A stretch of 64,000 nt of DNA from Reyranella sp. CPCC 100927 (GTDB lineage Bacteria > Pseudomonadota > Alphaproteobacteria > Reyranellales > Reyranellaceae): the NCBI RefSeq assembly GCF_007859315.1, contig NZ_VOHA01000001.1:930001-994000 (forward strand), in the 5' to 3' direction. Below are positions 1 through 64,000 of the stretch, in pieces; within the stretch, counting starts at the first letter, position 1; each line of letters opens with the position of its first letter. The position numbers and the translations under genes are program-made. The notes under the pieces are model-generated. The model did no database searches and was not told the origin of the DNA. It saw only the letters and a program-made list of their open reading frames with translations.

Positions 1-1
1 G

Positions 2-241
2 GAAGAGGAGAAGGACATTAGCGACCCGCAGACCCTGGCTGGCATCATCGCCGGCATCGGCCTTGATCCCGCGAAGATCGCCGCGGCAGCGGAGTCGCCG
101 GAGATCATGGCCAGGCGCGAGGCCGACACGAAGCGGGCGATTGATCGCGGTGTATTCGGCGCGCCCAGCTACGTCATCGACGGCGAGATTTTCTGGGGTC
201 AGGACCGGCTTGATTTCGTCGATCGCAAGCTGGGCAGCTGA
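2..241 (+). CDS. DsbA-family / 2-hydroxychromene-2-carboxylate isomerase-like protein, C-terminal part
   Basis: Only the last 79 codons are present; the gene enters from the left edge and the frame is open from base 2. The C-terminal signature GVFGAPSYVIDGEIFWGQDR followed by a short amphipathic tail is typical of the thioredoxin-fold DsbA subfamily that includes 2-hydroxychromene-2-carboxylate isomerases, which use glutathione in aromatic (naphthalene-type) degradation. The cis-proline of the fold lies in GAPSY. Many members are annotated as isomerases without proof, so the reaction is uncertain. The gene converges on the GFA-type gene at 287-712 with about 45 bases between the stops. Confidence 0.8.
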   Translation, partial: EEEKDISDPQTLAGIIAGIGLDPAKIAAAAESPEIMARREADTKRAIDRGVFGAPSYVIDGEIFWGQDRLDFVDRKLGS

Positions 242-286
242 TGCACGGCAGACGGCCGACTGCGGCGGGCCTCAAGCGATCGTCGG

Positions 287-712
287 TCAGTCCACGACGC
301 GCATGCCGTCGGGCAATGCGTACCAATGATGCCGGCGGGCAGCGCGAAACAGCGTAGCCGGCGCTGCGAAGCCTGGATCGGCAAAACAGCCGACCGAAAT
401 CACAACGGCGCCCGACAAGGCTTCGCCGTCCATATACACCAGCGTACCGCAGGTCGGGCAAAAGGTCTGCTCGACCCAGCGGCCCGAGTCGCTGCTGCGT
501 CGCCAGGTTCGGCGATCGCCTGTGATGTACGCGATCGCGTCCTGCGTGAAGAGGGCGCGATATGAGAATGCCGTGCCTGTGGCGCGCTGGCATTCCAGGC
601 AACTGCACGCATAGACGCGCGCCGGCGTGCCGGTGATGGTGATCTTCAGGCCACCGCAGGCACACTGCGCCGTGCGTGTCGCTGTGCCGGTGGCATTCAT
701 CGTGCTTTCCAT
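287..712 (-). CDS. GFA family (glutathione-dependent formaldehyde-activating-like) zinc protein
   Basis: About 141 residues on the minus strand. Cysteine motifs QCACGG near the N terminus, CSCLEC, and FCPTCGT in the middle give the paired zinc-binding sites of the CENP-V/GFA family. Members include a protein proposed to help form S-hydroxymethylglutathione, but most are of unknown function and probably cytoplasmic. I chose the ATG at 712 because GAGG lies about eight bases upstream; an ATG at 700 (MNATG) is an equal alternative, and an upstream extension to 799 looks non-coding. It appears to be a single-gene unit. Confidence 0.8.
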   Translation of the reverse strand: MESTMNATGTATRTAQCACGGLKITITGTPARVYACSCLECQRATGTAFSYRALFTQDAIAYITGDRRTWRRSSDSGRWVEQTFCPTCGTLVYMDGEALSGAVVISVGCFADPGFAAPATLFRAARRHHWYALPDGMRVVD

Positions 713-1053
713 GTCCGGTGCCTCTGCGCATGAGCGGTACGCGTGCTGCGAAATTATCGTACAGGTGCCTGGCGGCCTGGCTTGCAGAGCCAACAACATC
801 CCGGGCCGAGCGGCGCAGTGTCGAGTGCCGCTGCATGACCGACGTCGTCACCCGCGTGAACCGAATTGCCGCCCCATGCGTCGAAGACGGCCGTGTTCGC
901 CGCGAGATGACATTCGGTGTCGCCGCGGCCGAGTGATAAGGCCGCCTTTCTCGCACTGTAGATTACGCACTATAAAGTAAGCGCTGACCTCCAGGTAAGG
1001 AGTGACCTCGGTGTCCGGCGTGCTGGGTCGTCGGCGACAGCGTGGAGTTGGCC
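713..1053. other. Intergenic region upstream of two divergent genes
   Basis: About 340 bases between the divergent GFA-type gene and the methyltransferase. Short open frames occur on both strands, but none has a convincing ribosome site or a recognisable product. The stretch around 955-990 is locally AT-rich and is the best place for the methyltransferase promoter; no clear -35/-10 pair can be called. I see no RNA gene here. Confidence 0.4.
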
Positions 1054-1803
1054 ATGTACGAGCAGACAGGACGCTACTACGCCTTCTTCGGGCCGCACGC
1101 GGTCGTCACGGCGGAGGAGGAGCGCTTTCTGGCGCACTGGACGGCGGGTCGCCGGCGCGCGCTCGATTTTGGCGCTGCCCTATGTGGTCCGGCGCTGGCC
1201 CTGGCGCGACTCGGGCTCGAGGTGCTGGCATTCGAGCCCTCGCCCGTCCTGGCGGCGATTGCGATGGACAGGCTGAACGGCGGCGATGAGATCGCGCGCA
1301 ACATCACCCTCGTCGAGGGCAGCACAGAGACCTTTGCTGAGCCCTACGCGGCCGACGTCATCCTGATGCGCAGCGTCCTGATGCTTCTCGATGACACGCA
1401 GCGCGCGACGGCGCTCGCGGCCGTGTGCCGGCACGCCGCGCCGGACGCGCGGCTGATCGTCGACGTCCGCACATCGGCCTTGGCATGGGCGGACCGCCGC
1501 GAAGTCGTGGAGGAACGTCGGCTCGGCCACACGACGTTCCGCCGCCGCACCCTCTATTCCCGCGACGAGGACGACGCGACCATCGTTCAGTGGGCGGTTG
1601 ACGCCGATCGCTTCGGCCGGGTCGTCCCGGTCGCGCAGGAACGCTTCGTCGTGCGTGCCGACACGCCGGACTCACTGCGGGCGTTGCTGGCCGCCCACGG
1701 CTTCGAGGTGGAGCAGCTCCACGGCGCGTATGAGACCGATCGCCAGTACGCCGACGGCGACGAGGTGATTGTCGCCGTCGCGGCGCGTCACGCCGGGACG
1801 TGA
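1054..1803 (+). CDS. Class I SAM-dependent methyltransferase
   Basis: 249 residues. A Rossmann-like methyltransferase core is visible. Motif I region is ALDFGAALCGPALALARLG, followed by the acidic end of strand 2 (AFEPS), VEGSTETF, and a motif IV-like AADVILMRSVLMLLDD. The glycine-rich loop is degenerate (one of the usual glycines is replaced), so SAM binding is likely but not certain. The substrate is unknown. The start at 1054 has GGAG at 1044-1047 with good spacing; the in-frame GTG at 1042 is less likely. The gene stands alone, and the next gene points towards it. Confidence 0.75.
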   Translation: MYEQTGRYYAFFGPHAVVTAEEERFLAHWTAGRRRALDFGAALCGPALALARLGLEVLAFEPSPVLAAIAMDRLNGGDEIARNITLVEGSTETFAEPYAADVILMRSVLMLLDDTQRATALAAVCRHAAPDARLIVDVRTSALAWADRREVVEERRLGHTTFRRRTLYSRDEDDATIVQWAVDADRFGRVVPVAQERFVVRADTPDSLRALLAAHGFEVEQLHGAYETDRQYADGDEVIVAVAARHAGT

Positions 1804-1866
1804 CCGCCGCATGGCGCACATCAGGCCGCCGCATGCCGGCATCGATGCGTAATCGCGTATCGAGCG

Positions 1867-3000
1867 CTACTTCACCTCGACGATGTCGGCGACGATCACC
1901 TTGCGGTTCTTGACCTGCTGCAGGATGACGTAGCGGCCGGCTTGGTTGTGGTCGTCGAACGTCACATCCTTGCCGAAGACCGTGGTGAACTTCATCTTCT
2001 TGATGGCATCGCGCACGGCGGTGGTGTCGGTGCTGCCGGCTTCCTTGATCGCCTGGATGATGATCCGGAAGCTGTCATAGGATGCCCAGGTCTGCAGGTA
2101 CGGTGTCGACTTGTGCTTGGCCATGATCTTGTCGGCGAACGCCTTGTTGGTCGCTACCGGGATCTCGTGATTGTAGGTCCAGGCGCTGATCGAGCCTTCC
2201 ATGCCGCCGGCCTCGATGATCTGCAGGTTGCGGCCGCCAAGCTCGGCGCGTCCCGTATAGGGGATGCGCACGCCCAACTGCATCGCCTGGCGCAGGAAGT
2301 TCAGCGAGTCACCGCCCAGCTGGAATGTCGCGATGCCGTCGGGGCGGCGCTGCTGCAGGCGGGTGAGGATGCTGGTGTAGTCGGGCGCGTTCTGGGGATG
2401 GAAGTCGGTCGAGACGACGGCAATCCCGGCCCTGTCGACCACCGCCTTGAACGCCGCCGCGCCGCCGCGGCCGAAGTCGGAGTCCTCGGCCACGATGGCG
2501 ATGGTCTTGAAGATCTTCTTGTCGCCGAGATAGGCGCCCAGCGTGTTCATCATCGCGGTGTCGGATGCGTTGATGCGGAATGCCCACGCGTTGCCGCCCA
2601 CACCCGACAGATCGGTGATCTGCGGATTGGATGCGATGCCGGTGATCATCGGGATCTTGGCGTCCTTGATGATGGGCATGGCGGCGAGGTGCGCTGAACT
2701 GCAGTGCGATCCGATGATCGCCACGACCTTGGCTTCCGCCAGCTTGTTGGCGACGTTGACGCCTTCGGACGGGTTGCACTTGTTGTCGAGCACCTGGATC
2801 TCGACCTTGCGACCCAGCACGCCGCCCGCCGCGTTGACTTCCTCCAACGCCAGGTTGACGCCCCACAGTTCCCATTCCGAAGCCACGGCCGCCGGGCCGG
2901 TGACGGGTGTCGACACGCCAATCACGATCGACTGGCTCATGGCTGGGCCCGCCGACAGCAGCGCGGCCAGAAAAGCGCCAACCCGGTAGCTTCTTTGCAT
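1867..3000 (-). CDS. LIV-type ABC transporter substrate-binding protein
   Basis: 377 residues. A cleavable signal peptide (hydrophobic FLAALLSAGPAMS, residues 9-22) is followed by IVIGVSTPVTGPAA, the standard opening of the branched-chain amino acid / amide binding-protein family (Peripla_BP_6). It should deliver a small amino acid- or amide-like solute to the permeases encoded at 3980-7330. It is divergent from iclR (3122) and shares a 121-base promoter region with it. The ATG at 3000 precedes the signal peptide; an upstream extension to 3063 adds a non-signal-like tail and overlaps the promoter. The transported compound is not known; the HyuAB enzymes nearby suggest a cyclic amide or related ring compound. 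Confidence 0.9.
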   Translation of the reverse strand: MQRSYRVGAFLAALLSAGPAMSQSIVIGVSTPVTGPAAVASEWELWGVNLALEEVNAAGGVLGRKVEIQVLDNKCNPSEGVNVANKLAEAKVVAIIGSHCSSAHLAAMPIIKDAKIPMITGIASNPQITDLSGVGGNAWAFRINASDTAMMNTLGAYLGDKKIFKTIAIVAEDSDFGRGGAAAFKAVVDRAGIAVVSTDFHPQNAPDYTSILTRLQQRRPDGIATFQLGGDSLNFLRQAMQLGVRIPYTGRAELGGRNLQIIEAGGMEGSISAWTYNHEIPVATNKAFADKIMAKHKSTPYLQTWASYDSFRIIIQAIKEAGSTDTTAVRDAIKKMKFTTVFGKDVTFDDHNQAGRYVILQQVKNRKVIVADIVEVK

Positions 3001-3056
3001 CGTTTGCCCCCTTGAAATTGCCCCTGCGATCTGTCGTCCCCACGAACGACATGGTC

Positions 3057-3085
3057 TTGACACTGGCTGATCGATCCCGGACTAT
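3057..3085 (+). promoter_or_regulatory. Candidate sigma-70-type promoter for iclR-livHMGF
   Basis: TTGACA at 3057-3062 is a perfect -35 box. It is followed after 17 bases by GACTAT at 3080-3085, a weaker -10. It points into iclR at 3122 and the LIV operon beyond. The -10 match is imperfect, so this is a prediction only. Confidence 0.4.
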
Positions 3086-3100
3086 CAATAGGAGAAACGC

Positions 3101-3119
3101 TGTTGCGATAATTGGAACA
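3101..3119. promoter_or_regulatory. Candidate IclR operator (imperfect palindrome)
   Basis: TGTTGCGATAATTGGAACA is an imperfect palindrome with outer arms TGTT.C.AT and AT.G.AACA. It ends two bases before the iclR start codon and lies in the region shared with the divergent binding-protein gene. IclR-family regulators usually bind short palindromes of this size near their own start, so autoregulation is a reasonable inference. Confidence 0.4.
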
Positions 3120-3121
3120 AA

Positions 3122-3919
3122 ATGGCGACCAATCAGTCGCTCGAACGGGGCATCGCGATCCTCGACCTCCTCGACGGCCATCCCTCGCAGATCGGCATCC
3201 GCGAGATCGCGCGGACGCTGGCGTTGAGTCCGGCGATCGTGCAGCGCCTGGCCAACACGCTGATGCGGGCCGGATACCTCGAGCAGGTGCTGGAGACGCG
3301 GCGCTACCGCCTGGGCTATCGCGCGCTGTTGCTGGGCTCTGCGCTGCGCCGCGACGATCGCCTGATGGCGACCGCCAGCGACGAGCTGAACCGGCTGGCC
3401 GACGAGCATCACCTGAACGGCTATCTGGGCGTCCTGCGCGACAACAACGTCGTCTACCTGCACTGCGCACAGAGCAGCGGTCCGATCGCCGTGCGCATGA
3501 TGCCGGGCACGCGTGCCAACCCGCACAGCACCGCGATGGGCAAGGCCTTGCTGGCCGACTTGCCGCCGGCGGAGCTGGCGTTGGTCGTGGGCCCGCCGCC
3601 CTATGAGCGGTTCACGCCGAACACCATCACCGATGCGCCGGCGCTGGCGGACGAGCTGGCCACGATCCGCCGCCAGGGTTTCGCGTTTGCGCTTCTGGAG
3701 AACCTGCCCGGTGTCATCTCCATCGGGGCGGCAATCCGCGATGCGTCGGGCAAGGCGGTCGCGTCGATGAGCGTGGCATTCCTCAGCAGCGAGCATGGCG
3801 AAGCCGAGTGGCCGCGTATCACGCAGATGGTCCTCGACGCCGCGCATCGCTGCTCGGTGTCACTGGGCCATGCCGGTGCTCCGCGCCGCGTTGAGGAGGC
3901 TAAGCACGATGTCGCGTGA
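3122..3919 (+). CDS. IclR family transcriptional regulator
   Basis: 265 residues. The N-terminal winged helix-turn-helix (SLERGIAILDLLDGHPSQIG then IREIARTLALSPAIVQRLAN, about residues 5-45) is followed by the IclR effector-binding domain, with the typical RMMPGTRANPHSTAMGKALL near residue 125 and a GAAIRDASGKAVASMSVA segment near residue 205. These regulators sense small organic acids or aromatics and control catabolic operons. It is divergent from the binding-protein gene and about 60 bases upstream of livH, so it is the likely local regulator of the transport-HyuAB cluster, perhaps through the palindrome at 3101-3119. Confidence 0.92.
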   Translation: MATNQSLERGIAILDLLDGHPSQIGIREIARTLALSPAIVQRLANTLMRAGYLEQVLETRRYRLGYRALLLGSALRRDDRLMATASDELNRLADEHHLNGYLGVLRDNNVVYLHCAQSSGPIAVRMMPGTRANPHSTAMGKALLADLPPAELALVVGPPPYERFTPNTITDAPALADELATIRRQGFAFALLENLPGVISIGAAIRDASGKAVASMSVAFLSSEHGEAEWPRITQMVLDAAHRCSVSLGHAGAPRRVEEAKHDVA

Positions 3920-3979
3920 GACGATGTGTCGGTGGAGCAGGCCATCCGTCGACACGGATTTTGCATAGGCCGCAGCATC

Positions 3980-4867
3980 ATGGCAGTCGACCCGGTCTAC
4001 CTCGTCCAGCTGACGCTGAACGGCATCACGCTAGGGCTCCTCTACGCACTGATCGCCGTCGGGCTGGCGCTGATTTTCGGCGTCATGCAGATCATCAACT
4101 TCGCCCATGGCGAACTCCTGATGGTCGGCGCCTTCGCCATGTCCTTCGCCTTGCCGGCGATGGGCTCGCTGTACTGGCCGGCCATGGCGGCGGCCGTGGT
4201 CGCCACCATGATCTGCGGACTGGTGATCTACGAGACCCTGCTGGTGCGCCTGCGGCCCGATGAATTCGAGCGCTCGATCCTGATCACCCTGGGGCTGTCG
4301 ATCATCGTGCTGCACGTGGTGCAGTACCTGTTCACGGCCAATCCGCGCATGGTCGACACGCAGTATGGTTTCGACGGCGTGCTGATCGGCTCGATCCGCA
4401 TCACCTGGACCCGCATCATCGGTGCCGTCGTGGCCATCGGCGCCTTCGCGCTGCTGTTCGTGCTGCTGAAGCACACGCAGTTCGGCCGTGCCATGCGCGC
4501 CATCGCCCAGAACCGCGAGGCGGCGCTGATGGTCGGCATCCGGCCGCGTGTCGTGGCGCGCAACGCCGTCGTGCTGGCCACTGGGCTGTGCGGGCTTGCC
4601 GGTGCCGCGTTGGCGCCCATCCAGCTCGTCACGCCGGGCATGGGTCAGTTCCTGATCTTCAAGGCCTTCGCGCTGGTCATCATCGGCGGCCTGGGCAATA
4701 TCCCCGGTGCGATCGTATCAGCCATCGGCCTGGGTCTGATCGAGAGCTGGATCGGCGGCTTCTTCGAGATCGTCTGGCAGGAAGCGGCGGTTTTCATCCT
4801 GATGGTCGTGGTCATGTTCCTGAAGCCCGACGGGCTTTTCACACGCGGCGGGATGCGGGTCGGATGA
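3980..4867 (+). CDS. livH: LIV-type ABC transporter permease (LivH family)
   Basis: 295 residues, a very hydrophobic inner-membrane protein. The opening NGITLGLLYALIAVGLALIF and the following INFAHGELLMVGAF are the LivH/BPD_transp_2 hallmark. A cytoplasmic loop MRAIAQNREAALMVGI matches the ATPase-coupling region. The start at 3980 gives the standard N terminus; an in-frame start at 3926 would add 18 residues of doubtful meaning. The stop overlaps the start of livM in ATGA, showing translational coupling. It forms the membrane channel with LivM. The substrate is inferred only from context. Confidence 0.92.
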   Translation: MAVDPVYLVQLTLNGITLGLLYALIAVGLALIFGVMQIINFAHGELLMVGAFAMSFALPAMGSLYWPAMAAAVVATMICGLVIYETLLVRLRPDEFERSILITLGLSIIVLHVVQYLFTANPRMVDTQYGFDGVLIGSIRITWTRIIGAVVAIGAFALLFVLLKHTQFGRAMRAIAQNREAALMVGIRPRVVARNAVVLATGLCGLAGAALAPIQLVTPGMGQFLIFKAFALVIIGGLGNIPGAIVSAIGLGLIESWIGGFFEIVWQEAAVFILMVVVMFLKPDGLFTRGGMRVG

Positions 4868-5805
4868 AAGCGGTCGCGATTGTCGTCGCAGCACTGGCCT
4901 TCGGTTTGCTGCCATACCTGACGAGCTCGAACTACATTCTCGGCGTTGCCGTGTCGGCGGCCATCTATACGGTCGCCGCGGCGGCGCTGAACCTGATCTA
5001 CGGCTACACGGGACTGCTGTCGTTCGCCCAGCTCGGCTTCTGGGGGATCGGCGGCTATGCCACGGCGCTGACCGTGGTGACCTTCGGCGGCACGTTTTGG
5101 CTCGGCCTGTTGTGGGCGGGCCTGCTCAACGCGGCACTGGCGCTCATCGTCGGCTACCCGACCCTGCGCGTGGGTCGGCATGCTTTCGTGATCGTGACCC
5201 TGACGTTTGCGCTGCTGGTGACTCTGGTCGCCCGCGACTGGGTTGACCTGACCCGCGGACCGCTGGGGATCCCGGGCCTGCCGGCGCCCAGTCTGTTCGG
5301 CTTCGAGTTCAAGACCACGTCGCATTTCTACTGGATCGCCTGGATCTACGCCCTGCTGGCGCTCGGCTTTCTCTACGCGCTGGGAACGTCGCGCATCGGG
5401 CGCACGCTGGTGGCGATCAAGCAGAACGAGCCGCTGGTGCGCGCCCAGGGCATCGCGCCGATGCCCTACAAGCTCGCCGCGTTCGCCATCAGCGCCGCCA
5501 TCACCGGCATCGCCGGCGGCATCTTCGCCTTCCACCTCAAGGTGATCGACCCGCTGTTCCTCGATTTCTACTACATGCAGACGTTCCTCATCATGGTGAT
5601 CATCGGCGGCGCCGGCAGCTTCTGGGGCGTCGTCATTGCCGGGATCGCCTTGTCGGCGCTGCCAGAGGTGCTGCGCTTCTCGTCCGACTTTCGCATGATC
5701 ATCTATGGCGTCGTCCTGCTGGTGATCATGCTGGTGATGCCCGGTGGCTTCGCCGGTTGGATCCGCCAGCGCCGTCTGGCGCGCATGCGGGCGGCGCTGC
5801 GATGA
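4864..5805 (+). CDS. livM: LIV-type ABC transporter permease (LivM family)
   Basis: 313 residues, with about eight to ten hydrophobic segments. The family motif YGYTGLLSFAQLGFWGIGGY lies near residue 50 and the coupling loop IKQNEPLVRAQGIAPMPYKL near residue 185. This is the second channel subunit of the LIV-type importer. The ATG at 4864 overlaps the livH stop (ATGA), and the livM stop overlaps livG in the same way. The frame is open well upstream of 4864, but that part reads through livH in another frame and is not coding. Confidence 0.92.
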   Translation: MKAVAIVVAALAFGLLPYLTSSNYILGVAVSAAIYTVAAAALNLIYGYTGLLSFAQLGFWGIGGYATALTVVTFGGTFWLGLLWAGLLNAALALIVGYPTLRVGRHAFVIVTLTFALLVTLVARDWVDLTRGPLGIPGLPAPSLFGFEFKTTSHFYWIAWIYALLALGFLYALGTSRIGRTLVAIKQNEPLVRAQGIAPMPYKLAAFAISAAITGIAGGIFAFHLKVIDPLFLDFYYMQTFLIMVIIGGAGSFWGVVIAGIALSALPEVLRFSSDFRMIIYGVVLLVIMLVMPGGFAGWIRQRRLARMRAALR

Positions 5806-6599
5806 CGGCACTGCTCGAAATCCGCGACCTGCGCAAATCGTTCGCCGGCGTGCATGCCGTCGACGGCGTCTCGTTCACCGTCGAGCAGGGCAGCATCACC
5901 GGGCTGATCGGCCCTAACGGCTCGGGCAAGAGCACGACCATCGACTGTATCGCCGGCTTCCAGAAGGCTGATGGCGGCCGCGTCGTTCTTGCCGGCACCG
6001 ACATCGCCGGCCGGTCCGCGCATCAGATCGCGCGCGCCGGCCTGATGCGCACGTTCCAGACCGTGCGCGTCTACGAAAACCTGCCGCTGCGCGACAACCT
6101 GGCGATCGCCGCCCAGCAGTTCGATGACGCCACCTGGTCCGACGAACTCTTCCGCACCCGCCGCTATCGCCGCGCGGCAGCGGCCGCCGAGACTCGCGCG
6201 CGCGAGCTGATCGAGTTGGTCGGTCTCGCGCGCTACTACGATGCCGACGCGGGCATTCTGTCTTATGGGCAGAAGAAGCTGCTGGCGCTGGCGGCGGCAT
6301 TGATGCCGCGGCCCCGCATCGTGGTTCTCGACGAGCCGGTGGCGGGCGTCAACCCGACCCGCATCCGCGATGTCGAGGACGTACTGCGCAAGCTCAACGC
6401 GGGTGGCGAGACGTTCCTGATCGTCGAGCACAATGTCGAATTCATCACCAACCTCTGCCACCACGTGATCGTGCTGGACCAGGGTCGCAAGCTCGCCGAA
6501 GGAACGGCGGCGGCGATCCACACCGATCCGCGCGTGCTGGAAGCCTATCTCGGCATGACACCCGAGATGGCCGAGGCCGAGATGCGGGGTGCCGCATGA
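5802..6599 (+). CDS. livG: LIV-type ABC transporter ATP-binding protein (LivG family)
   Basis: 265 residues. Walker A is GPNGSGKST at residues 37-45. A degenerate signature LSYGQKK lies near residue 150, Walker B is RIVVLDEPVAGVNP, and the switch histidine is in LIVEHNVEF. It powers solute import together with LivF. The signature glycine-glycine is replaced by YG, which is common in LivG proteins. The start at 5802 sits in an ATGA overlap with livM; the in-frame extension to 5757 is rejected because it would overlap livM by 49 bases. Confidence 0.93.
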   Translation: MTALLEIRDLRKSFAGVHAVDGVSFTVEQGSITGLIGPNGSGKSTTIDCIAGFQKADGGRVVLAGTDIAGRSAHQIARAGLMRTFQTVRVYENLPLRDNLAIAAQQFDDATWSDELFRTRRYRRAAAAAETRARELIELVGLARYYDADAGILSYGQKKLLALAAALMPRPRIVVLDEPVAGVNPTRIRDVEDVLRKLNAGGETFLIVEHNVEFITNLCHHVIVLDQGRKLAEGTAAAIHTDPRVLEAYLGMTPEMAEAEMRGAA

Positions 6600-7330
6600 C
6601 GACACCGGCACTGGACCTGGTCGATGTTACGGCGGGCTATGGCGACAACCCCATCGTGCGCGACTTCTCCGCCCGGCTCGAGGCCGGCACCATCACGACC
6701 TTGATCGGCGGCAACGGCGCCGGCAAGTCGACCCTGCTGCGCGCGATCTACGGCACCAATCGCTTCTTCTCCGGCAAGATCGTGTTCAAGGACGAGGCGA
6801 TCGAGCGCCTGCCGCCCTGGCAGCGGCTGCAGCGCGGTATCGGTTTCGTGCCGCAGGGGCGTTGCAATTTTCCCGCGATGTCGGTCGCCGAGAACGTCAA
6901 GATGGGCTGCTACACCTTGCCGGCGGCCCGGCATGCGGCGGCCATCGACCGCGTGATTGCGCTCTTTCCCATGCTGCGCACCAAGTGGCGTACCGAGGCG
7001 GGCAACCTCTCGGGCGGCGAGCAGCAGATCCTCGAGATGGCGATGGTGCTGCTGCTCGAACCGTCCCTGTTGCTGCTCGATGAGCCGTCGCTGGGCCTGT
7101 CGCCCAAAATGCAGGCCGACGTCTTCACGACGGTGCAGGCGATCGCGCGCACCGGCGTCACGGTGCTGGTCGTCGAGCAGAACGTGCGGGGCGCGCTTCT
7201 GATCTCCGATCGCGCCCTGGTGATGGAGCAGGGGCAGAAATTCATGGAAGGGCCGGCGGCCGACGTGCGCGCCGACCCTCGCATCCGCCAAGCCTATCTT
7301 GGCGGCAACATCCAGCAAACGGCGGCATAG
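6596..7330 (+). CDS. livF: LIV-type ABC transporter ATP-binding protein (LivF family)
   Basis: 244 residues. Walker A GGNGAGKST is at residues 38-46, the Q-loop region is GIGFVPQGR, the signature is LSGGEQQ, and Walker B with D-loop is LLLLDEPSLGLSP. The closing part resembles LivF more than LivG. It overlaps livG by four bases (ATGA), completing a coupled livHMGF set. Only six bases separate its stop from hyuA, so transport and HyuAB enzymes are almost certainly in one transcript. Confidence 0.93.
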   Translation: MTTPALDLVDVTAGYGDNPIVRDFSARLEAGTITTLIGGNGAGKSTLLRAIYGTNRFFSGKIVFKDEAIERLPPWQRLQRGIGFVPQGRCNFPAMSVAENVKMGCYTLPAARHAAAIDRVIALFPMLRTKWRTEAGNLSGGEQQILEMAMVLLLEPSLLLLDEPSLGLSPKMQADVFTTVQAIARTGVTVLVVEQNVRGALLISDRALVMEQGQKFMEGPAADVRADPRIRQAYLGGNIQQTAA

Positions 7331-7336
7331 GGCAAC

Positions 7337-9409
7337 ATGAGCAAGGCGCGTCTCGCCGTCGATATCGGCGGCACCTTTACGGACCTGGCGTTGGAGCAGG
7401 GCGGCAAGCGGATCAGCACCAAGGTGCTCACCACGCCGCGCGCGCCCGAGGAAGGCGTGCTGGCCGGCATCGACGACATCCTCAAGCAGGCGGGCGTGAA
7501 GCCGGCCGACCTCGGCCTCTTCATCCACGGCACGACCTTGGCCACCAACGCCATCATTGAGCGCAAGGGGGCCCGCACCGCATTGATCGTCACCGAAGGG
7601 TTCCGCGATTCGATCGAAATGGCGTTCGAGCATCGCTTCGAGCAATACGACATCTTCATGCAGAAGCCATCGCCGCTGGTGCCGCGCGAGCTGCGGTTCG
7701 GCGTACCCGAGCGGCTGGACGGCCGCGGCAACGTGCTGATCCCGCTCGACGAGCAGGCTGTGCGCGCGCTGGCACCCCAGTTGAAGGCCGCTGGAATCGA
7801 GGCAATCGCGGTCGGCTACATGCACGCCTATCTGGATGGCAAGCATGAGCGGCGCACCCGGGAGATCCTGGCCGAGCTGCTGCCCGGCGTGTCGATCACG
7901 CTCTCCAGCGAGGTCTCGCCCGAGATCCGCGAGTACGAGCGCTGGTCGACGGCCGTGGCCAACGCCTATGTGCAGCCCGTGATGGCCCGCTATCTCGGCC
8001 GCCTGGACGCCGCGCTGCGGGAGCGCGGCCTGGCCTGCCCGCTGTTCCTCATTACATCGGGCGGTGGCCTCACGACCTTGGAGACGGCGCGGAGATTCCC
8101 GATCCGACTGGTCGAGTCCGGGCCAGCCGGCGGCGCCATCCTCGCCGCCAACCTCGCGCGCCAATGCGGCCTCGACAAGGTGCTGTCCTTCGACATGGGT
8201 GGCACGACGGCCAAGATCTGCCTGATCGACGATGGTGAACCGCAATACTCGCGCACGTTCGAAGTAGCGCGGCAGTATCGGTTCCTCAAGGGCAGCGGCT
8301 TGCCGCTGCGCATCCCGGTGATTGAGATGGTCGAGATCGGCGCCGGCGGCGGATCGATCGCCTCGGTCGACAGCCTGGCGCGCGTGAACGTCGGACCCGA
8401 AAGCGCCGGTGCCGAGCCAGGCCCCGTTTGCTACGGCCGCGGCGGCACGTCGCCCACCGTCACCGATGCCGACGTCGTGCTCGGCCGCCTCGATCCCGGC
8501 TACTTCGCCGGCGGCTCCATCACGCTGCTGCCCGATCCTGCCGGTGCCGCGATCGACAAATCCGTCGGCACGGCGCTCGGCTTGCAGCGGTTGGACGCGG
8601 CCTTCGGCGTGAGCGAGATCGTCGAGGAGAACATGGCGAACGCCGCTCGCGTTCATGCCGTGGAGCGCGGCAAGGAGATCCAGGACCGCACGCTGATCGC
8701 CTTTGGTGGGGCGGCCCCCATCCATGCGGCGCGGCTGGCCGAGAAGCTGGGCATTCGCCGCATCATGGTACCGCAAGGCGCCGGCGTGGGATCGGCGGTC
8801 GGCTTCCTGCTGGCGCCTGTCGCCTACGAGGTGGTGCGCAGCCGCTACGTCCAGCTCGATGCCTCCTTCGAGCCGGCTTATGTGAATGCTCTGTTCGCCG
8901 AGATGCGCGCCGAAGCCGAAGCCGTGGTGCAGGCCGGTGCGTCGGGGGCCCGGCTGCAAGAGACGCGCACGGCCGACATGCGCTATCGCGGCCAGGGCCA
9001 CGAGATCACCGTCAGCCTGCCATCGGGCGCTTTTGACACCGCGTCGCGCGCGCAGTTGTCGGCGCTCTACGAAGAGGCCTATGCGGCGACGTTCGGGCGG
9101 ACCATTCCGGGCCTCGCCGTGGAGATCATGAACTGGACCTTGCGTCTGGCGGCCGAACAAACCGCGCCTGCGCGCTGTCCGGCGCAGCCGGCGGACAAGC
9201 CCAGTGCGCCGCGCGGCAAGCGCGCGATGTACGATCCGGTCGATCAGGACATGCACGAGGTGTCGGTCTACCACCGCGCCGATCTCGCGGCCGGCAGCGC
9301 ACTGCCCGGCCCGGCGGTGATCGCCGAGGACGAAACGACCACCATCGTGCCCAAGAACTTCATCGCCCGCATCAACCCGATCGGCGCGATCCTCATGGAG
9401 AGGGTGTAG
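7337..9409 (+). CDS. hyuA: HyuA: hydantoinase/oxoprolinase (N-methylhydantoinase A) family subunit
   Basis: 690 residues, the usual length for this family. The actin-like ATPase fold opens with VDIGGTFTDLA (phosphate-1 loop, residues 8-18); a second nucleotide motif SFDMGGTTAK is near residue 285, and GAGGGSIA near residue 335. The family includes N-methylhydantoinase, 5-oxoprolinase, acetone and acetophenone carboxylases, and caprolactamase. All use ATP to activate a carbonyl or to open a ring, with HyuB as partner. Placement six bases after livF and before hyuB supports one pathway. The substrate cannot be read from the sequence. Confidence 0.93.
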   Translation: MSKARLAVDIGGTFTDLALEQGGKRISTKVLTTPRAPEEGVLAGIDDILKQAGVKPADLGLFIHGTTLATNAIIERKGARTALIVTEGFRDSIEMAFEHRFEQYDIFMQKPSPLVPRELRFGVPERLDGRGNVLIPLDEQAVRALAPQLKAAGIEAIAVGYMHAYLDGKHERRTREILAELLPGVSITLSSEVSPEIREYERWSTAVANAYVQPVMARYLGRLDAALRERGLACPLFLITSGGGLTTLETARRFPIRLVESGPAGGAILAANLARQCGLDKVLSFDMGGTTAKICLIDDGEPQYSRTFEVARQYRFLKGSGLPLRIPVIEMVEIGAGGGSIASVDSLARVNVGPESAGAEPGPVCYGRGGTSPTVTDADVVLGRLDPGYFAGGSITLLPDPAGAAIDKSVGTALGLQRLDAAFGVSEIVEENMANAARVHAVERGKEIQDRTLIAFGGAAPIHAARLAEKLGIRRIMVPQGAGVGSAVGFLLAPVAYEVVRSRYVQLDASFEPAYVNALFAEMRAEAEAVVQAGASGARLQETRTADMRYRGQGHEITVSLPSGAFDTASRAQLSALYEEAYAATFGRTIPGLAVEIMNWTLRLAAEQTAPARCPAQPADKPSAPRGKRAMYDPVDQDMHEVSVYHRADLAAGSALPGPAVIAEDETTTIVPKNFIARINPIGAILMERV

Positions 9410-9422
9410 GGCGATGAAAGTT

Positions 9423-9532
9423 TTTTTCGGACCGCGGGCGTCCACGCCCGCATTCGCTTGGAGCAAAGCGGAGAGCGAAAACGGTCGGCGCTTACGCGCC
9501 GATGCGCGCGTGGACGCGCGCGGTCCGAAAAA
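9423..9532. repeat. Intergenic palindromic element between hyuA and hyuB
   Basis: A 110-base element bounded by near-perfect inverted arms of 29 bases at 9423-9451 and 9504-9532 (27 of 29 match by eye). The outer part of each arm reads TTTTTCGGACCGCG inward. The centre holds a further hairpin (TCGGCGC...GCGCCGA). It occupies almost the whole hyuA-hyuB gap. It looks like a non-autonomous, repeat-type insertion and carries no gene. Confidence 0.8.
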
Positions 9533-9553
9533 TTGATCCAGGAGCACCACAGC

Positions 9554-11290
9554 ATGACCATCAACGATCCGCTCTCGCCGATCCGCCTGCAGTTGATGTG
9601 GGATCGGCTGATCGCCGTGGTCGAGGAACAGGCGCTGGCCCTGATCCGCACCGGCTTTTCGACGTCGACGCGCGAAGCGGGCGATCTGTCGGCCGGCGTC
9701 TTCGATCTCAGCGGCGCCATGCTGGCCCAGGCCGTCACCGGCACGCCGGGGCACATCAATTCGATGGCGCGCGCCGTACGGCACTTCCTCGACAAGTTCC
9801 CGGCGTCGACCATGAAGGAAGGCGACATCTTCCTGACCAACGATCCGTGGAAGGGCACCGGCCACTTGCACGATTTCACGTTCGTCACGCCGACGTTCCG
9901 ACGCGGCAGGATGGTGGCGCTGTTCGCCAGCACCTGCCACGTCGTCGACATCGGCGGCCGCGGCATGGGCACCGACGCGCGGCAGGTCTACGAGGAAGGC
10001 CTTTACATACCGCTGATGCGTTTCGCGCGCCAGGGCAAGGTCGACGAGACGCTGATCGAGATCGTGAATGCCAATGTGCGCGAGCCGATCCAGGTCGTGG
10101 GCGATCTTTACTCCCTGGCGACGTGCAACGAGATCGGCTGTCGCCGCCTGATCACCATGATGGACGAATTCGCCATCGACGATCTCGACCGGCTCGGCCG
10201 CCATGTTCTCGAGAAGTCGAAGCAGGCCTCGCTCGAGGCGATCCGCCGGATCAAGCCGGGCGCCTACACATTCTCCATGCGGGTCGACGGCTATGACAAG
10301 CCTCTCGACCTGGTGGCGACGATGACGATCGGTCACGACGGCATCGACGTCGACTTCGCCGGCACCTCCGGGGTTTCGGCGTACGGCATCAATGTGCCCA
10401 TGTGCTACACCGAGGCTTATGCCTCGTTTGGCGTGAAGTGCATCGTGGCGCCGAAGGTGCCGAACAACGAGGGCTCGCTGTCGGTGATCCGCGTTACGGC
10501 ACCGGAAGGCTCGATCCTGAACGCCAAGGCGCCGTCGCCGGTGGCGGCGCGCCATGTGACCGGACAGATGCTGCCCGACGTCATGTTCGGCTGCCTGCAT
10601 CAGGCGCTGGGCGGCAGCGTGCCGGCTGAAGGGACGTCCTGCCTGTGGAACCTGTTCGCGCTTGGCGGTCCTGGCCGAACCGACGGCGATCCGGCACTGA
10701 CCGCCAATGCCGTTCCCTTCAACGTGATGAGCTTCCATGCCGGCGGCACCGGTGCACGACCGGGACGTGATGGTCTGTCGGCCACGGCGTTTCCCAGCGG
10801 TGTGAAGAACGTGCCGATCGAGGTGAACGAAGCCGTCTCGCCGATCGTGGTCTGGCGCAAGGAGTACCGCCAGGACTCCGGCGGTGCCGGCGAGTTTCGT
10901 GGCGGCCTTGGCCAGATCATGGAAGTGGGCACGCTCGATACGGCGCCGTTTGCCATCAGTGCCTACTACGATCGAATCGATCATCCGCCGCGTGGCCGCG
11001 ATGGCGGGCGCAACGGCGCCGCGGGCACGCTCACGCTGGCTTCGGGCGGCGTGCTGCGCGGCAAGGGATTGCAGACAGTGCCGCAGGACGACCGCGTCAT
11101 CATCGCCATGCCAGGTGGCGGCGGTCTCGGCGATCCGCGCAAGCGCGATGCCCGCGCCGTGGCGGATGACGTACGGCAGGGCTTCATCTCGGTCGAAGCC
11201 GCCCAGCGTGACTACGGCGTTGCCATTGGCGCAGACGGCACGATCGACGCCGCGGCCACCGCCAAACTGCGCGCGCTGGCGGCGGAGTAA
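9554..11290 (+). CDS. hyuB: HyuB: hydantoinase/oxoprolinase (N-methylhydantoinase B) family subunit
   Basis: 578 residues, normal for HyuB. The N-terminal landmark GDLSAGVFDLSGAMLAQAV is followed by DIFLTNDPWKGTGHLHDF, whose HL.D pattern matches the conserved metal-site region of the family. Near the end comes the glycine-rich PGGGGLGDPRKRD stretch. It should form the catalytic complex with HyuA. The start at 9554 has GGAG just upstream; the in-frame extension to 9458 lies inside the palindromic element and is not coding. The element separates it from hyuA by 144 bases, unusual for a pair that is normally coupled. Confidence 0.93.
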   Translation: MTINDPLSPIRLQLMWDRLIAVVEEQALALIRTGFSTSTREAGDLSAGVFDLSGAMLAQAVTGTPGHINSMARAVRHFLDKFPASTMKEGDIFLTNDPWKGTGHLHDFTFVTPTFRRGRMVALFASTCHVVDIGGRGMGTDARQVYEEGLYIPLMRFARQGKVDETLIEIVNANVREPIQVVGDLYSLATCNEIGCRRLITMMDEFAIDDLDRLGRHVLEKSKQASLEAIRRIKPGAYTFSMRVDGYDKPLDLVATMTIGHDGIDVDFAGTSGVSAYGINVPMCYTEAYASFGVKCIVAPKVPNNEGSLSVIRVTAPEGSILNAKAPSPVAARHVTGQMLPDVMFGCLHQALGGSVPAEGTSCLWNLFALGGPGRTDGDPALTANAVPFNVMSFHAGGTGARPGRDGLSATAFPSGVKNVPIEVNEAVSPIVVWRKEYRQDSGGAGEFRGGLGQIMEVGTLDTAPFAISAYYDRIDHPPRGRDGGRNGAAGTLTLASGGVLRGKGLQTVPQDDRVIIAMPGGGGLGDPRKRDARAVADDVRQGFISVEAAQRDYGVAIGADGTIDAAATAKLRALAAE

Positions 11291-11299
11291 GACGTTCAT

Positions 11300-11378
11300 G
11301 TCATTCCGAGCGCAGCGAGGACTCTCCTGCGAATAGAGACTCTGATCCCAGGAGATGTCTCGCTGCGCTCGACATGAC
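11300..11378. repeat. Palindromic repeat family A, copy 1
   Basis: Inverted arms of 20 bases at 11300-11319 and 11359-11378 share the core CCGAGCGCAGCGAG (right arm with one change). Copy 2 lies at 14709-14787. The central 39 bases match the reverse complement of copy 2's centre, so the two copies are in opposite orientation. The element sits in the gap just before the monooxygenase gene at 11420. Confidence 0.85.
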
Positions 11379-11419
11379 GGACGAGACGGACGACGTAACG
11401 CTCATCAAGGAAGCACACC

Positions 11420-12427
11420 ATGCGTGTCAGTGCCGGCTTGCCGACGGGGATGGAAGGCCTCACCTATCCGATCCCGTTCTCCGATCCCGAGAACGTCATC
11501 AAGATCGCCCAGGCGGCCGAGAAATTCGGTTACGACTCGGTGTGGGGCAACGACCACATGACGACGCAGCACTATGTGCGCGCCGAGTACCCTGTGCCGC
11601 CGCGCTTCTGGGAACCGCTGGTCACCTATGCCTTCGTGCTGTCCAACACCAAGACCCTGAAGGTCGGTACCGGCGTGCTGGTGCTGCCGATGCGGCACGA
11701 CATCGTGGTGACCGCCAAGCAGATCGCGACGCTCGACCATTTCGGCAAGGGCCGGCTGGAACTGGGCGTCGGCATCGGCGCCTATCGCGAGGAGTTCCTG
11801 GCGCTGCAGCCCGGCACCCGCATGGACCGCGGCGATATCGTCGACGAGGGCCTGCAAGCCCTGCGTACGCTGTTCACCGAGCGGGTCGCGAGCTTCGAGG
11901 GCAAGTTCTACCGCTTTCGCGATGTCGAGCTGTGGCCCAAGCCGTATCAGTCGCACCTGCCGATTTACGTTGGCGGCAACAACCCCAACAACATCCGCCG
12001 CACCGTGGCGTGGGGCGACGGCTGGCTGCCGGCCGGCATGCATGTCGAACGTCTGCGCAAGGACGTGCAGACGTTGCGCTCCATGGCCGAACAGGCGGGG
12101 CGCGACCCCAAGACCATCGAGGTCTGCCCGCAGTTCATCGTGCATGTCGGCAAGACGCGCCAGGCTGCGATCGAACGCTTCCGCCAAAGCCAGATGAACA
12201 AACACCTGATCTCGCTCAGCAAGTCGACGCTGAAGGACCAGGGCGCTGCGACACACGAGGACATCAACCTGATCGGCACGCCCGCCGAGGTGATCGACAA
12301 GGCCAACGCCTTCCGAGAAGCCGGCGTCACCCACCTGCTGGGCCTCTACTTCGCCGCCAACACGGTGAGCGAATTGCTCGACCAGATGCAGGTCTTCGCC
12401 GAAGAGGTAATGCCCAAGATCGGATGA
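11420..12427 (+). CDS. LLM class (luciferase-like) flavin/F420-dependent oxidoreductase 1
   Basis: 335 residues. A TIM-barrel luciferase-like fold is indicated by GLPTGMEGLTYPIPF, the pattern YDSVWGNDHMTTQHYV, GTGVLVLPMRHD, and GKGRLELGVGIGAYREEF near residue 120. These enzymes use FMNH2 or F420 to oxidise or reduce small substrates; RutA of the pyrimidine pathway is a ring-opening example. It is a clear paralogue of the gene at 14802. It lies downstream of hyuB and behind palindromic repeat copy 1. The substrate is unknown. Confidence 0.88.
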   Translation: MRVSAGLPTGMEGLTYPIPFSDPENVIKIAQAAEKFGYDSVWGNDHMTTQHYVRAEYPVPPRFWEPLVTYAFVLSNTKTLKVGTGVLVLPMRHDIVVTAKQIATLDHFGKGRLELGVGIGAYREEFLALQPGTRMDRGDIVDEGLQALRTLFTERVASFEGKFYRFRDVELWPKPYQSHLPIYVGGNNPNNIRRTVAWGDGWLPAGMHVERLRKDVQTLRSMAEQAGRDPKTIEVCPQFIVHVGKTRQAAIERFRQSQMNKHLISLSKSTLKDQGAATHEDINLIGTPAEVIDKANAFREAGVTHLLGLYFAANTVSELLDQMQVFAEEVMPKIG

Positions 12428-12480
12428 CGGCCGGCGCCTTGCTGCGCCATTGACGTATTTCACTTCATCCTGGTGCTTCC

Positions 12481-13734
12481 ATGCCACAGCCTAGTGCGCT
12501 TGCCTGTGTCCGTTGCGGCACACGCTATCCGATCGATCACTACGCGCAGGACTGCCCGAACTGCCGCACGGCAGGGGCACCGTCGAACCTGACGGTCGTC
12601 TACGACTCCCAACCGGGTGCGGGCCTATCGCGCAGTGATGTACCGCGCCGGCCGGCATCGCTGTGGCGCTGGGATGCCTTTCTGCCGGCCCGCGCCGACG
12701 ATGCCGTCAGCCTGGGCGAGGGCAATACGCCGTTGCTGCCGGCACCGTCCCTGGGCCTGGGCGACGTGTGGGTCAAGGACGAGTCGCGCAATCCCACGTG
12801 GTCGTTCAAGGATCGCCTGGCGTCGGGGGCCCTCACCATGGCCCGGCGTTTCGGCGCCACGGTGATCACATCGAGCTCATCCGGCAACGCCGGTGCGGCG
12901 GCGGCGGCCTATGCCGCGAAGGCCGGCCTTCCCTGCGTCGTCTTTACGTTCGCTGGTGCATCGCCGCCGCTGGTCGCCCAGATGCGGGCCTATGGCGCCA
13001 TGGTCGTCGTGGTCGAGGACAAGGCCGATCGCTGGCGCTTTCAATCGGCCGGCGTGCGCGAGCTGGGTTGGTATCCGACGTCACCGTTCTTCGGCCCCGT
13101 CGTGGGTAGCAATCCCTACGGCATGGAGGGCTACAAGACGATCGCCTTCGAGATCGCCGAGGCGTTCGACTGGGAGGTGCCGGACTGGTGCGTATTGCCG
13201 GTGTGCTATGGCGATGCGCTGCTGGGCATGTGGAAGGGCTTCGAGGAATTGAAGGCGCTGGGCTGGATCGCCCGCACGCCGCGCTTTGTCGCCGCCGAGG
13301 TATCCGGCTCGATCGCCACGGCCATGGCCAGCGATGCCGCCATGCCGCCCGACCATCCGCGCAATGCGCCGTCGATCGCGACATCGATCGGCGCCAGCCA
13401 GGGCACGGTCCAGGCACTGGAGGTCGTGCGGCGCAGCCGCGGGGCCGCCGTTGCGATCGACGATGACGCGCTTGCCCGCTGGGTGGTGACCTTGGGCGCC
13501 AAGGAAGGGCTGTGGCCGGAGCCATCCTCGGTGGCGCCGTTCGCGGCGATCGAGCGCCTGCGGGCACAGGGTGTGATCGCGTCCGATGCGCGCGTGGTCG
13601 CGTTGATGACCGCCGGCGGCCTCAAGGACCCGGCTGTCATCGATACGGCGCTGCCGGCCGCGCCTCTGGTGCGGGGCGGGTTCGTGGACGTGCTCAAGGC
13701 CCTGCGTGATGTCTATGGATTCTCCCATGGCTGA
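12481..13734 (+). CDS. Threonine synthase-like PLP-dependent enzyme
   Basis: 417 residues, fold-type II PLP enzyme. An N-terminal four-cysteine motif (CVRCGTRYPIDHYAQDCPNC, residues 10-29) is as found in many threonine synthase-like proteins. The PLP lysine lies in NPTWSFKDR near residue 105, and the phosphate-contacting SSSSGNAGAA follows about 30 residues later. It may act in beta-elimination or ammonia-lyase chemistry rather than in threonine synthesis, as it sits among HyuAB and monooxygenase genes. Its 3' end overlaps the next gene by eight bases, so the two are co-translated. Confidence 0.85.
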   Translation: MPQPSALACVRCGTRYPIDHYAQDCPNCRTAGAPSNLTVVYDSQPGAGLSRSDVPRRPASLWRWDAFLPARADDAVSLGEGNTPLLPAPSLGLGDVWVKDESRNPTWSFKDRLASGALTMARRFGATVITSSSSGNAGAAAAAYAAKAGLPCVVFTFAGASPPLVAQMRAYGAMVVVVEDKADRWRFQSAGVRELGWYPTSPFFGPVVGSNPYGMEGYKTIAFEIAEAFDWEVPDWCVLPVCYGDALLGMWKGFEELKALGWIARTPRFVAAEVSGSIATAMASDAAMPPDHPRNAPSIATSIGASQGTVQALEVVRRSRGAAVAIDDDALARWVVTLGAKEGLWPEPSSVAPFAAIERLRAQGVIASDARVVALMTAGGLKDPAVIDTALPAAPLVRGGFVDVLKALRDVYGFSHG

Positions 13735-14686
13735 GTTCGGCATCTCCATGGATGGACGCGTGCCCATCGCCGACATCCCGGCGCAGGCGCAGGCGGCGGA
13801 AGCCGGCGGCGCGACCACGTTGTGGATCGCCTGCCATCTGTTCCTGCGCGATCCCATCACCACGGCCGCCCTGGCGCTGGGCGCCACACAGCGCATCAGG
13901 ATCGCGCTGATGGCGATGAGCCCTTATTCGACGCACCCCGTGTTCATCGCCATGGCGGCCGCGACGCTCGATGAGATGTATCCGGGGCGGGTGATCCTCT
14001 GCCTTGGTGCCGGTGCGCCGGCCGATCTCAAGGCGGCCGGCATCGAGTCGCCCCGGCCGCTCGTCGCGTTGCGCGAGACCGTTGGCCTGTGTCGGAGCCT
14101 GCTGGCGGGCGAAACCGTGGACTTCCAGGGCCAGGTCTTCCGTGCGGCTGGTCGGCGGCTGGCGAGCGGACGACGCGACGTGCCGATCGTGCTGGCGGCG
14201 TCCCGGCCCAACATGCTGCGGCTAGCCGGCCGCGAAACCGACGGCGTCCTGATCTCCGCCGCCACGTCGCCGCCGTTCGTCAGGGCGTGCCTCGATCAGG
14301 CGGCAGGCGGCGCCGATGGCCGTGCCCTGCGCAAGCTGGGTATCGTTTACACCAAGCTCGCCGCCACCGAGATGCAAGCCATCGACCCGATCCGCCGGCC
14401 CATCGGCTTCGTGCTGCGCGGTGCCCACCACGCCGAGAACGTCCGTCTCTCCGGCGCATCGCTCGACCAGGCGGCGCTGGCCGCCGCCTATGCCGCCGAA
14501 GATTGGGCCACGGTCGACCACCTGGTCAGTGACGACGTCGTGCGCCGTCACGCCGCGTGCGGCACGGCCGCCCAGGTCAGGACCAGGCTCGAAGAATATC
14601 GCGCCATCGGCCTCGACGAGGTGATTCTCGGCGGTCTCGACGATGCACCGTCGATTACCGCCGCGCTCGCTGTGGCGCGGGGGTGA
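13727..14686 (+). CDS. LLM class flavin-dependent oxidoreductase 2
   Basis: 319 residues of the luciferase-like/MER family, but a different branch from the two flanking paralogues. The barrel opening EFGISMDGRVPIADI, the strand IRIALMAMSPYSTHPVFIA, LGAGAPADLKAAGIESPRP, and VPIVLAASRPNMLRLAGRETDG (read in two pieces) support the fold. The start at 13727 lies inside the end of the PLP enzyme gene (eight-base overlap), indicating coupling. An in-frame ATG at 13706 would lengthen the overlap and is less likely. The substrate is unknown. Confidence 0.82.
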   Translation: MAEFGISMDGRVPIADIPAQAQAAEAGGATTLWIACHLFLRDPITTAALALGATQRIRIALMAMSPYSTHPVFIAMAAATLDEMYPGRVILCLGAGAPADLKAAGIESPRPLVALRETVGLCRSLLAGETVDFQGQVFRAAGRRLASGRRDVPIVLAASRPNMLRLAGRETDGVLISAATSPPFVRACLDQAAGGADGRALRKLGIVYTKLAATEMQAIDPIRRPIGFVLRGAHHAENVRLSGASLDQAALAAAYAAEDWATVDHLVSDDVVRRHAACGTAAQVRTRLEEYRAIGLDEVILGGLDDAPSITAALAVARG

Positions 14687-14708
14687 CAGCCGCTGTCCCG
14701 GACACCTT

Positions 14709-14787
14709 GTCATCCCGAGCGCAGCGAGGGATCTCCCGGGCATGGAGTCTCCATTCGCAGGAGATTCCTCGCTGCGCTCGGAATGAC
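14709..14787. repeat. Palindromic repeat family A, copy 2
   Basis: Inverted arms at about 14709-14729 and 14767-14787 share the core CCGAGCGCAGCGAG (one mismatch between arms). It is inverted with respect to copy 1 at 11300-11378. It ends 15 bases before the ATG of the third monooxygenase, so it must lie in that gene's 5' untranslated region if the operon is transcribed through. Confidence 0.85.
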
Positions 14788-14801
14788 GGCAAGGAGACGT
14801 C

Positions 14802-15797
14802 ATGAAGTTCAGCATTTGCCTGCCGACCGGCTTCGAAGGCGTGATGTATCCGATCCCCTTCGTGCAGCCCGGCGATTTCGTGCGCCTGGCCAGGATCTGC
14901 GAGCGGCTGGGCTATCATTCCGTCTGGGGCAACGATCACATCACCACGCAGCACTATGTGCGCGACCTCTTTCCCGGGCGGCCGCCGAACTTCTATGAGC
15001 TGATGACGGTGCTGTCGTTCTGCGCCGCGGCAACGACGACATTGAAGGTCGGCACGGCGTTGGCCGTCCTGCCGATGCGTGATCCCTTCTGGCTCGCCAA
15101 GCAGGTCGCGACCATCGATCAGATGTCGGCGGGCCGCATGATCCTGGGCGTCGGTGTCGGCGCTTACCGCGAAGAGTTCACCGCCTGGGCACCGCGGCTG
15201 GCGGCCACGGCGCGGCGCGGCGACATGCTCGACGAGGGCCTCGCGCTGATGCGGCGCCTGTTCACCGAGCCGCGTGTGACGCACGAAGGCACGTATTACG
15301 CATGCCGCGACGTCGAGATGTTCCCCAAGCCAGTACAGGATCCCTTCGCGCTGTGGATCGGGGGACACAATCTCGCCGCCGTCGAGCGCGCCGCGCGCAT
15401 CGGCACCGGCTGGCTGCCGGGATGGCGGCCATGGCATGAACTGGAAGAGCGCATCCGGGTGTTGAAGGCGCGTGCCGCCGAGCTGGGCCGCAATCCCGCA
15501 TCGATCGAGATCGCCCCGCAATTCTCACTCACCATCGCCAAGACGGCAGAGGAGGCCGAACGGCGCTACATGGCGTCGGGCCTAGTCGCACATCGCAAGT
15601 CACTGGCCTATACCGGTCGCGATCTGTCGCACCAGGTGATCGCCAATCTCGTCGGCTCCCCTGACCTGATCCGCGAGAAGATCGCAGGCCTCTCCGCCAT
15701 CGGCGTCGATCATGCCTGCGCACTGATGATCCCCGCCGACAGCCTCGGTGAATTCGAGGACCAGCTGCACTGGTTCGCCGAGGTGGTGAAGCTCTAA
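14802..15797 (+). CDS. LLM class (luciferase-like) flavin/F420-dependent oxidoreductase 3
   Basis: 331 residues, paralogous to the product of 11420-12427. Shared blocks include LPTGFEGVMYPIPF, SVWGNDHITTQHYVRD, VLPMRDPFWLAKQVATIDQM and ILGVGVGAYREEF. GGAG lies seven bases upstream of the ATG. It is the last gene of the cluster; the next gene points the opposite way. Two similar but clearly diverged copies in one cluster suggest two steps on related intermediates, or a duplication with changed specificity. Confidence 0.88.
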   Translation: MKFSICLPTGFEGVMYPIPFVQPGDFVRLARICERLGYHSVWGNDHITTQHYVRDLFPGRPPNFYELMTVLSFCAAATTTLKVGTALAVLPMRDPFWLAKQVATIDQMSAGRMILGVGVGAYREEFTAWAPRLAATARRGDMLDEGLALMRRLFTEPRVTHEGTYYACRDVEMFPKPVQDPFALWIGGHNLAAVERAARIGTGWLPGWRPWHELEERIRVLKARAAELGRNPASIEIAPQFSLTIAKTAEEAERRYMASGLVAHRKSLAYTGRDLSHQVIANLVGSPDLIREKIAGLSAIGVDHACALMIPADSLGEFEDQLHWFAEVVKL

Positions 15798-15838
15798 CTT
15801 TTCGCCAGAGGCGTCGACCATCTGAACGCCAGTCCAGT

Positions 15839-16705
15839 CTATCGGTGCCCTCCCGGCGCGCTGTTGATGGCCGTCAGACCCGCCTGCAGGGCCGCATCGT
15901 CATCGTGGTCGAGTCCGAACAGGACATCGAGCAGCGCGAACGTGCTCATGTAGAAATCCAGGCGATTCCACATCGCGGACAGGTCAGGGTAGTGGGGCTG
16001 TAGCTGCCGCACGAATGGCTTGCCCAGGCCGGCGGCAAGGCTCGCGAAGTCGTAAGCGGGATCGCCCGCATCGCAGCCGCTGAAGTCGATGATGCCGGTG
16101 ACGGTCGCGCCGTCGACCAGGATGTTACCGGTGCCGAAGTCGCCATGAATGACGACGATCGGCAGGTCATCGATGCGCCCCAGGAACCGTTCGAAATCAT
16201 ACCGGATGCGCCGGGCGGTCACCGTCGACACGCGCGGAAAGATCGATAGCGCGACACGCTGGAAGAGATCATGCCAGGTGCGGGCAGGATTCGGCGGGGC
16301 TGCGTCGTGCCCGAGGACGGCCAGTGGCAGGCCGTGCAGGTGCTGCAGGAAATGAGCGAGATCACGCGCCAGCGATGCTTGCTCCGCCGCCCCCAGATCG
16401 GCGGCCGACTCGATCGGCTGGCCGGGCAAGCGTCGGTGGACCGCCAGTTTGAGTCCGTCGACGTCCCGTATGGCGACGGCGGGCACGGCAATGGGCAGCT
16501 GCACACGCAGGCGTTCCAGCAGTTGCGCCTCGCGGCACAGCGCCGCTTGAGCCGCGGCGTGACGGGGGACGCGCACGATCATGTCGCCGAAATCGAACAC
16601 GCGGTTGTTCTGACCCGTCTCGATGACCGTGGGTGCGCCGCGCCGTGACGTTCCGATCAGCGTCGCGAGTTTTTCGACATCGGGGATGGCCGAAGAGGCG
16701 ATCAT
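15839..16705 (-). CDS. Aminoglycoside phosphotransferase (APH) family kinase
   Basis: 288 residues. The kinase catalytic loop VIHGDFGTGNILVD (HGD....N) and the metal-binding GIIDFSGCDAGDP are both intact near residues 185-215. The N-terminal half shows FGDMIVRVPRH, matching the nucleotide-binding lysine/arginine strand. The family covers macrolide and aminoglycoside phosphotransferases and many small-molecule kinases of unknown substrate, so a resistance role should not be assumed. The start at 16705 is preferred over 16783 because the extra 26 residues look non-coding. It is convergent with the LLM gene and divergent from the RTX gene. Confidence 0.85.
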   Translation of the reverse strand: MIASSAIPDVEKLATLIGTSRRGAPTVIETGQNNRVFDFGDMIVRVPRHAAAQAALCREAQLLERLRVQLPIAVPAVAIRDVDGLKLAVHRRLPGQPIESAADLGAAEQASLARDLAHFLQHLHGLPLAVLGHDAAPPNPARTWHDLFQRVALSIFPRVSTVTARRIRYDFERFLGRIDDLPIVVIHGDFGTGNILVDGATVTGIIDFSGCDAGDPAYDFASLAAGLGKPFVRQLQPHYPDLSAMWNRLDFYMSTFALLDVLFGLDHDDDAALQAGLTAINSAPGGHR

Positions 16706-17156
16706 GGTGTGTTCATAACTGACGGCGCGGGTGGCTACTACTGGTCGGGGAGCTCTCCAGCGCGCGGACGCCGTCGTTCCCACAAGAAACCATCACCGGT
16801 TACGAAAAGCTCACATCGCTGTAACATTGCCGGTGTTAGCTCCGCGCGCCTGCGATCTCCCCGGTATCAGGCAAACACAAACTTCAACGCTCGCACTTTC
16901 ATGCGAGGCGCAGCGGAGAGTTTCGTCGAATGGCTCCCAGTCCCATGGCGGTGGCGCACGTATCGTCAACCACCAAGGCGGCAGGCCGCACGGCTACGCG
17001 ATCCAGATCGATAGCGCCCGCAACGAAGACGCCTTCGCCGCAACGATTGCCAGCACAGGCGCCATCACGGCCGCCGGCCATCGCGATCTCTTGCCGGAAG
17101 AGGTCACGCTGATCGCGGGCGTGAACGTGGGTGACGATTTCAACAAGGAGACAATG
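16706..17156. other. Upstream region of the giant RTX gene
   Basis: About 450 bases between the divergent APH gene and the chosen RTX start. The RTX frame is open back to a GTG at 16731, and its last part (about 16970-17150) reads as plausible protein (GYAIQIDSARNEDAFAAT), so the true start may lie upstream. A hairpin CTCGCA-CTTTCA-TGCGAG lies at 16890-16907. AAGGAG at 17145-17150 best serves the ATG at 17157. No other gene is visible. Confidence 0.45.
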
Positions 17157-20100
17157 ATGTCGACGGATGGTTCAGCGTTGGATCTTGGTGACGGCGACGA
17201 CACCTTCGAGGTGCATGCCGGCGCGCCGGTGGCCACCCCGATCGATGGCGGCGAGGGCAACGACACCCTGAAGCTGATGGGTCCCGGTGCCGGTACTCTG
17301 GGCACCAACACGAATTTCGAAACACTCGACGTTCAAAGCGGCGTCTGGACGCTGCAAAGCGATGCCTATGACACCGTGACCATTGCCACCGGCGCCATCG
17401 TGACGTCGCAGGTCAGGCTCGCTGACCAGGGCGACATGAAAGTCGCCGTCGGCGGCTCAATTCTGGTGACCAACGGCAGCAACGCGGTTGTCGCGGAGGG
17501 CGCGGCCGCCATCGAGAATGCAGGTCTGATCCAGGCATTGGGTTTGAACGGCGCCGCAGCCGCCGGAGCCATCAGCCTCAGCGGCGGCTCGGTCTACAAC
17601 AAGGCCGGCGGCATCATCCTGGCCCAGGGCGTCGCCGTCGCGTCGGATGCAGCGCCTGCCCCGGGCGTCGAACTCGTCAACGAGGGCATGATCCAGAGCC
17701 TGTCGGGCCAGGCCATCGCGTTCGCCGGTGACGCCGGCGACCTGCTGGTCAACACACGCTCGGGCGTGATCGTCGGCGGCATTTCCACGGGCGGCGGCAA
17801 CGACCTCGTGACCAACCAGGGTTCCGTCGTCGCATCAGGCGGCACGGCGTTCGATCTGGGTGACGGCAACGACACGCTCAACCTGCACGGCGGATCCGCT
17901 GTCACGGGCAAGATCGTGCTGGGTGCCGGCAATGACGTGCTGTCGTCGAACGCCGCGGGCGCGCTGGACATCGACGCCGGCGATGGCCAGGACTCGATTG
18001 CGACAGGCGACGGCAACGACCGCATCATCGGCGGCGCGGGAATCGATCTCGTCCATGCCGGCGGCGGTGACGATGTCGTGGATGGCGGTGCCGACGACGA
18101 TCGCCTGCAGGGCGGCGCGGGCAACGACCAGCTTCTGGCGGGCGCCGGTAATGACGTGCTGATCGGCGGCACGGGCAATGACCTGCTCAGCGGTGGCGAC
18201 GGCGTGGATACAGCCGATTATTCGGAAGACCGGGCAGGCATTACGGTCGACCTTGCAGCGGGGACAGCGGTCGGCGCCGACGCAGGCAACGATCAGCTCG
18301 CCGACATCGAGAAGCTCATCGGCGGTTCGGGCAACGATACGTTCCTGGTGTCGACAGCCGGCCCTCTGCCGTCCGCCATCGGCGGTGGTGCCGGCAACGA
18401 CACGATCAGGCTGCTGGGCAATGGCACCGGCGCGCTGGCCGCGACATCCGGTGTTGAAGGCCTCGTGGTCCAGGAAGGGACCTGGTCGGTGGTCGCCAGT
18501 GACTACGCCGCCATCACCATCGAGGATGGTGCGACGGTAACGAGCACGATCACGCTCAACAACGATGACCGGCTGACCATCGAGGCTGGCGGCAAGCTCG
18601 CCGCCGGCACGGCCATCGTCTGGGCAGGCGGCGGCAATGCCGTGGTCGACAATGCAGGCCTGATCGAAGCAGCGAGCCGCGTGCTCAACACGACGGCGGG
18701 GGCGACCGGCTCCTTCACGTTCAACAACGAAGCCGATGGCGTGGTCCGCGGTTCGTTGAATCCGCAGCAGCGGGCGCACGCCGACGCGACCGTCACGATC
18801 AACAATTCAGGCCTGATGGAAGCCAGCGGCCGCGTCATCGACTTCCAGACCCTCGCGTCGGGCGGTGCGGATGTCACGATCAACAATCTGGCCGGTGGTA
18901 CGATCCGTCAGACCGGCAGCGACACCGATGTCATCCGGCCGGGCCAGAACACCACCGTCAACAACTGGGGCATGATCACCACGGCGCCGGGCTTTGCCGG
19001 CGGCGGTGATCTGATCGACTTCCAGAGCGGCACCGGCGGCAAGGTGAACAACCACGCCGGGGGCTGGATGGAAGCCTCGCGTCACGCCGTGACCGGCGAC
19101 AACAGCGTCACCGTTCTCAACGAAGGGACGATGATCGGCCGCAACGGCTCGGCGGTGAACATCGACAATGGCGGCTCGGAAGCGGAGAAGGTGTTCATCA
19201 CCAACCGAGGCACGATGGAAGGCCGTTCGGCCGAACTGGTCGACTCGGATGGCGATGCCATAGACGTCGACGGCCTGGCGCAGGTGCTGAACTATGGCCG
19301 CATCGCCGGTCTGGGCGCCGAGGGCTATCACGATGGCGAGCCGAATGTCTCCGAGGGCATCGCCATCGGCGGCGGCAGCATTGTCAACAACGCCACCGGC
19401 GAGATCTACGGCTACGGCCGCGCCATCCAGGTCGACAACTCCAGCAATGCGAACGCGTTGGGCGTCACCACGATCGTCAACGACGGCTTGATCCGCGGTG
19501 ACGGCCACGGCCCGGAGGGTGTCGCTCCGGCGGACGCGGCCCGGTTCGACCTGCGCGGCAACGAAGCGATCAACCTCGTCGGCGACTACGAGGACTTCGT
19601 CGGCAACAACAGCACCGGCCGGATCGTGGGCGGCATTTCGATGGGCGGCGGCCGCGATACGCTGAACAACTCCGGCTCGATCGTTGCGACCGGTGGCTCG
19701 GCGATCAACATGGGCGCCGGCAACGATCAGGTGAACCTCTATGTCGGCGCGACGGTGGCCGGGACCATCCTGCTCGGCGCCGGTGATGACGTGGCGCTCT
19801 CGACCTCGGCCGGTGGCTTCGAGATCGACGGCGGCGACGGCAACGACACGATGGCCATGGACTACAGCTACGGCGGCGATGACATTCTCCGCGGCGGGGC
19901 CGGGGCTGACCACATCTATGCCGGCGCAGGCAAGGACCGTATCGACGGCGGCCTGGACGACGATATGCTGCACGGCAACGACGGTGACGATTGGATCGAT
20001 GGTGGCGCCGGCGACGACACGATCGATGGTGGCGCCGGTGAAGATACGGCCGACTACGCGAAGGATCGGGCGGGCATCACCGTCGACTTCGTTGCCGGGA

Positions 20101-22883
20101 ATGCGGTCGGTGCCGATGCAGGTGCTGACCGGCTCGTGAGCATCGAGAAGATTGTCGGCGGTTCGGGTGACGACACATTTCGGGTATCGACGGCCGGACC
20201 GCTGCCGACCGCGATCGACGGTGGGGCGGGTGATGACACCGTTATTCTCGTCGGCAGCGGCGTGAGCACGCTGGCTGCAACCACCGGCGTCGAAAACCTC
20301 GTGGTACAAGACGGAACCTGGTCGGTGACCGACGGTGCACGGGGTTATTCGGATATCGTTATCAAGGATGGCGCGACGGTCACGTCGGATATCCGATTGG
20401 ACAACAGCGATGTCCTGACGATCGAGCACGGGGGCTCGCTGCGAGCGCGGCTGGATATCGCCAGCGATGTCAATGACGCGCACGCCACTGTCGACAATTC
20501 GGGAACGATCCTGGCAGCGGTGGGCCAGGCCATCGGCGTGACGTTGACGGCGTCTTCCTCGGTTACGCTGCGCAACCACGAGGGTGGCATCATCCAGTCG
20601 CTGGCGCCGGCCTTCCAAGAGACTGTCATCAACGTTGATACCCATGCCGCGTTGGAAGCGAATGTCGTGCTCGAGAATGCGGGAACGATCGAGGCAGCCG
20701 CGGGCTCGGCAATGCGGATACGGACGGGGTCATCACACACGGTCACGCTATGGAATCACGAGGGTGGTGTCATCCGGTCACTGGCACCTATGGCCGGAAA
20801 GGGCGCTGTCATTGAGGTCTTCGACGATGCAGGAGCGATCATCGAGATCAACAACGCCGGCTTGATCCAGGGCGACAGTCGTGTGTTGGGTGGGGGCAGC
20901 TACGGCTCCTTCGTTTTGAACAATCTCACGACCGGCGTTATCAGCGGCAGCCGCGTCGGCCCGGCGCTGGATTTCCAAGAGATCGACGTGGTGAACAATG
21001 CCGGCCGTATTGTCGGCGGGTCGGACGGGTTCAACTACAACCGCAGTTCCGACGCGACCTTTAACAACCTCGAGGGCGGCTATATCGAAGGGGTTCGGCA
21101 TGCCATCACCGGCAAGGTCGGCGCAACGATCAACAACGCCGTTGGCGCCACCATGGTCGGCCTCAACGGTTCGGCGGTGAACATCGACAACAAAGGCACC
21201 GTCGAGAACACGGTATACATCACCAATCGGGGCACGATGGAAGGCCGTGCGGCCGACGGGGTCCCCTCGGATGGCGACGCCATCGACGTCGACGGGTTGG
21301 TGCAGGTACTGAACTACGGTCGCATCGCCGGCCTGGGTGCCGATGGCTATCACAATGGCGAGCCGAACGTCTCGGAGGGCATGGCCATCGGCGGTGGTAG
21401 CATCGTCAACAACGCCACTGGCGAGATCTATGGCTACGGTCGTGCCATTCAGGTCGACAATTCCAGCAATGGCAATGCGTTGGGCGTCACCACGATCGTC
21501 AACGACGGCTTGATCCGCGGTGACGGCCACGGCCCGGAGGGTGTCGCTCCGGCGGACGCGGCCCGGTTCGACCTGCGCGGCAACGAAGCGATCAATCTGA
21601 TCGGAGATCACGAGGACTTCGTCGGCAACAACAGCACCGGCCGGATCGTCGGCGGCATCTCGATGGGCGGTGGCCGTGATACGCTGAACAACTCCGGATC
21701 GATCGTCGCGACGGGTGGCTCGGCGATCGATATGGGCGCCGGCAACGACCAGGTGAACCTCTATGTCGGCTCGACGGTGAGCGGGACCATCCTGCTCGGC
21801 GCTGGCGACGACGTACTGAACTCGACCTCGGCGGCCGCCTATGTTGTCGATGGCGGCGACGGCAACGACTCGATCGCCATGTACTATACGATCTTTGGCG
21901 GCGATGACGTCCTCTCCGGCGGCGCTGGCAACGACCACATCTCCGGCGGACTGGGCGAGGATCGCATCGACGGCGGCCTCGACAACGATACCCTGTACGG
22001 CGAGGACGGCGACGATCTGATCCAGGGTGGTGCCGGCGACGACCGCATCGACGGCGGCGCCGACGATGACGTGATCTTCGGCGATGCCGGCAATGACACC
22101 ATCATCGGCGGCCTTGGCAGCGACACCATCAAGGGCAATGCTGGCGACGACATTTTCGTCGTCACCAGCACGGCCGATGGCCGCGACAGCTACGACGGCG
22201 GAGCCGGCATCGACACGATCGATTACAGCGCCCTCGGCTCGGCCGTGACGCTGACGCTGAGAGACGGCACCACGTCGACCTTCGCCACCGACACGATCGA
22301 GAACGTCGAGAACGTCATCGGCGGCTCGGTGAACGACAGGCTCACCGGCAACAGCCTTGCGAACACGCTCACGGGCAATGCCGGCGACGATGTCCTCAAG
22401 GGTGCGGCGGGCAACGACATCCTCGATGGCGGCACGGGCAACGACGACCTCGACGGCGGCGCCGACAACGACCGGCTGTCGGGCGGCGCCGGCAACGACG
22501 TGCTGAAGGGTGGCGCTGGCGACGACGTGCTCAAGGGCGGTGCGGGTACCGACACCCTGACAGGTGGTGCCGGCTTCGACCGGTTCTGGTTCGACAGCCT
22601 GAGTGACGGCATCGACACCATCACCGACTTCAAGCTGTCGGGTGCGTCGGAGGACCGGATCGTCCTGTCGGCGTCGATGTTCCAGAACTTCACCGGCGAC
22701 GATGCCTTCGACCTGATCGGCAGCGGCTACCTCAGGGCCAGCGCGGCCGGCGGCCAGACTCAGATTCAGGTCGATCTCGACGGCGGCGGCAATTCCTTCC
22801 AGACGCTGGCCATCGTCAACGGCACCTTTACCAACGGCGTGCTGGCCGATCACCTGATCGTCCACCAGGACCAGCTGGTCTAG
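17157..22883 (+). CDS. Giant modular RTX calcium-binding protein with beta-helix modules
   Basis: About 1,908 residues, acidic and very rich in Gly, Asp, Asn, Ala, with almost no cysteine. Three modules repeat in order: a tag of the type DGGAGNDTI...VVQDGTWSV, a stretch of short NNAGLI/NNSGSI strands as in right-handed beta-helix adhesins, the motif VGGIS.GGG (near residues 205, 824 and 1498), then RTX nonapeptides GGxGxDxUx (about 270-360, 887-968, 1563-1807). RTX repeats fold on calcium outside the cell. The C-terminal 100 residues (ITDFKLSGASEDRIVLSASM onward) resemble RTX C-caps carrying a type I secretion signal. There is no N-terminal signal peptide from 17157 and no type I exporter gene in the window. 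It could be an adhesin, matrix or surface-layer protein; no enzyme domain is visible. Confidence 0.9.
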   Translation: MSTDGSALDLGDGDDTFEVHAGAPVATPIDGGEGNDTLKLMGPGAGTLGTNTNFETLDVQSGVWTLQSDAYDTVTIATGAIVTSQVRLADQGDMKVAVGGSILVTNGSNAVVAEGAAAIENAGLIQALGLNGAAAAGAISLSGGSVYNKAGGIILAQGVAVASDAAPAPGVELVNEGMIQSLSGQAIAFAGDAGDLLVNTRSGVIVGGISTGGGNDLVTNQGSVVASGGTAFDLGDGNDTLNLHGGSAVTGKIVLGAGNDVLSSNAAGALDIDAGDGQDSIATGDGNDRIIGGAGIDLVHAGGGDDVVDGGADDDRLQGGAGNDQLLAGAGNDVLIGGTGNDLLSGGDGVDTADYSEDRAGITVDLAAGTAVGADAGNDQLADIEKLIGGSGNDTFLVSTAGPLPSAIGGGAGNDTIRLLGNGTGALAATSGVEGLVVQEGTWSVVASDYAAITIEDGATVTSTITLNNDDRLTIEAGGKLAAGTAIVWAGGGNAVVDNAGLIEAASRVLNTTAGATGSFTFNNEADGVVRGSLNPQQRAHADATVTINNSGLMEASGRVIDFQTLASGGADVTINNLAGGTIRQTGSDTDVIRPGQNTTVNNWGMITTAPGFAGGGDLIDFQSGTGGKVNNHAGGWMEASRHAVTGDNSVTVLNEGTMIGRNGSAVNIDNGGSEAEKVFITNRGTMEGRSAELVDSDGDAIDVDGLAQVLNYGRIAGLGAEGYHDGEPNVSEGIAIGGGSIVNNATGEIYGYGRAIQVDNSSNANALGVTTIVNDGLIRGDGHGPEGVAPADAARFDLRGNEAINLVGDYEDFVGNNSTGRIVGGISMGGGRDTLNNSGSIVATGGSAINMGAGNDQVNLYVGATVAGTILLGAGDDVALSTSAGGFEIDGGDGNDTMAMDYSYGGDDILRGGAGADHIYAGAGKDRIDGGLDDDMLHGNDGDDWIDGGAGDDTIDGGAGEDTADYAKDRAGITVDFVAGNAVGADAGADRLVSIEKIVGGSGDDTFRVSTAGPLPTAIDGGAGDDTVILVGSGVSTLAATTGVENLVVQDGTWSVTDGARGYSDIVIKDGATVTSDIRLDNSDVLTIEHGGSLRARLDIASDVNDAHATVDNSGTILAAVGQAIGVTLTASSSVTLRNHEGGIIQSLAPAFQETVINVDTHAALEANVVLENAGTIEAAAGSAMRIRTGSSHTVTLWNHEGGVIRSLAPMAGKGAVIEVFDDAGAIIEINNAGLIQGDSRVLGGGSYGSFVLNNLTTGVISGSRVGPALDFQEIDVVNNAGRIVGGSDGFNYNRSSDATFNNLEGGYIEGVRHAITGKVGATINNAVGATMVGLNGSAVNIDNKGTVENTVYITNRGTMEGRAADGVPSDGDAIDVDGLVQVLNYGRIAGLGADGYHNGEPNVSEGMAIGGGSIVNNATGEIYGYGRAIQVDNSSNGNALGVTTIVNDGLIRGDGHGPEGVAPADAARFDLRGNEAINLIGDHEDFVGNNSTGRIVGGISMGGGRDTLNNSGSIVATGGSAIDMGAGNDQVNLYVGSTVSGTILLGAGDDVLNSTSAAAYVVDGGDGNDSIAMYYTIFGGDDVLSGGAGNDHISGGLGEDRIDGGLDNDTLYGEDGDDLIQGGAGDDRIDGGADDDVIFGDAGNDTIIGGLGSDTIKGNAGDDIFVVTSTADGRDSYDGGAGIDTIDYSALGSAVTLTLRDGTTSTFATDTIENVENVIGGSVNDRLTGNSLANTLTGNAGDDVLKGAAGNDILDGGTGNDDLDGGADNDRLSGGAGNDVLKGGAGDDVLKGGAGTDTLTGGAGFDRFWFDSLSDGIDTITDFKLSGASEDRIVLSASMFQNFTGDDAFDLIGSGYLRASAAGGQTQIQVDLDGGGNSFQTLAIVNGTFTNGVLADHLIVHQDQLV
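19149..19866 (+). repeat. Internal duplicated block of the RTX gene, copy 1
   Basis: About 718 bases matching 21171-21888 at a constant offset of 2022 bases (674 codons). The block covers the end of the beta-helix, the VGGISMGGG motif and the first RTX repeat. Positions 19455-19573 are identical to 21477-21595 (119 bases by eye), including third codon positions. Confidence 0.88.
21171..21888 (+). repeat. Internal duplicated block of the RTX gene, copy 2
   Basis: Partner of 19149-19866. The register is kept until about 21885, where copy 2 has one extra codon (YTIFGGDD against YSYGGDD). Outside the 119-base identical run, differences are mostly synonymous. Confidence 0.88.
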
Positions 22884-22905
22884 GTGATTTGATCCTACTT
22901 TGGTC

Positions 22906-22928
22906 GAGTGGCCGCAGCGCGGCCACTC
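22906..22928. terminator. Hairpin between convergent RTX and CPBP genes
   Basis: GAGTGGCCGC-AGC-GCGGCCACTC is a perfect ten-base-pair stem, placed 22 bases after the RTX stop and ten bases from the stop of the opposing CPBP gene. It has no T-run, so intrinsic termination is uncertain, but its position suits a bidirectional end. Confidence 0.55.
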
Positions 22929-22938
22929 GGTCAGACTC

Positions 22939-23721
22939 TCACGGATCCAGGTATGCCCACCACACCACCAGCGTGTTGTTGATGACGTGCGCCAGCACGC
23001 AGGGCCACAGCGAGCCGCTGCGCAGGCGCACCCAGCCCAGCAGGATCCCGATCGGCAGCACCAGGGCGATATGCGCCGGCTCGGCATGGGCGGCAGCGAA
23101 CAGGATCGAGCTCGTGGCCCAGGCGGCACGGGCGCCGAAGCGGCCATCGACGTAGCCGTAGATCAGGCCGCGAAACAGCAGTTCCTCAGCGAACGGACCC
23201 AGCAGTCCGATGGTGAGCGTCGCCGCCAGCGCCAGCGGCAAGGTCGTCGCCAGGGCCGCGATCACGTGCGATGTCTGCGGCGTCAGATCCGTGTTGAACA
23301 GCACCCGCACCAGCCGCAGCAGGACTTCATCCATCGCCACCGACAACAGCAAGGTGCAGAGCGGCGCCAGCCACCACCATCGCACGGCGAAGCGACGCAA
23401 TCCCAGCAGGCCGGATGCCGTCCGGCCGTGGCGCACGACGCCAACCCAGACCGCCACCGCAACGGCTGCAAAGAAGACCGAGAAGAGCAGGATCATGGCG
23501 GGCGGATCCTGCCCCTTCGCCACCAGTGCCAGTCGCTGAGCACCCAGCACCATCTTGACGGTGTAAAGCGCCGCGATCAGGCACAGGCCACCGGCGACCA
23601 CGGTCAGCACCACGTCGAGGCCGTGCAGTCGTGGCGGTGCCGGTGGTGCCGGTGGTGCGGGCGCCGCCACGGATGTCGCGTCGCCGGCGGATGGCGTCAG
23701 TTCAGGGGTGGTCGAACTCAT
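22939..23721 (-). CDS. CPBP family intramembrane glutamic protease
   Basis: 260 residues, with a proline-rich cytoplasmic N terminus (APAPPAPPAPP) then about seven or eight hydrophobic segments. The CPBP (Rce1/Abi) motifs are present: EELLFRG, FAAAHAEPAH, and HVINN near the C terminus, supplying the Glu, His and Asn/His active-site residues. Members cleave membrane substrates or maturate peptides; bacterial roles are mostly unknown. I chose the start at 23721 because one at 23778 would overlap the upstream regulator gene. With 22 bases between them, the regulator and protease genes may be co-transcribed. Confidence 0.87.
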   Translation of the reverse strand: MSSTTPELTPSAGDATSVAAPAPPAPPAPPRLHGLDVVLTVVAGGLCLIAALYTVKMVLGAQRLALVAKGQDPPAMILLFSVFFAAVAVAVWVGVVRHGRTASGLLGLRRFAVRWWWLAPLCTLLLSVAMDEVLLRLVRVLFNTDLTPQTSHVIAALATTLPLALAATLTIGLLGPFAEELLFRGLIYGYVDGRFGARAAWATSSILFAAAHAEPAHIALVLPIGILLGWVRLRSGSLWPCVLAHVINNTLVVWWAYLDP

Positions 23722-23743
23722 GGCGCCTTTCGCTTCTGCTCGT

Positions 23744-24553
23744 TCATCCTGTCGCGGTCGGCCCATCGGTTGGGCCATCCACCAACACTGTCAGCTTCAG
23801 ATCGGGCTGCGTGGCGAGATCGAAGGTCACCTGCTCATAGCGCAGGAAACCGTCGATAGGGTGGCTGAAAGTCCGCGCGCCGCCCTCGCGGCCGACGACG
23901 CCGTGTTGGTCCCACAGGCCGGCGAACGCTGGGCTCTGCAGCCGCAAGCCATCGATCACCGCACGCAGGGCCGGGTCGTTCAGGTGCGCGCTGCAGGCGG
24001 CTCGGAACTCGGCGACCACGCGGCGTGCCCGCTCCGGCCAATCGCAGATCAAGGCGCGCGCGGCCGGGGCGAGGAAGATGTAGCGCAGCAGGTTGCGATC
24101 TTGCGTCGCGTCAAGCCAGCCCACGAACAGCCGTTGGGCCGGTGCGTTCCAGCCGCGCGCCGTCCACGTACGGTCCAGGATGTAGGCCGGGGTAGCGATC
24201 GCGCTGACGCAGGCCAACAGGGACGCCGGCACATCACCGGCATCGCTGTCGTGCTGATCCGGGTCGCGCTTGCCGGCCAGCCCGAAGAGATAGGCGCGTT
24301 CGGCCCGCGCCAGCCGCAAGGTGGTGGCCAGCCGGGCGAGTGCCGTCGGCGATACCGAGACGTCGCGGCCCTGCTCGATCCAGGTGTACCAGGTGACGCT
24401 CAACCCGCAGAGCTGCGCCACCTCCTCCCGTCGCAGGCCGGGCGTCCGTCGCCGGGTGCCGACCGTCAGGCCGGCCACCGCCGGCGTGAGCTTCTCCCGC
24501 TGTGCGCGCACGAAGTCGCCCAGTTCGCGCCGGGAGTCGCTTTCCGTCAGCAT
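23744..24553 (-). CDS. MmyB-like helix-turn-helix regulator (MLTR family)
   Basis: 269 residues. N-terminal XRE-type helix-turn-helix with the family signature RRTPGLRREEVAQLCGLS and TWYTWIEQGR (about residues 35-65), then the PAS-like MLTR ligand-binding domain (LDRTWTARGWNAPAQRLF). Family members are linked to fatty-acid-like ligands and to divergently encoded dehydrogenases or methyltransferases, which fits the methyltransferase at 24652. The start at 24553 is preferred; the frame upstream to 24637 covers the promoter. It probably represses the divergent gene and itself through the repeats at 24562-24593. Confidence 0.9.
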   Translation of the reverse strand: MLTESDSRRELGDFVRAQREKLTPAVAGLTVGTRRRTPGLRREEVAQLCGLSVTWYTWIEQGRDVSVSPTALARLATTLRLARAERAYLFGLAGKRDPDQHDSDAGDVPASLLACVSAIATPAYILDRTWTARGWNAPAQRLFVGWLDATQDRNLLRYIFLAPAARALICDWPERARRVVAEFRAACSAHLNDPALRAVIDGLRLQSPAFAGLWDQHGVVGREGGARTFSHPIDGFLRYEQVTFDLATQPDLKLTVLVDGPTDGPTATG

Positions 24554-24561
24554 GGTGAAAA

Positions 24562-24593
24562 TTATACCAGCATAACTAGACAACTTATACCAG
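24562..24593. promoter_or_regulatory. Direct-repeat operator candidate, MmyB-like regulator/methyltransferase
   Basis: TTATACCAG occurs at 24562-24570 and again at 24585-24593, 23 bases apart start to start, i.e. about two helical turns. The stretch is AT-rich against the GC-rich background and lies in the 98-base divergent promoter region, right at the regulator's start codon. Confidence 0.5.
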
Positions 24594-24651
24594 TGAACAA
24601 TACCTGTTACGGCAAGGACCCAGGCGGTTTCCAGCACCGGAGCACGCAGCC

Positions 24652-25428
24652 ATGTCCACCAGCAGAACCCACGAGGCCTTGGTCGACGGCCAGTTCGGGG
24701 CCCGCGCCAACGCCTATCTGACCAGCGCCGTCCATGCCCAGGGCGCCGACCTGCAGGCCCTGGCCGCCCTGGTCGCGGGGCGGTCCGCGGATCGGGTGCT
24801 GGATCTGGGCTGTGGCGGCGGCCACGTCAGCTTCAACGTGGCGCCGCATGTCCGGGACGTCGTTGCCTATGACCTGTCGCCGGACATGCTGGACGTCGTC
24901 GGGCGTGCGGCGCGGGAGCGCGGGCTGGCCAACGTCGCGACGCGGCAGGGCATGGCCGAGTCGCTGCCGTTCGATGACGCCAGCTTCGACTGCGTGCTGA
25001 GCCGATACAGCGCCCATCACTGGCGCGATGTCGATGCCGGCTTGCGCGAGGCCGCCCGGGTGCTGAAGCCGGGCGGCACGGCGGGTTTCGTCGACGCCGT
25101 CTCACCCGGACCGCCGCTGCTGGACACCTATTTCCAGGCCATCGAGGTCCTGCGCGATCCCTCGCATGTGCGCGACTACACCCGCGCCGAGTGGGAGCGG
25201 GCGCTGGCCGGCGCCGGCCTGGTCGTCGGCGCCACGGCGTCGTACCGGGTGCGGCTGGACTTTGCCGTCTGGATCGAGCGCATGCGCACGCCGAAGGTCC
25301 AGGCCGACGCCATCCGTGCGCTGCAGGCCGCTGCCTCGGAGAGCGTCACCCGGCACTTCGCGATCGAGACGGACGGCAGCTTCACCATCGATGTGGCGCT
25401 GTTCCATGCCACCAAGCCCGCGGCCTGA
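24652..25428 (+). CDS. Class I SAM-dependent methyltransferase (Methyltransf_11 type)
   Basis: 258 residues. Motif I VLDLGCGGGHVSFNVA (residues 48-63) is intact, followed by VAYDLSPDMLDVV, the post-II FDDASFDCVLSRYSAHHW and a LKPGGTAGFVDAV segment, as in UbiE/YcgJ-like enzymes. The substrate is unknown. It is divergent from the MmyB-like regulator, a pairing seen widely in the MLTR family, where the regulator controls the enzyme gene. The ATG at 24652 fits the start of the fold. Confidence 0.9.
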   Translation: MSTSRTHEALVDGQFGARANAYLTSAVHAQGADLQALAALVAGRSADRVLDLGCGGGHVSFNVAPHVRDVVAYDLSPDMLDVVGRAARERGLANVATRQGMAESLPFDDASFDCVLSRYSAHHWRDVDAGLREAARVLKPGGTAGFVDAVSPGPPLLDTYFQAIEVLRDPSHVRDYTRAEWERALAGAGLVVGATASYRVRLDFAVWIERMRTPKVQADAIRALQAAASESVTRHFAIETDGSFTIDVALFHATKPAA

Positions 25429-25690
25429 TTTTATGTTCCTCAGGAGGGAATATATAATGCAGGGCGGCGCATGCCGGCCCGCCGTGCTGTTTGACTCGGA
25501 CGGTGAGCCGCGCGTATACAGCGGCCGCTCAAACGGGAAGACGATTTCCCGGTCCGGACTGGTCAGGCGCGCATCGGCGGGCCGACTCCAGAGGGGCCCC
25601 ACCGATCCGCGAGGTTTCGCGCATCGGTGCGCTTGTCGTTTGGGCAGAGGCAGCCGCTCCTCCGGGGCGGCGCGGCGTTGAAGGACGGCG
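25429..25690 (+). other. Structured leader region upstream of ffh
   Basis: 262 bases without a convincing gene. AATATATAATGC at about 25449-25460 can supply a -10 (TATAAT). Downstream, three hairpins follow one another: CGGGAA...TTCCCG at 25534-25551, a 12-base-pair stem with one mismatch and loop GGTT at 25601-25628, and GCCGCTCC...GGGGCGGC at 25653-25671 just before the start codon. This may be a long structured 5' leader of the ffh operon. It lacks the GGAAGGAAGCAGCC-type core of SRP RNA. Confidence 0.45.
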
Positions 25691-27091
25691 ATGTTCGACG
25701 GTCTGAGCAAAAGACTCGGTGATGTGCTGGGCCGCCTGCGCGGCCGCGGCGCGCTGAACGAGGCTGATGTCGATGCAGCCCTGCGCGAGGTGCGCCTGGC
25801 GCTGCTGGAAGCCGACGTCGCTCTGCCAGTCGTGAAGGAGTTCATCGACGGCGTACGGCCCAAGGCTGTCGGCGCCGAGGTGATCCGCAGCGTTTCGCCT
25901 GGCCAGATGGTCGTGAAGATCGTCCATGACCATCTCGTGGAGATGCTGGGCGGCGAGGCGAGCGAACTGAACCTCAACGCCGTGCCCCCGGTCGTGATCC
26001 TGATGGTGGGCCTGCAGGGCTCGGGCAAGACCACGACCACGGCCAAGATCGCGCGCCGCCTGACCTTGGGACCGCAGGGCATGGCCGCCGATGCCTTCGG
26101 TGGCTCCTTCAAGGAGCGCAAGAAGGTGCTGATGGCGTCGCTCGACGTCACCCGCCCGGCGGCACAGCAGCAATTGAAGATCCTGGGCGAGCAGGCCGGC
26201 GTCGCCACCTTGCCGATCGTGCCGTTCGAGCAGCCGCTGGGCATCACGCGCCGCGCGCTCGACGAGGGCCGCCGCGGCGGCTTCGACGTGATCATGCTCG
26301 ATACCGCCGGTCGGCTGTCGATCGACGAGCAGCTGATGGCCGAGGTCGCCGCCGTGCGCGACGCCTCGAAGCCGACCGAGACCCTGCTGGTCGCCGACGC
26401 GATGACCGGCCAGGACGCCGTCAACACCGCGCGTGCCTTCAACGAGAAGGTGGGGGTCACCGGCATCGTGCTGACCCGCGTCGATGGCGATGCGCGCGGC
26501 GGTGCGGCGCTCTCCATGCGCACGGTCACCGGCCGGCCGATCAAGCTGATCGGCGCCGGCGAGAAGATCGACGCGCTGGAGCAGTTCCATCCCGATCGTA
26601 TCGCCACCCGCATCCTGGGCATGGGCGACATCGTCTCGCTGGTCGAGCGCGCCGCCGAGACGATCGAGAAGGAAGACGCCGAGAAGCTGGCCGCCAAGGT
26701 GCGCAAGGGCCAGTTCGATCTCGACGACCTGCTGCAGCAGCTGCGCCAGCTGCGCAAGATGGGCGGCCTTCAGGGCCTGATGGGCATGTTGCCGGGCGCG
26801 GCGCAGGCCAAGGCGGCGATGCAGAAGGCCAACCTCGACGAGAAGGTGATCAAGCGGCAGGAGGCGATCATCCAGTCGATGACGCCCAAGGAGCGCCGCA
26901 ACCCCGACATCATCCACGCCTCGCGCAAGAAGCGCATCGCGTCCGGTGCGGGTGCGCATGTGCAGGACATCAACAAGCTGCTCAAGCAGCACGCCGAGAT
27001 GGTGAAGATGATGAAGCGGGTCAACAAGCTCGGCGAAAAGGGTTTCATGCGGTCGCTGGGCAACATGATGCCGCCCGGCATGCCGAGGTAG
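25691..27091 (+). CDS. ffh: Signal recognition particle protein Ffh
   Basis: 466 residues, normal length. N domain (MFDGLSKRLGDVLGRL), then the SRP GTPase G domain with GLQGSGKTTTT near residues 108-118, DTAGRLSID, TRVDGDARGG and GAGEKID motifs. The methionine-rich M domain (KMGGLQGLMGMLPG and later MVKMMKRVNKLGEKGFMRSL, in pieces) binds 4.5S RNA and signal peptides. It is cytosolic and targets membrane proteins with FtsY. It is first in the conserved ffh-rpsP-rimM-trmD-rplS order. Confidence 0.98.
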   Translation: MFDGLSKRLGDVLGRLRGRGALNEADVDAALREVRLALLEADVALPVVKEFIDGVRPKAVGAEVIRSVSPGQMVVKIVHDHLVEMLGGEASELNLNAVPPVVILMVGLQGSGKTTTTAKIARRLTLGPQGMAADAFGGSFKERKKVLMASLDVTRPAAQQQLKILGEQAGVATLPIVPFEQPLGITRRALDEGRRGGFDVIMLDTAGRLSIDEQLMAEVAAVRDASKPTETLLVADAMTGQDAVNTARAFNEKVGVTGIVLTRVDGDARGGAALSMRTVTGRPIKLIGAGEKIDALEQFHPDRIATRILGMGDIVSLVERAAETIEKEDAEKLAAKVRKGQFDLDDLLQQLRQLRKMGGLQGLMGMLPGAAQAKAAMQKANLDEKVIKRQEAIIQSMTPKERRNPDIIHASRKKRIASGAGAHVQDINKLLKQHAEMVKMMKRVNKLGEKGFMRSLGNMMPPGMPR

Positions 27092-27141
27092 TTCGATCGG
27101 ATTTTCGGTTTCACGCGTTCAGGTAAGGAGCAAGCGACTTC

Positions 27142-27498
27142 ATGCTGGCTATTCGTCTTTCTCGCGGTGGCGCCAAGAAGCGCCCCTACTATCACATCGT
27201 TGTTGCCGACTCGCGCAGCCCGCGCGACGGGCGCTTCATCGAGAAGATCGGCGCCTACAATCCGATGCTGTCGCGCGAGCATGCCGACCGCATCAAGATC
27301 AACGTCGAGCGTGCCAAGTACTGGCTGGGCGTCGGTGCGCGGCCGAGCGATCGCGTGACGCGTTTCCTCGCCGGCGTCGAACTGGTCAAGGCGCCCGAGC
27401 GTCGCGAGCAGCCCAAGAAGTCGGCGCCCAAGGCCAAGGCCCAGGAGCGTGCGGCCAAGGCGGCGGAAGCCGCGGGCGGCGAGGCGGCGGCGGGCTGA
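27142..27498 (+). CDS. rpsP: 30S ribosomal protein S16
   Basis: 118 residues. The core [20 protein letters not shown] and [19 protein letters not shown] are diagnostic. After residue 80 there is a Lys/Ala-rich tail ([16 protein letters not shown]), a common alphaproteobacterial extension. It assembles early into the body of the 30S subunit. A good AGGTAAGGAG ribosome site lies upstream. It lies 50 bases after ffh and 19 before rimM. Confidence 0.98.
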
Positions 27499-27517
27499 TC
27501 GGTCGCGATGATCGGCC

Positions 27518-28087
27518 ATGGCGGCGCGTGCTGATCGCAAGGTGCTGCTGGGCGTCGTCGCGGCGGCTCACGGTGTGCGCGGTGAACTGCGCATCCGCAG
27601 CCTCTGCGCCGAGCCGGCCGACATCGGCTCGTACGGTCCGTTGTCCGACGAGAAGGGCATGCGGACCTTCACGGTGCGACCGACGGGCACGTCGACCAAG
27701 GGCGATGTGATCGCCCGCATCGACGGCATCGCCGACCGTACCGCGGCGGAGTCCTTGCGCGGCTTGCGTCTCTATGCGGCGCGCAGCCGGTTGCCGCCGC
27801 CGGAACCGGGCGAGTGGTACGAGGACGATCTGATCGGCCTCGCCGCGCACGGTTCGGACGGTCGGGCGTGGGGTACGGTGCTGGCGGTGCACGATTTCGG
27901 TGCCGGCACGGTGCTGGAGTTGTCGGGCGGCGGTCATGGGCGATCGTTCATGGTGCCGTTCACGGCCCAGGCGGTGCCCGCGGTCGATGTCGAGGGCGGC
28001 ACGATCACGGTCGATCCGCCGGCTGGACTTCTGGAGGACCGCACCGGCAGCAGCCGGCGCGGCGATGGGCAGGAAGGAGAGGATTGA
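27518..28087 (+). CDS. rimM: Ribosome maturation factor RimM
   Basis: 189 residues. The N-terminal RimM domain shows KVLLGVVAAAHGVRGELRI, and the PRC-barrel half shows EWYEDDLIGLAAHGSDG and MVPFTAQAVPAVDVEGG. RimM helps mature the 30S head, binding S19. The C-terminal tail after residue 170 is variable. It sits in the standard place between rpsP and trmD, six bases before the trmD start. Confidence 0.96.
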   Translation: MAARADRKVLLGVVAAAHGVRGELRIRSLCAEPADIGSYGPLSDEKGMRTFTVRPTGTSTKGDVIARIDGIADRTAAESLRGLRLYAARSRLPPPEPGEWYEDDLIGLAAHGSDGRAWGTVLAVHDFGAGTVLELSGGGHGRSFMVPFTAQAVPAVDVEGGTITVDPPAGLLEDRTGSSRRGDGQEGED

Positions 28088-28093
28088 GAGCGC

Positions 28094-28840
28094 GTGTGGC
28101 GGGCGACGGCGTTGACCATCTTCCCCGAGATGTTCCCGGGACCGCTGGGGCTGAGCCTCGCCGGTCGGGCGCTTGAGAAAGGTGTGTGGTCGCTGGAGGC
28201 GGTGGACATTCGCCGCTTTGCCAGGGACCGCCACGGTACGGTCGACGATACGCCCTTCGGCGGCGGCGCCGGCATGGTGATGCGACCCGACGTGCTGTCG
28301 GACGCCATCGCCGCGGTGACGACGTCGGATCGGCCGACGATCTACTTCAGCCCGCGCGGCCGGCCGTTCGATCAGGCCCGGGCGCGGGCGCTGGCGGCGG
28401 GGCCCGGCGTGACCGTGGTCTGCGGCCGGTTCGAAGGGATCGACGAGCGTGTGATCGAGGCCCACGGGCTTGAGGAAGTGAGCGTCGGCGATGTGGTTCT
28501 CTCCGGCGGCGAGATCGCGGCACTGGTCGCACTCGACGCCTGTGTCCGGCTTCTGCCGGGCGTGGTGGGAGCGGCACAGTCGCTGACCGAGGAGAGTTTC
28601 GAGGAGGGTTTGCTGGAGTACCCGCACTATACGCGGCCGGCGGCATGGACCGGACCGGACGGTATCGAGCGGGCAGTGCCGGAGATCCTGCAGACGGGCC
28701 ATCACGCGAAGATCGCGGCCTGGCGCAGGACGAAGGCGGAAGAGATCACGCGGCAGCGGCGGCCCGACCTGTGGTCACGGTACGTCGCCGAGCGTCGAGA
28801 GGATGAGTCGAAAGACAGGGGTTCCGAGAGGAAAGGATAA
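28094..28840 (+). CDS. trmD: tRNA (guanine-N1)-methyltransferase TrmD
   Basis: 248 residues, starting with GTG ([19 protein letters not shown]). The SPOUT knot is marked by [17 protein letters not shown], the SAM loop [14 protein letters not shown], and [17 protein letters not shown] with LLPGVVG. TrmD makes m1G37 in tRNAs to prevent frameshifting. It is located between rimM and rplS, with only five bases before rplS, as in most bacteria. Confidence 0.97.
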
Positions 28841-28845
28841 GCATC

Positions 28846-29331
28846 ATGAACCTGATCAAACAGCTTGAGGACGAACAGGTCGCCAGGCTCGTGGCCGAGC
28901 GCGCGGTGCCGCGGTTCGAGCCCGGCGATACGCTGAAGGTCCACGTCAAGGTGCAGGAAGGCAGCCGCGAGCGCATTCAGGTCTTCGAGGGCCTGTGCAT
29001 CGCGCGCCGCAATGCCGGCCTGAACTCGTCGTTCACCGTGCGCAAGATTTCGTACGGCGAGGGCGTCGAGCGCATCTTCCCGCTGCACAGCCCGGCAATC
29101 TGGGAGATCGAGGTGGCGCGCAAGGGCATGGTCCGCCGGGCCAAGCTCTATTACCTGCGCGCGCTGCGCGGCAAGGCTTCGCGCATCGCCGAGGACGTCG
29201 ATGCCCAGCGCGAGCTGGTCGCCGAGCAGGCGGCGGCAGCGGCCAATCGGCCCAAGCGCGAGAAGGTCAAGAAAGAGCGGCCGAAGGACGAGCGCAGCGT
29301 CCGCGCCGCCAAGGGCGGCGGCAAGAAGTAG
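28846..29331 (+). CDS. rplS: 50S ribosomal protein L19
   Basis: 161 residues. The L19 core runs from [11 protein letters not shown] through [40 protein letters not shown], and [20 protein letters not shown]. About 45 extra residues, rich in Lys, Arg and Ala, follow the core, an extension found in several Alphaproteobacteria. L19 lies at the 30S-50S interface. It is the last gene of the ribosomal block; the palindromic element at 29343 comes 11 bases after its stop. Confidence 0.97.
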
Positions 29332-29342
29332 TCATTCTTCTT

Positions 29343-29469
29343 CCTCCCCAGCTTTGCTGGGGAGGTGCCCCGGAGGGGCGGAGGGGAGCCCAGGTGGTCG
29401 TGGTAACATAGACCACGTCGTCTCCCCCTCCGGCCTTCGGCCACCTCCCCCAACTGCGTCGGGGGAGGG
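29343..29469. repeat. Large GC-rich palindromic element between rplS and leuC
   Basis: A hairpin CCTCCCCAGC-TTT-GCTGGGGAGG at 29343-29365 and a second one at about 29443-29468 flank a centre. The outer halves of the whole element are complementary to each other with mismatches. It fills the gap between the ribosomal operon and leuC and may stop or reduce readthrough. It belongs to a different repeat family from those at 9423, 11300 and 50138. Confidence 0.7.
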
Positions 29470-29520
29470 TATTGACGGCCGCGGCGGACACCGGGCCTGC
29501 GTACGGGAGGGAGTGAGATC

Positions 29521-30975
29521 ATGGCCAGGAAGCCAGCATCGGCGCCGGTCGAGCCGGCGAAGCCGCGCACGCTGTTCGACAAGATCTGGGACGCCCACGT
29601 GGTGGAGCGCCGCGACGACGGCTCGTGCCTGATCTACATCGATCGCCACCTCGTGCATGAGGTGACCAGCCCGCAGGCGTTCGAAGGCCTGCGCGCCAGC
29701 GGCCGACGCGTGCGCCGTCCCGACCTGACGGTCGCGGTCGCCGACCACAACGTGCCCACCACCAACCGGGCCGCCGGCATCGATGACGAAGAGTCGCGCA
29801 TCCAGATCGAAACCCTGGAAGCCAACGTGCGCGAGTTCGGCGTGCCGTACTTCGCCATGGACGATATCCGCCAGGGCATCGTGCACATCATCGGGCCGGA
29901 ACAGGGCCTGACCCTGCCGGGCACCACCATCGTGTGCGGCGACAGCCACACCTCCACGCATGGTGCCTTCGGCGCACTGGCCTTCGGTATCGGCACGTCC
30001 GAGGTCGAGCATGTGCTGGCGACGCAGACCCTGATCCAGCAGCCGGCCAAGAACATGCGGGTCACGGTCGATGGCGACCTGCCGGCAGGCGTCACCGCCA
30101 AGGACCTGATCCTCGCCATCATCGGCACCATCGGCACCGCCGGCGGCACCGGCCACGTCATCGAGTACGCCGGCCGCGCCATCCGCAATCTGTCGATGGA
30201 AGGCCGCATGACGGTCTGCAACATGTCGATCGAAGGTGGCGCACGGGCCGGGCTGATCGCGCCGGATGAGACGACGTTCCGCTATCTCGAGGGTCTGCCC
30301 TATGCGCCCAAGGGCGGCGCCTGGCAGGTCGCACAGGGCCTGTGGCGCCGGCTGCCGTCGGACAAGGACGCCGTCTACGACCGCGAGATCACCCTGCCGG
30401 TCGCCGACATCACGCCGCAGATGACCTGGGGTACCAGCCCGCAGGACGTCGTGGCCATCACCGGCGTCGTGCCCAACCCCGACGATGCGCCCGACGATGA
30501 CCGCCGCAGCGCCTGGAAACGGTCATTGGATTACATGGGCCTGCAGCCCGGCACGCGCATGACGGACATCCGTATCGACAAGGCCTTTATCGGCTCGTGC
30601 ACCAATGGCCGCATCGAGGACCTGCGCGAGGTTGCCGCCATCGCACGCGCCGCGCTGGCCCAGGGCCGCAAGGTGGCCGGTCATGTGCACGCGCTCATCG
30701 TGCCGGGCTCCGGCCTGGTGAAGGAACAGGCCGAACGGGAGGGTCTCGACAAGGTCTTCGCCGAGGCCGGCTTCGACTGGCGCGAGCCGGGATGTTCGAT
30801 GTGCCTGGCGATGAACGCCGACAAGCTGAAGCCTGGTGAGCGTTGCGCCTCGACGTCGAACCGCAACTTCGAGGGCCGTCAGGGCCGTGGCGGGCGCACG
30901 CACCTGGTCAGCCCCGGCATGGCGGCGGCCGCGGCGATCGCCGGTACTTTCACGGACGTGCGTGAGTTTCACTGA
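29521..30975 (+). CDS. leuC: 3-isopropylmalate dehydratase large subunit
   Basis: 484 residues, aconitase family. The three [4Fe-4S] cysteines are in place: C360 in GSCTNGR, and C425 and C428 in GCSMCLAMN. Substrate-binding [10 protein letters not shown] follows near residue 447, and the N-terminal half shows [14 protein letters not shown] (as VCGDSHT). With LeuD it isomerises 2- to 3-isopropylmalate in leucine synthesis. leuD is 2.9 kb downstream, separated by four RDD/AIM24 genes. A GGGAGG-type ribosome site precedes the start. Confidence 0.98.
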
Positions 30976-31064
30976 CGCCGGCGGCACTTTGGTGCCGTCC
31001 GCGCGGGGGATGTGGTACGCTCCGGTCGTTGTCTGGTGATCGAGACGATGCGTCAGGAGCGTCC

Positions 31065-31559
31065 ATGTCCAGCCAGTATCCACCGCCACCCCCGCCACCA
31101 CCCGGCTATGGCCAGTACGGCCAGATGCAGGGGCCGACGTATGGCGGGTTCTGGATACGCTTCGTGGCCTACGTCATCGACGCCGTCATCCTGAGCATCG
31201 TCGGCTGGATCGTCCGTCTCCTGCTGCGGCTGATCATGGGAGTCCAGGCGGCCGTCGGCACGCCACAGTTCGATACGGTCATGATCACCAGCGGCCTGGT
31301 CGGGTTGATCGTGTCGTGGCTGTATTTCGCCCTTCAGGAGAGTTCCGAATCAGGCGCCACGGTGGGCAAGCGCGTCCTCGGGCTGCGCGTCCTGCGTGGT
31401 GATGGCACGCAGCTGACCTTTGCCCGCGCCACCGGTCGGTTCCTCGGCAAGTTCGTGTCGTCCTTTATCCTGATGATCGGCTATATCATGGCCGGCTTCA
31501 CCGAGCGTAAACGGGCGCTGCACGACATGATCGCCGACACGGTGGTGATCAAGACCTGA
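31065..31559 (+). CDS. RDD family membrane protein 1
   Basis: 164 residues. A Pro/Gly/Tyr-rich N-terminal tail of about 25 residues (SQYPPPPPPPPGYGQYG) leads into an RDD domain: YGGFWIRFVAYVIDAVIL, two or three membrane segments, then GATVGKRVLGLRV and FTERKRALHDMIADTVVIK. RDD proteins are small inner-membrane proteins, possibly ion or solute related, mostly of unknown function. The start at 31065 has AGGAGCG upstream. Its last 22 residues are almost identical to those of the next gene, so the pair arose by tandem duplication. Confidence 0.88.
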   Translation: MSSQYPPPPPPPPGYGQYGQMQGPTYGGFWIRFVAYVIDAVILSIVGWIVRLLLRLIMGVQAAVGTPQFDTVMITSGLVGLIVSWLYFALQESSESGATVGKRVLGLRVLRGDGTQLTFARATGRFLGKFVSSFILMIGYIMAGFTERKRALHDMIADTVVIKT

Positions 31560-31599
31560 TGCCGGTCATTTTCTGCCGGCCAAAAAGGGGAGATTGTTG

Positions 31600-32280
31600 A
31601 TGAGTAACCAGGGACAACAGCCGCCGTCGTGGCAGCAGCAGGGACAGCAGCCTGGCTACCCGCCGGCGCCGCCCCACCCGGGCTACGGTCAGCCGCAACA
31701 ACCCGGCTACGGCCAGCCGCAGCAGGGCTATCCGGCGGCACCGCCGCATCCGGGCTATGCCCCGCAGGGATATGCGCCGCCGGGCTACGCCCCGCCCGGC
31801 TATGCCGCGGCGCCTCCCGGCGTCGTGTTCGGCGGGTTCTGGATCCGGGTCGTGTCCTACATCATCGATGGACTGGTCATCGGCATTCCGATCTGGATCA
31901 TCTTCGGTATCGTGTTCGCCTCGATGTCCGGCGCGCTGTCGTCGGGTGACGAGCAGGCGGTGGCCAACGCCTTCGCCGACAACATCGGCATCTTCATTGT
32001 CGTCTACCTGTTGGCGTTCGTGGGTGCCTGGCTCTACGAAGCGATGATGAACAGCTCGGCTGCCGGCGGCACCCTGGGCAAGCGCGCGCTGGGCCTGCGG
32101 GTCGTGCGCGGCACCGACGGGTCGCGGATCTCGTTCGGCCGCGCCACGGGCCGGTTCTTCGCCAAGCTCTTCATCACCGGCCTCATTCCGTTCGGTATCG
32201 GCTTCATGATGGCCGGCTTCACCGAGCGCAAACGGGCGCTGCACGACATGATCGCCGACACCGTCGTGATCAAGAAATAG
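31600..32280 (+). CDS. RDD family membrane protein 2
   Basis: 226 residues. The first 65 or so residues are a low-complexity tail with repeats of PGYGQPQQ and YAPPGYAPPG type, followed by an RDD domain (FGGFWIRVVSYIIDGLVI, GGTLGKRALGLRVVRG, GFTERKRALHDMIADTVVI). It is a longer paralogue of the gene just upstream, which lies 40 bases away. The tail suggests a disordered cytoplasmic region able to interact with similar tails in the neighbouring proteins. The start at 31600 is chosen over 31594 by ribosome-site spacing. A terminator follows at 32311. Confidence 0.88.
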   Translation: MSNQGQQPPSWQQQGQQPGYPPAPPHPGYGQPQQPGYGQPQQGYPAAPPHPGYAPQGYAPPGYAPPGYAAAPPGVVFGGFWIRVVSYIIDGLVIGIPIWIIFGIVFASMSGALSSGDEQAVANAFADNIGIFIVVYLLAFVGAWLYEAMMNSSAAGGTLGKRALGLRVVRGTDGSRISFGRATGRFFAKLFITGLIPFGIGFMMAGFTERKRALHDMIADTVVIKK

Positions 32281-32310
32281 AGCCGATGCGCAACGTTGCC
32301 TGAACCACGG

Positions 32311-32337
32311 AAAGGCCGGCCTCGTGTCGGCCTTTTT
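32311..32337 (+). terminator. Rho-independent terminator after RDD 2
   Basis: AAAGGCCG (32311-32318) pairs with CGGCCTTT (32328-32335), followed by more T. It lies 30 bases after the RDD 2 stop and 34 before the AIM24-family start, so it separates or attenuates the two halves of the cluster. Confidence 0.8.
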
Positions 32338-32370
32338 GTGATCCGGTTGTCGCCAACAGGAGCCGAGCTT

Positions 32371-33273
32371 ATGCCGTCGTGGATCCCGCCATCGGGCGGT
32401 CAGCCGCCCGCACCGCCGCCACCGGGGGCGCCCGGGCCGCAGTGGGGTGCGCCCGGCGCGGCGCCGGGCGCCGCCGGCATGGACGTGATCGACTACCGCA
32501 TCCACGGCGAGGAGATGCAGTACGTCGAGATCGAACTCGATCCCGGCGAAGCGGCCGTCGGCGAGGCCGGCAGCATGATGTACATGGATGCCGGGGTCGG
32601 CATGGAGGCGGTGTTCGGCGATGGTCGCAAGACGGCCTCCGGCGGCTTCTTCGACAAGCTGGTGGGGGCCGGCAAGCGCCTGCTGACCGGCGAGTCGCTG
32701 TTCACCACGGTCTACACCAACCAGTCGCCCTACAAGCGCACCGTCGCGTTCTCGGCGCCGTATCCGGGCACCATCATCCCGATGAACCTGCGTGAGCTGG
32801 GCGGCATGCTGATCTGCCAGAAGGACGCCTTCCTGTGCGCCGCCCGCGGCGTGCAGCTGGGCATCTTCTTCCAGCAGAAGCTGGGCGTCGGCTTCTTCGG
32901 CGGCGAAGGCTTCATCATGCAGAAGCTGGAGGGCGACGGCATGGCCTTCGTCCACAGCAGCGGCGCCATCATGCGCCGCGAGCTGGCGGCGGGCGAGATG
33001 CTGTTCGTCGACACCGGCTGCCTGGTGGCCCTCATGCCCAGCGTCCAGTTCGACATCCAGTATGTCGGTAACATCAAGACCGCCCTGTTCGGCGGTGAAG
33101 GTATTTTCTTTGCCCGTGTCATGGGACCGGGCACTATCTGGCTGCAGAGCCTGCCGTTCTCGCGCCTGGCCTCGCGGATCTTCGCGGCGGCGCCGCAGCG
33201 CGGTGGTGGCGGCCGCGAGGAGGGCAGTGTGCTGGGTGGCATCGGCAATCTGTTCGACGGCGACAATCGCTGA
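32371..33273 (+). CDS. AIM24 / TIGR00266 family protein
   Basis: 300 residues. A Pro/Gly-rich tail ([17 protein letters not shown]) of about 35 residues precedes the AIM24 double beta-barrel, marked by [36 protein letters not shown] and a late [18 protein letters not shown]. Family members are soluble, tubby-fold-like proteins of unknown function; the mitochondrial homologue supports inner-membrane organisation. The ATG at 32371 follows CAGGAG. The gene sits between RDD 2 and RDD 3, suggesting it works with these membrane proteins. Confidence 0.87.
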
Positions 33274-33278
33274 AGACC

Positions 33279-33800
33279 GTGGCGGACAAGCAGCGCCTTA
33301 CGATCCCCGATACCGTCTGGCGGCGGCTGGCCGCCGGCGTGATCGACGCGCTGCTGCTGATCCCGCCGACACTGCTGATCATCGCGGTGACCGGCGATCA
33401 GTGGAGCCTGACCCCGATCGCGGCCCTGCTGGTGGCCCTGCTCGACCTCGTCTATCGCGCCGGCCTCGAATCGTCGTCCTGGCGCGCCACCCTGGGCAAA
33501 CGCTGGATGGGGCTTGCCGTCACCACGTTGGAGGGCAAGCGGCTGTCGGTCGAGCGGGCCGTCGTGCGCACCCTGCCGTTCTGGGCCGGCACCCTGGTGG
33601 CCATCCTGACGCCGGTCCTGGGCACCGCGATCTTCAGCCTGATCGCCTGGCTGGTGGCGCCGGCCTGCCTGCTGTGGCTGCCGCGCACCGGTTGGCGCCA
33701 GGCGCTGCACGACCAGTGGGCCAATGCCCTGGTCGGGCCGGCAAAAGCGGCCGCGGTGCCTGCAGAATCGGCATCGGAGACACCCGCCGCCGCGCCTTGA
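33279..33800 (+). CDS. RDD family membrane protein 3
   Basis: 173 residues, GTG start at 33279, five bases after the AIM24-family stop, so co-translated. The RDD core is [21 protein letters not shown], then [20 protein letters not shown] and a terminal [15 protein letters not shown]. Unlike RDD 1 and 2 it has no Pro/Tyr-rich tail and is clearly diverged. Function unknown; the context suggests one membrane complex with the AIM24-family protein. leuD begins 53 bases later. Confidence 0.87.
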
Positions 33801-33853
33801 CCTTGTATGCAATCCCCGTTAATTCGCCGCCATTCCTGGACCGGAGGACGATC

Positions 33854-34468
33854 ATGGACAAGTTCACGACACTGACGGGTGTGGCAGCACCACTGCCGAT
33901 CGTCAACGTCGACACCGACATGATCATTCCCAAGCAGTTCCTGAAGACGATCAAGCGCACCGGCCTGAAGGATGGCCTGTTCTACGAGATGCGCTACGCC
34001 GCCGACGGCAAAAAGGTCGATTTCGTGCTCGACCGCCCGGCCTACCAGAATGCCAAGATCCTCGTTGCCGGCCCCAATTTCGGCTGCGGCTCCAGCCGCG
34101 AGCACGCGCCCTGGGCGCTGCTCGATTTCGGCATCCGCTGCGTGATCGCCGAGAGCTTCGCCGACATCTTCTACAACAACTGCTTCAAGAACGGCATCCT
34201 GCCGATCAAGCTGCCCAAGGAAGACATCGCCAAGCTGATGGACGATGCCGAGCGCGGCGCCAACGCTGTCGTCACGGTCGACCTGGTGAACCAGGAGATC
34301 AAGGGCCCCGACGGCGGCACCGTGAAGTTCGACATCGATCCGTTCCGCAAGCAGTGCCTGCTGGAGGGACTCGATGACATCGGCCAGACCCTGCAGGCCT
34401 CTTCGGCGATCGACTCCTTCGAGGGCGCGCAGAAGTCGGCGCAGCCCTGGTTGTCGATGACGCGCTGA
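33854..34468 (+). CDS. leuD: 3-isopropylmalate dehydratase small subunit
   Basis: 204 residues. The swivelling aconitase domain has [19 protein letters not shown] at the start and [20 protein letters not shown] in the middle, with [15 protein letters not shown] after it. It forms the isopropylmalate isomerase with LeuC. GGAGG is just upstream of 33854; the open frame before this start is a shadow of the RDD gene. A terminator-like hairpin follows 20 bases after the stop. Confidence 0.98.
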
Positions 34469-34487
34469 GCGCCGTCACGCATCTGCG

Positions 34488-34522
34488 GCGAAGCGCCCGG
34501 CGTCGGGCGCTTTCGCGTTTTT
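34488..34522 (+). terminator. Hairpin with T-run between leuD and leuB
   Basis: AAGCGCCCG (34491-34499) pairs perfectly with CGGGCGCTT (34504-34512) around loop GCGT, and the stem can extend by three more pairs with a bulge. TTTTT follows within ten bases. It lies 32 bases before the leuB start and may end or attenuate the leuD transcript. Confidence 0.65.
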
Positions 34523-34553
34523 CGGAAACTGGTTTGTTTTGGAGGATATCGCG

Positions 34554-35696
34554 ATGGCCGGCTCCAACCGCACGCTCCTGGTACTGCCGGGCGACGGCAT
34601 CGGACCCGAGGTGATGAACGAGGTGCGCAAGGTCATTGCCTGGATGGGCAAGAAGCGCGCCGTCGGTTTCGACATCACCGAGGACCTCGTGGGCGGTGCG
34701 GCGCTCGACAAGCACGGCCTGCCGGTGACCGACGACGCGGTGAAGACGGCGATGGAAGCCGATGCGGTGCTGTTCGGCTCGGTCGGCGGTCCGAAGTGGG
34801 ACACCCTGCCGTTCGACAAGAAGCCCGAGCGTGGCCTCTTGCGCCTGCGCAAGGAGATGGACCTGTTCGCCAACCTGCGCCCGGCCAAGGTGTTCGACGC
34901 GCTGGTCGATGCCTCGACGCTCAAGCCCGAGATCGTCAAGGGCCTGGATATCATGATCATCCGCGAGCTGACGTCGGGGGTGTATTTCGGCGAGCCGCGC
35001 GGCGTGAAGACCCTGGCCAACGGCGAGCGCGAGGGCATCGACACGCAGCGCTACACATCGGGCGAGATCCGCCGCGTCTGCGCCGTGGCCTTCGAGCTGG
35101 CGCGCAAGCGCCAGAACAAGGTGTGCTCGGCCGAGAAGGCCAACGTCATGCACACCGGCGTGCTGTGGCGCGAGGAAGCGACCAAGCTGCACAAGGAGAG
35201 CTACAGCGACGTTCAGCTCAGCCACATGTATGCCGATGCGCTCGCCATGCAGCTGCTGCGCTGGCCGCAGCAGTTCGACGTCATCGTCACCGACAACCTG
35301 TTCGGCGACATCCTGTCGGACGAGGCCTCGATGCTGACCGGATCGCTCGGCATGCTGCCGTCGGCCTCGCTGGGCGCGCCCGACGCCACCGGCCGGCGCA
35401 AGGCGCTCTACGAGCCGATCCACGGCAGCGCGCCCGACATTGCCGGCAAGGGCCTGGCCAATCCGCTGGCCGAGACGCTGAGCTACGCCATGATGCTGCG
35501 CTATTCGTTCGACCTGCCGGGCGAGGCTGACTTGGTCGAGCGCGCCGTCGAGAACGTGCTGGCGGCGGGCTACCGCACGGCCGACCTGCTGACCGGCGGC
35601 ATCGACGACAAGGCTGCCGCCGCCAAGGGCCTGAAGAAGGTCGGCACCCAGGAGATGGGTGACGCCATCGTCAAGGAACTCGACCGCCTGGTGTGA
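34554..35696 (+). CDS. leuB: 3-isopropylmalate dehydrogenase
   Basis: 380 residues. The start [14 protein letters not shown], catalytic Lys/Tyr segments and the C-terminal [19 protein letters not shown] are diagnostic of the isocitrate/isopropylmalate dehydrogenase family, and [20 protein letters not shown] is the metal-binding region. It oxidises and decarboxylates 3-isopropylmalate with NAD. I chose the ATG at 34554 because GGAGG at 34541-34545 is correctly spaced. An upstream TTG at 34539 would include the ribosome site. Confidence 0.98.
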
Positions 35697-35711
35697 CGTC
35701 GGGAGGAACGC

Positions 35712-36227
35712 ATGGAGTCGTTCGGGTCCATCGTCACTCTCGCCGTCATCGTTATCGTGGCGGTCCTGTTGCTGCGGGCCAGTTTCACGGTCGTGCCACG
35801 CGATATGAACTGGACGGTCGAACGTTTCGGCCGGTTCAGTCGTCTGCTGAAGCCGGGCATCAATTTCGTCGCGCCGTTCATCGACCGGATCGGCGCCCGG
35901 CATGACATGCGCCAGGCGACGCTGGATGTGCCGCCCCAGCGCGCGACGACCAAGGACAACGCCACGGTCGAGGCGGGTGCTGTTCTGGGCTACCAGATCG
36001 CTGATGCCGTCAAGGCCACTTACGAGGTCGCCGACCTGAAGGTCGCGCTGGCTCAGCTGGCCGGCACGGTGATGAAGAGTGTCATCGGCACGCATCCGAT
36101 CGCAGCGCTGTCGACCGATCGGGCCACGATCAATACCACCCTGCAACAGCAGGTCGCGCCGGCCGCCGAAGCGTGGGGCGTCACCGTTTCCAGTCTCGAG
36201 CTCCGAGGCATCGCCTTGCCGGACTGA
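35712..36227 (+). CDS. Short band-7/SPFH (stomatin/prohibitin-like) protein
   Basis: 171 residues against 250-320 for usual stomatins. One N-terminal membrane segment (IVTLAVIVIVAVLLLRASF) is followed by the SPFH domain, with VVPRDMNWTVERFGRFSRLL, LKPGINFVAPFIDRI and DNATVEAGAVLGYQI. It stops right after the domain (SLELRGIALPD), where relatives continue into a coiled coil for oligomerisation. The stop is clean with no frameshift visible, so it is either a genuine short form or a truncated one. It lies 15 bases after leuB. Confidence 0.82.
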   Translation: MESFGSIVTLAVIVIVAVLLLRASFTVVPRDMNWTVERFGRFSRLLKPGINFVAPFIDRIGARHDMRQATLDVPPQRATTKDNATVEAGAVLGYQIADAVKATYEVADLKVALAQLAGTVMKSVIGTHPIAALSTDRATINTTLQQQVAPAAEAWGVTVSSLELRGIALPD

Positions 36228-36252
36228 CCGGCAGGGCGATGCCCCCCGGCCG

Positions 36253-38466
36253 CTACTTCCAGGTCAACCCCAGTTCGCCGAAGCGGTTGATCACGTTGAA
36301 CAGGATGCGCGAGACGTTGTTGTCGTAGCCGTTGTGCGGCAGGCTGCCGCAAAACGTGATCGAGCCCGTGGCGAAGACGGCACCGCCGTGCGGTGCATCG
36401 AAGTACGTCATGTCGGCCCGGATCAGCTTGTCGATCGGCAGTCCCGACACGGTCGCGTAGATGCCCAGCACTTCCTCGGGCACGGCGACGAAGTGATCCT
36501 GGTGCTTCTCCGAGGAGGCAATCACGACAGCGTTGTGCGGCGTGCCCAGCGTATGGTCGGCGCGATCGAGTTCGAAGCCGGCCGCACCGCCGCCACTGAA
36601 GCCGAAGTCGCCGAGGACCTCGTCGCTGACGCCATTCATGATCCAGGCGACGCGCGGGTCGTCTGCCGCCGGCAGACGCCGGTAGTACGAGCCTTCGTAT
36701 TGTCCCTGGGACGAGAAGCCGACGCCGCCCAGCATCTGCGGCGGCCGCCCGTTGTGCCGCCACAGGCCGCCATAGGCGCCGTCGAGCGCGTGGTAGTACT
36801 CGCCGGGCTCGGCGGCCCAGGTGCGGATGGCGGCACCGGCGCGGCGGATCTCCAGCACACCCGGCACCTTGGGCGAGCGCGCGACGCGCCAGTAGAAGCC
36901 GTTACCGCCGAGATAGGCCAGCCGGCCGCCGCCATCGACGTAGGCCTGCAGCGCATCGAGCGTGCCCAGCGTGTGGTACTCGGGATGCGAGCCTGTGACG
37001 ACGACCTTGTAGTCCTTGATCAGGTCGAGGCCGTAGTCGTCGAGGTCTTCGTCGGTGATGACGTCGAAGTCGATGCCCTTGGCTTCGAACCAGCTCAGCA
37101 GGTGGGTGTCGGCCGAGAAGTGCCGCAGGCCCGAGCCGCGCGCGTCGTTGAAGCTCGGGAAGCCCGGCCGCAGGGTCAGTGCCGGCCGCAGGCGCGATGA
37201 GTAGCAGATGCCGCTCATGTCGCTGTGCCGGTTGTAGGTCGACAGGCCGAACTCGGGGAAGTCCTGCGGGTTGTTCGGCGCGGCGCCCCATTCCTTGACG
37301 CGCTGGCGGAACGCATCGTCGTAGTTGCCGCGAATGAAGTTGAAGTAGACCTGGTAGGTGAAGGTGGCGGCGAGATAGGCGACTTTCGCCTTGGGTTGGC
37401 CGGCCGACGGACGCACGAAGAACGGGATCGTGTCCTGGTGCGAGCCGCATGTGATCTGCATGCCGTAGACGCCGCTCTTCAGGTCGGCGGGCACCATGAA
37501 GCTGAAATCCGTCTCCCAGCCGCAGTCGTGCAGATCGTCGTCGTGGAAGTGGATGGCCGCGTACTGGCGTGGCGCCTCGCGCCAGCGCATCTCCCGGCCG
37601 GTCCAGGTCGAGCCTTTCATGGCCCGCGCCGGCAGGTTCACCAGCACGCCATGCAGGCGATGGGGACCGATATCCTCGATGTCGATGCCGTCGAAACCGC
37701 GCGAGAAATCCCACGCCGCCACCGCCTGCAACGGCAGCTTGGCGGGATCAAAGGCGAGCGCGGTCGGATCCGAAACGGCGGCGCCGAGGATCATCGGATC
37801 CTCGATCTTGCCGTTGAAATAGCGCCGCGCCGGCTGTGCCTGTTGGGCTGCGATGAAAACCGGCCGTCGTGCATCGGGTGCCGCGTTGGCGTCGAGCGGT
37901 CCTTGCGCTTCGCCGGCATCGTCGCTCAGCGCCTCGGGGCGCAGCGGCTTCTGGCCGACGCGCACCGACCGCGAGGCCGGGTCGACCACCGCCCAGATGC
38001 GGTACCATGCCCGTGGACGAAAGGCCTTGCCGGTCTCGATGCGCAGCGGCGTGCCTGTGGTGCGGCCGATCTCCAGCGCCAGGCCGCGCGGCGTTGCCAG
38101 CAGCGCGAACCCGACGCCCGCGTCACTATCCCAGCGTGACAGCACGCATTGATCGCCGCTGCCGGGCAGGGTCGGCCAGATCGTGGCGACGATGGTGATC
38201 GCCTGCAGCGGCGACAGCGTCGTGGCGCGCTCCACGACCGCGTACGAGCCGGGATAGGACCGCTGGACGCGCGAGGGGAACGTGTGCGTGAAGCGGGACG
38301 ACAGGTCCTCGAACTTCATGCCGGGTCCCTTCGGATTGGGATCGCCGCTGCGGATGCGCACCAGCCGTGCGTGCGCGGGCTCGCTGCCGCTGCTCGATAT
38401 CTTGAACGCGATGTGCTCACCGGCCGCAGCCGACAGTCGATCCGTATATCCGGTCAAAGCAATCAT
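36253..38466 (-). CDS. N,N-dimethylformamidase large-subunit-like protein
   Basis: 737 residues. It matches the large (beta) subunit of N,N-dimethylformamidase in length and layout: an N-terminal beta-rich part, a LamG-like sandwich (about residues 80-240, IVATIWPTLPGSGDQCVLSR), and a C-terminal amidotransferase-like part with GLSTYNRHSDMSG, VTGSHPEYHTLGTLDALQAY, and GGRLAYLGGNGFYWRV. The known enzyme binds one iron with two Tyr and one Glu; candidate Tyr and Glu residues occur in these motifs but I cannot assign them. No small subunit gene is adjacent. It may cleave another amide. A LysR gene lies directly upstream on the same strand. Confidence 0.85.
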   Translation of the reverse strand: MIALTGYTDRLSAAAGEHIAFKISSSGSEPAHARLVRIRSGDPNPKGPGMKFEDLSSRFTHTFPSRVQRSYPGSYAVVERATTLSPLQAITIVATIWPTLPGSGDQCVLSRWDSDAGVGFALLATPRGLALEIGRTTGTPLRIETGKAFRPRAWYRIWAVVDPASRSVRVGQKPLRPEALSDDAGEAQGPLDANAAPDARRPVFIAAQQAQPARRYFNGKIEDPMILGAAVSDPTALAFDPAKLPLQAVAAWDFSRGFDGIDIEDIGPHRLHGVLVNLPARAMKGSTWTGREMRWREAPRQYAAIHFHDDDLHDCGWETDFSFMVPADLKSGVYGMQITCGSHQDTIPFFVRPSAGQPKAKVAYLAATFTYQVYFNFIRGNYDDAFRQRVKEWGAAPNNPQDFPEFGLSTYNRHSDMSGICYSSRLRPALTLRPGFPSFNDARGSGLRHFSADTHLLSWFEAKGIDFDVITDEDLDDYGLDLIKDYKVVVTGSHPEYHTLGTLDALQAYVDGGGRLAYLGGNGFYWRVARSPKVPGVLEIRRAGAAIRTWAAEPGEYYHALDGAYGGLWRHNGRPPQMLGGVGFSSQGQYEGSYYRRLPAADDPRVAWIMNGVSDEVLGDFGFSGGGAAGFELDRADHTLGTPHNAVVIASSEKHQDHFVAVPEEVLGIYATVSGLPIDKLIRADMTYFDAPHGGAVFATGSITFCGSLPHNGYDNNVSRILFNVINRFGELGLTWK

Positions 38467-38589
38467 AGGTGCGCCGATCCTCCGTTCACGCGGCGCGAGC
38501 GTAACGGCACAGCGTTGGCGGCGTAAATCGATCCTGCACCATGGACCACCTGCGCTAAGCGCATGACACCAAGCAAACCGCCGAGTGCC

Positions 38590-39495
38590 TCACGCCACCC
38601 TGATCTTCGCGACCAGGAAATCGAGGAAGGCGCGCACGCGGGCGGGCAGGTGGCCGCCCTGGCCGAGGAAGACGGCGTGCACGTCTTCCGTGTCGCCCGG
38701 GTTGTAGTCCTCCAGCACCGGCACCAATCGGCCGGCGGCGATGTCGGCGCGCACCTGGAACATCGCAAGACGCGCCAGGCCGAGGCCGGCCAGGGCCAGG
38801 CGGCGCAGGGTCTCGCCGTCGCTCGCCTGCGCGTTGCCCGCCGGCGGCACCATGATCGGGGTGCCGCCCTCGATCAGCGGCCAGCCCTCGATCGCGCGCG
38901 CGTAGCCGAAGCCCAGGCGGTTGTGCTGGTCCAGGTCGGCCGGTGTCGAGGGTGTCCCACAGCGCTGGAAATAGGCCGGCGCGCCAACGATCGCCATGCG
39001 GGTCTCGCCCAGCTTGCGCGCCACCAGCCGCGAGCTCTTGAGCGGCCCGCTGCGGATGGCGATGTCGGTGCGCTCCTCGAGCAGATCGATCACCGCATCG
39101 GTGATCACGATATCCAGGGTCACGGCGGGGTGCTTGACCAGGAACTCGGTGACGATCGGCAGCAGGTACAGCCGGCCGATGGCGACGTTGGTGTTCACCC
39201 GCAACCGGCCGCTGGGGGCTGCGCTGGTCGCGGCGCCGCGCTCGGCTTCGTCGAGGTCGGCCAGCAGGCGCACGCTGCGCTCGTAGAAGGCGGAGCCCTC
39301 GGGCGTGAGTTGGATCAGTCGGGTCGAGCGGTTGATCAGCCGCGTTCCCAACCGCCGTTCGAGCCGCGCCACCAGCTTGCTGACCGCCGAGGGTGTCATG
39401 CGATAGGCCCGGGCCGCGGCGGAAAACCCGCCCAATTCGACCACCCGCACGAACACTTCCATCTCGCCCGAGCGGTTGACGTCCAGTCGGCTCAT
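38590..39495 (-). CDS. LysR family transcriptional regulator
   Basis: 301 residues. N-terminal winged helix (MEVFVRVVELGGFSAAARAY, SAVSKLVARLERRLGTRLI) with the usual substrate-binding domain after residue 95 (LRVNTNVAIGRLYLLPIVTEF). It is divergent from the MFS-SDR-PRISE operon at 39605, the normal arrangement for a LysR target, and 123 bases upstream of the dimethylformamidase-like gene on the same strand. Control of the divergent operon is the simpler reading; a palindrome at 39496-39512 could be its site. Confidence 0.93.
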   Translation of the reverse strand: MSRLDVNRSGEMEVFVRVVELGGFSAAARAYRMTPSAVSKLVARLERRLGTRLINRSTRLIQLTPEGSAFYERSVRLLADLDEAERGAATSAAPSGRLRVNTNVAIGRLYLLPIVTEFLVKHPAVTLDIVITDAVIDLLEERTDIAIRSGPLKSSRLVARKLGETRMAIVGAPAYFQRCGTPSTPADLDQHNRLGFGYARAIEGWPLIEGGTPIMVPPAGNAQASDGETLRRLALAGLGLARLAMFQVRADIAAGRLVPVLEDYNPGDTEDVHAVFLGQGGHLPARVRAFLDFLVAKIRVA

Positions 39496-39512
39496 TGTGA
39501 CTTCATCTCACA
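39496..39512. promoter_or_regulatory. Palindrome at the LysR start, candidate operator
   Basis: TGTGA-CTTCATC-TCACA, perfect five-base arms around seven bases, touching the LysR start codon in the 109-base divergent region. It resembles a LysR-type autoregulatory site, or a CRP-like box with spacing one base too long. Confidence 0.35.
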
Positions 39513-39604
39513 GGCACTTTGCCTTTGGGCATTCTAACTCACGAGTGGCGTCGGGTCCATGTGGAGGGCGGATCCGGCGCATGCCGTTGTGAGAGGACTT
39601 TTCC

Positions 39605-40795
39605 ATGCCCATAGCCCTTTACGCCCTGACTGCCGGCGCTTTCGGCATCGGGGTCACCGAATTCGTCATCATGGGTCTGCTGCTGGAGGTCAGCACCGAC
39701 TTCGCCGTCACGATTTCGGCGGCCGGCCTGCTGATCTCCGGCTACGCGCTCGGTGTCATGGTGGGCGCACCCATCATGACGGTGTTGACCGGCAGATGGT
39801 CGCGCAAGACCGTGCTGCTGGCGCTGATGGTGATCTTCGTCCTGGGCAACGTCGCCGGTGCCCTGGCGCCGTCGTACACGACGCTGATGGCGGCGCGCGT
39901 GCTCACGTCGTTCGCCCACGGGACGTTCTTCGGCGTCGGCTCCGTCGTGGCGACCGGCCTGGTGGCCGCCGACAAGCGCGCATCCGCCATTGCCATCATG
40001 TTCACCGGCCTCACCGTGGCCACCATCCTGGGTGTGCCGTTCGGCACCTGGCTGGGACAGGCGTTCGGCTGGCGCTCGACCTTCTGGGCCGTGGCCCTGA
40101 TCGGCCTGGTCGCGCTGGCGGTGATCGCCCTCTTCGTGCCGCGTGATCAGGCGACACCGGAGGTCAGCGACTGGCGTCAGGATGTGCGCGTGCTGGTGCG
40201 TCCGCCGGTGATGCTGGGCCTGCTCACTACGGTGCTGGGCTTCGGCGGCATGTTCGCGGTGTTCACTTACATTGCGCCAATGCTGACGCAGCTCACCGGC
40301 TTCACTGACGCCGCCGTGTCGCCGATCCTGCTGGTGTTCGGCGGTGGCCTGATGGCCGGTAATCTGATCGGCGGCAAGCTGGCCGATCGGCGGCTGGTCC
40401 CGACCATGCTGGGCACGCTCGCCGTGCTGGCGCTGGTGATGGGTGCCATGACGTTCGCCGTTCACGACAAGATCCTGATGGTGGTCTTCGTCGGCTTGCT
40501 GGGTGCGGCTGCGTTCGCCACGGTGCCGGCCCTGCAGATGTGGGTGCTGGAGAAGGCCGAGGGTGCCGGCCAGAGTCTGGCCTCCAGCTTCAACATCGGC
40601 GCCTTCAACCTCGGCAACGCCGTCGGCGCCTGGCTGGGCGGCGCCGTGATCGACCACGGCCTGGGCCTGGGTGCGTTGCCGTGGGTTGCGGCCCTGGTGC
40701 CGCTGGCCGCCCTCGTTGTCGCAGTGGTGGCGCTGCGCCTCGACAGGAAGCCGCAGCGCGCCATATCCGAAGTTTCCGTTGGGACCGCTGACTGA
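39605..40795 (+). CDS. MFS transporter (drug/sugar efflux type)
   Basis: 396 residues with about 12 membrane segments. The start LYALTAGAFGIGVTEFVIMG and then SAAGLLISGYALGVMVGAPI and GRWSRKTVLLALMV are typical of the AraJ/DHA1-type exporters. These move drugs or small metabolites by proton exchange. It is the first gene of a three-gene operon with two short-chain dehydrogenase-fold enzymes (13 bases, then five) and is divergent from LysR. The substrate is unknown. Confidence 0.9.
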   Translation: MPIALYALTAGAFGIGVTEFVIMGLLLEVSTDFAVTISAAGLLISGYALGVMVGAPIMTVLTGRWSRKTVLLALMVIFVLGNVAGALAPSYTTLMAARVLTSFAHGTFFGVGSVVATGLVAADKRASAIAIMFTGLTVATILGVPFGTWLGQAFGWRSTFWAVALIGLVALAVIALFVPRDQATPEVSDWRQDVRVLVRPPVMLGLLTTVLGFGGMFAVFTYIAPMLTQLTGFTDAAVSPILLVFGGGLMAGNLIGGKLADRRLVPTMLGTLAVLALVMGAMTFAVHDKILMVVFVGLLGAAAFATVPALQMWVLEKAEGAGQSLASSFNIGAFNLGNAVGAWLGGAVIDHGLGLGALPWVAALVPLAALVVAVVALRLDRKPQRAISEVSVGTAD

Positions 40796-40808
40796 TCAGG
40801 AGTCTGTC

Positions 40809-41603
40809 ATGAACATCGATCTCACCAACAAGACCGCCATTGTCACCGGGTCGACCGCCGGCATCGGCTTCGCGATCGCCAAGGGTCTGGCGCAGGCCGG
40901 TGCCACCGTCGTGATCAACGGCCGCACACCGGCGGCCGTCGACAAGGCGGTCGCCGCGATCCGCCAGGCCGTGAGCGGCGCCACGGTTCGCGGCGTTGCC
41001 GCCGATCTCGGCACGGCGCCGGGGTGCGAGGCTTTCGTCAAGGCCGAGCCGTCGGCCGACATCCTGATCAACAATGTCGGCATTTTCGGTCCGCAGGACT
41101 TCTTCGAGATCCCCGACAGCGAGTGGACTCACTTCTTCGAGGTCAACATCATGTCGGGCGTGCGCCTGTCGCGCGCTTACGCACCCGGCATGATCGCCCG
41201 CCAGTGGGGGCGCATCGTTTTCCTGTCGTCCGAATCGGCGCTGAACATTCCGGCCGACATGATCCACTACGGCTTCACCAAGACCGGCTATCTCGCGCTC
41301 TCGCGCGGCCTGGCCAAGCGCTTGGCGGGCACCGGCGTGACCGTCAATGCCGTCCTGCCGGGCCCGACGCTGTCGGACGGCGTCGAGGCGATGCTGAAGG
41401 ACACCGCCGCCAAAGCCGGACAGTCGATCGAAGATGCCGCCGCGGCGTTCGTGAAGGCGCACCGGTCGAGCTCGATCATCCAACGCGCCGCCACGGTCGA
41501 GGAGGTCGCCAACATGGTCGTCTACGTCGCCTCGCCGCAGGCATCCGCCACGACCGGCGCCGCGCTGCGTGTCGATGGCGGTGTGGTCGATACGATCGCG
41601 TGA
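40809..41603 (+). CDS. SDR family oxidoreductase
   Basis: 264 residues, classical short-chain dehydrogenase. Nucleotide-binding TGSTAGIG at residues 13-20, NNVG in the fourth strand, catalytic Ser in FLSSESA and YGFTK (Tyr-x-x-x-Lys) near residue 157. The C-terminal part SSIIQRAATVEEVANMVVYV is standard. It probably reduces or oxidises a carbonyl or alcohol with NAD(P). Thirteen bases follow the MFS gene. The ATG at 40809 starts the fold; an upstream open frame reads through the MFS gene and is not coding. Confidence 0.93.
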   Translation: MNIDLTNKTAIVTGSTAGIGFAIAKGLAQAGATVVINGRTPAAVDKAVAAIRQAVSGATVRGVAADLGTAPGCEAFVKAEPSADILINNVGIFGPQDFFEIPDSEWTHFFEVNIMSGVRLSRAYAPGMIARQWGRIVFLSSESALNIPADMIHYGFTKTGYLALSRGLAKRLAGTGVTVNAVLPGPTLSDGVEAMLKDTAAKAGQSIEDAAAAFVKAHRSSSIIQRAATVEEVANMVVYVASPQASATTGAALRVDGGVVDTIA

Positions 41604-41608
41604 GTGCC

Positions 41609-42667
41609 ATGAGCACGCAGAACAAAGTGGCCCTGGTCGTCGGTGCCAACGGCGTCATCGGCCGCAATCTTGTCGGTCATCTCGCCGCGCTGGGTGACTG
41701 GACCGTCATTGGCCTGTCGCGGCGGGGCGGGGAATCGACGGAACGTATCCGCCATGTGTCCGTCGATCTGCTCGACCGGGACGACTGCCGCCGCAAGCTC
41801 GGCGACCTGGCCGAGGTGACGCACATCTTCTACACCGCCTACCAGGATCGGCCGACCTGGGCCGAACTGGTGCCGCCCAATCTCGCGATGCTGGTGAATG
41901 TCCTTGATGCCATGGAGCCGGTGGCGCGCGGCCTGCTGCACGTCAGCCTGATGCAAGGCTACAAGGTCTATGGCGGCCATCTCGGTCCGTTCAAGACGCC
42001 GGCCCGCGAGACCGATGCCTACTTCATGCCGCCTGAGTTCATGCACGACCAGCAGCGCGCCCTGGAGGCGCGCCAGAAGGGCAAGGCCTGGAGCTGGACG
42101 GCGATCCGGCCGGCCGTGGTGTGTGGCTTCGCCCTCGGCAATCCCCTGAACCTCGCCATGGTGATCGCGGTCTATGGCGCGATGTCCAAGGAACTCGGCT
42201 TGCCCCTGCGCTTCCCCGGCAAGCCAGGGGCCTACGACAAGCTGCTGGAAATGACCGATGCCGGGTTGTTGGCCCGGGCGACCGTATGGGCCGCGACCGA
42301 CCCGCGCTGCGCCAACCAGGCCTTCAACATCAACAACGGTGATCTGTTCCGCTGGAGCGAGATGTGGCCGAAGATTGCCGGCTCGTTCGGCCTCGACGTG
42401 GCGCCGCCCTTGCCGCTGTCGCTCGACACCGTCATGGCCGACAAGGAACCGGTGTGGAACGCCATGGTGGCACGGCACGGCCTGCAGCGGCTTGCCTACC
42501 AGGATGTTTCCTCGTGGCGCTTCGGCGACTTCGTCTTCTCATGGGACTACGACATGTTTGCCGATGGCTCGAAGGCACGCCGCTTCGGTTTTCATGACTA
42601 TGTCGACACCGAAGCGATGTTCCTCGGCATTTTCGACGACTTCCGCCGGCGCCGCATCATTCCCTGA
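41609..42667 (+). CDS. PRISE-type SDR (progesterone 5-beta-reductase/iridoid synthase-like)
   Basis: 352 residues. Extended Rossmann fold with VVGANGVIGRNLVGHL, and the PRISE-like segment VSLMQGYKVYGGHLGPFK in place of the classical YxxxK site; LQRLAYQDVSSWRFGDFVF near the C terminus is also typical. PRISE enzymes reduce activated enones with NADPH. Bacterial members are abundant but little studied. It starts five bases after the SDR gene, so the two reductases and the MFS protein probably act on one compound. Confidence 0.85.
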   Translation: MSTQNKVALVVGANGVIGRNLVGHLAALGDWTVIGLSRRGGESTERIRHVSVDLLDRDDCRRKLGDLAEVTHIFYTAYQDRPTWAELVPPNLAMLVNVLDAMEPVARGLLHVSLMQGYKVYGGHLGPFKTPARETDAYFMPPEFMHDQQRALEARQKGKAWSWTAIRPAVVCGFALGNPLNLAMVIAVYGAMSKELGLPLRFPGKPGAYDKLLEMTDAGLLARATVWAATDPRCANQAFNINNGDLFRWSEMWPKIAGSFGLDVAPPLPLSLDTVMADKEPVWNAMVARHGLQRLAYQDVSSWRFGDFVFSWDYDMFADGSKARRFGFHDYVDTEAMFLGIFDDFRRRRIIP

Positions 42668-42687
42668 CATCGCGCGGGCACGGCCGC

Positions 42688-42733
42688 TTGACAGGGCAAC
42701 ACGTTTACATAATATTCAACATTATGGTTGAAT
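42688..42733 (+). promoter_or_regulatory. Promoter and ArsR-type operator
   Basis: TTGACA at 42688-42693 and TAATAT at 42710-42715, 16 bases apart, form a good promoter for the ArsR gene. ATTCAAC (42714-42720) and GTTGAAT (42727-42733) are perfect inverted arms around six bases, overlapping the -10. That is the classical layout for ArsR-family self-repression. Confidence 0.7.
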
Positions 42734-42749
42734 TATAGAGAGACACCCG

Positions 42750-43115
42750 ATGCAGTCGGCCTTGGACCATACCTTGACGGCACTGGCCGATCCGACGCGG
42801 CGCGCGATCCTGCAACGGCTGTCGTCGGGCGAGGCCCGCGTGACGGACCTGGCGCAGCCCTTCGACATGTCGCTCAACGCGGTGTCCAAGCACATTCGCA
42901 TGCTGGAGCGCGCGCGCCTGGTGCATCGCCGGCGGGAAGGACGCGAACATTTCCTGTCCTTCAATCCCAAGCCGCTCGACGAGGCAGCGGCCTGGATCGA
43001 AAAGCAGCGCGCCCTGTGGACGGCCCGCCTGGATACGCTGGAGGCGTTGCTGCAGGCGGAGGATCGCGCTGCGGCACAGACGCGCAAGAAGAGCGGAACC
43101 CGACGCGGGCACTAG
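42750..43115 (+). CDS. ArsR family helix-turn-helix regulator
   Basis: 121 residues. Winged helix: LDHTLTALADPTRRAILQRL, then SLNAVSKHIRMLERARLVHR and an REGREHFLSFNP wing. No cysteine pair of the metal-sensing type is visible, so it is probably not a metal sensor. It precedes an AHSA1-type gene; this ArsR-SRPBCC pairing is common and usually forms one operon. It most likely represses itself through 42714-42733. Confidence 0.93.
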   Translation: MQSALDHTLTALADPTRRAILQRLSSGEARVTDLAQPFDMSLNAVSKHIRMLERARLVHRRREGREHFLSFNPKPLDEAAAWIEKQRALWTARLDTLEALLQAEDRAAAQTRKKSGTRRGH

Positions 43116-43149
43116 CGCCGTCATTTCGAAGCTTTGAAGGAGCGACAGG

Positions 43150-43599
43150 ATGGCCAGCCAAGCGGCGGTCGTTGCCCGTGTCACGCGGCGCTTCAGCGCG
43201 TCGGCGGAACGCGTTTTCGATGCCTGGCTCGACCCGGCCAAGGCTGGCACGTTCCTGTTCGCCACGGCGACAGGCACAATGGTGCGCGTGGATATCGACG
43301 CACGGATCGGTGGCAAGTTCGTCTTTGTCGATCGGCGTGACGGCAAGGACGTGCCGCACACTGGCGAGTATCTCGAGATCGACCGGCCACGCCGGCTGGT
43401 GTTCTCGCTTGCCGTCGAGATGTACGCGCAGGACATCGATCGCGTTGCCATCGACATCGTGCCGCTGGCCTCCGGTTGCGAGCTCACTCTGACCCACGAG
43501 ATGCGCCCCGATTGGGCCGAGCACAGGGATCGTATCCAGGCCGGCTGGGGCGAGATCCTGGAAGGATTGGCCATCACGCTGGGAGAGAGCGAACCGTAG
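43150..43599 (+). CDS. SRPBCC (AHSA1-like) domain protein
   Basis: 149 residues, START-like fold. RRFSASAERVFDAWLDPAKA at the N terminus, GGKFVFVDRR, GEYLEIDRPRRLVFSLAV, and a C-terminal WGEILEGLAITLGE helix are typical of AHSA1/PF08327 proteins. They bind small hydrophobic ligands; most have no known function. It lies 34 bases after its ArsR partner gene, with a ribosome site GAAGGAG upstream. Confidence 0.9.
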   Translation: MASQAAVVARVTRRFSASAERVFDAWLDPAKAGTFLFATATGTMVRVDIDARIGGKFVFVDRRDGKDVPHTGEYLEIDRPRRLVFSLAVEMYAQDIDRVAIDIVPLASGCELTLTHEMRPDWAEHRDRIQAGWGEILEGLAITLGESEP

Positions 43600-43601
43600 T
43601 C

Positions 43602-43648
43602 GGCCGCTGCCGTCATCCTTCGCTGCGCTCAGGACGACAGCAGCGGCC
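43602..43648. terminator. Long hairpin between convergent genes
   Basis: GGCCGCTGC (43602-43610) and GCAGCGGCC (43640-43648) are a perfect outer stem, and GTC.TCCT/AGGA.GAC pairs inside it. The loop CGCTGCGCTC resembles the core of repeat family A. It begins just after the SRPBCC stop and 41 bases before the GNAT stop, so it fits a bidirectional terminator. Confidence 0.6.
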
Positions 43649-43688
43649 CGAGGATGAACAGCTCGAACCTGGAAGCGCGAGCCCCGAT

Positions 43689-44240
43689 TTACGTCCGTCG
43701 CGCGTTCCACTCGTCGCGCGTGATCTCCCAGATCTCGGTGGGGAAGCGGCCGCCGACATAGTCGCGTTCGGTCAGCGCCACGCGCCGCATGCCCTGCTTC
43801 TCGGTGATGCGGCTGGAGGCCTGGTTGGGAACCGCCTTCGACGTGCGCAGGCGCGCGAAGCCCAGCGTGTTGAACCAGAAGTCCGTCGCGGCATCGGCGG
43901 CTTCGGTCATCAGTCCCCGGCCCTGATGCGCGGGATCGATCCAGAAGCCGCGGTTGTCCATCTCCTCGTTCTTGGGCGCCAGAAGGTGGATCAATCCGAT
44001 CAATGCTGCGGGATCAGCTTTCAACCGCAGGCTCCACAGCCATTCGTCACCGCGCGCGATCGCGGGCAGGGCGACGTCTCGCAGGAACACCTCGGCACCG
44101 TCCGCCGGGTACGGCCACGGCACCCGCGGGTTGAGGTAGCGCACGATCTCCCACTGCGGGAACAGGTGCTGGATCGCCGTGGCATCGTCGACACCCAGCG
44201 GCAGAAGCAGAAGGCGATCCGTTTCGAGCCGCGGCGTCAT
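43689..44240 (-). CDS. GNAT family N-acetyltransferase (RimJ/RimL type)
   Basis: 183 residues. TPRLETDRLLLLPLGVDDAT at the N terminus, the acetyl-CoA-binding HQGRGLMTEAADAATDF near residue 110, and SSRITEKQGMRRV near residue 150 mark the RimJ-type GNAT fold. The acceptor is unknown; relatives acetylate ribosomal proteins, sugars or small amines. It lies nine bases downstream of the HerA-like gene on the same strand, so it is probably co-transcribed. Confidence 0.88.
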   Translation of the reverse strand: MTPRLETDRLLLLPLGVDDATAIQHLFPQWEIVRYLNPRVPWPYPADGAEVFLRDVALPAIARGDEWLWSLRLKADPAALIGLIHLLAPKNEEMDNRGFWIDPAHQGRGLMTEAADAATDFWFNTLGFARLRTSKAVPNQASSRITEKQGMRRVALTERDYVGGRFPTEIWEITRDEWNARRT

Positions 44241-44249
44241 GGCGACAGG

Positions 44250-45920
44250 CTATTTCAACAGACTGCCCAGCACCCCGCGCACGATCGAGCTGCCGATGCC
44301 GCCGCGGCCGAAAATGGCCTTGGACGCTTCGCGCACGACGACGTTGGTGACGGTGCGGGCCGCCGACTTGGTAACGGCATCCACGATGCTGTCGCTGCGG
44401 CGCGCCGGCGCGCGCGGTGGCGGCGCTTCCTCCGGCGGCAGTGAGCGGCGCAGGCGGGGTTGCGGGCGCGGGCCTGCGTCGTCGGTGGGTGGCTGCGGCG
44501 GCAGATCCCATTGCGGCTGCGGTGGTGTGCCCCAGGCGCCGCCGGGCGCCGTATCGGCCGGCGGCGGTGCGCCGTATTGGCCGCGACGTCGGGCGGGCGC
44601 GCTGGGCGGTGGTGCCCCGGCATCCTGGTGCTGGCCCGAACCGGCGCGACCCATCAGCACCTCGTAGGCCGAGTCGCGGTCGACGGCGCGGTCGTACTTG
44701 CCGGCCAGCGGGCTCGCCTTGATCACGGCCTGCCGCTCGGCGTCGCTGACCGGGCCGAGCCGTGACTGCGGCGGTGCCACCAGGCAGCGCTCGACCGGCG
44801 TCGGGGCGCCCTTGGTGTCGAGGAACGAGACCAGCGCTTCGCCGACGCCCAGTTCGACAATCGCTTCGGCGGCGTCGAACTTCTTGTTCTGACGGAACGT
44901 CTGGGCCGCGGTTTTCACCGCCTTTTGGTCCTTGGGCGTGAAGGCGCGCAGGGCGTGCTGCACGCGGTTGCTGAGCTGGCCCAACACGCTTTCGGGAATG
45001 TCGAGCGGATTCTGCGAAATGAAGTAGACGCCGATGCCTTTCGAGCGGATCAGGCGCACCACCTGCTCGATCTTGTCGATCAGCGCCTTGGGCGCGTCGT
45101 CGAACAGCAGGTGCGCCTCGTCGAAGAAGAACACGAATTTCGGCCGGTCGGTGTCGCCGACCTCGGGCATCACCTCGAACAGCTCCGACAGCAGCCACAG
45201 CAGGAACGTCGCGTAGAGCCGTGGGCTCTGCATCAGCTTGTCGGCCGCGAGGATGTTGACGCAGCCGATGCCGTTGGCATCGCGCGTGATCATGTCCTTC
45301 AGGTCCAGCGCCGGTTCGCCGAAGAATTGTTCACCACCCTGCTGCTCCAGCACTAGCAGCGCGCGCTGGATGGCACCGACGCTGGGCTTGCTGACGTTGC
45401 CGTACTCTGTCGTGAGCTGGGCGGCATTTTCTGCGCACCACTGCAGCATCGACGTCAGATCCTTGAAGTCGAGCAGCAGCAGGCCCTGCGCGTCGGCGAC
45501 CTTGAAGACGATGTTCAGGACGCCTTCCTGCGTCGCATTGAGGTCCAGCAGCCGCGCCAGCAGCAGCGGACCCATCTCCGACACCGTGGTTCGGATCGGC
45601 TGGCCCTTTTCGCCGAACAGGTCCCAGTACATCACCGGAAACGCGCGGCCGGCATAGCCCTCGATCTTCAGCTGCTGGGCCCGCTCCACGGCCTTCGGGT
45701 TGTCGCCGCCCTTCTGCGACATGCCGGCCAGGTCGCCTTTGACGTCGGCCAGGAACACCGGCACGCCGTAGGCCGCGAAGCCCTCGGCCAGCGTCTGCAG
45801 GCTCACGGTCTTGCCGGTACCGGTGGCGCCGGCGATCAGGCCATGGCGATTGCCGTATTTCAGCAACAGGTCCTGATCAGCATCGCCTGCGCCGACGAAT
45901 ATCGACAGATCCTCGCTCAT
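44250..45920 (-). CDS. HerA-like ATPase (DUF853 family)
   Basis: 556 residues. Walker A GATGTGKT at residues 31-38, Walker [14 protein letters not shown] near residue 265, and [17 protein letters not shown] with a sensor-like region follow. A Pro/Ala-rich linker (about residues 430-505) leads to a small terminal helical part ([20 protein letters not shown]). HerA-like ATPases translocate DNA or act with nucleases, but DUF853 proteins lack a known partner, and no nuclease gene is adjacent. The start has good support in [19 protein letters not shown]. Confidence 0.9.
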
Positions 45921-46034
45921 GGTGCCGTCCCGGACGTTGGTGCTTGTTCAATCGGATGCGGCGCATACTAAAGCACAAGAGGGCAGCGTCCCGCTATTGC
46001 GAGTCGCCGTGGCGGGATGCGTCGATGGTGATGA

Positions 46035-46523
46035 TTACGGTTGATTCTCTAAGATCAGGCACGTGGTCGTGCCGTGGACGAGCAACCGCCCCTGCGCGTC
46101 CGTCAATCGTCCTTCGGCGGTGCCGGCACGCCGGCCGCGGCTCAACACCTGGCCTTCCGCCGTGATCAGCCCGGTGTCGACGGTGATCGGCCGGACGAAG
46201 GAGACCTTGAATTCCAGGGTCGTCTGACCCCAGCCGCGCGGCAATGTCGAGTGGACGGCAAGGCCCATGCAGGAATCCAGCAGCGTGGCTGAAAAACCAC
46301 CGTGCACGGTCCCTGCAGGATTGAAGTGTGCCGCCGAAGGCCGCGCCCTGATCGTGACCCGGCCGTCGGCGGCCGACGCAATCCAGTAGCCGAGAGTCTC
46401 CGCCATGGCATTGTGCGGCAACCGACCATCGACAATGGCCTGCACAAAGTCCAGTCCGCTCAGGGCGCGCTGGTCCTCGGCGCTCACCACGCCATAGCGA
46501 AGAGTCTCGGGGCGTTCGGTCAT
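46035..46523 (-). CDS. PaaI family hotdog-fold thioesterase
   Basis: 162 residues. The hotdog signature GTVHGGFSATLLDSCMGLAV with downstream LEFKVSFVRPITVDTG and EGQVLSRGRRAGTAEGRL fits the PaaI/4HBT family. It would hydrolyse acyl-CoA thioesters in the cytoplasm. It is the last gene of a probable three-gene minus-strand unit (47514 to 46035), with 15 bases between it and the gene upstream. Confidence 0.88.
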   Translation of the reverse strand: MTERPETLRYGVVSAEDQRALSGLDFVQAIVDGRLPHNAMAETLGYWIASAADGRVTIRARPSAAHFNPAGTVHGGFSATLLDSCMGLAVHSTLPRGWGQTTLEFKVSFVRPITVDTGLITAEGQVLSRGRRAGTAEGRLTDAQGRLLVHGTTTCLILENQP

Positions 46524-46538
46524 GCTGTCTCCATCGCG

Positions 46539-47090
46539 TCAGGACTCTGCGGTCGAGCCCGCACGGCGGGCCAGGAACTCGACGACAAGCTGCCATGTGG
46601 CGCCCTCGTCGGCGGACGTCTCGCCACACCAGCGAAAGGCGTTCGTCGTGATGTCGCGGAAGCTCCAGCGGATGCGACGGCCGTCCGGCGCTGTCCCGAG
46701 CTGTACGATGTCGGCGCCGTCCTTGCGGCCGATCATCGACAGGTAGGTTTGCGTCACGGGATCGGTCCACTGGATATGCCAGGCATTGCGTGCCGGATCA
46801 TAGACCCGCAACGTCGTGCCGTAGGAATTGGCGTTGGCGGCCGCATCGACCTGGCGTCCGGGCCCGCGCGGCGGGACGATCCAGACATCCTGGATGGCGC
46901 GCCCCTCGAGCGTCCATCCGAAATGCCATTCGCCGGGCCAATGGCGACGCGAGCCGTCGTCGCGGAAGCGGGTGACGTCGAGGTCCCAGGATCCGATGAG
47001 CCAACCGTACAGATCCATGTTGCCGGTGCGATCGATCGCCGGACCCTCGGCGTGCAGCGCGTCGAGAAAGGCGGGCAGAGGTGTTGTCAT
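46539..47090 (-). CDS. Hypothetical calycin/lipocalin-like protein
   Basis: 183 residues. I do not recognise a named family. LIGSWDLDVTRFRDDGSRRH and WTLEGRAIQDVWIVPP, followed by many alternating strands (LRVYDPARNAWHIQWTDPV), suggest a lipocalin-like beta-barrel as in DUF1579-type proteins. There is no signal peptide. The start at 47090 has GGAG upstream; the frame above it (to 47300) is a shadow of the next gene. Neighbours are a thioesterase and an SRPBCC protein. Confidence 0.75.
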   Translation of the reverse strand: MTTPLPAFLDALHAEGPAIDRTGNMDLYGWLIGSWDLDVTRFRDDGSRRHWPGEWHFGWTLEGRAIQDVWIVPPRGPGRQVDAAANANSYGTTLRVYDPARNAWHIQWTDPVTQTYLSMIGRKDGADIVQLGTAPDGRRIRWSFRDITTNAFRWCGETSADEGATWQLVVEFLARRAGSTAES

Positions 47091-47106
47091 CTGACGCTCC
47101 CGTCGA

Positions 47107-47514
47107 TCAGGCATGGGCCGGCTGGCGGTCCAGCGCCTGTTTGATGACGGATGCGCCGTGCGCCTGCATGGCGCCGATGGCAGGTGCCAGGGTGTCGGGC
47201 AGCAGGTCGATGAGCCAGACGAAGCGACAGCGATCGTCGCCATCGGTGAAAACCTGGGCCGATGCGCTGTAGTGGGTCGCCTGGCCGTCGACGATCGCAT
47301 AGACGAGCCGGCGGTGCGTGTCGTCGATCGAGACCAGCAGCTCGCGTGCCGTCATGCCGTTGAAGAAGGTGATGACCCGGGCATCGCCGTCGGCGCGGCA
47401 ATCGACGACGAAACCCGGCACCAGGCGCCGGTGCAGGGCGTGGAAGTCACGCAGGGCGGACCATACCGGTTCGACCGGTGCGTTGATCGATATCTCCTGA
47501 CGCAGGGTGGCCAT
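47107..47514 (-). CDS. SRPBCC family (polyketide cyclase-like) protein
   Basis: 135 residues. QEISINAPVEPVWSALRDFH at the start and the C-terminal helix with PAIGAMQAHGASVIKQAL fit the PF10604-type START-like fold with a hydrophobic cavity. The function is unknown. It is the first gene of the minus-strand unit with the lipocalin-like and PaaI genes, 16 bases before the next start. About 230 bases of unassigned DNA separate it from the downstream-oriented PEP mutase gene. Confidence 0.85.
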   Translation of the reverse strand: MATLRQEISINAPVEPVWSALRDFHALHRRLVPGFVVDCRADGDARVITFFNGMTARELLVSIDDTHRRLVYAIVDGQATHYSASAQVFTDGDDRCRFVWLIDLLPDTLAPAIGAMQAHGASVIKQALDRQPAHA

Positions 47515-47745
47515 GGCACGTCTCCTGATGACAGGGACCGCGCGGTCGACACCGCCACTGTGCCGCGTATCGGCATGCGGTGCTCGCGGGATCCGGACGG
47601 CGTCACCCTAGGAGAGCCCCGTCGCATCGATCTTGAAGAATCTTGCGAATCTCGAGGTGCGCGGTTGTGCCGAACGCAAACGAGGGATCCAGGCTGTCCC
47701 TGGATCCCTCGTCTCAGCGGCAGAGCGGTTGCGTGTACCGGCTGC

Positions 47746-48570
47746 TCAGCCTTGCATGTAGTTGTTCAGATCGGGCGTCGCGATCGACGTGTCGACATAA
47801 CCGAAGGTGCCCTTGTCCTTCACCTCTTGCGCGGCGCTGATCAGCCCGTTCATCGCAGCGCGATAGAGCGACGTGGCGAGGCTGATGCGGCGCACGCCGG
47901 CGGCCGAGAGGTCGGCGAGGGTGAACGACCTGCCCTTGATGCCGACCATGAAGTTGTAGGGCTTCGACAGCGCCGAGCACACCGCCTTCACGGCGGCGAG
48001 GTCGGGCAGGCCGGGCGCCATCAGCACGTCGGCGCCGGCTTTCTCGTAAGCCTGCAGGCGCTTGATGGTGTCATCGAGATTGGGATTGCCGCGCAGGAAG
48101 TTTTCCGATCGTGCCGTCAGCGTGAAAGCGAAGCCGAGCGACTTTGCCGCTTCCGCCGATGCCGCCACGCGCTCCACCGCCTGATTGAAATCGTAGAGCG
48201 GCCGATCCTTCTCGCCGGTCGCGTCCTCGATCGAGCAGCCGACAAGACCGGTTTCGGCGGCAAGCCGCACCGTCTCGGCGGCGAAGGATGGCGCATGGCC
48301 GAAACCGTTCTCCAGGTCGGCCGATACCGGGATGTCGACGGCGCCGGCAACGGCGCGGGCATGGGCCAATGCCTCCTCACGCTGCACCTTGCCGTCGCGC
48401 CGCCCCAGGGTGCCGGCGAAGGCACCGCTTGATGTCGCCAGGGCCTCGAAGCCGAGCCCGGCCAGGATGCGCGCCGAGCCGGCATCCCACGGGTTGGGCA
48501 TGACGAATGCACTGGTCCCCAGGTGCAGGGCGCGGAAACGGTTGGCCTTGTCGCTTTGGCTCGCAGCCAT
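47746..48570 (-). CDS. Isocitrate lyase / PEP mutase family protein
   Basis: 274 residues. TIM barrel with PNPWDAGSARILAGLGFEAL, SSGAFAGTLGR, IPVSADLENGFGHAP and GCSIEDATGEKDRPLYDF. The Mg-binding and general features of the superfamily are present, but the isocitrate lyase KKCGH loop is not, so it is probably a PEP mutase-like or methylisocitrate-like C-C or P-C lyase. The AGGAGGG at 48578-48584 region supports the ATG at 48570. It stands alone between other minus-strand genes. Confidence 0.85.
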   Translation of the reverse strand: MAASQSDKANRFRALHLGTSAFVMPNPWDAGSARILAGLGFEALATSSGAFAGTLGRRDGKVQREEALAHARAVAGAVDIPVSADLENGFGHAPSFAAETVRLAAETGLVGCSIEDATGEKDRPLYDFNQAVERVAASAEAAKSLGFAFTLTARSENFLRGNPNLDDTIKRLQAYEKAGADVLMAPGLPDLAAVKAVCSALSKPYNFMVGIKGRSFTLADLSAAGVRRISLATSLYRAAMNGLISAAQEVKDKGTFGYVDTSIATPDLNNYMQG

Positions 48571-48781
48571 AAGTCCCTCCTGGTCGTTCTGCCTGAACAC
48601 CCTAGCGTTCAACCTCGCCGTTGCCGACGACCAATCCGCGCCAGCCGGGGAGGCCATTGGCGGATAGCCGACAACGGCCCCGGATCACATGTGCTCCGGT
48701 GTTCAACACGACAACCTTGCGTGAGGGTGCTGCTGGCGGGAATCGGACGCGGTCACCGCCTCCGACTGCCATCGCACGCGA

Positions 48782-49402
48782 TCACGTCGATCCACAGATG
48801 AGTTGCACGCCGGCGTCCGCGGTGGCGCGCAGCGATGCCGCCGAATCGCCGGCACGCGATCGCAGCGCCAGCGTATGCAGCACGGCGGAGGCGATCTTGG
48901 CCAGCGCCGCGGGGTTGGCCGTGGCGGCAATCTCGCCGCGCGCCTGCGCGTGCCGCAGGCGGGCTTCGAACACGCGGTCGAACGTGCGCAGGCCCTCGCC
49001 GAGCTTGTTGCGCACATCAGGGTCGGCGACGGACTCCGTCGCGGCGGTGCCGATCAGGAAGCAGCCCAGCGCCGCATCGCCCGGGGGCTGATACAGCACC
49101 AGCGCCTGATCGTAGAGGCGCTTCAGCACCTTGCGCAGCGGCAGGTTGTTGTCCAGGACCTCTTCCATCAGCCGCCGTCCGGTCTCGATGTAGCGATCCA
49201 ATGTCGCCAGGTAGAGCGCGCGCTTGTCGCCGAAGGCGCCGTAGAGACTCGGCCGGTTCATGCCGGTCGCGGCGCTCAGATCGTCCAGCGACGTGCCGGA
49301 GAACCCGGTGCGCCAGAAGGCATCGGTCGCCTGGGTCAGTGCCTGCTCCGGATCATAGGCCCGTGGCCGGCCACGCGGACGCTTTTCTGTTTTTTGTACC
49401 AT
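48782..49402 (-). CDS. TetR family transcriptional regulator
   Basis: 206 residues. TetR helix-turn-helix: RGRPRAYDPEQALTQATDAF and LDDLSAATGMNRPSLYGAFG with DKRALYLATLDRYI. The C-terminal ligand domain is variable. It is divergent from the GST gene at 49477 with 74 bases between, suggesting it controls that gene in response to an electrophile. I chose the ATG at 49402; an upstream in-frame ATG at 49426 is possible. Confidence 0.92.
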   Translation of the reverse strand: MVQKTEKRPRGRPRAYDPEQALTQATDAFWRTGFSGTSLDDLSAATGMNRPSLYGAFGDKRALYLATLDRYIETGRRLMEEVLDNNLPLRKVLKRLYDQALVLYQPPGDAALGCFLIGTAATESVADPDVRNKLGEGLRTFDRVFEARLRHAQARGEIAATANPAALAKIASAVLHTLALRSRAGDSAASLRATADAGVQLICGST

Positions 49403-49416
49403 CTGGAATAAAATCC

Positions 49417-49442
49417 ATTGACTCATTCTATTTATGTTCAAT
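49417..49442. promoter_or_regulatory. Possible TetR operator
   Basis: ATTGACTCAT (49417-49426) and ATGTTCAAT (49434-49442) form an imperfect inverted repeat in the divergent TetR/GST region. The arms agree in their outer ATTGA/TCAAT and inner CAT/ATG parts only. It is a weak candidate. Confidence 0.3.
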
Positions 49443-49476
49443 ACAGTACAAAAAATCAATACCCGGAGGACTGACG

Positions 49477-50127
49477 ATGAATTTGTATTTCTCTCCCCTG
49501 GCCTGTTCGCTCGCGACCCGCATTGCCCTGTACGAAGTCGGCGCCGACGCGCAATTCACGTCTGTCGATACACATGCCAAGCGCGTCGAAGACGGATCGG
49601 ACTTCCTCGCCGTCACCGCCATGGGCCAGGTGCCGGCCCTGCGCACGGACGAGGGGTTCGTGCTGACCGAGAATACGGCGGTGCTGCAGTACGTCGCCGA
49701 TCGTTTCCCGGCGGCGCAGCTGGCCCCGTCGGCCGGGGCCGAACGGGCGCGCCTGCAACAGTGGCTCGGCTTCATCGGCACGGAATTGCACAAGGCCCTG
49801 TTCGTGCCGTTGCTCGACCCGACGGCACCGGCCGACGTCAAGACCTATGCGCGCGACAAGGCCGCGCTGCGTCTGGGTATCCTGCAGGATCATCTGGCGA
49901 AGCATGAATTCCTGCTCGATCGCTTCAGCGTGGCCGATGCGTATCTCGCCACCGTGCTCAACTGGGCCCAGTACAGCGGCGTCGACCTGGCGGCCTATCC
50001 GGCGGTGCACGACTACTATCAGCGCATGCTCAAGCGCCCGTCGATCGCCAAGGCGGTCAGCGAGGAGTTCGCTCTGTACCGGGCCCAGAAGGCACGGCAG
50101 ACAGCGAAAGCCGCCGCCGCCAGCTGA
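49477..50127 (+). CDS. Glutathione S-transferase
   Basis: 216 residues. Thioredoxin-fold N domain: MNLYFSPLACSLATRIALYE (cysteine at residue 10 as in beta-class enzymes), VPALRTDEGFVLTENTAVLQ (cis-Pro and glutathione-binding ENTA). The helical C domain contains LLDRFSVADAYLATVL. It conjugates glutathione to electrophiles or reduces peroxides in the cytosol. It is divergent from a TetR regulator. CGGAGG supports the ATG at 49477; the open frame upstream is a shadow of the TetR gene. Confidence 0.93.
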   Translation: MNLYFSPLACSLATRIALYEVGADAQFTSVDTHAKRVEDGSDFLAVTAMGQVPALRTDEGFVLTENTAVLQYVADRFPAAQLAPSAGAERARLQQWLGFIGTELHKALFVPLLDPTAPADVKTYARDKAALRLGILQDHLAKHEFLLDRFSVADAYLATVLNWAQYSGVDLAAYPAVHDYYQRMLKRPSIAKAVSEEFALYRAQKARQTAKAAAAS

Positions 50128-50137
50128 GAACTATCCA

Positions 50138-50339
50138 CCTTCTCCCCGCCTGCGCGCAGGGCTGTCCGGGGAAAAAGCCTTCATGGTGAGCTTGTCGAAC
50201 CATGAAGGCCGTGCACGACGGTTGGTGCGGAACGCTTCATGGTTCGACAAGCTCACCATGAAGCGTTACTGCAGCGAAAAGTGCTAGATTTTGCCGGACA
50301 CTTTCGCCGGACACCCCCTGCGCCTGCGCGGGGAGAAGG
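50138..50339. repeat. Nested palindromic element (palindrome within palindrome)
   Basis: Outer arms at 50138-50161 and 50316-50339 match as inverted repeats with few mismatches (CCTTCTCCCCG...CGGGGAGAAGG). Inside, two 29-base arms at 50179-50207 and 50235-50263 are perfect reverse complements, and each arm is itself a hairpin (CTTCATGGT...ACCATGAAG). A direct GCCGGACA repeat lies at about 50293-50312. It is non-coding and occupies most of the 239-base gap after the GST gene. Confidence 0.9.
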
Positions 50340-50366
50340 GATGAACGCCCTTACGCTCGGCGTGCC

Positions 50367-51218
50367 TCAGTGCACCAGTGGTGTCGCCAGCCGCGCTTCG
50401 AGGATTCGACGATCACCCCGCGCTGCCTGCTGAAAGCGGCGTGGGGGCATGCCGGCGGCACGGTGGAACGTGCGCACGAAGTTCGACAGGTCGGCGAAGC
50501 CGGCATCGAAGGCGACGTCGGTGACGGATTCCGCGCCGTCCGCCAGCAGACGAGCGGCGCGACGCAGCCGCGCGCGGATCAGGTACTGGTGCGGCGTGAC
50601 GCCCAGCACGCGCGCGAACAGGCGCAGGAAGTGAAACGGACTGACGCCGGCCTCCCCAGCCGCGTGGTCGAGACTGATCGGCTGGTGGGCATGCCGGTCG
50701 ATCCAGAGCGCGGCGTCCACGGCGCGGCGGCGATCGCGCGCTTTGACCGCCATCGGTTTTCGCTTCCGTCCGCCTGCCGTGCCGACGAAGCGCGCGGCGA
50801 ACATCATGCCGACCTCGTTCAGGCCGGCATCGCTCTTGCCCTCGACAACGGCCTGCGCCAGTTCGCCCAGCACCATCAGGTCGGGCAGCGGCGGCAGGCA
50901 ACCCGTCTGCCACACACGGCGCCCGTCGCCGATCGCCGCGACCAGCGCCGGCGTCAGCTGGAAGGACAGGCATTCATCGCCGCAGACATGATGGTCGTGC
51001 GTGCACATGAACTCGTCGCCGGGATGGCCGACCAGAACGGAGCCGGCCACCAACTCGAAGGTCTCGCCCCGCGTGCGGTAGCCGAAGCTGCCTTTGCGCA
51101 CATAGGAGACCGAGAACGCCTCATGCACTTCGGCGAAAGGCGTGTCGGTCGGACAGGCTTCGCATCGGTAGTCGACAACGGTGAGCGCGTCGCCTTGGGA
51201 TAGCGTCGTGGCCGCCAT
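50367..51218 (-). CDS. AraC family transcriptional regulator
   Basis: 283 residues. The C-terminal double helix-turn-helix is clear: [40 protein letters not shown] and [20 protein letters not shown]. The N-terminal cupin-like part has cysteines in EACPTD and [14 protein letters not shown] that might bind a metal. The upstream region on its own strand has a TATATA stretch and a GGAAG ribosome site. The target is not obvious; it is flanked by the nested repeat and by the MocR gene on the same strand. Confidence 0.92.
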
Positions 51219-51256
51219 GGCTTCCTTCAGCGGTGCCTAACTATATATACGGTTAT

Positions 51257-52870
51257 CTAGAAAGCAGGACCCGGTATGTCAACCTGCGGCGGGCGTCGTC
51301 GTTGCGTCACGCCGTCGAGAACCCGCGCCAGCGTGCGCACGCCCTTCTCGATCTCCTGGGGTGGCACCGATGCGAAGCCGAGCACGAGACCGGGCTTGAT
51401 CCGGCCGATTGCGTAGAGCGACAGCGGGCGCGCTTCGATGCCCTGCTCGGCAGCGAGGCGCGATACCAGGCTGTCATCGGCGGTTTGCGGCAGCCACCCG
51501 ATGGCATGCAATCCAGCTTGCGGACGCTCCATGGCGATCGCACCGGCGAGGTGGCGATCGACGGCATCCTTCAGCACCTGTCCGCGCTCGCCGTAGAGGA
51601 CGCGCATGCGCCTGAGGTGTCGGCCGAAATGACCGGCCGCGATGAAATCGGCCAGGGCGGCCTGGAACACCACCGGCGGATGGACGTCGATGAAGCGTCG
51701 CGCCGCGGCGAACGTGTCGATCAGGTCACTGGGTACCACGAGATAACCCAACCGCAGGCCGGGGTAGAGCACCTTGCTGAAGCTGCCGATGTAGAGCACA
51801 CGGTTGGCGTGATCGAGCGCCTGGAGCGCTTCGATCGGCCGGCCGGCGAAGCGGAACTCGCTGTCGTAGTCGTCTTCCAGGATCCAGGCGTTGGCGCGCG
51901 CTGCCCAGTCGAGCAGCGCCAGGCGGCGCGGCAGGCTCATCGTCACTGCCAGCGGAAACTGATTGGACGGCGTGACGAACACCAGCCGCGTCCCCGTCGG
52001 CGGCGCGTGGCGCCCCGACAGGACGAGCCCTTCGCGATCGACAGGCGCCGGGACGATGGTGGCGCCGGCACCCTTCAGGGCCCCGCGGATGCCGAGGTGC
52101 GACGGATTTTCGATGACGGCCGCATCGCCGGGATCCAGCAGCACACGGACGGCGAGATCGATCGCGCTCTGGGCGCCGGCCGTGATCAGCACCTGGTCGG
52201 CCGTGCAACGCACGCCGCGTGACACCGACAAATGGCCAGCGATGGCGACGCGCAGTCGTTTCAGGCCCCGTCCGTCGCGATAATCCAGGATCTCCGGCGA
52301 TGCATGGCGTATGTGGCGCGACAGCAGCCGTGACCAGATCTGAAACGGCACGCTATCCAGTGCGGGCACGGCAACCCGAAAGGGGACACGCCATTGGCGC
52401 GGCGCCGTCCTCAGCTCAGGTCCGAACTTGTCCTCCGCCATGCGTTTGCCGCGCGTCGCGATGGTGCGTGGGCTGATGGCAGAGAGCGGTTGGGAACGGG
52501 CGCGGCGAGAACTGCTGGGGGCATGCAGCGCGCTCTCCGGTAGCTGACGGGCGACGCGCGTGCCGGCGCCGACCCGGCTCTCGAGATAGCCCTCGGCCAG
52601 CAGCTGCTCGTAGGCGGCCAGCACCGTTGCGCGCGAGAGGCCCAGTTCCGCCGCCAGCGCGCGCGTTGCCGGAAGGCGTGCGCCGCGGCGCAGCGCGCCC
52701 GTGAGGACGGCCGCCCGCAGCCGCTCGTAGATCTGCAGGTGCAGCGGAACGCGAGACCGTCGGTCGAGCGTGAGCGCCGGAATGTCGATGGATCGGGCTG
52801 TCTTGACGATGGCGATCCTCCAAAATGGTCTGCCTTTCTTCTGAAGAAGTGGCCATATCGACAATACCAT
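51257..52870 (-). CDS. MocR/PdxR-type regulator: GntR helix-turn-helix fused to aminotransferase fold
   Basis: Up to 537 residues. N-terminal GntR winged helix (VPLHLQIYERLRAAVLTGAL, SRATVLAAYEQLLAEGYLES), then a fold-type I aminotransferase-like domain with ITAGAQSAIDLAVRVLLDPG and the PLP lysine in GSFSKVLYPGLRLGYLV. Such proteins sense PLP or amino compounds. The ATG at 52870 is the only upstream start near the domain, but GGAGG lies at 52817-52821, six bases before an in-frame ATC at 52808-52810, which may be the real, non-standard start. It is divergent from the DUF3830 gene. Confidence 0.9.
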   Translation of the reverse strand: MVLSIWPLLQKKGRPFWRIAIVKTARSIDIPALTLDRRSRVPLHLQIYERLRAAVLTGALRRGARLPATRALAAELGLSRATVLAAYEQLLAEGYLESRVGAGTRVARQLPESALHAPSSSRRARSQPLSAISPRTIATRGKRMAEDKFGPELRTAPRQWRVPFRVAVPALDSVPFQIWSRLLSRHIRHASPEILDYRDGRGLKRLRVAIAGHLSVSRGVRCTADQVLITAGAQSAIDLAVRVLLDPGDAAVIENPSHLGIRGALKGAGATIVPAPVDREGLVLSGRHAPPTGTRLVFVTPSNQFPLAVTMSLPRRLALLDWAARANAWILEDDYDSEFRFAGRPIEALQALDHANRVLYIGSFSKVLYPGLRLGYLVVPSDLIDTFAAARRFIDVHPPVVFQAALADFIAAGHFGRHLRRMRVLYGERGQVLKDAVDRHLAGAIAMERPQAGLHAIGWLPQTADDSLVSRLAAEQGIEARPLSLYAIGRIKPGLVLGFASVPPQEIEKGVRTLARVLDGVTQRRRPPQVDIPGPAF

Positions 52871-52874
52871 ATTG
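52862..52874. promoter_or_regulatory. Short palindrome in the MocR/DUF3830 divergent region
   Basis: CAATA-CCA-TATTG, a perfect short palindrome overlapping the nominal MocR ATG, in a locally AT-rich stretch (52855-52885). If MocR really starts at 52810, this lies in its promoter and could be its own operator. Confidence 0.35.
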
Positions 52875-52916
52875 ATATCAGAGTCGCCGGACCAACTGAC
52901 TTGCGGAGGTACTGCA

Positions 52917-53495
52917 ATGGTGGAACGGCGCGCAGACCTGGGCCTCGATCCGGCTGACAAGGCGGCGCAGCGCAGGATGTGGGACGGCTGGTGGTACGAC
53001 CGGTTCGAGATCCCGCACGCCGTGCCGCCGCAAGCGCGGCGGCTCGACCTGGAGATGGGTGGCGAGCGATTTGGCGCTGTCCTGCTGGATCACGTCGCGC
53101 CCCGGACGTGCCAGGCCTTCTGGGATGCCTTGCCCTATGCCGGCACCATGATCCACTGCGCCTGGTTCGGGCACGCCGCGTTCTATCTCGACCGCATACC
53201 GCTGCTGGAAACGCTGGGCTACGCGTTGGAGAACCGCTTCCAGCGGCTGGCACCCGGCGACATGGTGTGGGATCCCTACATCGAGGAAGTCACGATTGCC
53301 TATGGACGCAACGCGTTCGTGAACTTTCCGACGACGATCTACACCAAGGATGGGCGGCCGCACCCCAACCAGGTCTGCATCTTCGGTCGGGTGGTCGACA
53401 ACCTCGACGGCTTCGCGGTGATGTGCAAGCGGCTGCGCTACGAAGGCACCAAACAGATGACGACGCGCCGTCGCAGCGCAGCCGACCCGACGTGA
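52917..53495 (+). CDS. DUF3830 family cyclophilin-like protein
   Basis: 192 residues. LDLEMGGERFGAVLLDHVAP and APRTCQAFWDALPYAGTMIH, then a GDMVWDPYIEEVTIAYGRNA segment, match the DUF3830 fold (a minimal cyclophilin-like barrel). The family has no assigned reaction and is often found next to amidase, transporter or catabolic genes. The ATG at 52917 follows GGAGG. It is divergent from MocR and convergent with the GST-fold gene. Confidence 0.8.
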   Translation: MVERRADLGLDPADKAAQRRMWDGWWYDRFEIPHAVPPQARRLDLEMGGERFGAVLLDHVAPRTCQAFWDALPYAGTMIHCAWFGHAAFYLDRIPLLETLGYALENRFQRLAPGDMVWDPYIEEVTIAYGRNAFVNFPTTIYTKDGRPHPNQVCIFGRVVDNLDGFAVMCKRLRYEGTKQMTTRRRSAADPT

Positions 53496-53496
53496 T

Positions 53497-54420
53497 TCAG
53501 GCGGCCGGTGCCAGCACGAAGCCGGCGCGCGGGAAGTGCACGACCACGGTGCCGAGCCGTTCGTCGGCGCGGCGCACGGCGATTTCATAGGCGTTGAGCG
53601 TCACCAGCTCGCCGCCCACCGGCACCTTGCCCGTATCGTCGGGAGTCACCAGCACCGGGGTGCCTGCCTTCAGGCCGCTGGGATCGCCGGCGTCCACGCC
53701 GGCCGGCATGTCGGGCTCGCTGCGCTCGGCGACATCGAGCGCCTCGCCCGGCGCCATGTCGGTCGGTTGGCCGTGGCCGAAACGCTCCATGCGCTGGGCC
53801 CAGGCCATGACCTGGGGCAGCTTGTCGAACGGCGATGTCGAGGCGCCCAGGCGCTTCAGCACGAACCACACCGGGTTGTAGACCGCCACGTCGGCCATCG
53901 ACGGCTGTCCGCCCAGCAGAAAGGCGCGGCCATCGACCAGCATGCTCTCGACATGCGCCAGCCCGGCATAGGTCTGGTCGCGGCCCACCGGCACCATGGC
54001 CTTCATGCGTGAAGGATCGACCGGCCGGCCCGAGAAGGCACTGCGATCCTTGTGGAAGGCTTCGGGCAGCGTGTCGGCGAGCGTGCCCATGACGATGCCG
54101 ACGGCGGACCAGAACAGGGTGCGGTCGGCCCAGTAGGCCAGGGCCTCGGCGACGCCCTCATGGCCGGCCGGCGTCAGCGACCGCTCGGGGAAGCGCTTCT
54201 GCAGTTCGCGCAGGATGATCTGGGTGTCGCAATAGATGTCGGCGCCGATCTGCAGCACGGGCGTGCGGCGATAACCGCCGGTCAGCGGCATCAGGTCGGG
54301 CTTGGGCATGATCACGGGGATTTCGACCGAGCGCCAGGCGAGGTTCTTCAGCCCGAACACGATCCGCACCTTCTCGGAGAAGGGCGAGGTCGGATAGTGA
54401 TGCAGGATGATCTCGGCCAT
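53497..54420 (-). CDS. GST-fold protein with C-terminal beta domain
   Basis: 307 residues, about 90 more than a plain GST. N-terminal thioredoxin fold: ILHHYPTSPFSEKVRIVFGL, with GYRRTPVLQIGADIYCDTQI for glutathione binding; the helical domain ends near residue 215. The remaining stretch is beta-rich (KAGTPVLVTPDDTGKVPVGG, VTLNAYEIAVRRADERLGTV) and looks like an added small domain. The role is unknown. It is convergent with the DUF3830 gene at one base distance and lies alone. Confidence 0.86.
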   Translation of the reverse strand: MAEIILHHYPTSPFSEKVRIVFGLKNLAWRSVEIPVIMPKPDLMPLTGGYRRTPVLQIGADIYCDTQIILRELQKRFPERSLTPAGHEGVAEALAYWADRTLFWSAVGIVMGTLADTLPEAFHKDRSAFSGRPVDPSRMKAMVPVGRDQTYAGLAHVESMLVDGRAFLLGGQPSMADVAVYNPVWFVLKRLGASTSPFDKLPQVMAWAQRMERFGHGQPTDMAPGEALDVAERSEPDMPAGVDAGDPSGLKAGTPVLVTPDDTGKVPVGGELVTLNAYEIAVRRADERLGTVVVHFPRAGFVLAPAA

Positions 54421-54509
54421 GGTGTCTCCCCGTTTTGTGGCGCCCAGAAAATAGCCGGCTGATTGCGTCGGCTAAAGAGATTGTAACGCTGCGCGTACCG
54501 ATGATCTGG

Positions 54510-55187
54510 TCAGTCGTCGAAACCGACGAACACCGTCGCCTCGGCCACCGTTTTGCGGTGGGACACGACGGCGTTGGCCGGGAAGCTTTCATCCGGCCAG
54601 CCCAGGGCGACGCTTTTCATGATGACTTGATCATCGGCAATGCCGGCGTACTGGCGAACCACCGGTGATTGCATGATCCCCTGGCTGTTGATCACGGCAC
54701 CCAGCCCGCGAGACCAGGCGGCATTGACCAGGGCGGTCGTCACGGCGCCGCAGTCGAAGGGCGTGTCATCGCTGCCGTCCAGCACGCGGTCATAGGTCAC
54801 GATCACGCAGACCGGTGCGTCGAACTGACGGAATCCGCGCATCACCCAGTCCTGGCGCATTTCCTTGTCGTCGCGTGCGATCCCCATTGCGGCGAACAAT
54901 TGTTTGGCGACGCCAACCTGCCGATCGCGGTGCTGACCTGTAAAACCCTGTCCTGTGCGGAACTCGCGCGAATGGGGGATGCCCGCCAGATTCCTCTCGG
55001 TGTTGCCGGCGCGGATGCGGTCCAGCGGCTCGCCGGTGATGACGTAGAAGTTCCAGGGTTGTGTGTTCATCGACGACGGCGCGCGCATCGCCAACCCGAT
55101 GATTTCCTCGATCAGGGCCCTGGGAACGGGATCGGGTTTGTAGCCACGGATGCTTCGGCGGCCGAGGATGACGTCGTCAAACTGCAT
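54510..55187 (-). CDS. Nitroreductase family FMN protein
   Basis: 225 residues. RRSIRGYKPDPVPRALIEEI and MRAPSSMNTQPWNFYVITGE are the FMN-binding start of the nitroreductase fold, with NAAWSRGLGAVINSQGIMQS and SVALGWPDESFPANAVVSHR nearer the end. It reduces nitro-aromatics, quinones or flavins with NAD(P)H. It has its own short upstream region of 159 bases shared with the divergent SDR gene. Confidence 0.92.
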   Translation of the reverse strand: MQFDDVILGRRSIRGYKPDPVPRALIEEIIGLAMRAPSSMNTQPWNFYVITGEPLDRIRAGNTERNLAGIPHSREFRTGQGFTGQHRDRQVGVAKQLFAAMGIARDDKEMRQDWVMRGFRQFDAPVCVIVTYDRVLDGSDDTPFDCGAVTTALVNAAWSRGLGAVINSQGIMQSPVVRQYAGIADDQVIMKSVALGWPDESFPANAVVSHRKTVAEATVFVGFDD

Positions 55188-55346
55188 AGGTGGGTTCTAA
55201 GATGATTGGCCCCGCTTGACCAGACGCTGTCGGCTGGCAGTGAAGAGCGGGGCGGTGATGTTCATGGGGCGAGCGGATGCTTGCAGGATTGACCCTGTTG
55301 CGCCGAAGGCGTTCTATGCCCACATATCGGATCTTTGGAGAACGAC

Positions 55347-56108
55347 ATGGCCGCTTCGCCGGATTCGGCCGTTGCCAATACCAAGACGCTGGTGCTGACT
55401 GGCGCCAGCCGCGGCATTGGCCACGCCACGGTCAAACGCTTCGGCATGGCCGGTTGGCGCATCATTACCATTTCGCGACAGCCGTTCAGTGCGCTGTGCC
55501 CGTGGCCGGGCGGCGGCGAGAACCATGTTCAACTCGACCTGGCCGACCCGGTCGATGTCGGCCGTGGCATTGAGCAGATCAAGGCGCGGCTGAAAGGTGG
55601 CCGGCTCGACGCGCTGGTCAACAATGCCGCCATCTCGCCCAAGGGCGCCGAAGGTGCGCGCCTGGGGGCCGCCGATACGCCGTTCGACCTGTGGCATCAG
55701 GTCTTTAACGTCAATTTCTTTGCGCCGGTCATGCTGGCACGTGGTCTGATCCAAGAACTGGCCGCCGCCAAGGGCTGCGTCGTCAATGTCACCTCGATCG
55801 CCGGCTCGCGGGTACACCCCTTCGCGGGTACAGCCTACGCGACGTCCAAGGCTGCGCTGGCGACGCTGACGCGTGAGATGGCACATGATTTCGGCCCGCT
55901 GGGCATCCGCGTCAACGCCATCGCACCGGGCGAGATCGATACCGCCATCCTGTCGCCCGGCACGGAAAAGATCGTGGCCGAGCAAATCCCCATGCGGCGA
56001 CTGGGGACAACCGACGAGGTCGCCGACGTGATCCACTTCCTGTGCGACGGGCATTCGTCTTATGTCACCGGCGCCGAGGTCCAGATCAACGGTGGCCAGC
56101 ACGTCTAG
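55347..56108 (+). CDS. SDR family oxidoreductase
   Basis: 253 residues. TGASRGIGHATVKRF is the NAD(P)-binding loop, NNAAISP the strand-4 motif, and VTSIAGSRVHPFAGTAYATS with a following K gives the Ser-Tyr-Lys triad. The C-terminal PMRRLGTTDEVADVIHFLCD and TGAEVQINGGQHV are standard. The substrate is unknown. The ATG at 55347 follows GGAGAACGAC; the TTG upstream overlaps the ribosome site. It lies about 90 bases before a Bug-type binding protein gene. Confidence 0.93.
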   Translation: MAASPDSAVANTKTLVLTGASRGIGHATVKRFGMAGWRIITISRQPFSALCPWPGGGENHVQLDLADPVDVGRGIEQIKARLKGGRLDALVNNAAISPKGAEGARLGAADTPFDLWHQVFNVNFFAPVMLARGLIQELAAAKGCVVNVTSIAGSRVHPFAGTAYATSKAALATLTREMAHDFGPLGIRVNAIAPGEIDTAILSPGTEKIVAEQIPMRRLGTTDEVADVIHFLCDGHSSYVTGAEVQINGGQHV

Positions 56109-56199
56109 CGACCAGAATTCGCACCCTCTTGAAGCCAGAGCCGCAGCGCCGTAAAGCCGGCGACGACTGACGGCGTCGACTTCAAAAAAGGAGCTGAGG

Positions 56200-57189
56200 G
56201 TGACGAAACTGTTCAATCGACGGCACGCGCTGGCGCTCGGCGTCGGCGGTGCGGCTGCACTGGCAGGCGGCGGCGTACAGGCTCAGGCGTGGCCCGCCAA
56301 GCCGATCCGGTGGATCGTGCCGTACACGCCGGGCGGCATCACCGACTCCACCACCCGCATCGTCACCGAGCGCCTGACGTCGGCACTGGGCCAGAACATC
56401 ATCGTCGAGAACCGGCCCGGCGCCAATTCGCTGATCGGCGCCGAGGCGGCAGCGAAGTCCACGCCCGACGGCTACACGATCCTGACTGTCATTGCCGGCC
56501 ACGCGGCCAATGCCACGCTCTATGCCGGCAAACTGTCGTTCGATCCGGTGAAGAGCTTTGCGCCGGTATCGCTGATGGGGATCGCGCCGCTCATTCTCAC
56601 GGCCAATAACGACTTCGCGCCCAAGGACGTGAAGCAGCTCATCGACTACGCCAAGGCCAATCCCGGCAAGATTTCCTACGGCTCGTCCGGTGTCGGTGCC
56701 GCCGCGCACCTGACGACCGAGCTGTTCAAGCAGACCGTCGGTGTCGAGATGACGCATGTGCCCTACCGCGGCACGGCACCGGCGCTGCAGGACCTGATCG
56801 GCGGCAGCATCCAGATCCTGATCGACGCGCCATCGTCGATGATGCCGCAGGTGCGTGCCGGCAAGGTCCGGGCGCTCGCCATGCTGTCGAAGGAGCGGCT
56901 GGAAGCGGCCAAGGAGGTCCCGACCATCGTCGAGGCGGGTGGACCGCTGCTGGAGTCGTCGACCTGGATGATGGCCTTGGCGCCGGCCGGCACGCCGGGA
57001 GACATCGTCGATCGGCTGTCGAAGGAAGTCGCGCGGGTCGTCGCGCTGCCCGAGGTCAAGGAGCGCTTCACCGGCATGGGCATCATCCCCAGCGGCTACG
57101 ATCCGGCCCGCACCGGCCAGTTCCTCGCCGAGGAGGTCGCCCGCTGGGCCAAGGTCATCCAGACCGCCGGCGTCAAGCCGGAGCAGTGA
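56200..57189 (+). CDS. Bug-type (tripartite tricarboxylate transporter) substrate-binding protein
   Basis: 329 residues, GTG start with AAAGGAG upstream. A signal peptide with a twin-arginine-like start (FNRRHALALGVGG) is followed by AWPAKPIRWIVPYTPGGITD, which defines the TctC/Bug family, and ENRPGANSLIGAEAAAKSTP. Periplasmic Bug proteins bind carboxylates or similar solutes. No TctA/TctB genes are adjacent, as is common for these orphan receptors. Confidence 0.92.
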   Translation: MTKLFNRRHALALGVGGAAALAGGGVQAQAWPAKPIRWIVPYTPGGITDSTTRIVTERLTSALGQNIIVENRPGANSLIGAEAAAKSTPDGYTILTVIAGHAANATLYAGKLSFDPVKSFAPVSLMGIAPLILTANNDFAPKDVKQLIDYAKANPGKISYGSSGVGAAAHLTTELFKQTVGVEMTHVPYRGTAPALQDLIGGSIQILIDAPSSMMPQVRAGKVRALAMLSKERLEAAKEVPTIVEAGGPLLESSTWMMALAPAGTPGDIVDRLSKEVARVVALPEVKERFTGMGIIPSGYDPARTGQFLAEEVARWAKVIQTAGVKPEQ

Positions 57190-57213
57190 CGCTCATTGTC
57201 ATGACCGCTTGCG

Positions 57214-59013
57214 CTATCGATCCTCGACCTGGCGCACGATGCGGTGAACCTCGGCCGGCGTGAACACCGGCAGCGAGCACACGCCGTTGGCGCAGGCGAA
57301 GGCGGCCGCCTGCGGCAACTCGGGATAGTCGACATCGGGGTTGGGCAGTGGTCCTTCCCCCCGGTCCCACCACTCGATGCGCAGGTAGCGTGTCGGGTAA
57401 CGTCGTGCCGCAGCGTGGAGCGCCTGGGCCTCCGGGTCGTCCTTGGCGCCGACGATCGTGACATGCGCCGGCTCGCGCGCCAGTTCGTCGTCGGCCAGCA
57501 GCGCGCCCGGCAGCACCATGTCGTTGCGGGCCAGCGCCACCAGCCACGCCATGCCGTGTTCGGCGGCGGCGCGCAGCGTCGCGTCGGCCGTGTAGCGATT
57601 CAGCAGGTTGAGAAAGCGCACGGCGGCGACGTTCTCGTCGATCTGCTTCACCGGCTTGCGCAACACACCGATGGCGTTGGCATCGGGCTGGCGAACGACA
57701 AACCCGCCGTCGCCGTCGCGAAAGCCGCCGTTGATGGCGTGTGCTGCCTCCAGCGCCAGGACGAGCCAGCGCCGATCGCCCGTCGAGCGATGGAGCGCCA
57801 GTGCCGCCTCGCCGATGGCCAGGGTGTCGCCCAGATGCACGTCGTCATCGGCGGCGCGGGCGTGGCCGAAGCCGCCATTGGGCGCCCGACGATGGGCAAT
57901 GGCCCAGTCGACGGCGCGCGTGGCGGCGTCGAGATAGTCGCGCTCGCCCGTCACGTCGTAGAGCGCGGCGAGGGCAGCCGCAGCCCAGCCGCTCTCGCGC
58001 GCATAGAGGTTGCGGTCGATGCGCGGTTCGCGGAGCTGGCGGCGGCCGGCGTCGTCGAGTGCGTAGAAGATCTTGCCCGTGACCGCGCGGTCAACGTCGG
58101 CGTCCTGGCTGACGTAGAACCCGCCGTCCGGGGCGCGCATGCGCTCGATCAGCCAGCGTGCGATGGCGCGGCCCGCGGCGAGGGCGGCGGGATCGCCGGT
58201 GATCTGGTGGGCCAGCACGTAGCTGCGCAGCGCATCGCGCTGGATGTTCATCAGCTTCTCGAAGTGCGGCGAGGACCAGTCCGCGGCGTCGGAGTACTGG
58301 TACATGCCGCCCCACACCGGGTCGATCAGCCACGCGGCGCCGGCCAGCGTGCGGCGCGCCATGTCGGCGTAGGTCGCCGGGTCTGCCTGGCGCCGCAGCG
58401 GTCGGCTGCGCATCAGCGCGTATTCGACCGTATCGCCATGGATGAAGCGATGCATGGTGCCGAAACCGCCGTGCAGGGCGTCGTAGGCAGCGCCATAGAG
58501 CTCGTCGAGCTTCTCGCGTGTGGTCGCATCCAGTGCATGCGCGCCGTGGCGTGCCTGGGCGTCGAGGCCTGATGCCGGCAGGGCGGACGGGTCCTCGATC
58601 ACGGCCACCAGCAGCTTGGCGAACAGCTCGGGCGGCAGGTATCCCTGGCGCCTGAAGATCTCGTTGCCGTCCTTGTCGAACATGATGGTGGCCGGCCATC
58701 CCCAGTTCTCGTAGCGATAGGAGAGCTCGGGATGCGCGTCCTGGTCGACCCGCACGGGGATGAATTTCGCGCCGATCAGCTTCAGGACGGCCGGGTCGCG
58801 ATAGGTCGTGTCCTCCATCACATGGCACCAGTGGCACCACACGGCCGCCATGTGCAGGATGATGTAGCGGTCCTCGCGCCCGGCGCGCGCGAACACGTCA
58901 GCCGTCCAGTCCTGCCAGCCGATGGGGTGGTCCTTGGCCTCGTCGGCCTGCGCCGGGCCGCCCAGCGATGCGGCCAGCACAAGAACGCCGAACAGTGCGC
59001 GCAACCGGTACAT
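57214..59013 (-). CDS. DUF255 / YyaL-like thioredoxin-fold protein with (alpha/alpha)6 barrel
   Basis: 599 residues. A signal peptide (LRALFGVLVLAASLGGPAQA) precedes a thioredoxin-like domain with the active-site AAVWCHWCHVMEDTTY (CxxC) and WGWPATIMFDKDGNEI. The long C-terminal part (GGFGTMHRFIHGD, GGMYQYSDAADWSSPHFEKL, GGFYVSQDADVD) is a six-hairpin glycosidase-like barrel as in spermatogenesis-associated protein 20. The signal peptide makes it a periplasmic form; function unknown, perhaps redox-linked. It is followed by a divergent promoter region for asd. Confidence 0.88.
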   Translation of the reverse strand: MYRLRALFGVLVLAASLGGPAQADEAKDHPIGWQDWTADVFARAGREDRYIILHMAAVWCHWCHVMEDTTYRDPAVLKLIGAKFIPVRVDQDAHPELSYRYENWGWPATIMFDKDGNEIFRRQGYLPPELFAKLLVAVIEDPSALPASGLDAQARHGAHALDATTREKLDELYGAAYDALHGGFGTMHRFIHGDTVEYALMRSRPLRRQADPATYADMARRTLAGAAWLIDPVWGGMYQYSDAADWSSPHFEKLMNIQRDALRSYVLAHQITGDPAALAAGRAIARWLIERMRAPDGGFYVSQDADVDRAVTGKIFYALDDAGRRQLREPRIDRNLYARESGWAAAALAALYDVTGERDYLDAATRAVDWAIAHRRAPNGGFGHARAADDDVHLGDTLAIGEAALALHRSTGDRRWLVLALEAAHAINGGFRDGDGGFVVRQPDANAIGVLRKPVKQIDENVAAVRFLNLLNRYTADATLRAAAEHGMAWLVALARNDMVLPGALLADDELAREPAHVTIVGAKDDPEAQALHAAARRYPTRYLRIEWWDRGEGPLPNPDVDYPELPQAAAFACANGVCSLPVFTPAEVHRIVRQVEDR

Positions 59014-59214
59014 GGCCTGCCTCGCCGATGGTGTCTGTCCGGATACGCCGCCGGCGGCGGAATGGAGCCGCTGTCACGGCCAGTTGAAGGGTCGTGACAG
59101 CCCGGCATCCATGCGGCAGGGCGCGGCTTGCGCGGTGCGGTCGGAGAGCGTAGGAAAGCCGCTCGCCCGGGGACCGTTCTCGCCGGTCCGAGGGGAAATT
59201 CTGGAGAAGGGACA

Positions 59215-60243
59215 ATGGGTTACAGAATCGCCATCGTCGGCGCGACGGGCAATGTCGGCCGCGAACTCCTCAACATCCTCGACGAACGCAACTTCCCGGC
59301 CGATGACGTCATCGCGCTGGCGTCGGCGCGGTCGGTGGGCAAAGAGGTGTCGTTTGGCGAGAAAACCATCCTCAAAGTCCACGACCTCGAGAAATTCGAC
59401 TTCAAGGGCATCGACATCGTGCTGTCGTCGCCGGGCGCCAAGGTGTCGGCGGTGCACAGCCCACGGGCGGCCAAGGCCGGCGCGGTGGTGATCGACAACA
59501 CCTCGCAGTTCCGCATGGATCCGGACGTGCCGCTGGTCGTGCCGGAGGTGAATGCGCACGCCATCGCCGGCTGGACCAAGAAGGGCATCATCGCCAACCC
59601 CAACTGCTCGACCATGCAGATGGTGGTGGCCCTGAAGCCGCTGCACGACGCCGCTGTCATCAAGCGCGTCGTGGTGTCGACCTACCAGTCGACGTCGGGC
59701 GCCGGCAAGGAGGCGATGGACGAGCTGTTCGGCCAGACCAAGGCGATCTACGTCAACGATCCCATCGAGGCGAAGCGCTTCACCAAGCAGATCGCCTTCA
59801 ACGTCATTCCGCACATCGACGTCTTCATGGACGACGGCTCGACCAAGGAAGAGTGGAAGATGGTGGCCGAGACCAAGAAGATCCTCGACCCGCGCATCAA
59901 GGTCACGGCCACGTGCGTGCGTGTCCCGGTGTTCATCGGCCACTCCGAGGCGGTCAACCTCGAGCTCGAGCGGCCGCTCGACGAGACCGAGGCGCGGGCG
60001 ATCCTGGGGAAGGCCCCCGGTGTGGTGGTCGTCGACCGCCGCGAGGACGGTGGCTACATCACGCCGGTCGAGACCGCCGGCGATGATGGCGTCTATGTCA
60101 GCCGCATCCGGACCGATCCGACGGTCGAGAACGGTCTGAACCTCTGGATCGTCAGCGACAACCTGCGCAAGGGCGCGGCGCTGAACGCCGTGCAGATCGC
60201 CGAGGCCATGATCAAGGGACAGCACCTCAAGGCTGCCGCTTAA
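59215..60243 (+). CDS. asd: Aspartate-semialdehyde dehydrogenase
   Basis: 342 residues. GATGNVGRELL at residues 9-19 binds NADP; the catalytic cysteine is C131 in IANPNCSTMQM, and YQSTSGAGKEAMDEL follows near residue 160, with HSEAVNLELERPL later. It makes aspartate semialdehyde for lysine, threonine and methionine. The ATG at 59215 follows GGAGAAGG. In many Alphaproteobacteria it lies next to leuB; here it is about 23.5 kb away. Strong hairpins follow its stop. Confidence 0.98.
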   Translation: MGYRIAIVGATGNVGRELLNILDERNFPADDVIALASARSVGKEVSFGEKTILKVHDLEKFDFKGIDIVLSSPGAKVSAVHSPRAAKAGAVVIDNTSQFRMDPDVPLVVPEVNAHAIAGWTKKGIIANPNCSTMQMVVALKPLHDAAVIKRVVVSTYQSTSGAGKEAMDELFGQTKAIYVNDPIEAKRFTKQIAFNVIPHIDVFMDDGSTKEEWKMVAETKKILDPRIKVTATCVRVPVFIGHSEAVNLELERPLDETEARAILGKAPGVVVVDRREDGGYITPVETAGDDGVYVSRIRTDPTVENGLNLWIVSDNLRKGAALNAVQIAEAMIKGQHLKAAA

Positions 60244-60252
60244 AGTTTGCCT

Positions 60253-60322
60253 GGGAGCGGGCGTCTCGCCCGCGCTCCCTGAAAAGAAACCCCCGGCGTC
60301 CGTGGCGCCGGGGCTTTTCTTT
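60253..60322 (+). terminator. Tandem hairpins after asd
   Basis: A first stem GGGAGCGGGCG pairs with CGCCCGCGCTCCC (60253-60279, two-base bulge). A second, CCCCGGCG (60291-60298) with CGCCGGGG (60306-60313) followed by CTTTTCTTT, is a standard intrinsic terminator. It ends the asd transcript before the MBL gene. Confidence 0.85.
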
Positions 60323-60390
60323 GCGGTCGCGGCTGTTGCCATTCTCCGTCCGGGCGGTGAGGATTGGTCCCATGGTCCAGGAGAATGACA

Positions 60391-61269
60391 ATGACCGAGG
60401 TGAGGATCGGTGCCGCCACGGTGAGCCGCATCGAGGAGAGCTACGAACCCAATTTCGACGCCGCGACGTTCTTTGCCGATTGGCATCCTGATATCGTCGA
60501 GACGCACCGCGATTGGATGGTGTCGGATCACTTCGATCCGGCCAGCGGTTTCCTGAAGCTCAGCGTGCACAGCTGGCTGATCAGCATCGGCGGCCGTACC
60601 ATCCTGATCGACGCCTGTGTCGGCAACCACAAGCCGCGACCGGCGCGCCCGAAGTGGCACCAGATGCAGACCCGCTATCTCGAGCGCATGGCCGAGGCCG
60701 GCGTGCAGCCGGAGCAGATCGACATGGTGATGTGCACGCACCTGCACATGGACCACGTTGGCTGGAACACGCGGCTCGACAACGGCCGCTGGGTGCCGAC
60801 GTTCCCTAACGCGCGCTATGTCTTCAGCCAGGCCGACTACGACCACTACCTGGCGCTCGATCGCGATCCTGAAAAGGGACCGGTCAACCACGGCTCGTTC
60901 CGCGACAGCGTGCTGCCGGTGGTCGATGCCGGCCTGGCGCAGATGGTGAGCGGCGCCCATACGGTCGACGAGCATCTGTCGATCGAGCCGGCGCCCGGCC
61001 ATACGCCCGGCACGGTCGCCATCAATCTCGCCTCGCGCGGCGAACGCGCGGTCTTCTGCGGCGATATCCTGCATCATGCGGTGCAGGTCTTTCACCCTGA
61101 ATGGAACAGCTTCGCCTGCGCCGACGCCGCCAACGCCCGCAAGAGCCGTCGGCGGGTGCTGGAGGATTGCGCCGGCTCGGGCGCGCTGCTGATGCCGGCG
61201 CATTTCGGTGCACCGTTCGTGTGCCACATCGATGAACGCGGCAGCCGCTTCACGCCGCGCTTTGCGTAA
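60391..61269 (+). CDS. MBL-fold metallohydrolase
   Basis: 292 residues. The zinc motif CTHLHMDHVGWNTRL (HxHxDH), with H in GHTPGTVAINL and FCGDILHHAVQV downstream and MPAHFGAPF near the end, gives the metallo-beta-lactamase fold. The N-terminal half SRIEESYEPNFDAATFFADW is of the lactonase/quorum-quenching-like subgroup, but activity is unknown. The ATG at 60391 is seven bases after GGAG. The gene is 15 bases upstream of a GntR regulator gene. Confidence 0.92.
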   Translation: MTEVRIGAATVSRIEESYEPNFDAATFFADWHPDIVETHRDWMVSDHFDPASGFLKLSVHSWLISIGGRTILIDACVGNHKPRPARPKWHQMQTRYLERMAEAGVQPEQIDMVMCTHLHMDHVGWNTRLDNGRWVPTFPNARYVFSQADYDHYLALDRDPEKGPVNHGSFRDSVLPVVDAGLAQMVSGAHTVDEHLSIEPAPGHTPGTVAINLASRGERAVFCGDILHHAVQVFHPEWNSFACADAANARKSRRRVLEDCAGSGALLMPAHFGAPFVCHIDERGSRFTPRFA

Positions 61270-61284
61270 CGCAGAGGTCGGACC

Positions 61285-62049
61285 TTGGGTGCTTCGACGT
61301 TGAGCGGGACGGCTGCCGCCACGCGGCGCGACGTCGAACAACCGGCATACCTGCATGTGAGGGATCGGCTCGTTGCTCACATGCGGGAGAGTGGTCTGAC
61401 GCCGGACAGCCGTCTGCCGACCGAGCGCGCGCTGGCGGAGACTCTGGGCGTGGCGCGCACGACGATCCGGCAGGCGATGCTGTACCTTGAAGGCGAGGGC
61501 CGGATCCTGCGCACGCGGCGGGGCAAGCGCGGCTGGTTCGTGGCGCCGCCGCCGCTGCGTTATGATCCGACCCGTCACCGCAACACATACCGCAATGTCC
61601 TGGAGCAGGGACGCAGGCCGTCGGTCGAGACGCTCGATCTGGCCATGATCGCTGCCGATGCCGTGCTGGCGCGCCTGTTCGCCGTCCCCGTCGGCATCGA
61701 TCTCTTGCGCAAGCGGAGCATCGTTCTGATCGATGATCGCCGGGTGTGCGCCGAACAGAACTATCTGCTGGCCGAGGCTTTCCCCGGTTTTCTCGAACGT
61801 CCCTTCCGCAGTCCGCTGACGACGTTCCTCGAAAAGGAGTACGGCACGGTTGTCCGTCAGGTCGGTTTCCGGGCACGCGCCGCCCGCCTGTCGGGTGCCG
61901 AAGCCGAGGCCTTGGACGTCGTGCCGGATACGCCCGGTTTGCGCATCACGCGCGTCAAGACCGACGCCGCCGGGCGCATCGTGCATGTCGATGAGGAAGC
62001 CTGGATCGCCTCGGCAATCGAACTGTCCGTCGGCATCCCGATCGACTGA
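61285..62049 (+). CDS. GntR family regulator with UTRA domain (HutC type)
   Basis: 254 residues if the TTG at 61285 is used. Winged helix: DRLVAHMRESGLTPDSRLPT then ERALAETLGVARTTIRQAML; a C-terminal UTRA ligand domain (VLEQGRRPSVETLDLAMIAA, LRKRSIVLIDDRRVCAEQNY). HutC-type proteins respond to small metabolites and repress uptake and degradation genes. It is upstream of a binding-protein/permease operon that carries a good GntR-like palindrome at 62078-62091. The exact start is unsure. Confidence 0.88.
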   Translation: MGASTLSGTAAATRRDVEQPAYLHVRDRLVAHMRESGLTPDSRLPTERALAETLGVARTTIRQAMLYLEGEGRILRTRRGKRGWFVAPPPLRYDPTRHRNTYRNVLEQGRRPSVETLDLAMIAADAVLARLFAVPVGIDLLRKRSIVLIDDRRVCAEQNYLLAEAFPGFLERPFRSPLTTFLEKEYGTVVRQVGFRARAARLSGAEAEALDVVPDTPGLRITRVKTDAAGRIVHVDEEAWIASAIELSVGIPID

Positions 62050-62077
62050 AGGGCGGCGTCACGAGGCTGTTATAAAG

Positions 62078-62107
62078 TTGGTCCATACCAAGTGGATATC
62101 CATCCAC
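62078..62107. promoter_or_regulatory. GntR-type operator pair
   Basis: TTGGT-CCAT-ACCAA (62078-62091) is a perfect palindrome of the GT....AC class bound by GntR/HutC proteins. Next to it GTGGAT-ATCC-ATCCAC (62092-62107) is a second inverted repeat, centred on the perfect palindrome TGGATATCCA. Both lie between a TATAAA stretch at 62071-62076 and the binding-protein start at 62121. Confidence 0.65.
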
Positions 62108-62120
62108 GCGGGAGGGCCCG

Positions 62121-63638
62121 ATGAGCATCATCCGATTTGGCTGCGCGGCTCTGGCTCTGGCTCTGACGATTGGCGCCGCCCAGGCGCAGCAACGCGACCT
62201 CGTCGTCGCCGTCACCAGCCTGCCGAAGCATCTCGACCCGATGGGCGCCAATTCCAACGACAACGAGCGTGTGTCGCAGAACGTCGTTGAAAACCTGATC
62301 ATGTACGACTTCGCGACCGGCAAGCTCGAACCGGGACTCGCGACGGCGTGGCGCATGATCGACGCCACGACGATGGAACTCGACATTCGCCGCGATGTGA
62401 AATGCCACAACGGCGAAGACTTCACGGCCGACGATGTCGCCGTGATGTTCGGGCCGGCCCGCTACAACGCCGAGGGCGCCCCCGGCCACGCCATCGCCCG
62501 CTCGTTCCTGGGACTCATCACCGATGTCGAGGCCACGGGCGCGCACACCGTGCGCATCAGGACGCGACAGCCTGACCCGCTGCTGGAACTGCGGCTTGCC
62601 AGCTGGATGGGCCAGGTGCCGTGCGCCGACGCCTACCGGGCAGCCGGGAGCTGGGATCGCTGGGGGCAGAGCGTGGTGGGCACGGGGCCGTTCAAGGTGG
62701 ACACCGTGAAGCAAGGGCAGTTCGTTCGCTTCGCGGCCTTCGACGGTTACTGGGGTGAGAAACCGGCGGCGCGTTCCTTTACCTTGAAGCTGGTGCCGGA
62801 AACGGCGGCGCGTGTCGCCGGCCTGCTCGCCGGCGAGTTCCACATTATCACCGAGATCGCCCCCGATCAGTTCAGGCCGATCGAGGCCAGTGCGGCCGCC
62901 GAAGTGGTCGGCGGTCCGATCCGCAGCATCCGGGCGCTGGTCTACGACAGCCGGCATCCGATCCTGAAGGATGCGCGCGTGCGGCGCGCCCTGAACCTGG
63001 CGATCGATCGCAAGCTGATCGCCGATGCGATCTTCGCATCCCGCACGCCCGTGCCGCAGGGCCTGCAACAAGCCAGCTTCGGTGACATGTTCATCGCCGA
63101 TCACGTGGCGACCGGATACGACCCGGCCCGGGCGCGCACGCTCCTCGCCGAGGCCGGCTACAAGGGCGGTGAGATTCCCTATCGTTACCTGAAGGATTAC
63201 TACACGGGTGAAGTCGCCACGGCCCAGATCCTGCAGCAGATGTGGAAGGCCGTCGGCGTCAACGTGAAGCTCGAGCTGGTCGACAATTTCAACCAGGTCA
63301 TCGCCGACGGCGGCGGCATCTCCAACATTTCTAATGCGGCCTATTATCCCGATCCGCTGGGCCAATTGTTCCGCCTTTATGGTCGCGGTGGCCTGATTCC
63401 GACCCGCAAGCAGTGGAGCAGCGCCGACTTCGATGCCACCGAAGCCGGTCTGCTGAGCCTCGACAAGAGCGAACGCCAGGCAGCGGCGCGGCGGGCGCTC
63501 GTGATCTATGAAAACGATCCGCCCGGTACGTATCTGCACGAACTGCCGATGTTCTACGGCAAGCGCAAATCCGTGACGTGGATGGCCAACGATACGGCCT
63601 TCATGGATTTCCGCGCTGGCGGCCTGCGTTCGTTCTGA
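62121..63638 (+). CDS. Peptide/nickel-type ABC transporter substrate-binding protein
   Basis: 505 residues. Signal peptide FGCAALALALTIGAAQAQQ, then RDLVVAVTSLPKHLDPMGAN, the SBP_bac_5 opening, and KDARVRRALNLAIDRKLIAD near residue 285. It delivers peptides, opines or other small solutes to a DppBC-type importer whose first permease follows 26 bases later. GGAGGG supports the ATG. It is downstream of a GntR regulator and its candidate operator. Confidence 0.93.
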   Translation: MSIIRFGCAALALALTIGAAQAQQRDLVVAVTSLPKHLDPMGANSNDNERVSQNVVENLIMYDFATGKLEPGLATAWRMIDATTMELDIRRDVKCHNGEDFTADDVAVMFGPARYNAEGAPGHAIARSFLGLITDVEATGAHTVRIRTRQPDPLLELRLASWMGQVPCADAYRAAGSWDRWGQSVVGTGPFKVDTVKQGQFVRFAAFDGYWGEKPAARSFTLKLVPETAARVAGLLAGEFHIITEIAPDQFRPIEASAAAEVVGGPIRSIRALVYDSRHPILKDARVRRALNLAIDRKLIADAIFASRTPVPQGLQQASFGDMFIADHVATGYDPARARTLLAEAGYKGGEIPYRYLKDYYTGEVATAQILQQMWKAVGVNVKLELVDNFNQVIADGGGISNISNAAYYPDPLGQLFRLYGRGGLIPTRKQWSSADFDATEAGLLSLDKSERQAAARRALVIYENDPPGTYLHELPMFYGKRKSVTWMANDTAFMDFRAGGLRSF

Positions 63639-63664
63639 CCGCGTGCATCAGGGCCGCCCCTGTC

Positions 63665-64000
63665 ATGGCCGCCATCCTTGTTCGTAAGCTCGGGCGGGCC
63701 GCGCTGACGGTCTTCCTGCTGATCACCTTCACCTTCGTCGTCCTGCGCCTGTCGGGCGATCCGTCGTTCCACGTGCTCGGGGTCGATGTCGACCAGGCGG
63801 CGCGCGATCAGTTCCGCGCGCGCTGGGGACTCGATGCGTCGATCCTGACGCAGTATGGCGCGTATCTTGCCGGCATCACCGGCGGCGACTTCGGACGATC
63901 GTTCGTCGGCGCGCGGCCGGCGCTCGATGTGGTCCTGGAGCGCGTGCCGGCCACGCTGTCGCTCATGGGATTGGCGATCGGCTTGGCGATCGCCATCGGC
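63665..64000 (+). CDS. DppB-type ABC transporter permease, N-terminal part
   Basis: First 112 codons; the gene runs off the right edge. LVRKLGRAALTVFLLITFTF and VVLRLSGDP are the first membrane helix and loop of the DppB/OppB family, and RARWGLDASILTQYGAYLAG with ITGGDFGRSF match the conserved periplasmic loop. It should pair with a DppC-type permease outside the window and with the binding protein upstream. Confidence 0.92.
   Translation, partial: MAAILVRKLGRAALTVFLLITFTFVVLRLSGDPSFHVLGVDVDQAARDQFRARWGLDASILTQYGAYLAGITGGDFGRSFVGARPALDVVLERVPATLSLMGLAIGLAIAIG

What the first reader, a model, noticed from the sequence alone, without database searches (positions are those of the whole stretch)
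31065..33800. Embedded RDD-RDD-AIM24-RDD cluster between leuC and leuD
leuC and leuD encode two subunits of one enzyme and are normally close. Here four genes for membrane and AIM24-family proteins are placed between them. Three carry Pro/Gly/Tyr-rich tails, and RDD 1 and 2 share nearly identical ends. The matching low-complexity tails suggest that the proteins assemble together, possibly as an uncharacterised inner-membrane complex.
Basis: partly seen in the sequence, partly recalled or inferred. Interest (0 to 1): 0.55.

Follow-up and report, generated by a model that had tools for sequence, protein, structure and literature searches.

The report
Tailed RDD and AIM24 genes inside leuCD
Between two leucine-synthesis genes of this alphaproteobacterium lie membrane-protein (RDD) genes that this bacterial family has long kept there, plus an AIM24 gene apparently acquired from other bacteria, whose protein now carries a proline-rich front end of the same general kind as its neighbours', hinting at a shared partner, though no complex has been shown.

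Summary
In detail: leuC–RDD1–RDD2–AIM24–RDD3–leuD. The "tails" are N-terminal, on RDD1, RDD2 and AIM24; RDD3 has none. The near-identical RDD1/RDD2 ends are mostly the conserved RDD C-terminal motif.

Interruption of leuC–leuD is common in Alphaproteobacteria: 36 of 113 linked co-directional pairs have a gap over 100 bp, and 10 of 113, in six families, hold an RDD gene. In the window's own family an RDD sits there in 15 of 15 other loci examined that hold both genes, usually with a proline-rich N-terminal tail.

AIM24 is the new part. It is at this locus in 4 of 4 genomes of the genus and absent from 33 of 33 other family genomes. It branches inside a Burkholderiales clade, so horizontal acquisition is the best reading. 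Its 27 nearest relatives appear to start at the domain; the four genus proteins carry a Pro/Gly-rich tail.

No AIM24–RDD adjacency was found outside the genus (79 loci), and a terminator-like hairpin separates RDD2 from AIM24 in 3 of 4 species. A general RDD–AIM24 complex is not supported. A genus-level association through cytoplasmic tails is plausible but untested, and the tail likeness to its own RDD neighbours is weak.

The parts
29521..30975 (+). leuC, 3-isopropylmalate dehydratase large subunit
   Evidence: PF00330 6.5e-184; TIGR00170
31065..31559 (+). RDD1: membrane protein, N-terminal P/G/Y-rich tail (about residues 1-25), RDD domain 26-157
   Evidence: PF06271 7.9e-27; AlphaFold2 pLDDT 88.6, two long helices 29-59 and 69-93
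31600..32280 (+). RDD2: membrane protein, 77-residue P/G/Y/Q-rich tail, then RDD domain
   Evidence: PF06271 2.8e-25; tail
32306..32340 (+). terminator-like hairpin with U tract between RDD2 and AIM24
   Evidence: fold of 32300-32350: -25 kcal/mol, z -4.65; hairpins with changed stem sequences in G001 and G002, none in the few bases of G003. Not in the list of the consensus scan
32371..33273 (+). AIM24-family protein; about 36-residue Pro/Gly-rich N-terminal tail, then AIM24 domain 42-261
   Evidence: PF01987 3.3e-70; model (mean pLDDT 69.2, tail under 50) matches 1yox, Z 25.6, 192 aligned
33279..33800 (+). RDD3: tail-less RDD of a separate lineage; 5 bp behind AIM24
   Evidence: PF06271 4.3e-20; clade with G001 and G004
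33854..34468 (+). leuD, 3-isopropylmalate dehydratase small subunit
   Evidence: PF00694 5.3e-41; TIGR00171
34490..34513 (+). terminator-like hairpin between leuD and leuB
   Evidence: 5 such sites found in 28800-36300, 3.3 expected from shuffles
34554..35696 (+). leuB, 3-isopropylmalate dehydrogenase
   Evidence: PF00180 1.6e-133; TIGR00169

Best explanation
The leuC–leuD gap is a site where Alphaproteobacteria often hold extra genes. In this family it has held one or more RDD genes, probably since the family's ancestor, most of them with a proline-rich N-terminal tail. In the ancestor of this genus an AIM24 gene, acquired from a Burkholderiales-like donor, was inserted between RDD2 and leuD, and its product gained a proline-rich tail of the same general kind. 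Working model (inferred, not shown): the RDDs are two- to three-pass inner-membrane proteins with their tails in the cytoplasm; AIM24 has no membrane helix and sits at the inner face of the membrane; the tails are disordered recruiting peptides that bring RDD1, RDD2 and AIM24 to one partner or patch of membrane. The RDD core then does the membrane work, perhaps cation/proton exchange or control of a partner. Shown here: gene order, conservation, the AIM24 tree position, presence of the tail in the genus and not in near relatives, purifying selection. Inferred: time and direction of transfer, topology, shared partner, function. Nothing here links the genes to leucine synthesis beyond their position.
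For: RDD between leuC and leuD in 15 of 15 non-genus family loci holding both genes (15 of 33 such genomes examined) and in 10 of 113 linked class pairs. AIM24 in 4 of 4 genus genomes and 0 of 33 other family genomes. AIM24 tree: the four genus proteins lie in an 18-row clade (99/95) whose other 14 rows are Burkholderiales or titled betaproteobacteria; the other alphaproteobacterial AIM24s branch elsewhere. All 27 other rows of the wider 31-row clade have a Met two residues before the domain, with at most 6 Pro in the 40 open-frame residues upstream (L020 has PPPP there but no Met before it), while the four genus proteins have a Pro-rich tail behind an ATG. The DNA pattern for PPPPVWDA gives 10 hits in 37 genomes, all within 2.6 kb upstream of leuD, reversed control 0 in the rows listed. 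AIM24 tails against g3/g4 RDD tails: single p 0.0005-0.45, pooled 0.001 by composition-matched shuffles. dN/dS 0.08-0.24 for AIM24, 0.12-0.36 for RDD1, 0.19-0.27 for RDD2, against 0.06-0.18 for leuC and leuD. Elsewhere some members of both families carry an N-terminal GYF_2 domain (4 AIM24 and 5 RDD proteins confirmed).
Against: No RDD–AIM24 adjacency outside the genus. The hairpin splits RDD2 from AIM24 in 3 of 4 species. The tail likeness is modest: against the genus's own RDD1 and RDD2 tails p is 0.03-0.65, against g5 tails 0.015-0.35; the sequences are related, so the pooled p is not independent; in a GC-rich genome Pro/Gly runs arise easily. The AIM24 tail changes faster than the domain (pN 0.04-0.13 against 0.03-0.06, higher in 6 of 6 pairs). 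No GYF_2 protein was found in the four genus genomes, so no reader of the tails is known; the GYF_2 proteins confirmed were chosen for it, and the 7 other RDD-bearing proteins in the same two calls have none; GYF_2 also occurs on a pilin. RDD1 of this genus lacks the P-x-W motif.
Confidence: 0.45

Rival explanations
1. Chance insertion only. The gap is a permissive site; AIM24 landed there, survives for its own cell-wide role, and has no physical link with the RDD proteins. The Pro/Gly tail arose by low-complexity expansion in a GC-rich genome.
For: The gap holds unrelated genes elsewhere: exonuclease-III-like and host-attachment-like ORFs (G007, G011; named by eye), a nitroreductase-like ORF (G031; by eye), TM2 and GYD genes (G020; Pfam), an SDR-like ORF (by eye) and a DUF4282 gene (Pfam) in G169. 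No AIM24–RDD linkage elsewhere. Hairpin between RDD2 and AIM24. The AIM24 tail is not clearly closer to its own RDD neighbours' tails than composition gives and is less constrained than the domain.
Against: The tail is kept in 4 of 4 species and seems absent from the 27 nearest relatives, and the only three P/G/Y-rich N-termini among 55 window CDS are these neighbours.
Confidence: 0.38
2. One reading: RDD1, RDD2, RDD3 and AIM24 form one uncharacterised inner-membrane complex.
For: Colinear genes in 4 of 4 genus genomes for RDD1–RDD2–AIM24; AIM24 and RDD3 5 bp apart in the window; B. subtilis SppI, an RDD protein, does form a membrane complex with SppA (PMC7568657: start of abstract and one passage read).
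Against: RDD3 is in 2 of 4 genus genomes, has no tail and is the least constrained (dN/dS 0.42, one pair). No adjacency outside the genus. The hairpin separates the RDD and AIM24 halves.
Confidence: 0.13
3. The inserted genes serve leucine synthesis, for instance by balancing LeuC and LeuD or moving an intermediate.
For: Position only; RDDs recur in this gap in six families.
Against: 103 of 113 linked pairs have no RDD found in the gap; in G074 an RDD sits before leuD although leuC lies elsewhere; most RDD and AIM24 matches of the class survey lie away from the leu genes.
Confidence: 0.02

Closest known systems
RDD family (PF06271); characterised member: H. andaensis RDD, Na+(Li+,K+)/H+ antiporter (PMC5996927; abstract and part 1 of the discussion read)
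   Same: Conserved R, D and D positions (R32, D39, D154 of RDD1); RDD1 and RDD2 also have an Asp four residues after D154, which by motif spacing (my inference, no alignment with that protein) may match the essential D158.
   Different: P/G/Y-rich N-terminal tail; two or three copies inside the leu cluster; RDD3 has Asn at the D158-like place. Transport not tested.
B. subtilis SppI, RDD protein that binds and inhibits SppA (PMC7568657; start of abstract and one passage read)
   Same: RDD membrane protein that works by binding another protein.
   Different: Acts through a C-terminal domain on a protease; the authors report no salt or alkali phenotype on deletion or overexpression.
AIM24 family (PF01987 / TIGR00266); structure 1yox (P. 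aeruginosa PA3696)
   Same: Same fold: Z 25.6, rmsd 2.1, 192 residues aligned, 54% identity; sequence E 1.5e-82.
   Different: Pro/Gly-rich N-terminal tail; position between RDD and leu genes.
Yeast mitochondrial Aim24 (PMC3975624; part of the abstract and passages read)
   Same: Pfam names the family after it.
   Different: Yeast Aim24 is an inner-membrane protein that interacts with MICOS; nothing comparable was shown here. The words 'bacteria' and 'prokaryot' do not begin any word of that paper's main text.
GYF_2-bearing RDD and AIM24 proteins (Lysobacteraceae and other lineages)
   Same: The same two families carry an N-terminal module that may bind peptides.
   Different: Folded GYF_2 domain instead of a Pro-rich tail; no RDD next to AIM24 in the loci fetched.

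Membership tests
RDD family (PF06271) | Profile match over the curated cut-off | tested here: met
   94.7, 89.6 and 72.8 bits against 24.1
RDD family (PF06271) | Conserved Arg, Asp and Asp | tested here: met
   R32, D39 and D154 of RDD1 are invariant in the 49 rows, RDD2 and RDD3 included; in the wider 52 rows the last Asp is at 90% or more (three rows, L144, L145 and L150, were dropped between the two)
RDD family (PF06271) | Three transmembrane segments in the inner membrane | tested here: inconclusive
   Model has two long helices and a helical C-terminal part that may re-enter the membrane; no topology experiment
RDD Na+/H+ antiporter (as H. andaensis RDD) | Cation/proton antiport; essential R124, R129, D154, D158 | not testable with these tools
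   Transport needs an assay; only the two Asp positions were compared, by motif spacing
AIM24 family (PF01987) | Profile match over the curated cut-off | tested here: met
   236.4 bits against 25.7
AIM24 family (PF01987) | AIM24 fold | tested here: met
   1yox_C Z 25.6, rmsd 2.1, 192 aligned; 1pg6 Z 21.7, rmsd 3.8, 215 aligned
TIGR00266 protein family | Score over NCBI's cut-off | tested here: met
   97.6 against 96.6 bits, barely
Dedicated RDD–AIM24 membrane complex | Recurrent gene neighbourhood across lineages | tested here: not met
   79 AIM24 loci outside the genus, flanks up to 8 kb: none with an adjacent RDD, one 7 kb away
Dedicated RDD–AIM24 membrane complex | Physical interaction | not testable with these tools
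   Only single chains can be modelled here

The most novel reading that the evidence does not exclude
A horizontally acquired AIM24 protein was recruited to an older RDD membrane system by taking on the tail type of that locus: a short proline-rich peptide with a P-P-x-W core acts as an address tag that gathers unrelated proteins at the inner face of the membrane. The leuC–leuD site would then be a natural experiment in which a newcomer joins a membrane assembly by gaining a tag.
Probability: 0.15. Interest if true: 0.65.

Novelty: new variant of a known kind. Interest (0 to 1): 0.4.

Why it matters
RDD and AIM24 are widespread bacterial families with little known function. A locus where an incoming AIM24 gained a tail of the kind its RDD neighbours carry gives a small, testable system: delete one short tail and ask whether localisation, partners or membrane phenotype change. 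It also shows that the leuC–leuD gap in Alphaproteobacteria is a site with recurrent RDD genes, so the four extra genes need no link with leucine synthesis.

Tried and rejected
GYF_2 partner: I asked whether a GYF_2 protein of the same genome could read the tails; none in the four genus genomes. Rejected as a named partner.

Recent duplication as the source of the alike RDD1/RDD2 ends: rejected; the RDD1 and RDD2 lineages are older than the genus. The interleaved RDDs of the class do not form one clade, deep branches are unresolved and the tree warns of long branches, so one old insertion and several are both open.

Pattern for PGYxPGY: wrongly spaced, no hits, uninformative. First RDD profile: too narrow and drawn to the tails; replaced. 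The RDD2–AIM24 hairpin is not in the consensus scan's list; I found it by reading the sequence. The scan found no sigma-70-like promoter in 28800-36300.

Papers: AIM24 with RDD family and bacteria (0); at least two of RDD, AIM24, operon (63 papers, 10 listed, none of the 10 with AIM24); leuC, leuD and RDD (3 listed, not opened); TIGR00266 (3 listed, not opened); GYF with RDD family protein (0). None of these listings shows this association; the library holds open-licence papers only.

Organism: not named by the tools. The nearest named record is a MAG titled 'Alphaproteobacteria bacterium isolate TGS_PRO8'. I guessed Reyranellaceae from memory and did not test it.

Full report
What is there. 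The window reads leuC (29521-30975), RDD1 (31065-31559), RDD2 (31600-32280), AIM24 (32371-33273), RDD3 (33279-33800), leuD (33854-34468), leuB (34554-35696), all on the + strand. The Pro/Gly/Tyr-rich stretches are N-terminal: about 25 residues in RDD1, 77 in RDD2 and 36 in AIM24; RDD3 has none. Among 55 plausible CDS of the window these three are the only ones with at least half P, G and Y in some 25-residue stretch of the first 60 residues, and they are consecutive.

Is the interruption unusual? I took 192 alphaproteobacterial genomes, asked for at 90% completeness or more, and looked for leuC, leuD and RDD. Positions of both leu genes could be read for 136; 113 have them linked within 20 kb on one strand; 77 of the 113 have a gap of at most 100 bp and 36 a longer one; 10 of 113 hold an RDD domain (E at most 1e-9) in the gap, in six families, and G113, G208 and G074 have an RDD next to only one of the two genes. 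In the window's family I fetched 16 of 33 other genomes; 15 stretches hold both leu genes and all 15 have one RDD (8) or two (7) in the gap; the sixteenth (G004) begins behind leuC and has an RDD3-like gene before leuD. So leuC–RDD–leuD is probably old in this family, and the gap elsewhere also takes other genes.

What is special. AIM24 is in the gap in all four genomes of the genus and has no match in 33 other genomes of the family; in the class survey 18 of 192 genomes have an AIM24 at all. In a tree of 96 AIM24 rows the four fall inside a clade of 18 rows (99/95) whose other 14 members are Burkholderiales or titled betaproteobacteria, while other alphaproteobacterial AIM24s branch elsewhere. 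The sample was the 80 best matches to this protein plus alphaproteobacterial rows, the bootstrap had not settled, and the root is a midpoint, so the direction of transfer is inferred. All 27 other rows of the 31-row clade have a Met two residues before the domain and at most 6 Pro in the 40 open-frame residues upstream; L020 has PPPP there but no Met before it. The four genus proteins start with M[PS]SWIPPSGG(G)QPPAPPP and more.

The tails of the family's RDDs. Sister genera carry short tails such as MATVPNSGPAAPPPPVWDARP or MSQIPPPPPPNWQQQQ. A DNA pattern for PPPPVWDA gave ten hits in 37 genomes, one each in ten genomes, all within 2.6 kb upstream of leuD, and none for the reversed control in the rows listed (positions compared): this motif belongs to this locus. 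The AIM24 tails align to the tails of genera g3 and g4 better than composition-matched shuffles in the pooled test (p 0.001), with single values from 0.0005 to 0.45; against g5 tails p is 0.015-0.35, and against the genus's own RDD1 and RDD2 tails 0.03-0.65. The sequences are related, so I take this as weakly suggestive of a common origin or use, no more.

Against one complex. With a profile from RDDs of many families, I found an RDD beside AIM24 in only one of 80 fetched AIM24 loci, the one from the same genus; one other has an RDD 7 kb away. In the 21 alphaproteobacterial genomes with AIM24 that I searched for RDD, 15 have an RDD match and only the four of the genus have it beside AIM24. A hairpin followed by U lies between RDD2 and AIM24 in the window (-25 kcal/mol, z -4.65) and, with changed stem sequences, in G001 and G002 (z -3.5 and -6.3, on stretches I trimmed around the hairpin); in G003 the two genes are only a few bases apart. 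RDD3 is in 2 of 4 genus genomes and is a separate lineage with G004.

Are the genes in use? Pairwise dN/dS among the four species is 0.08-0.24 for AIM24, 0.12-0.36 for RDD1, 0.19-0.27 for RDD2 and 0.42 for RDD3 (one pair), against 0.06-0.18 for leuC and leuD. All are under purifying selection, RDD3 least. Within AIM24 the tail changes faster than the domain (pN 0.04-0.13 against 0.03-0.06, higher in 6 of 6 pairs).

How it may work. The RDD1 model (pLDDT 88.6) has two long helices, 29-59 and 69-93, and a C-terminal part with short helices and two strands. AIM24 is a beta protein like 1yox (Z 25.6) without a membrane-length helix in its model (mean pLDDT 69.2). If the RDD N-terminus is cytoplasmic, as the Arg at the start of helix 1 suggests (inference), the three tails meet at the inner face of the membrane. 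One RDD is reported as a Na+(Li+,K+)/H+ antiporter (PMC5996927) and another, SppI, as an inhibitor of the protease SppA in a membrane complex (PMC7568657); either activity could sit behind the tails. In other lineages some members of the same two families carry a GYF_2 domain at the N-terminus: 4 of 5 AIM24 and 5 of 12 RDD-bearing proteins scanned, the nine positives having been chosen because a GYF_2 was expected. A pilin has it too. That GYF domains bind proline-rich peptides is recalled. It fits the idea that both families are placed by N-terminal interaction modules, but no GYF_2 protein was found in the genus.

Verdict. Observation confirmed; a general RDD–AIM24 complex not supported; a genus-level tail-based association possible. 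Interest 0.4.

Noticed in passing
31065-31559 (RDD1): The RDD1 model resembles the membrane part of the Pex2/Pex10/Pex12 peroxisomal retro-translocon (7t92): Foldseek E 0.024, 0.11 and 0.30 for its three chains; VIA-align Z 10.6, rmsd 3.3, 126 aligned, next entry Z 4.8. Pfam Pex2_Pex12 is a weak match for 2 of 49 RDDs, best E 0.011, but unrelated families score as well or better there (DUF6069 0.0018); it was not seen in 20 RDD-bearing proteins scanned one by one, and a profile search of PDB sequences lists no Pex chain. Helical folds can reach such Z by chance; no paper in the library holds RDD, Pex10 and Pex12 together. That chains of 7t92 are Pex2, Pex10 and Pex12 is recalled.
   Followed up: partly
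17154-22883: 1909-residue protein with RTX calcium-binding repeats (PF00353, 12 stretches).
   Followed up: no
22939-23778: CAAX-protease-like (Rce1-like) protein on the - strand with a Pro-rich stretch near its N-terminus.
   Followed up: no
35712-36227: 171-residue Band_7/SPFH protein behind leuB; found in G001, no match in the stretches fetched from G002 and G003.
   Followed up: no
29346-29362: Near-palindrome CCCCAGCTTTGCTGGGG inside a longer repeat-like stretch between rplS and leuC; no second copy in the window.
   Followed up: partly
36253-38466: DMFA2_C (N,N-dimethylformamidase beta-subunit-like) protein on the - strand.
   Followed up: no
L173:1224-2898; L171, L172, L174: Lysobacteraceae: a GYF_2 protein (Pilin domain found by Pfam in L173; the others looked at by eye) beside one or two GYF_2–RDD proteins.
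   Followed up: partly
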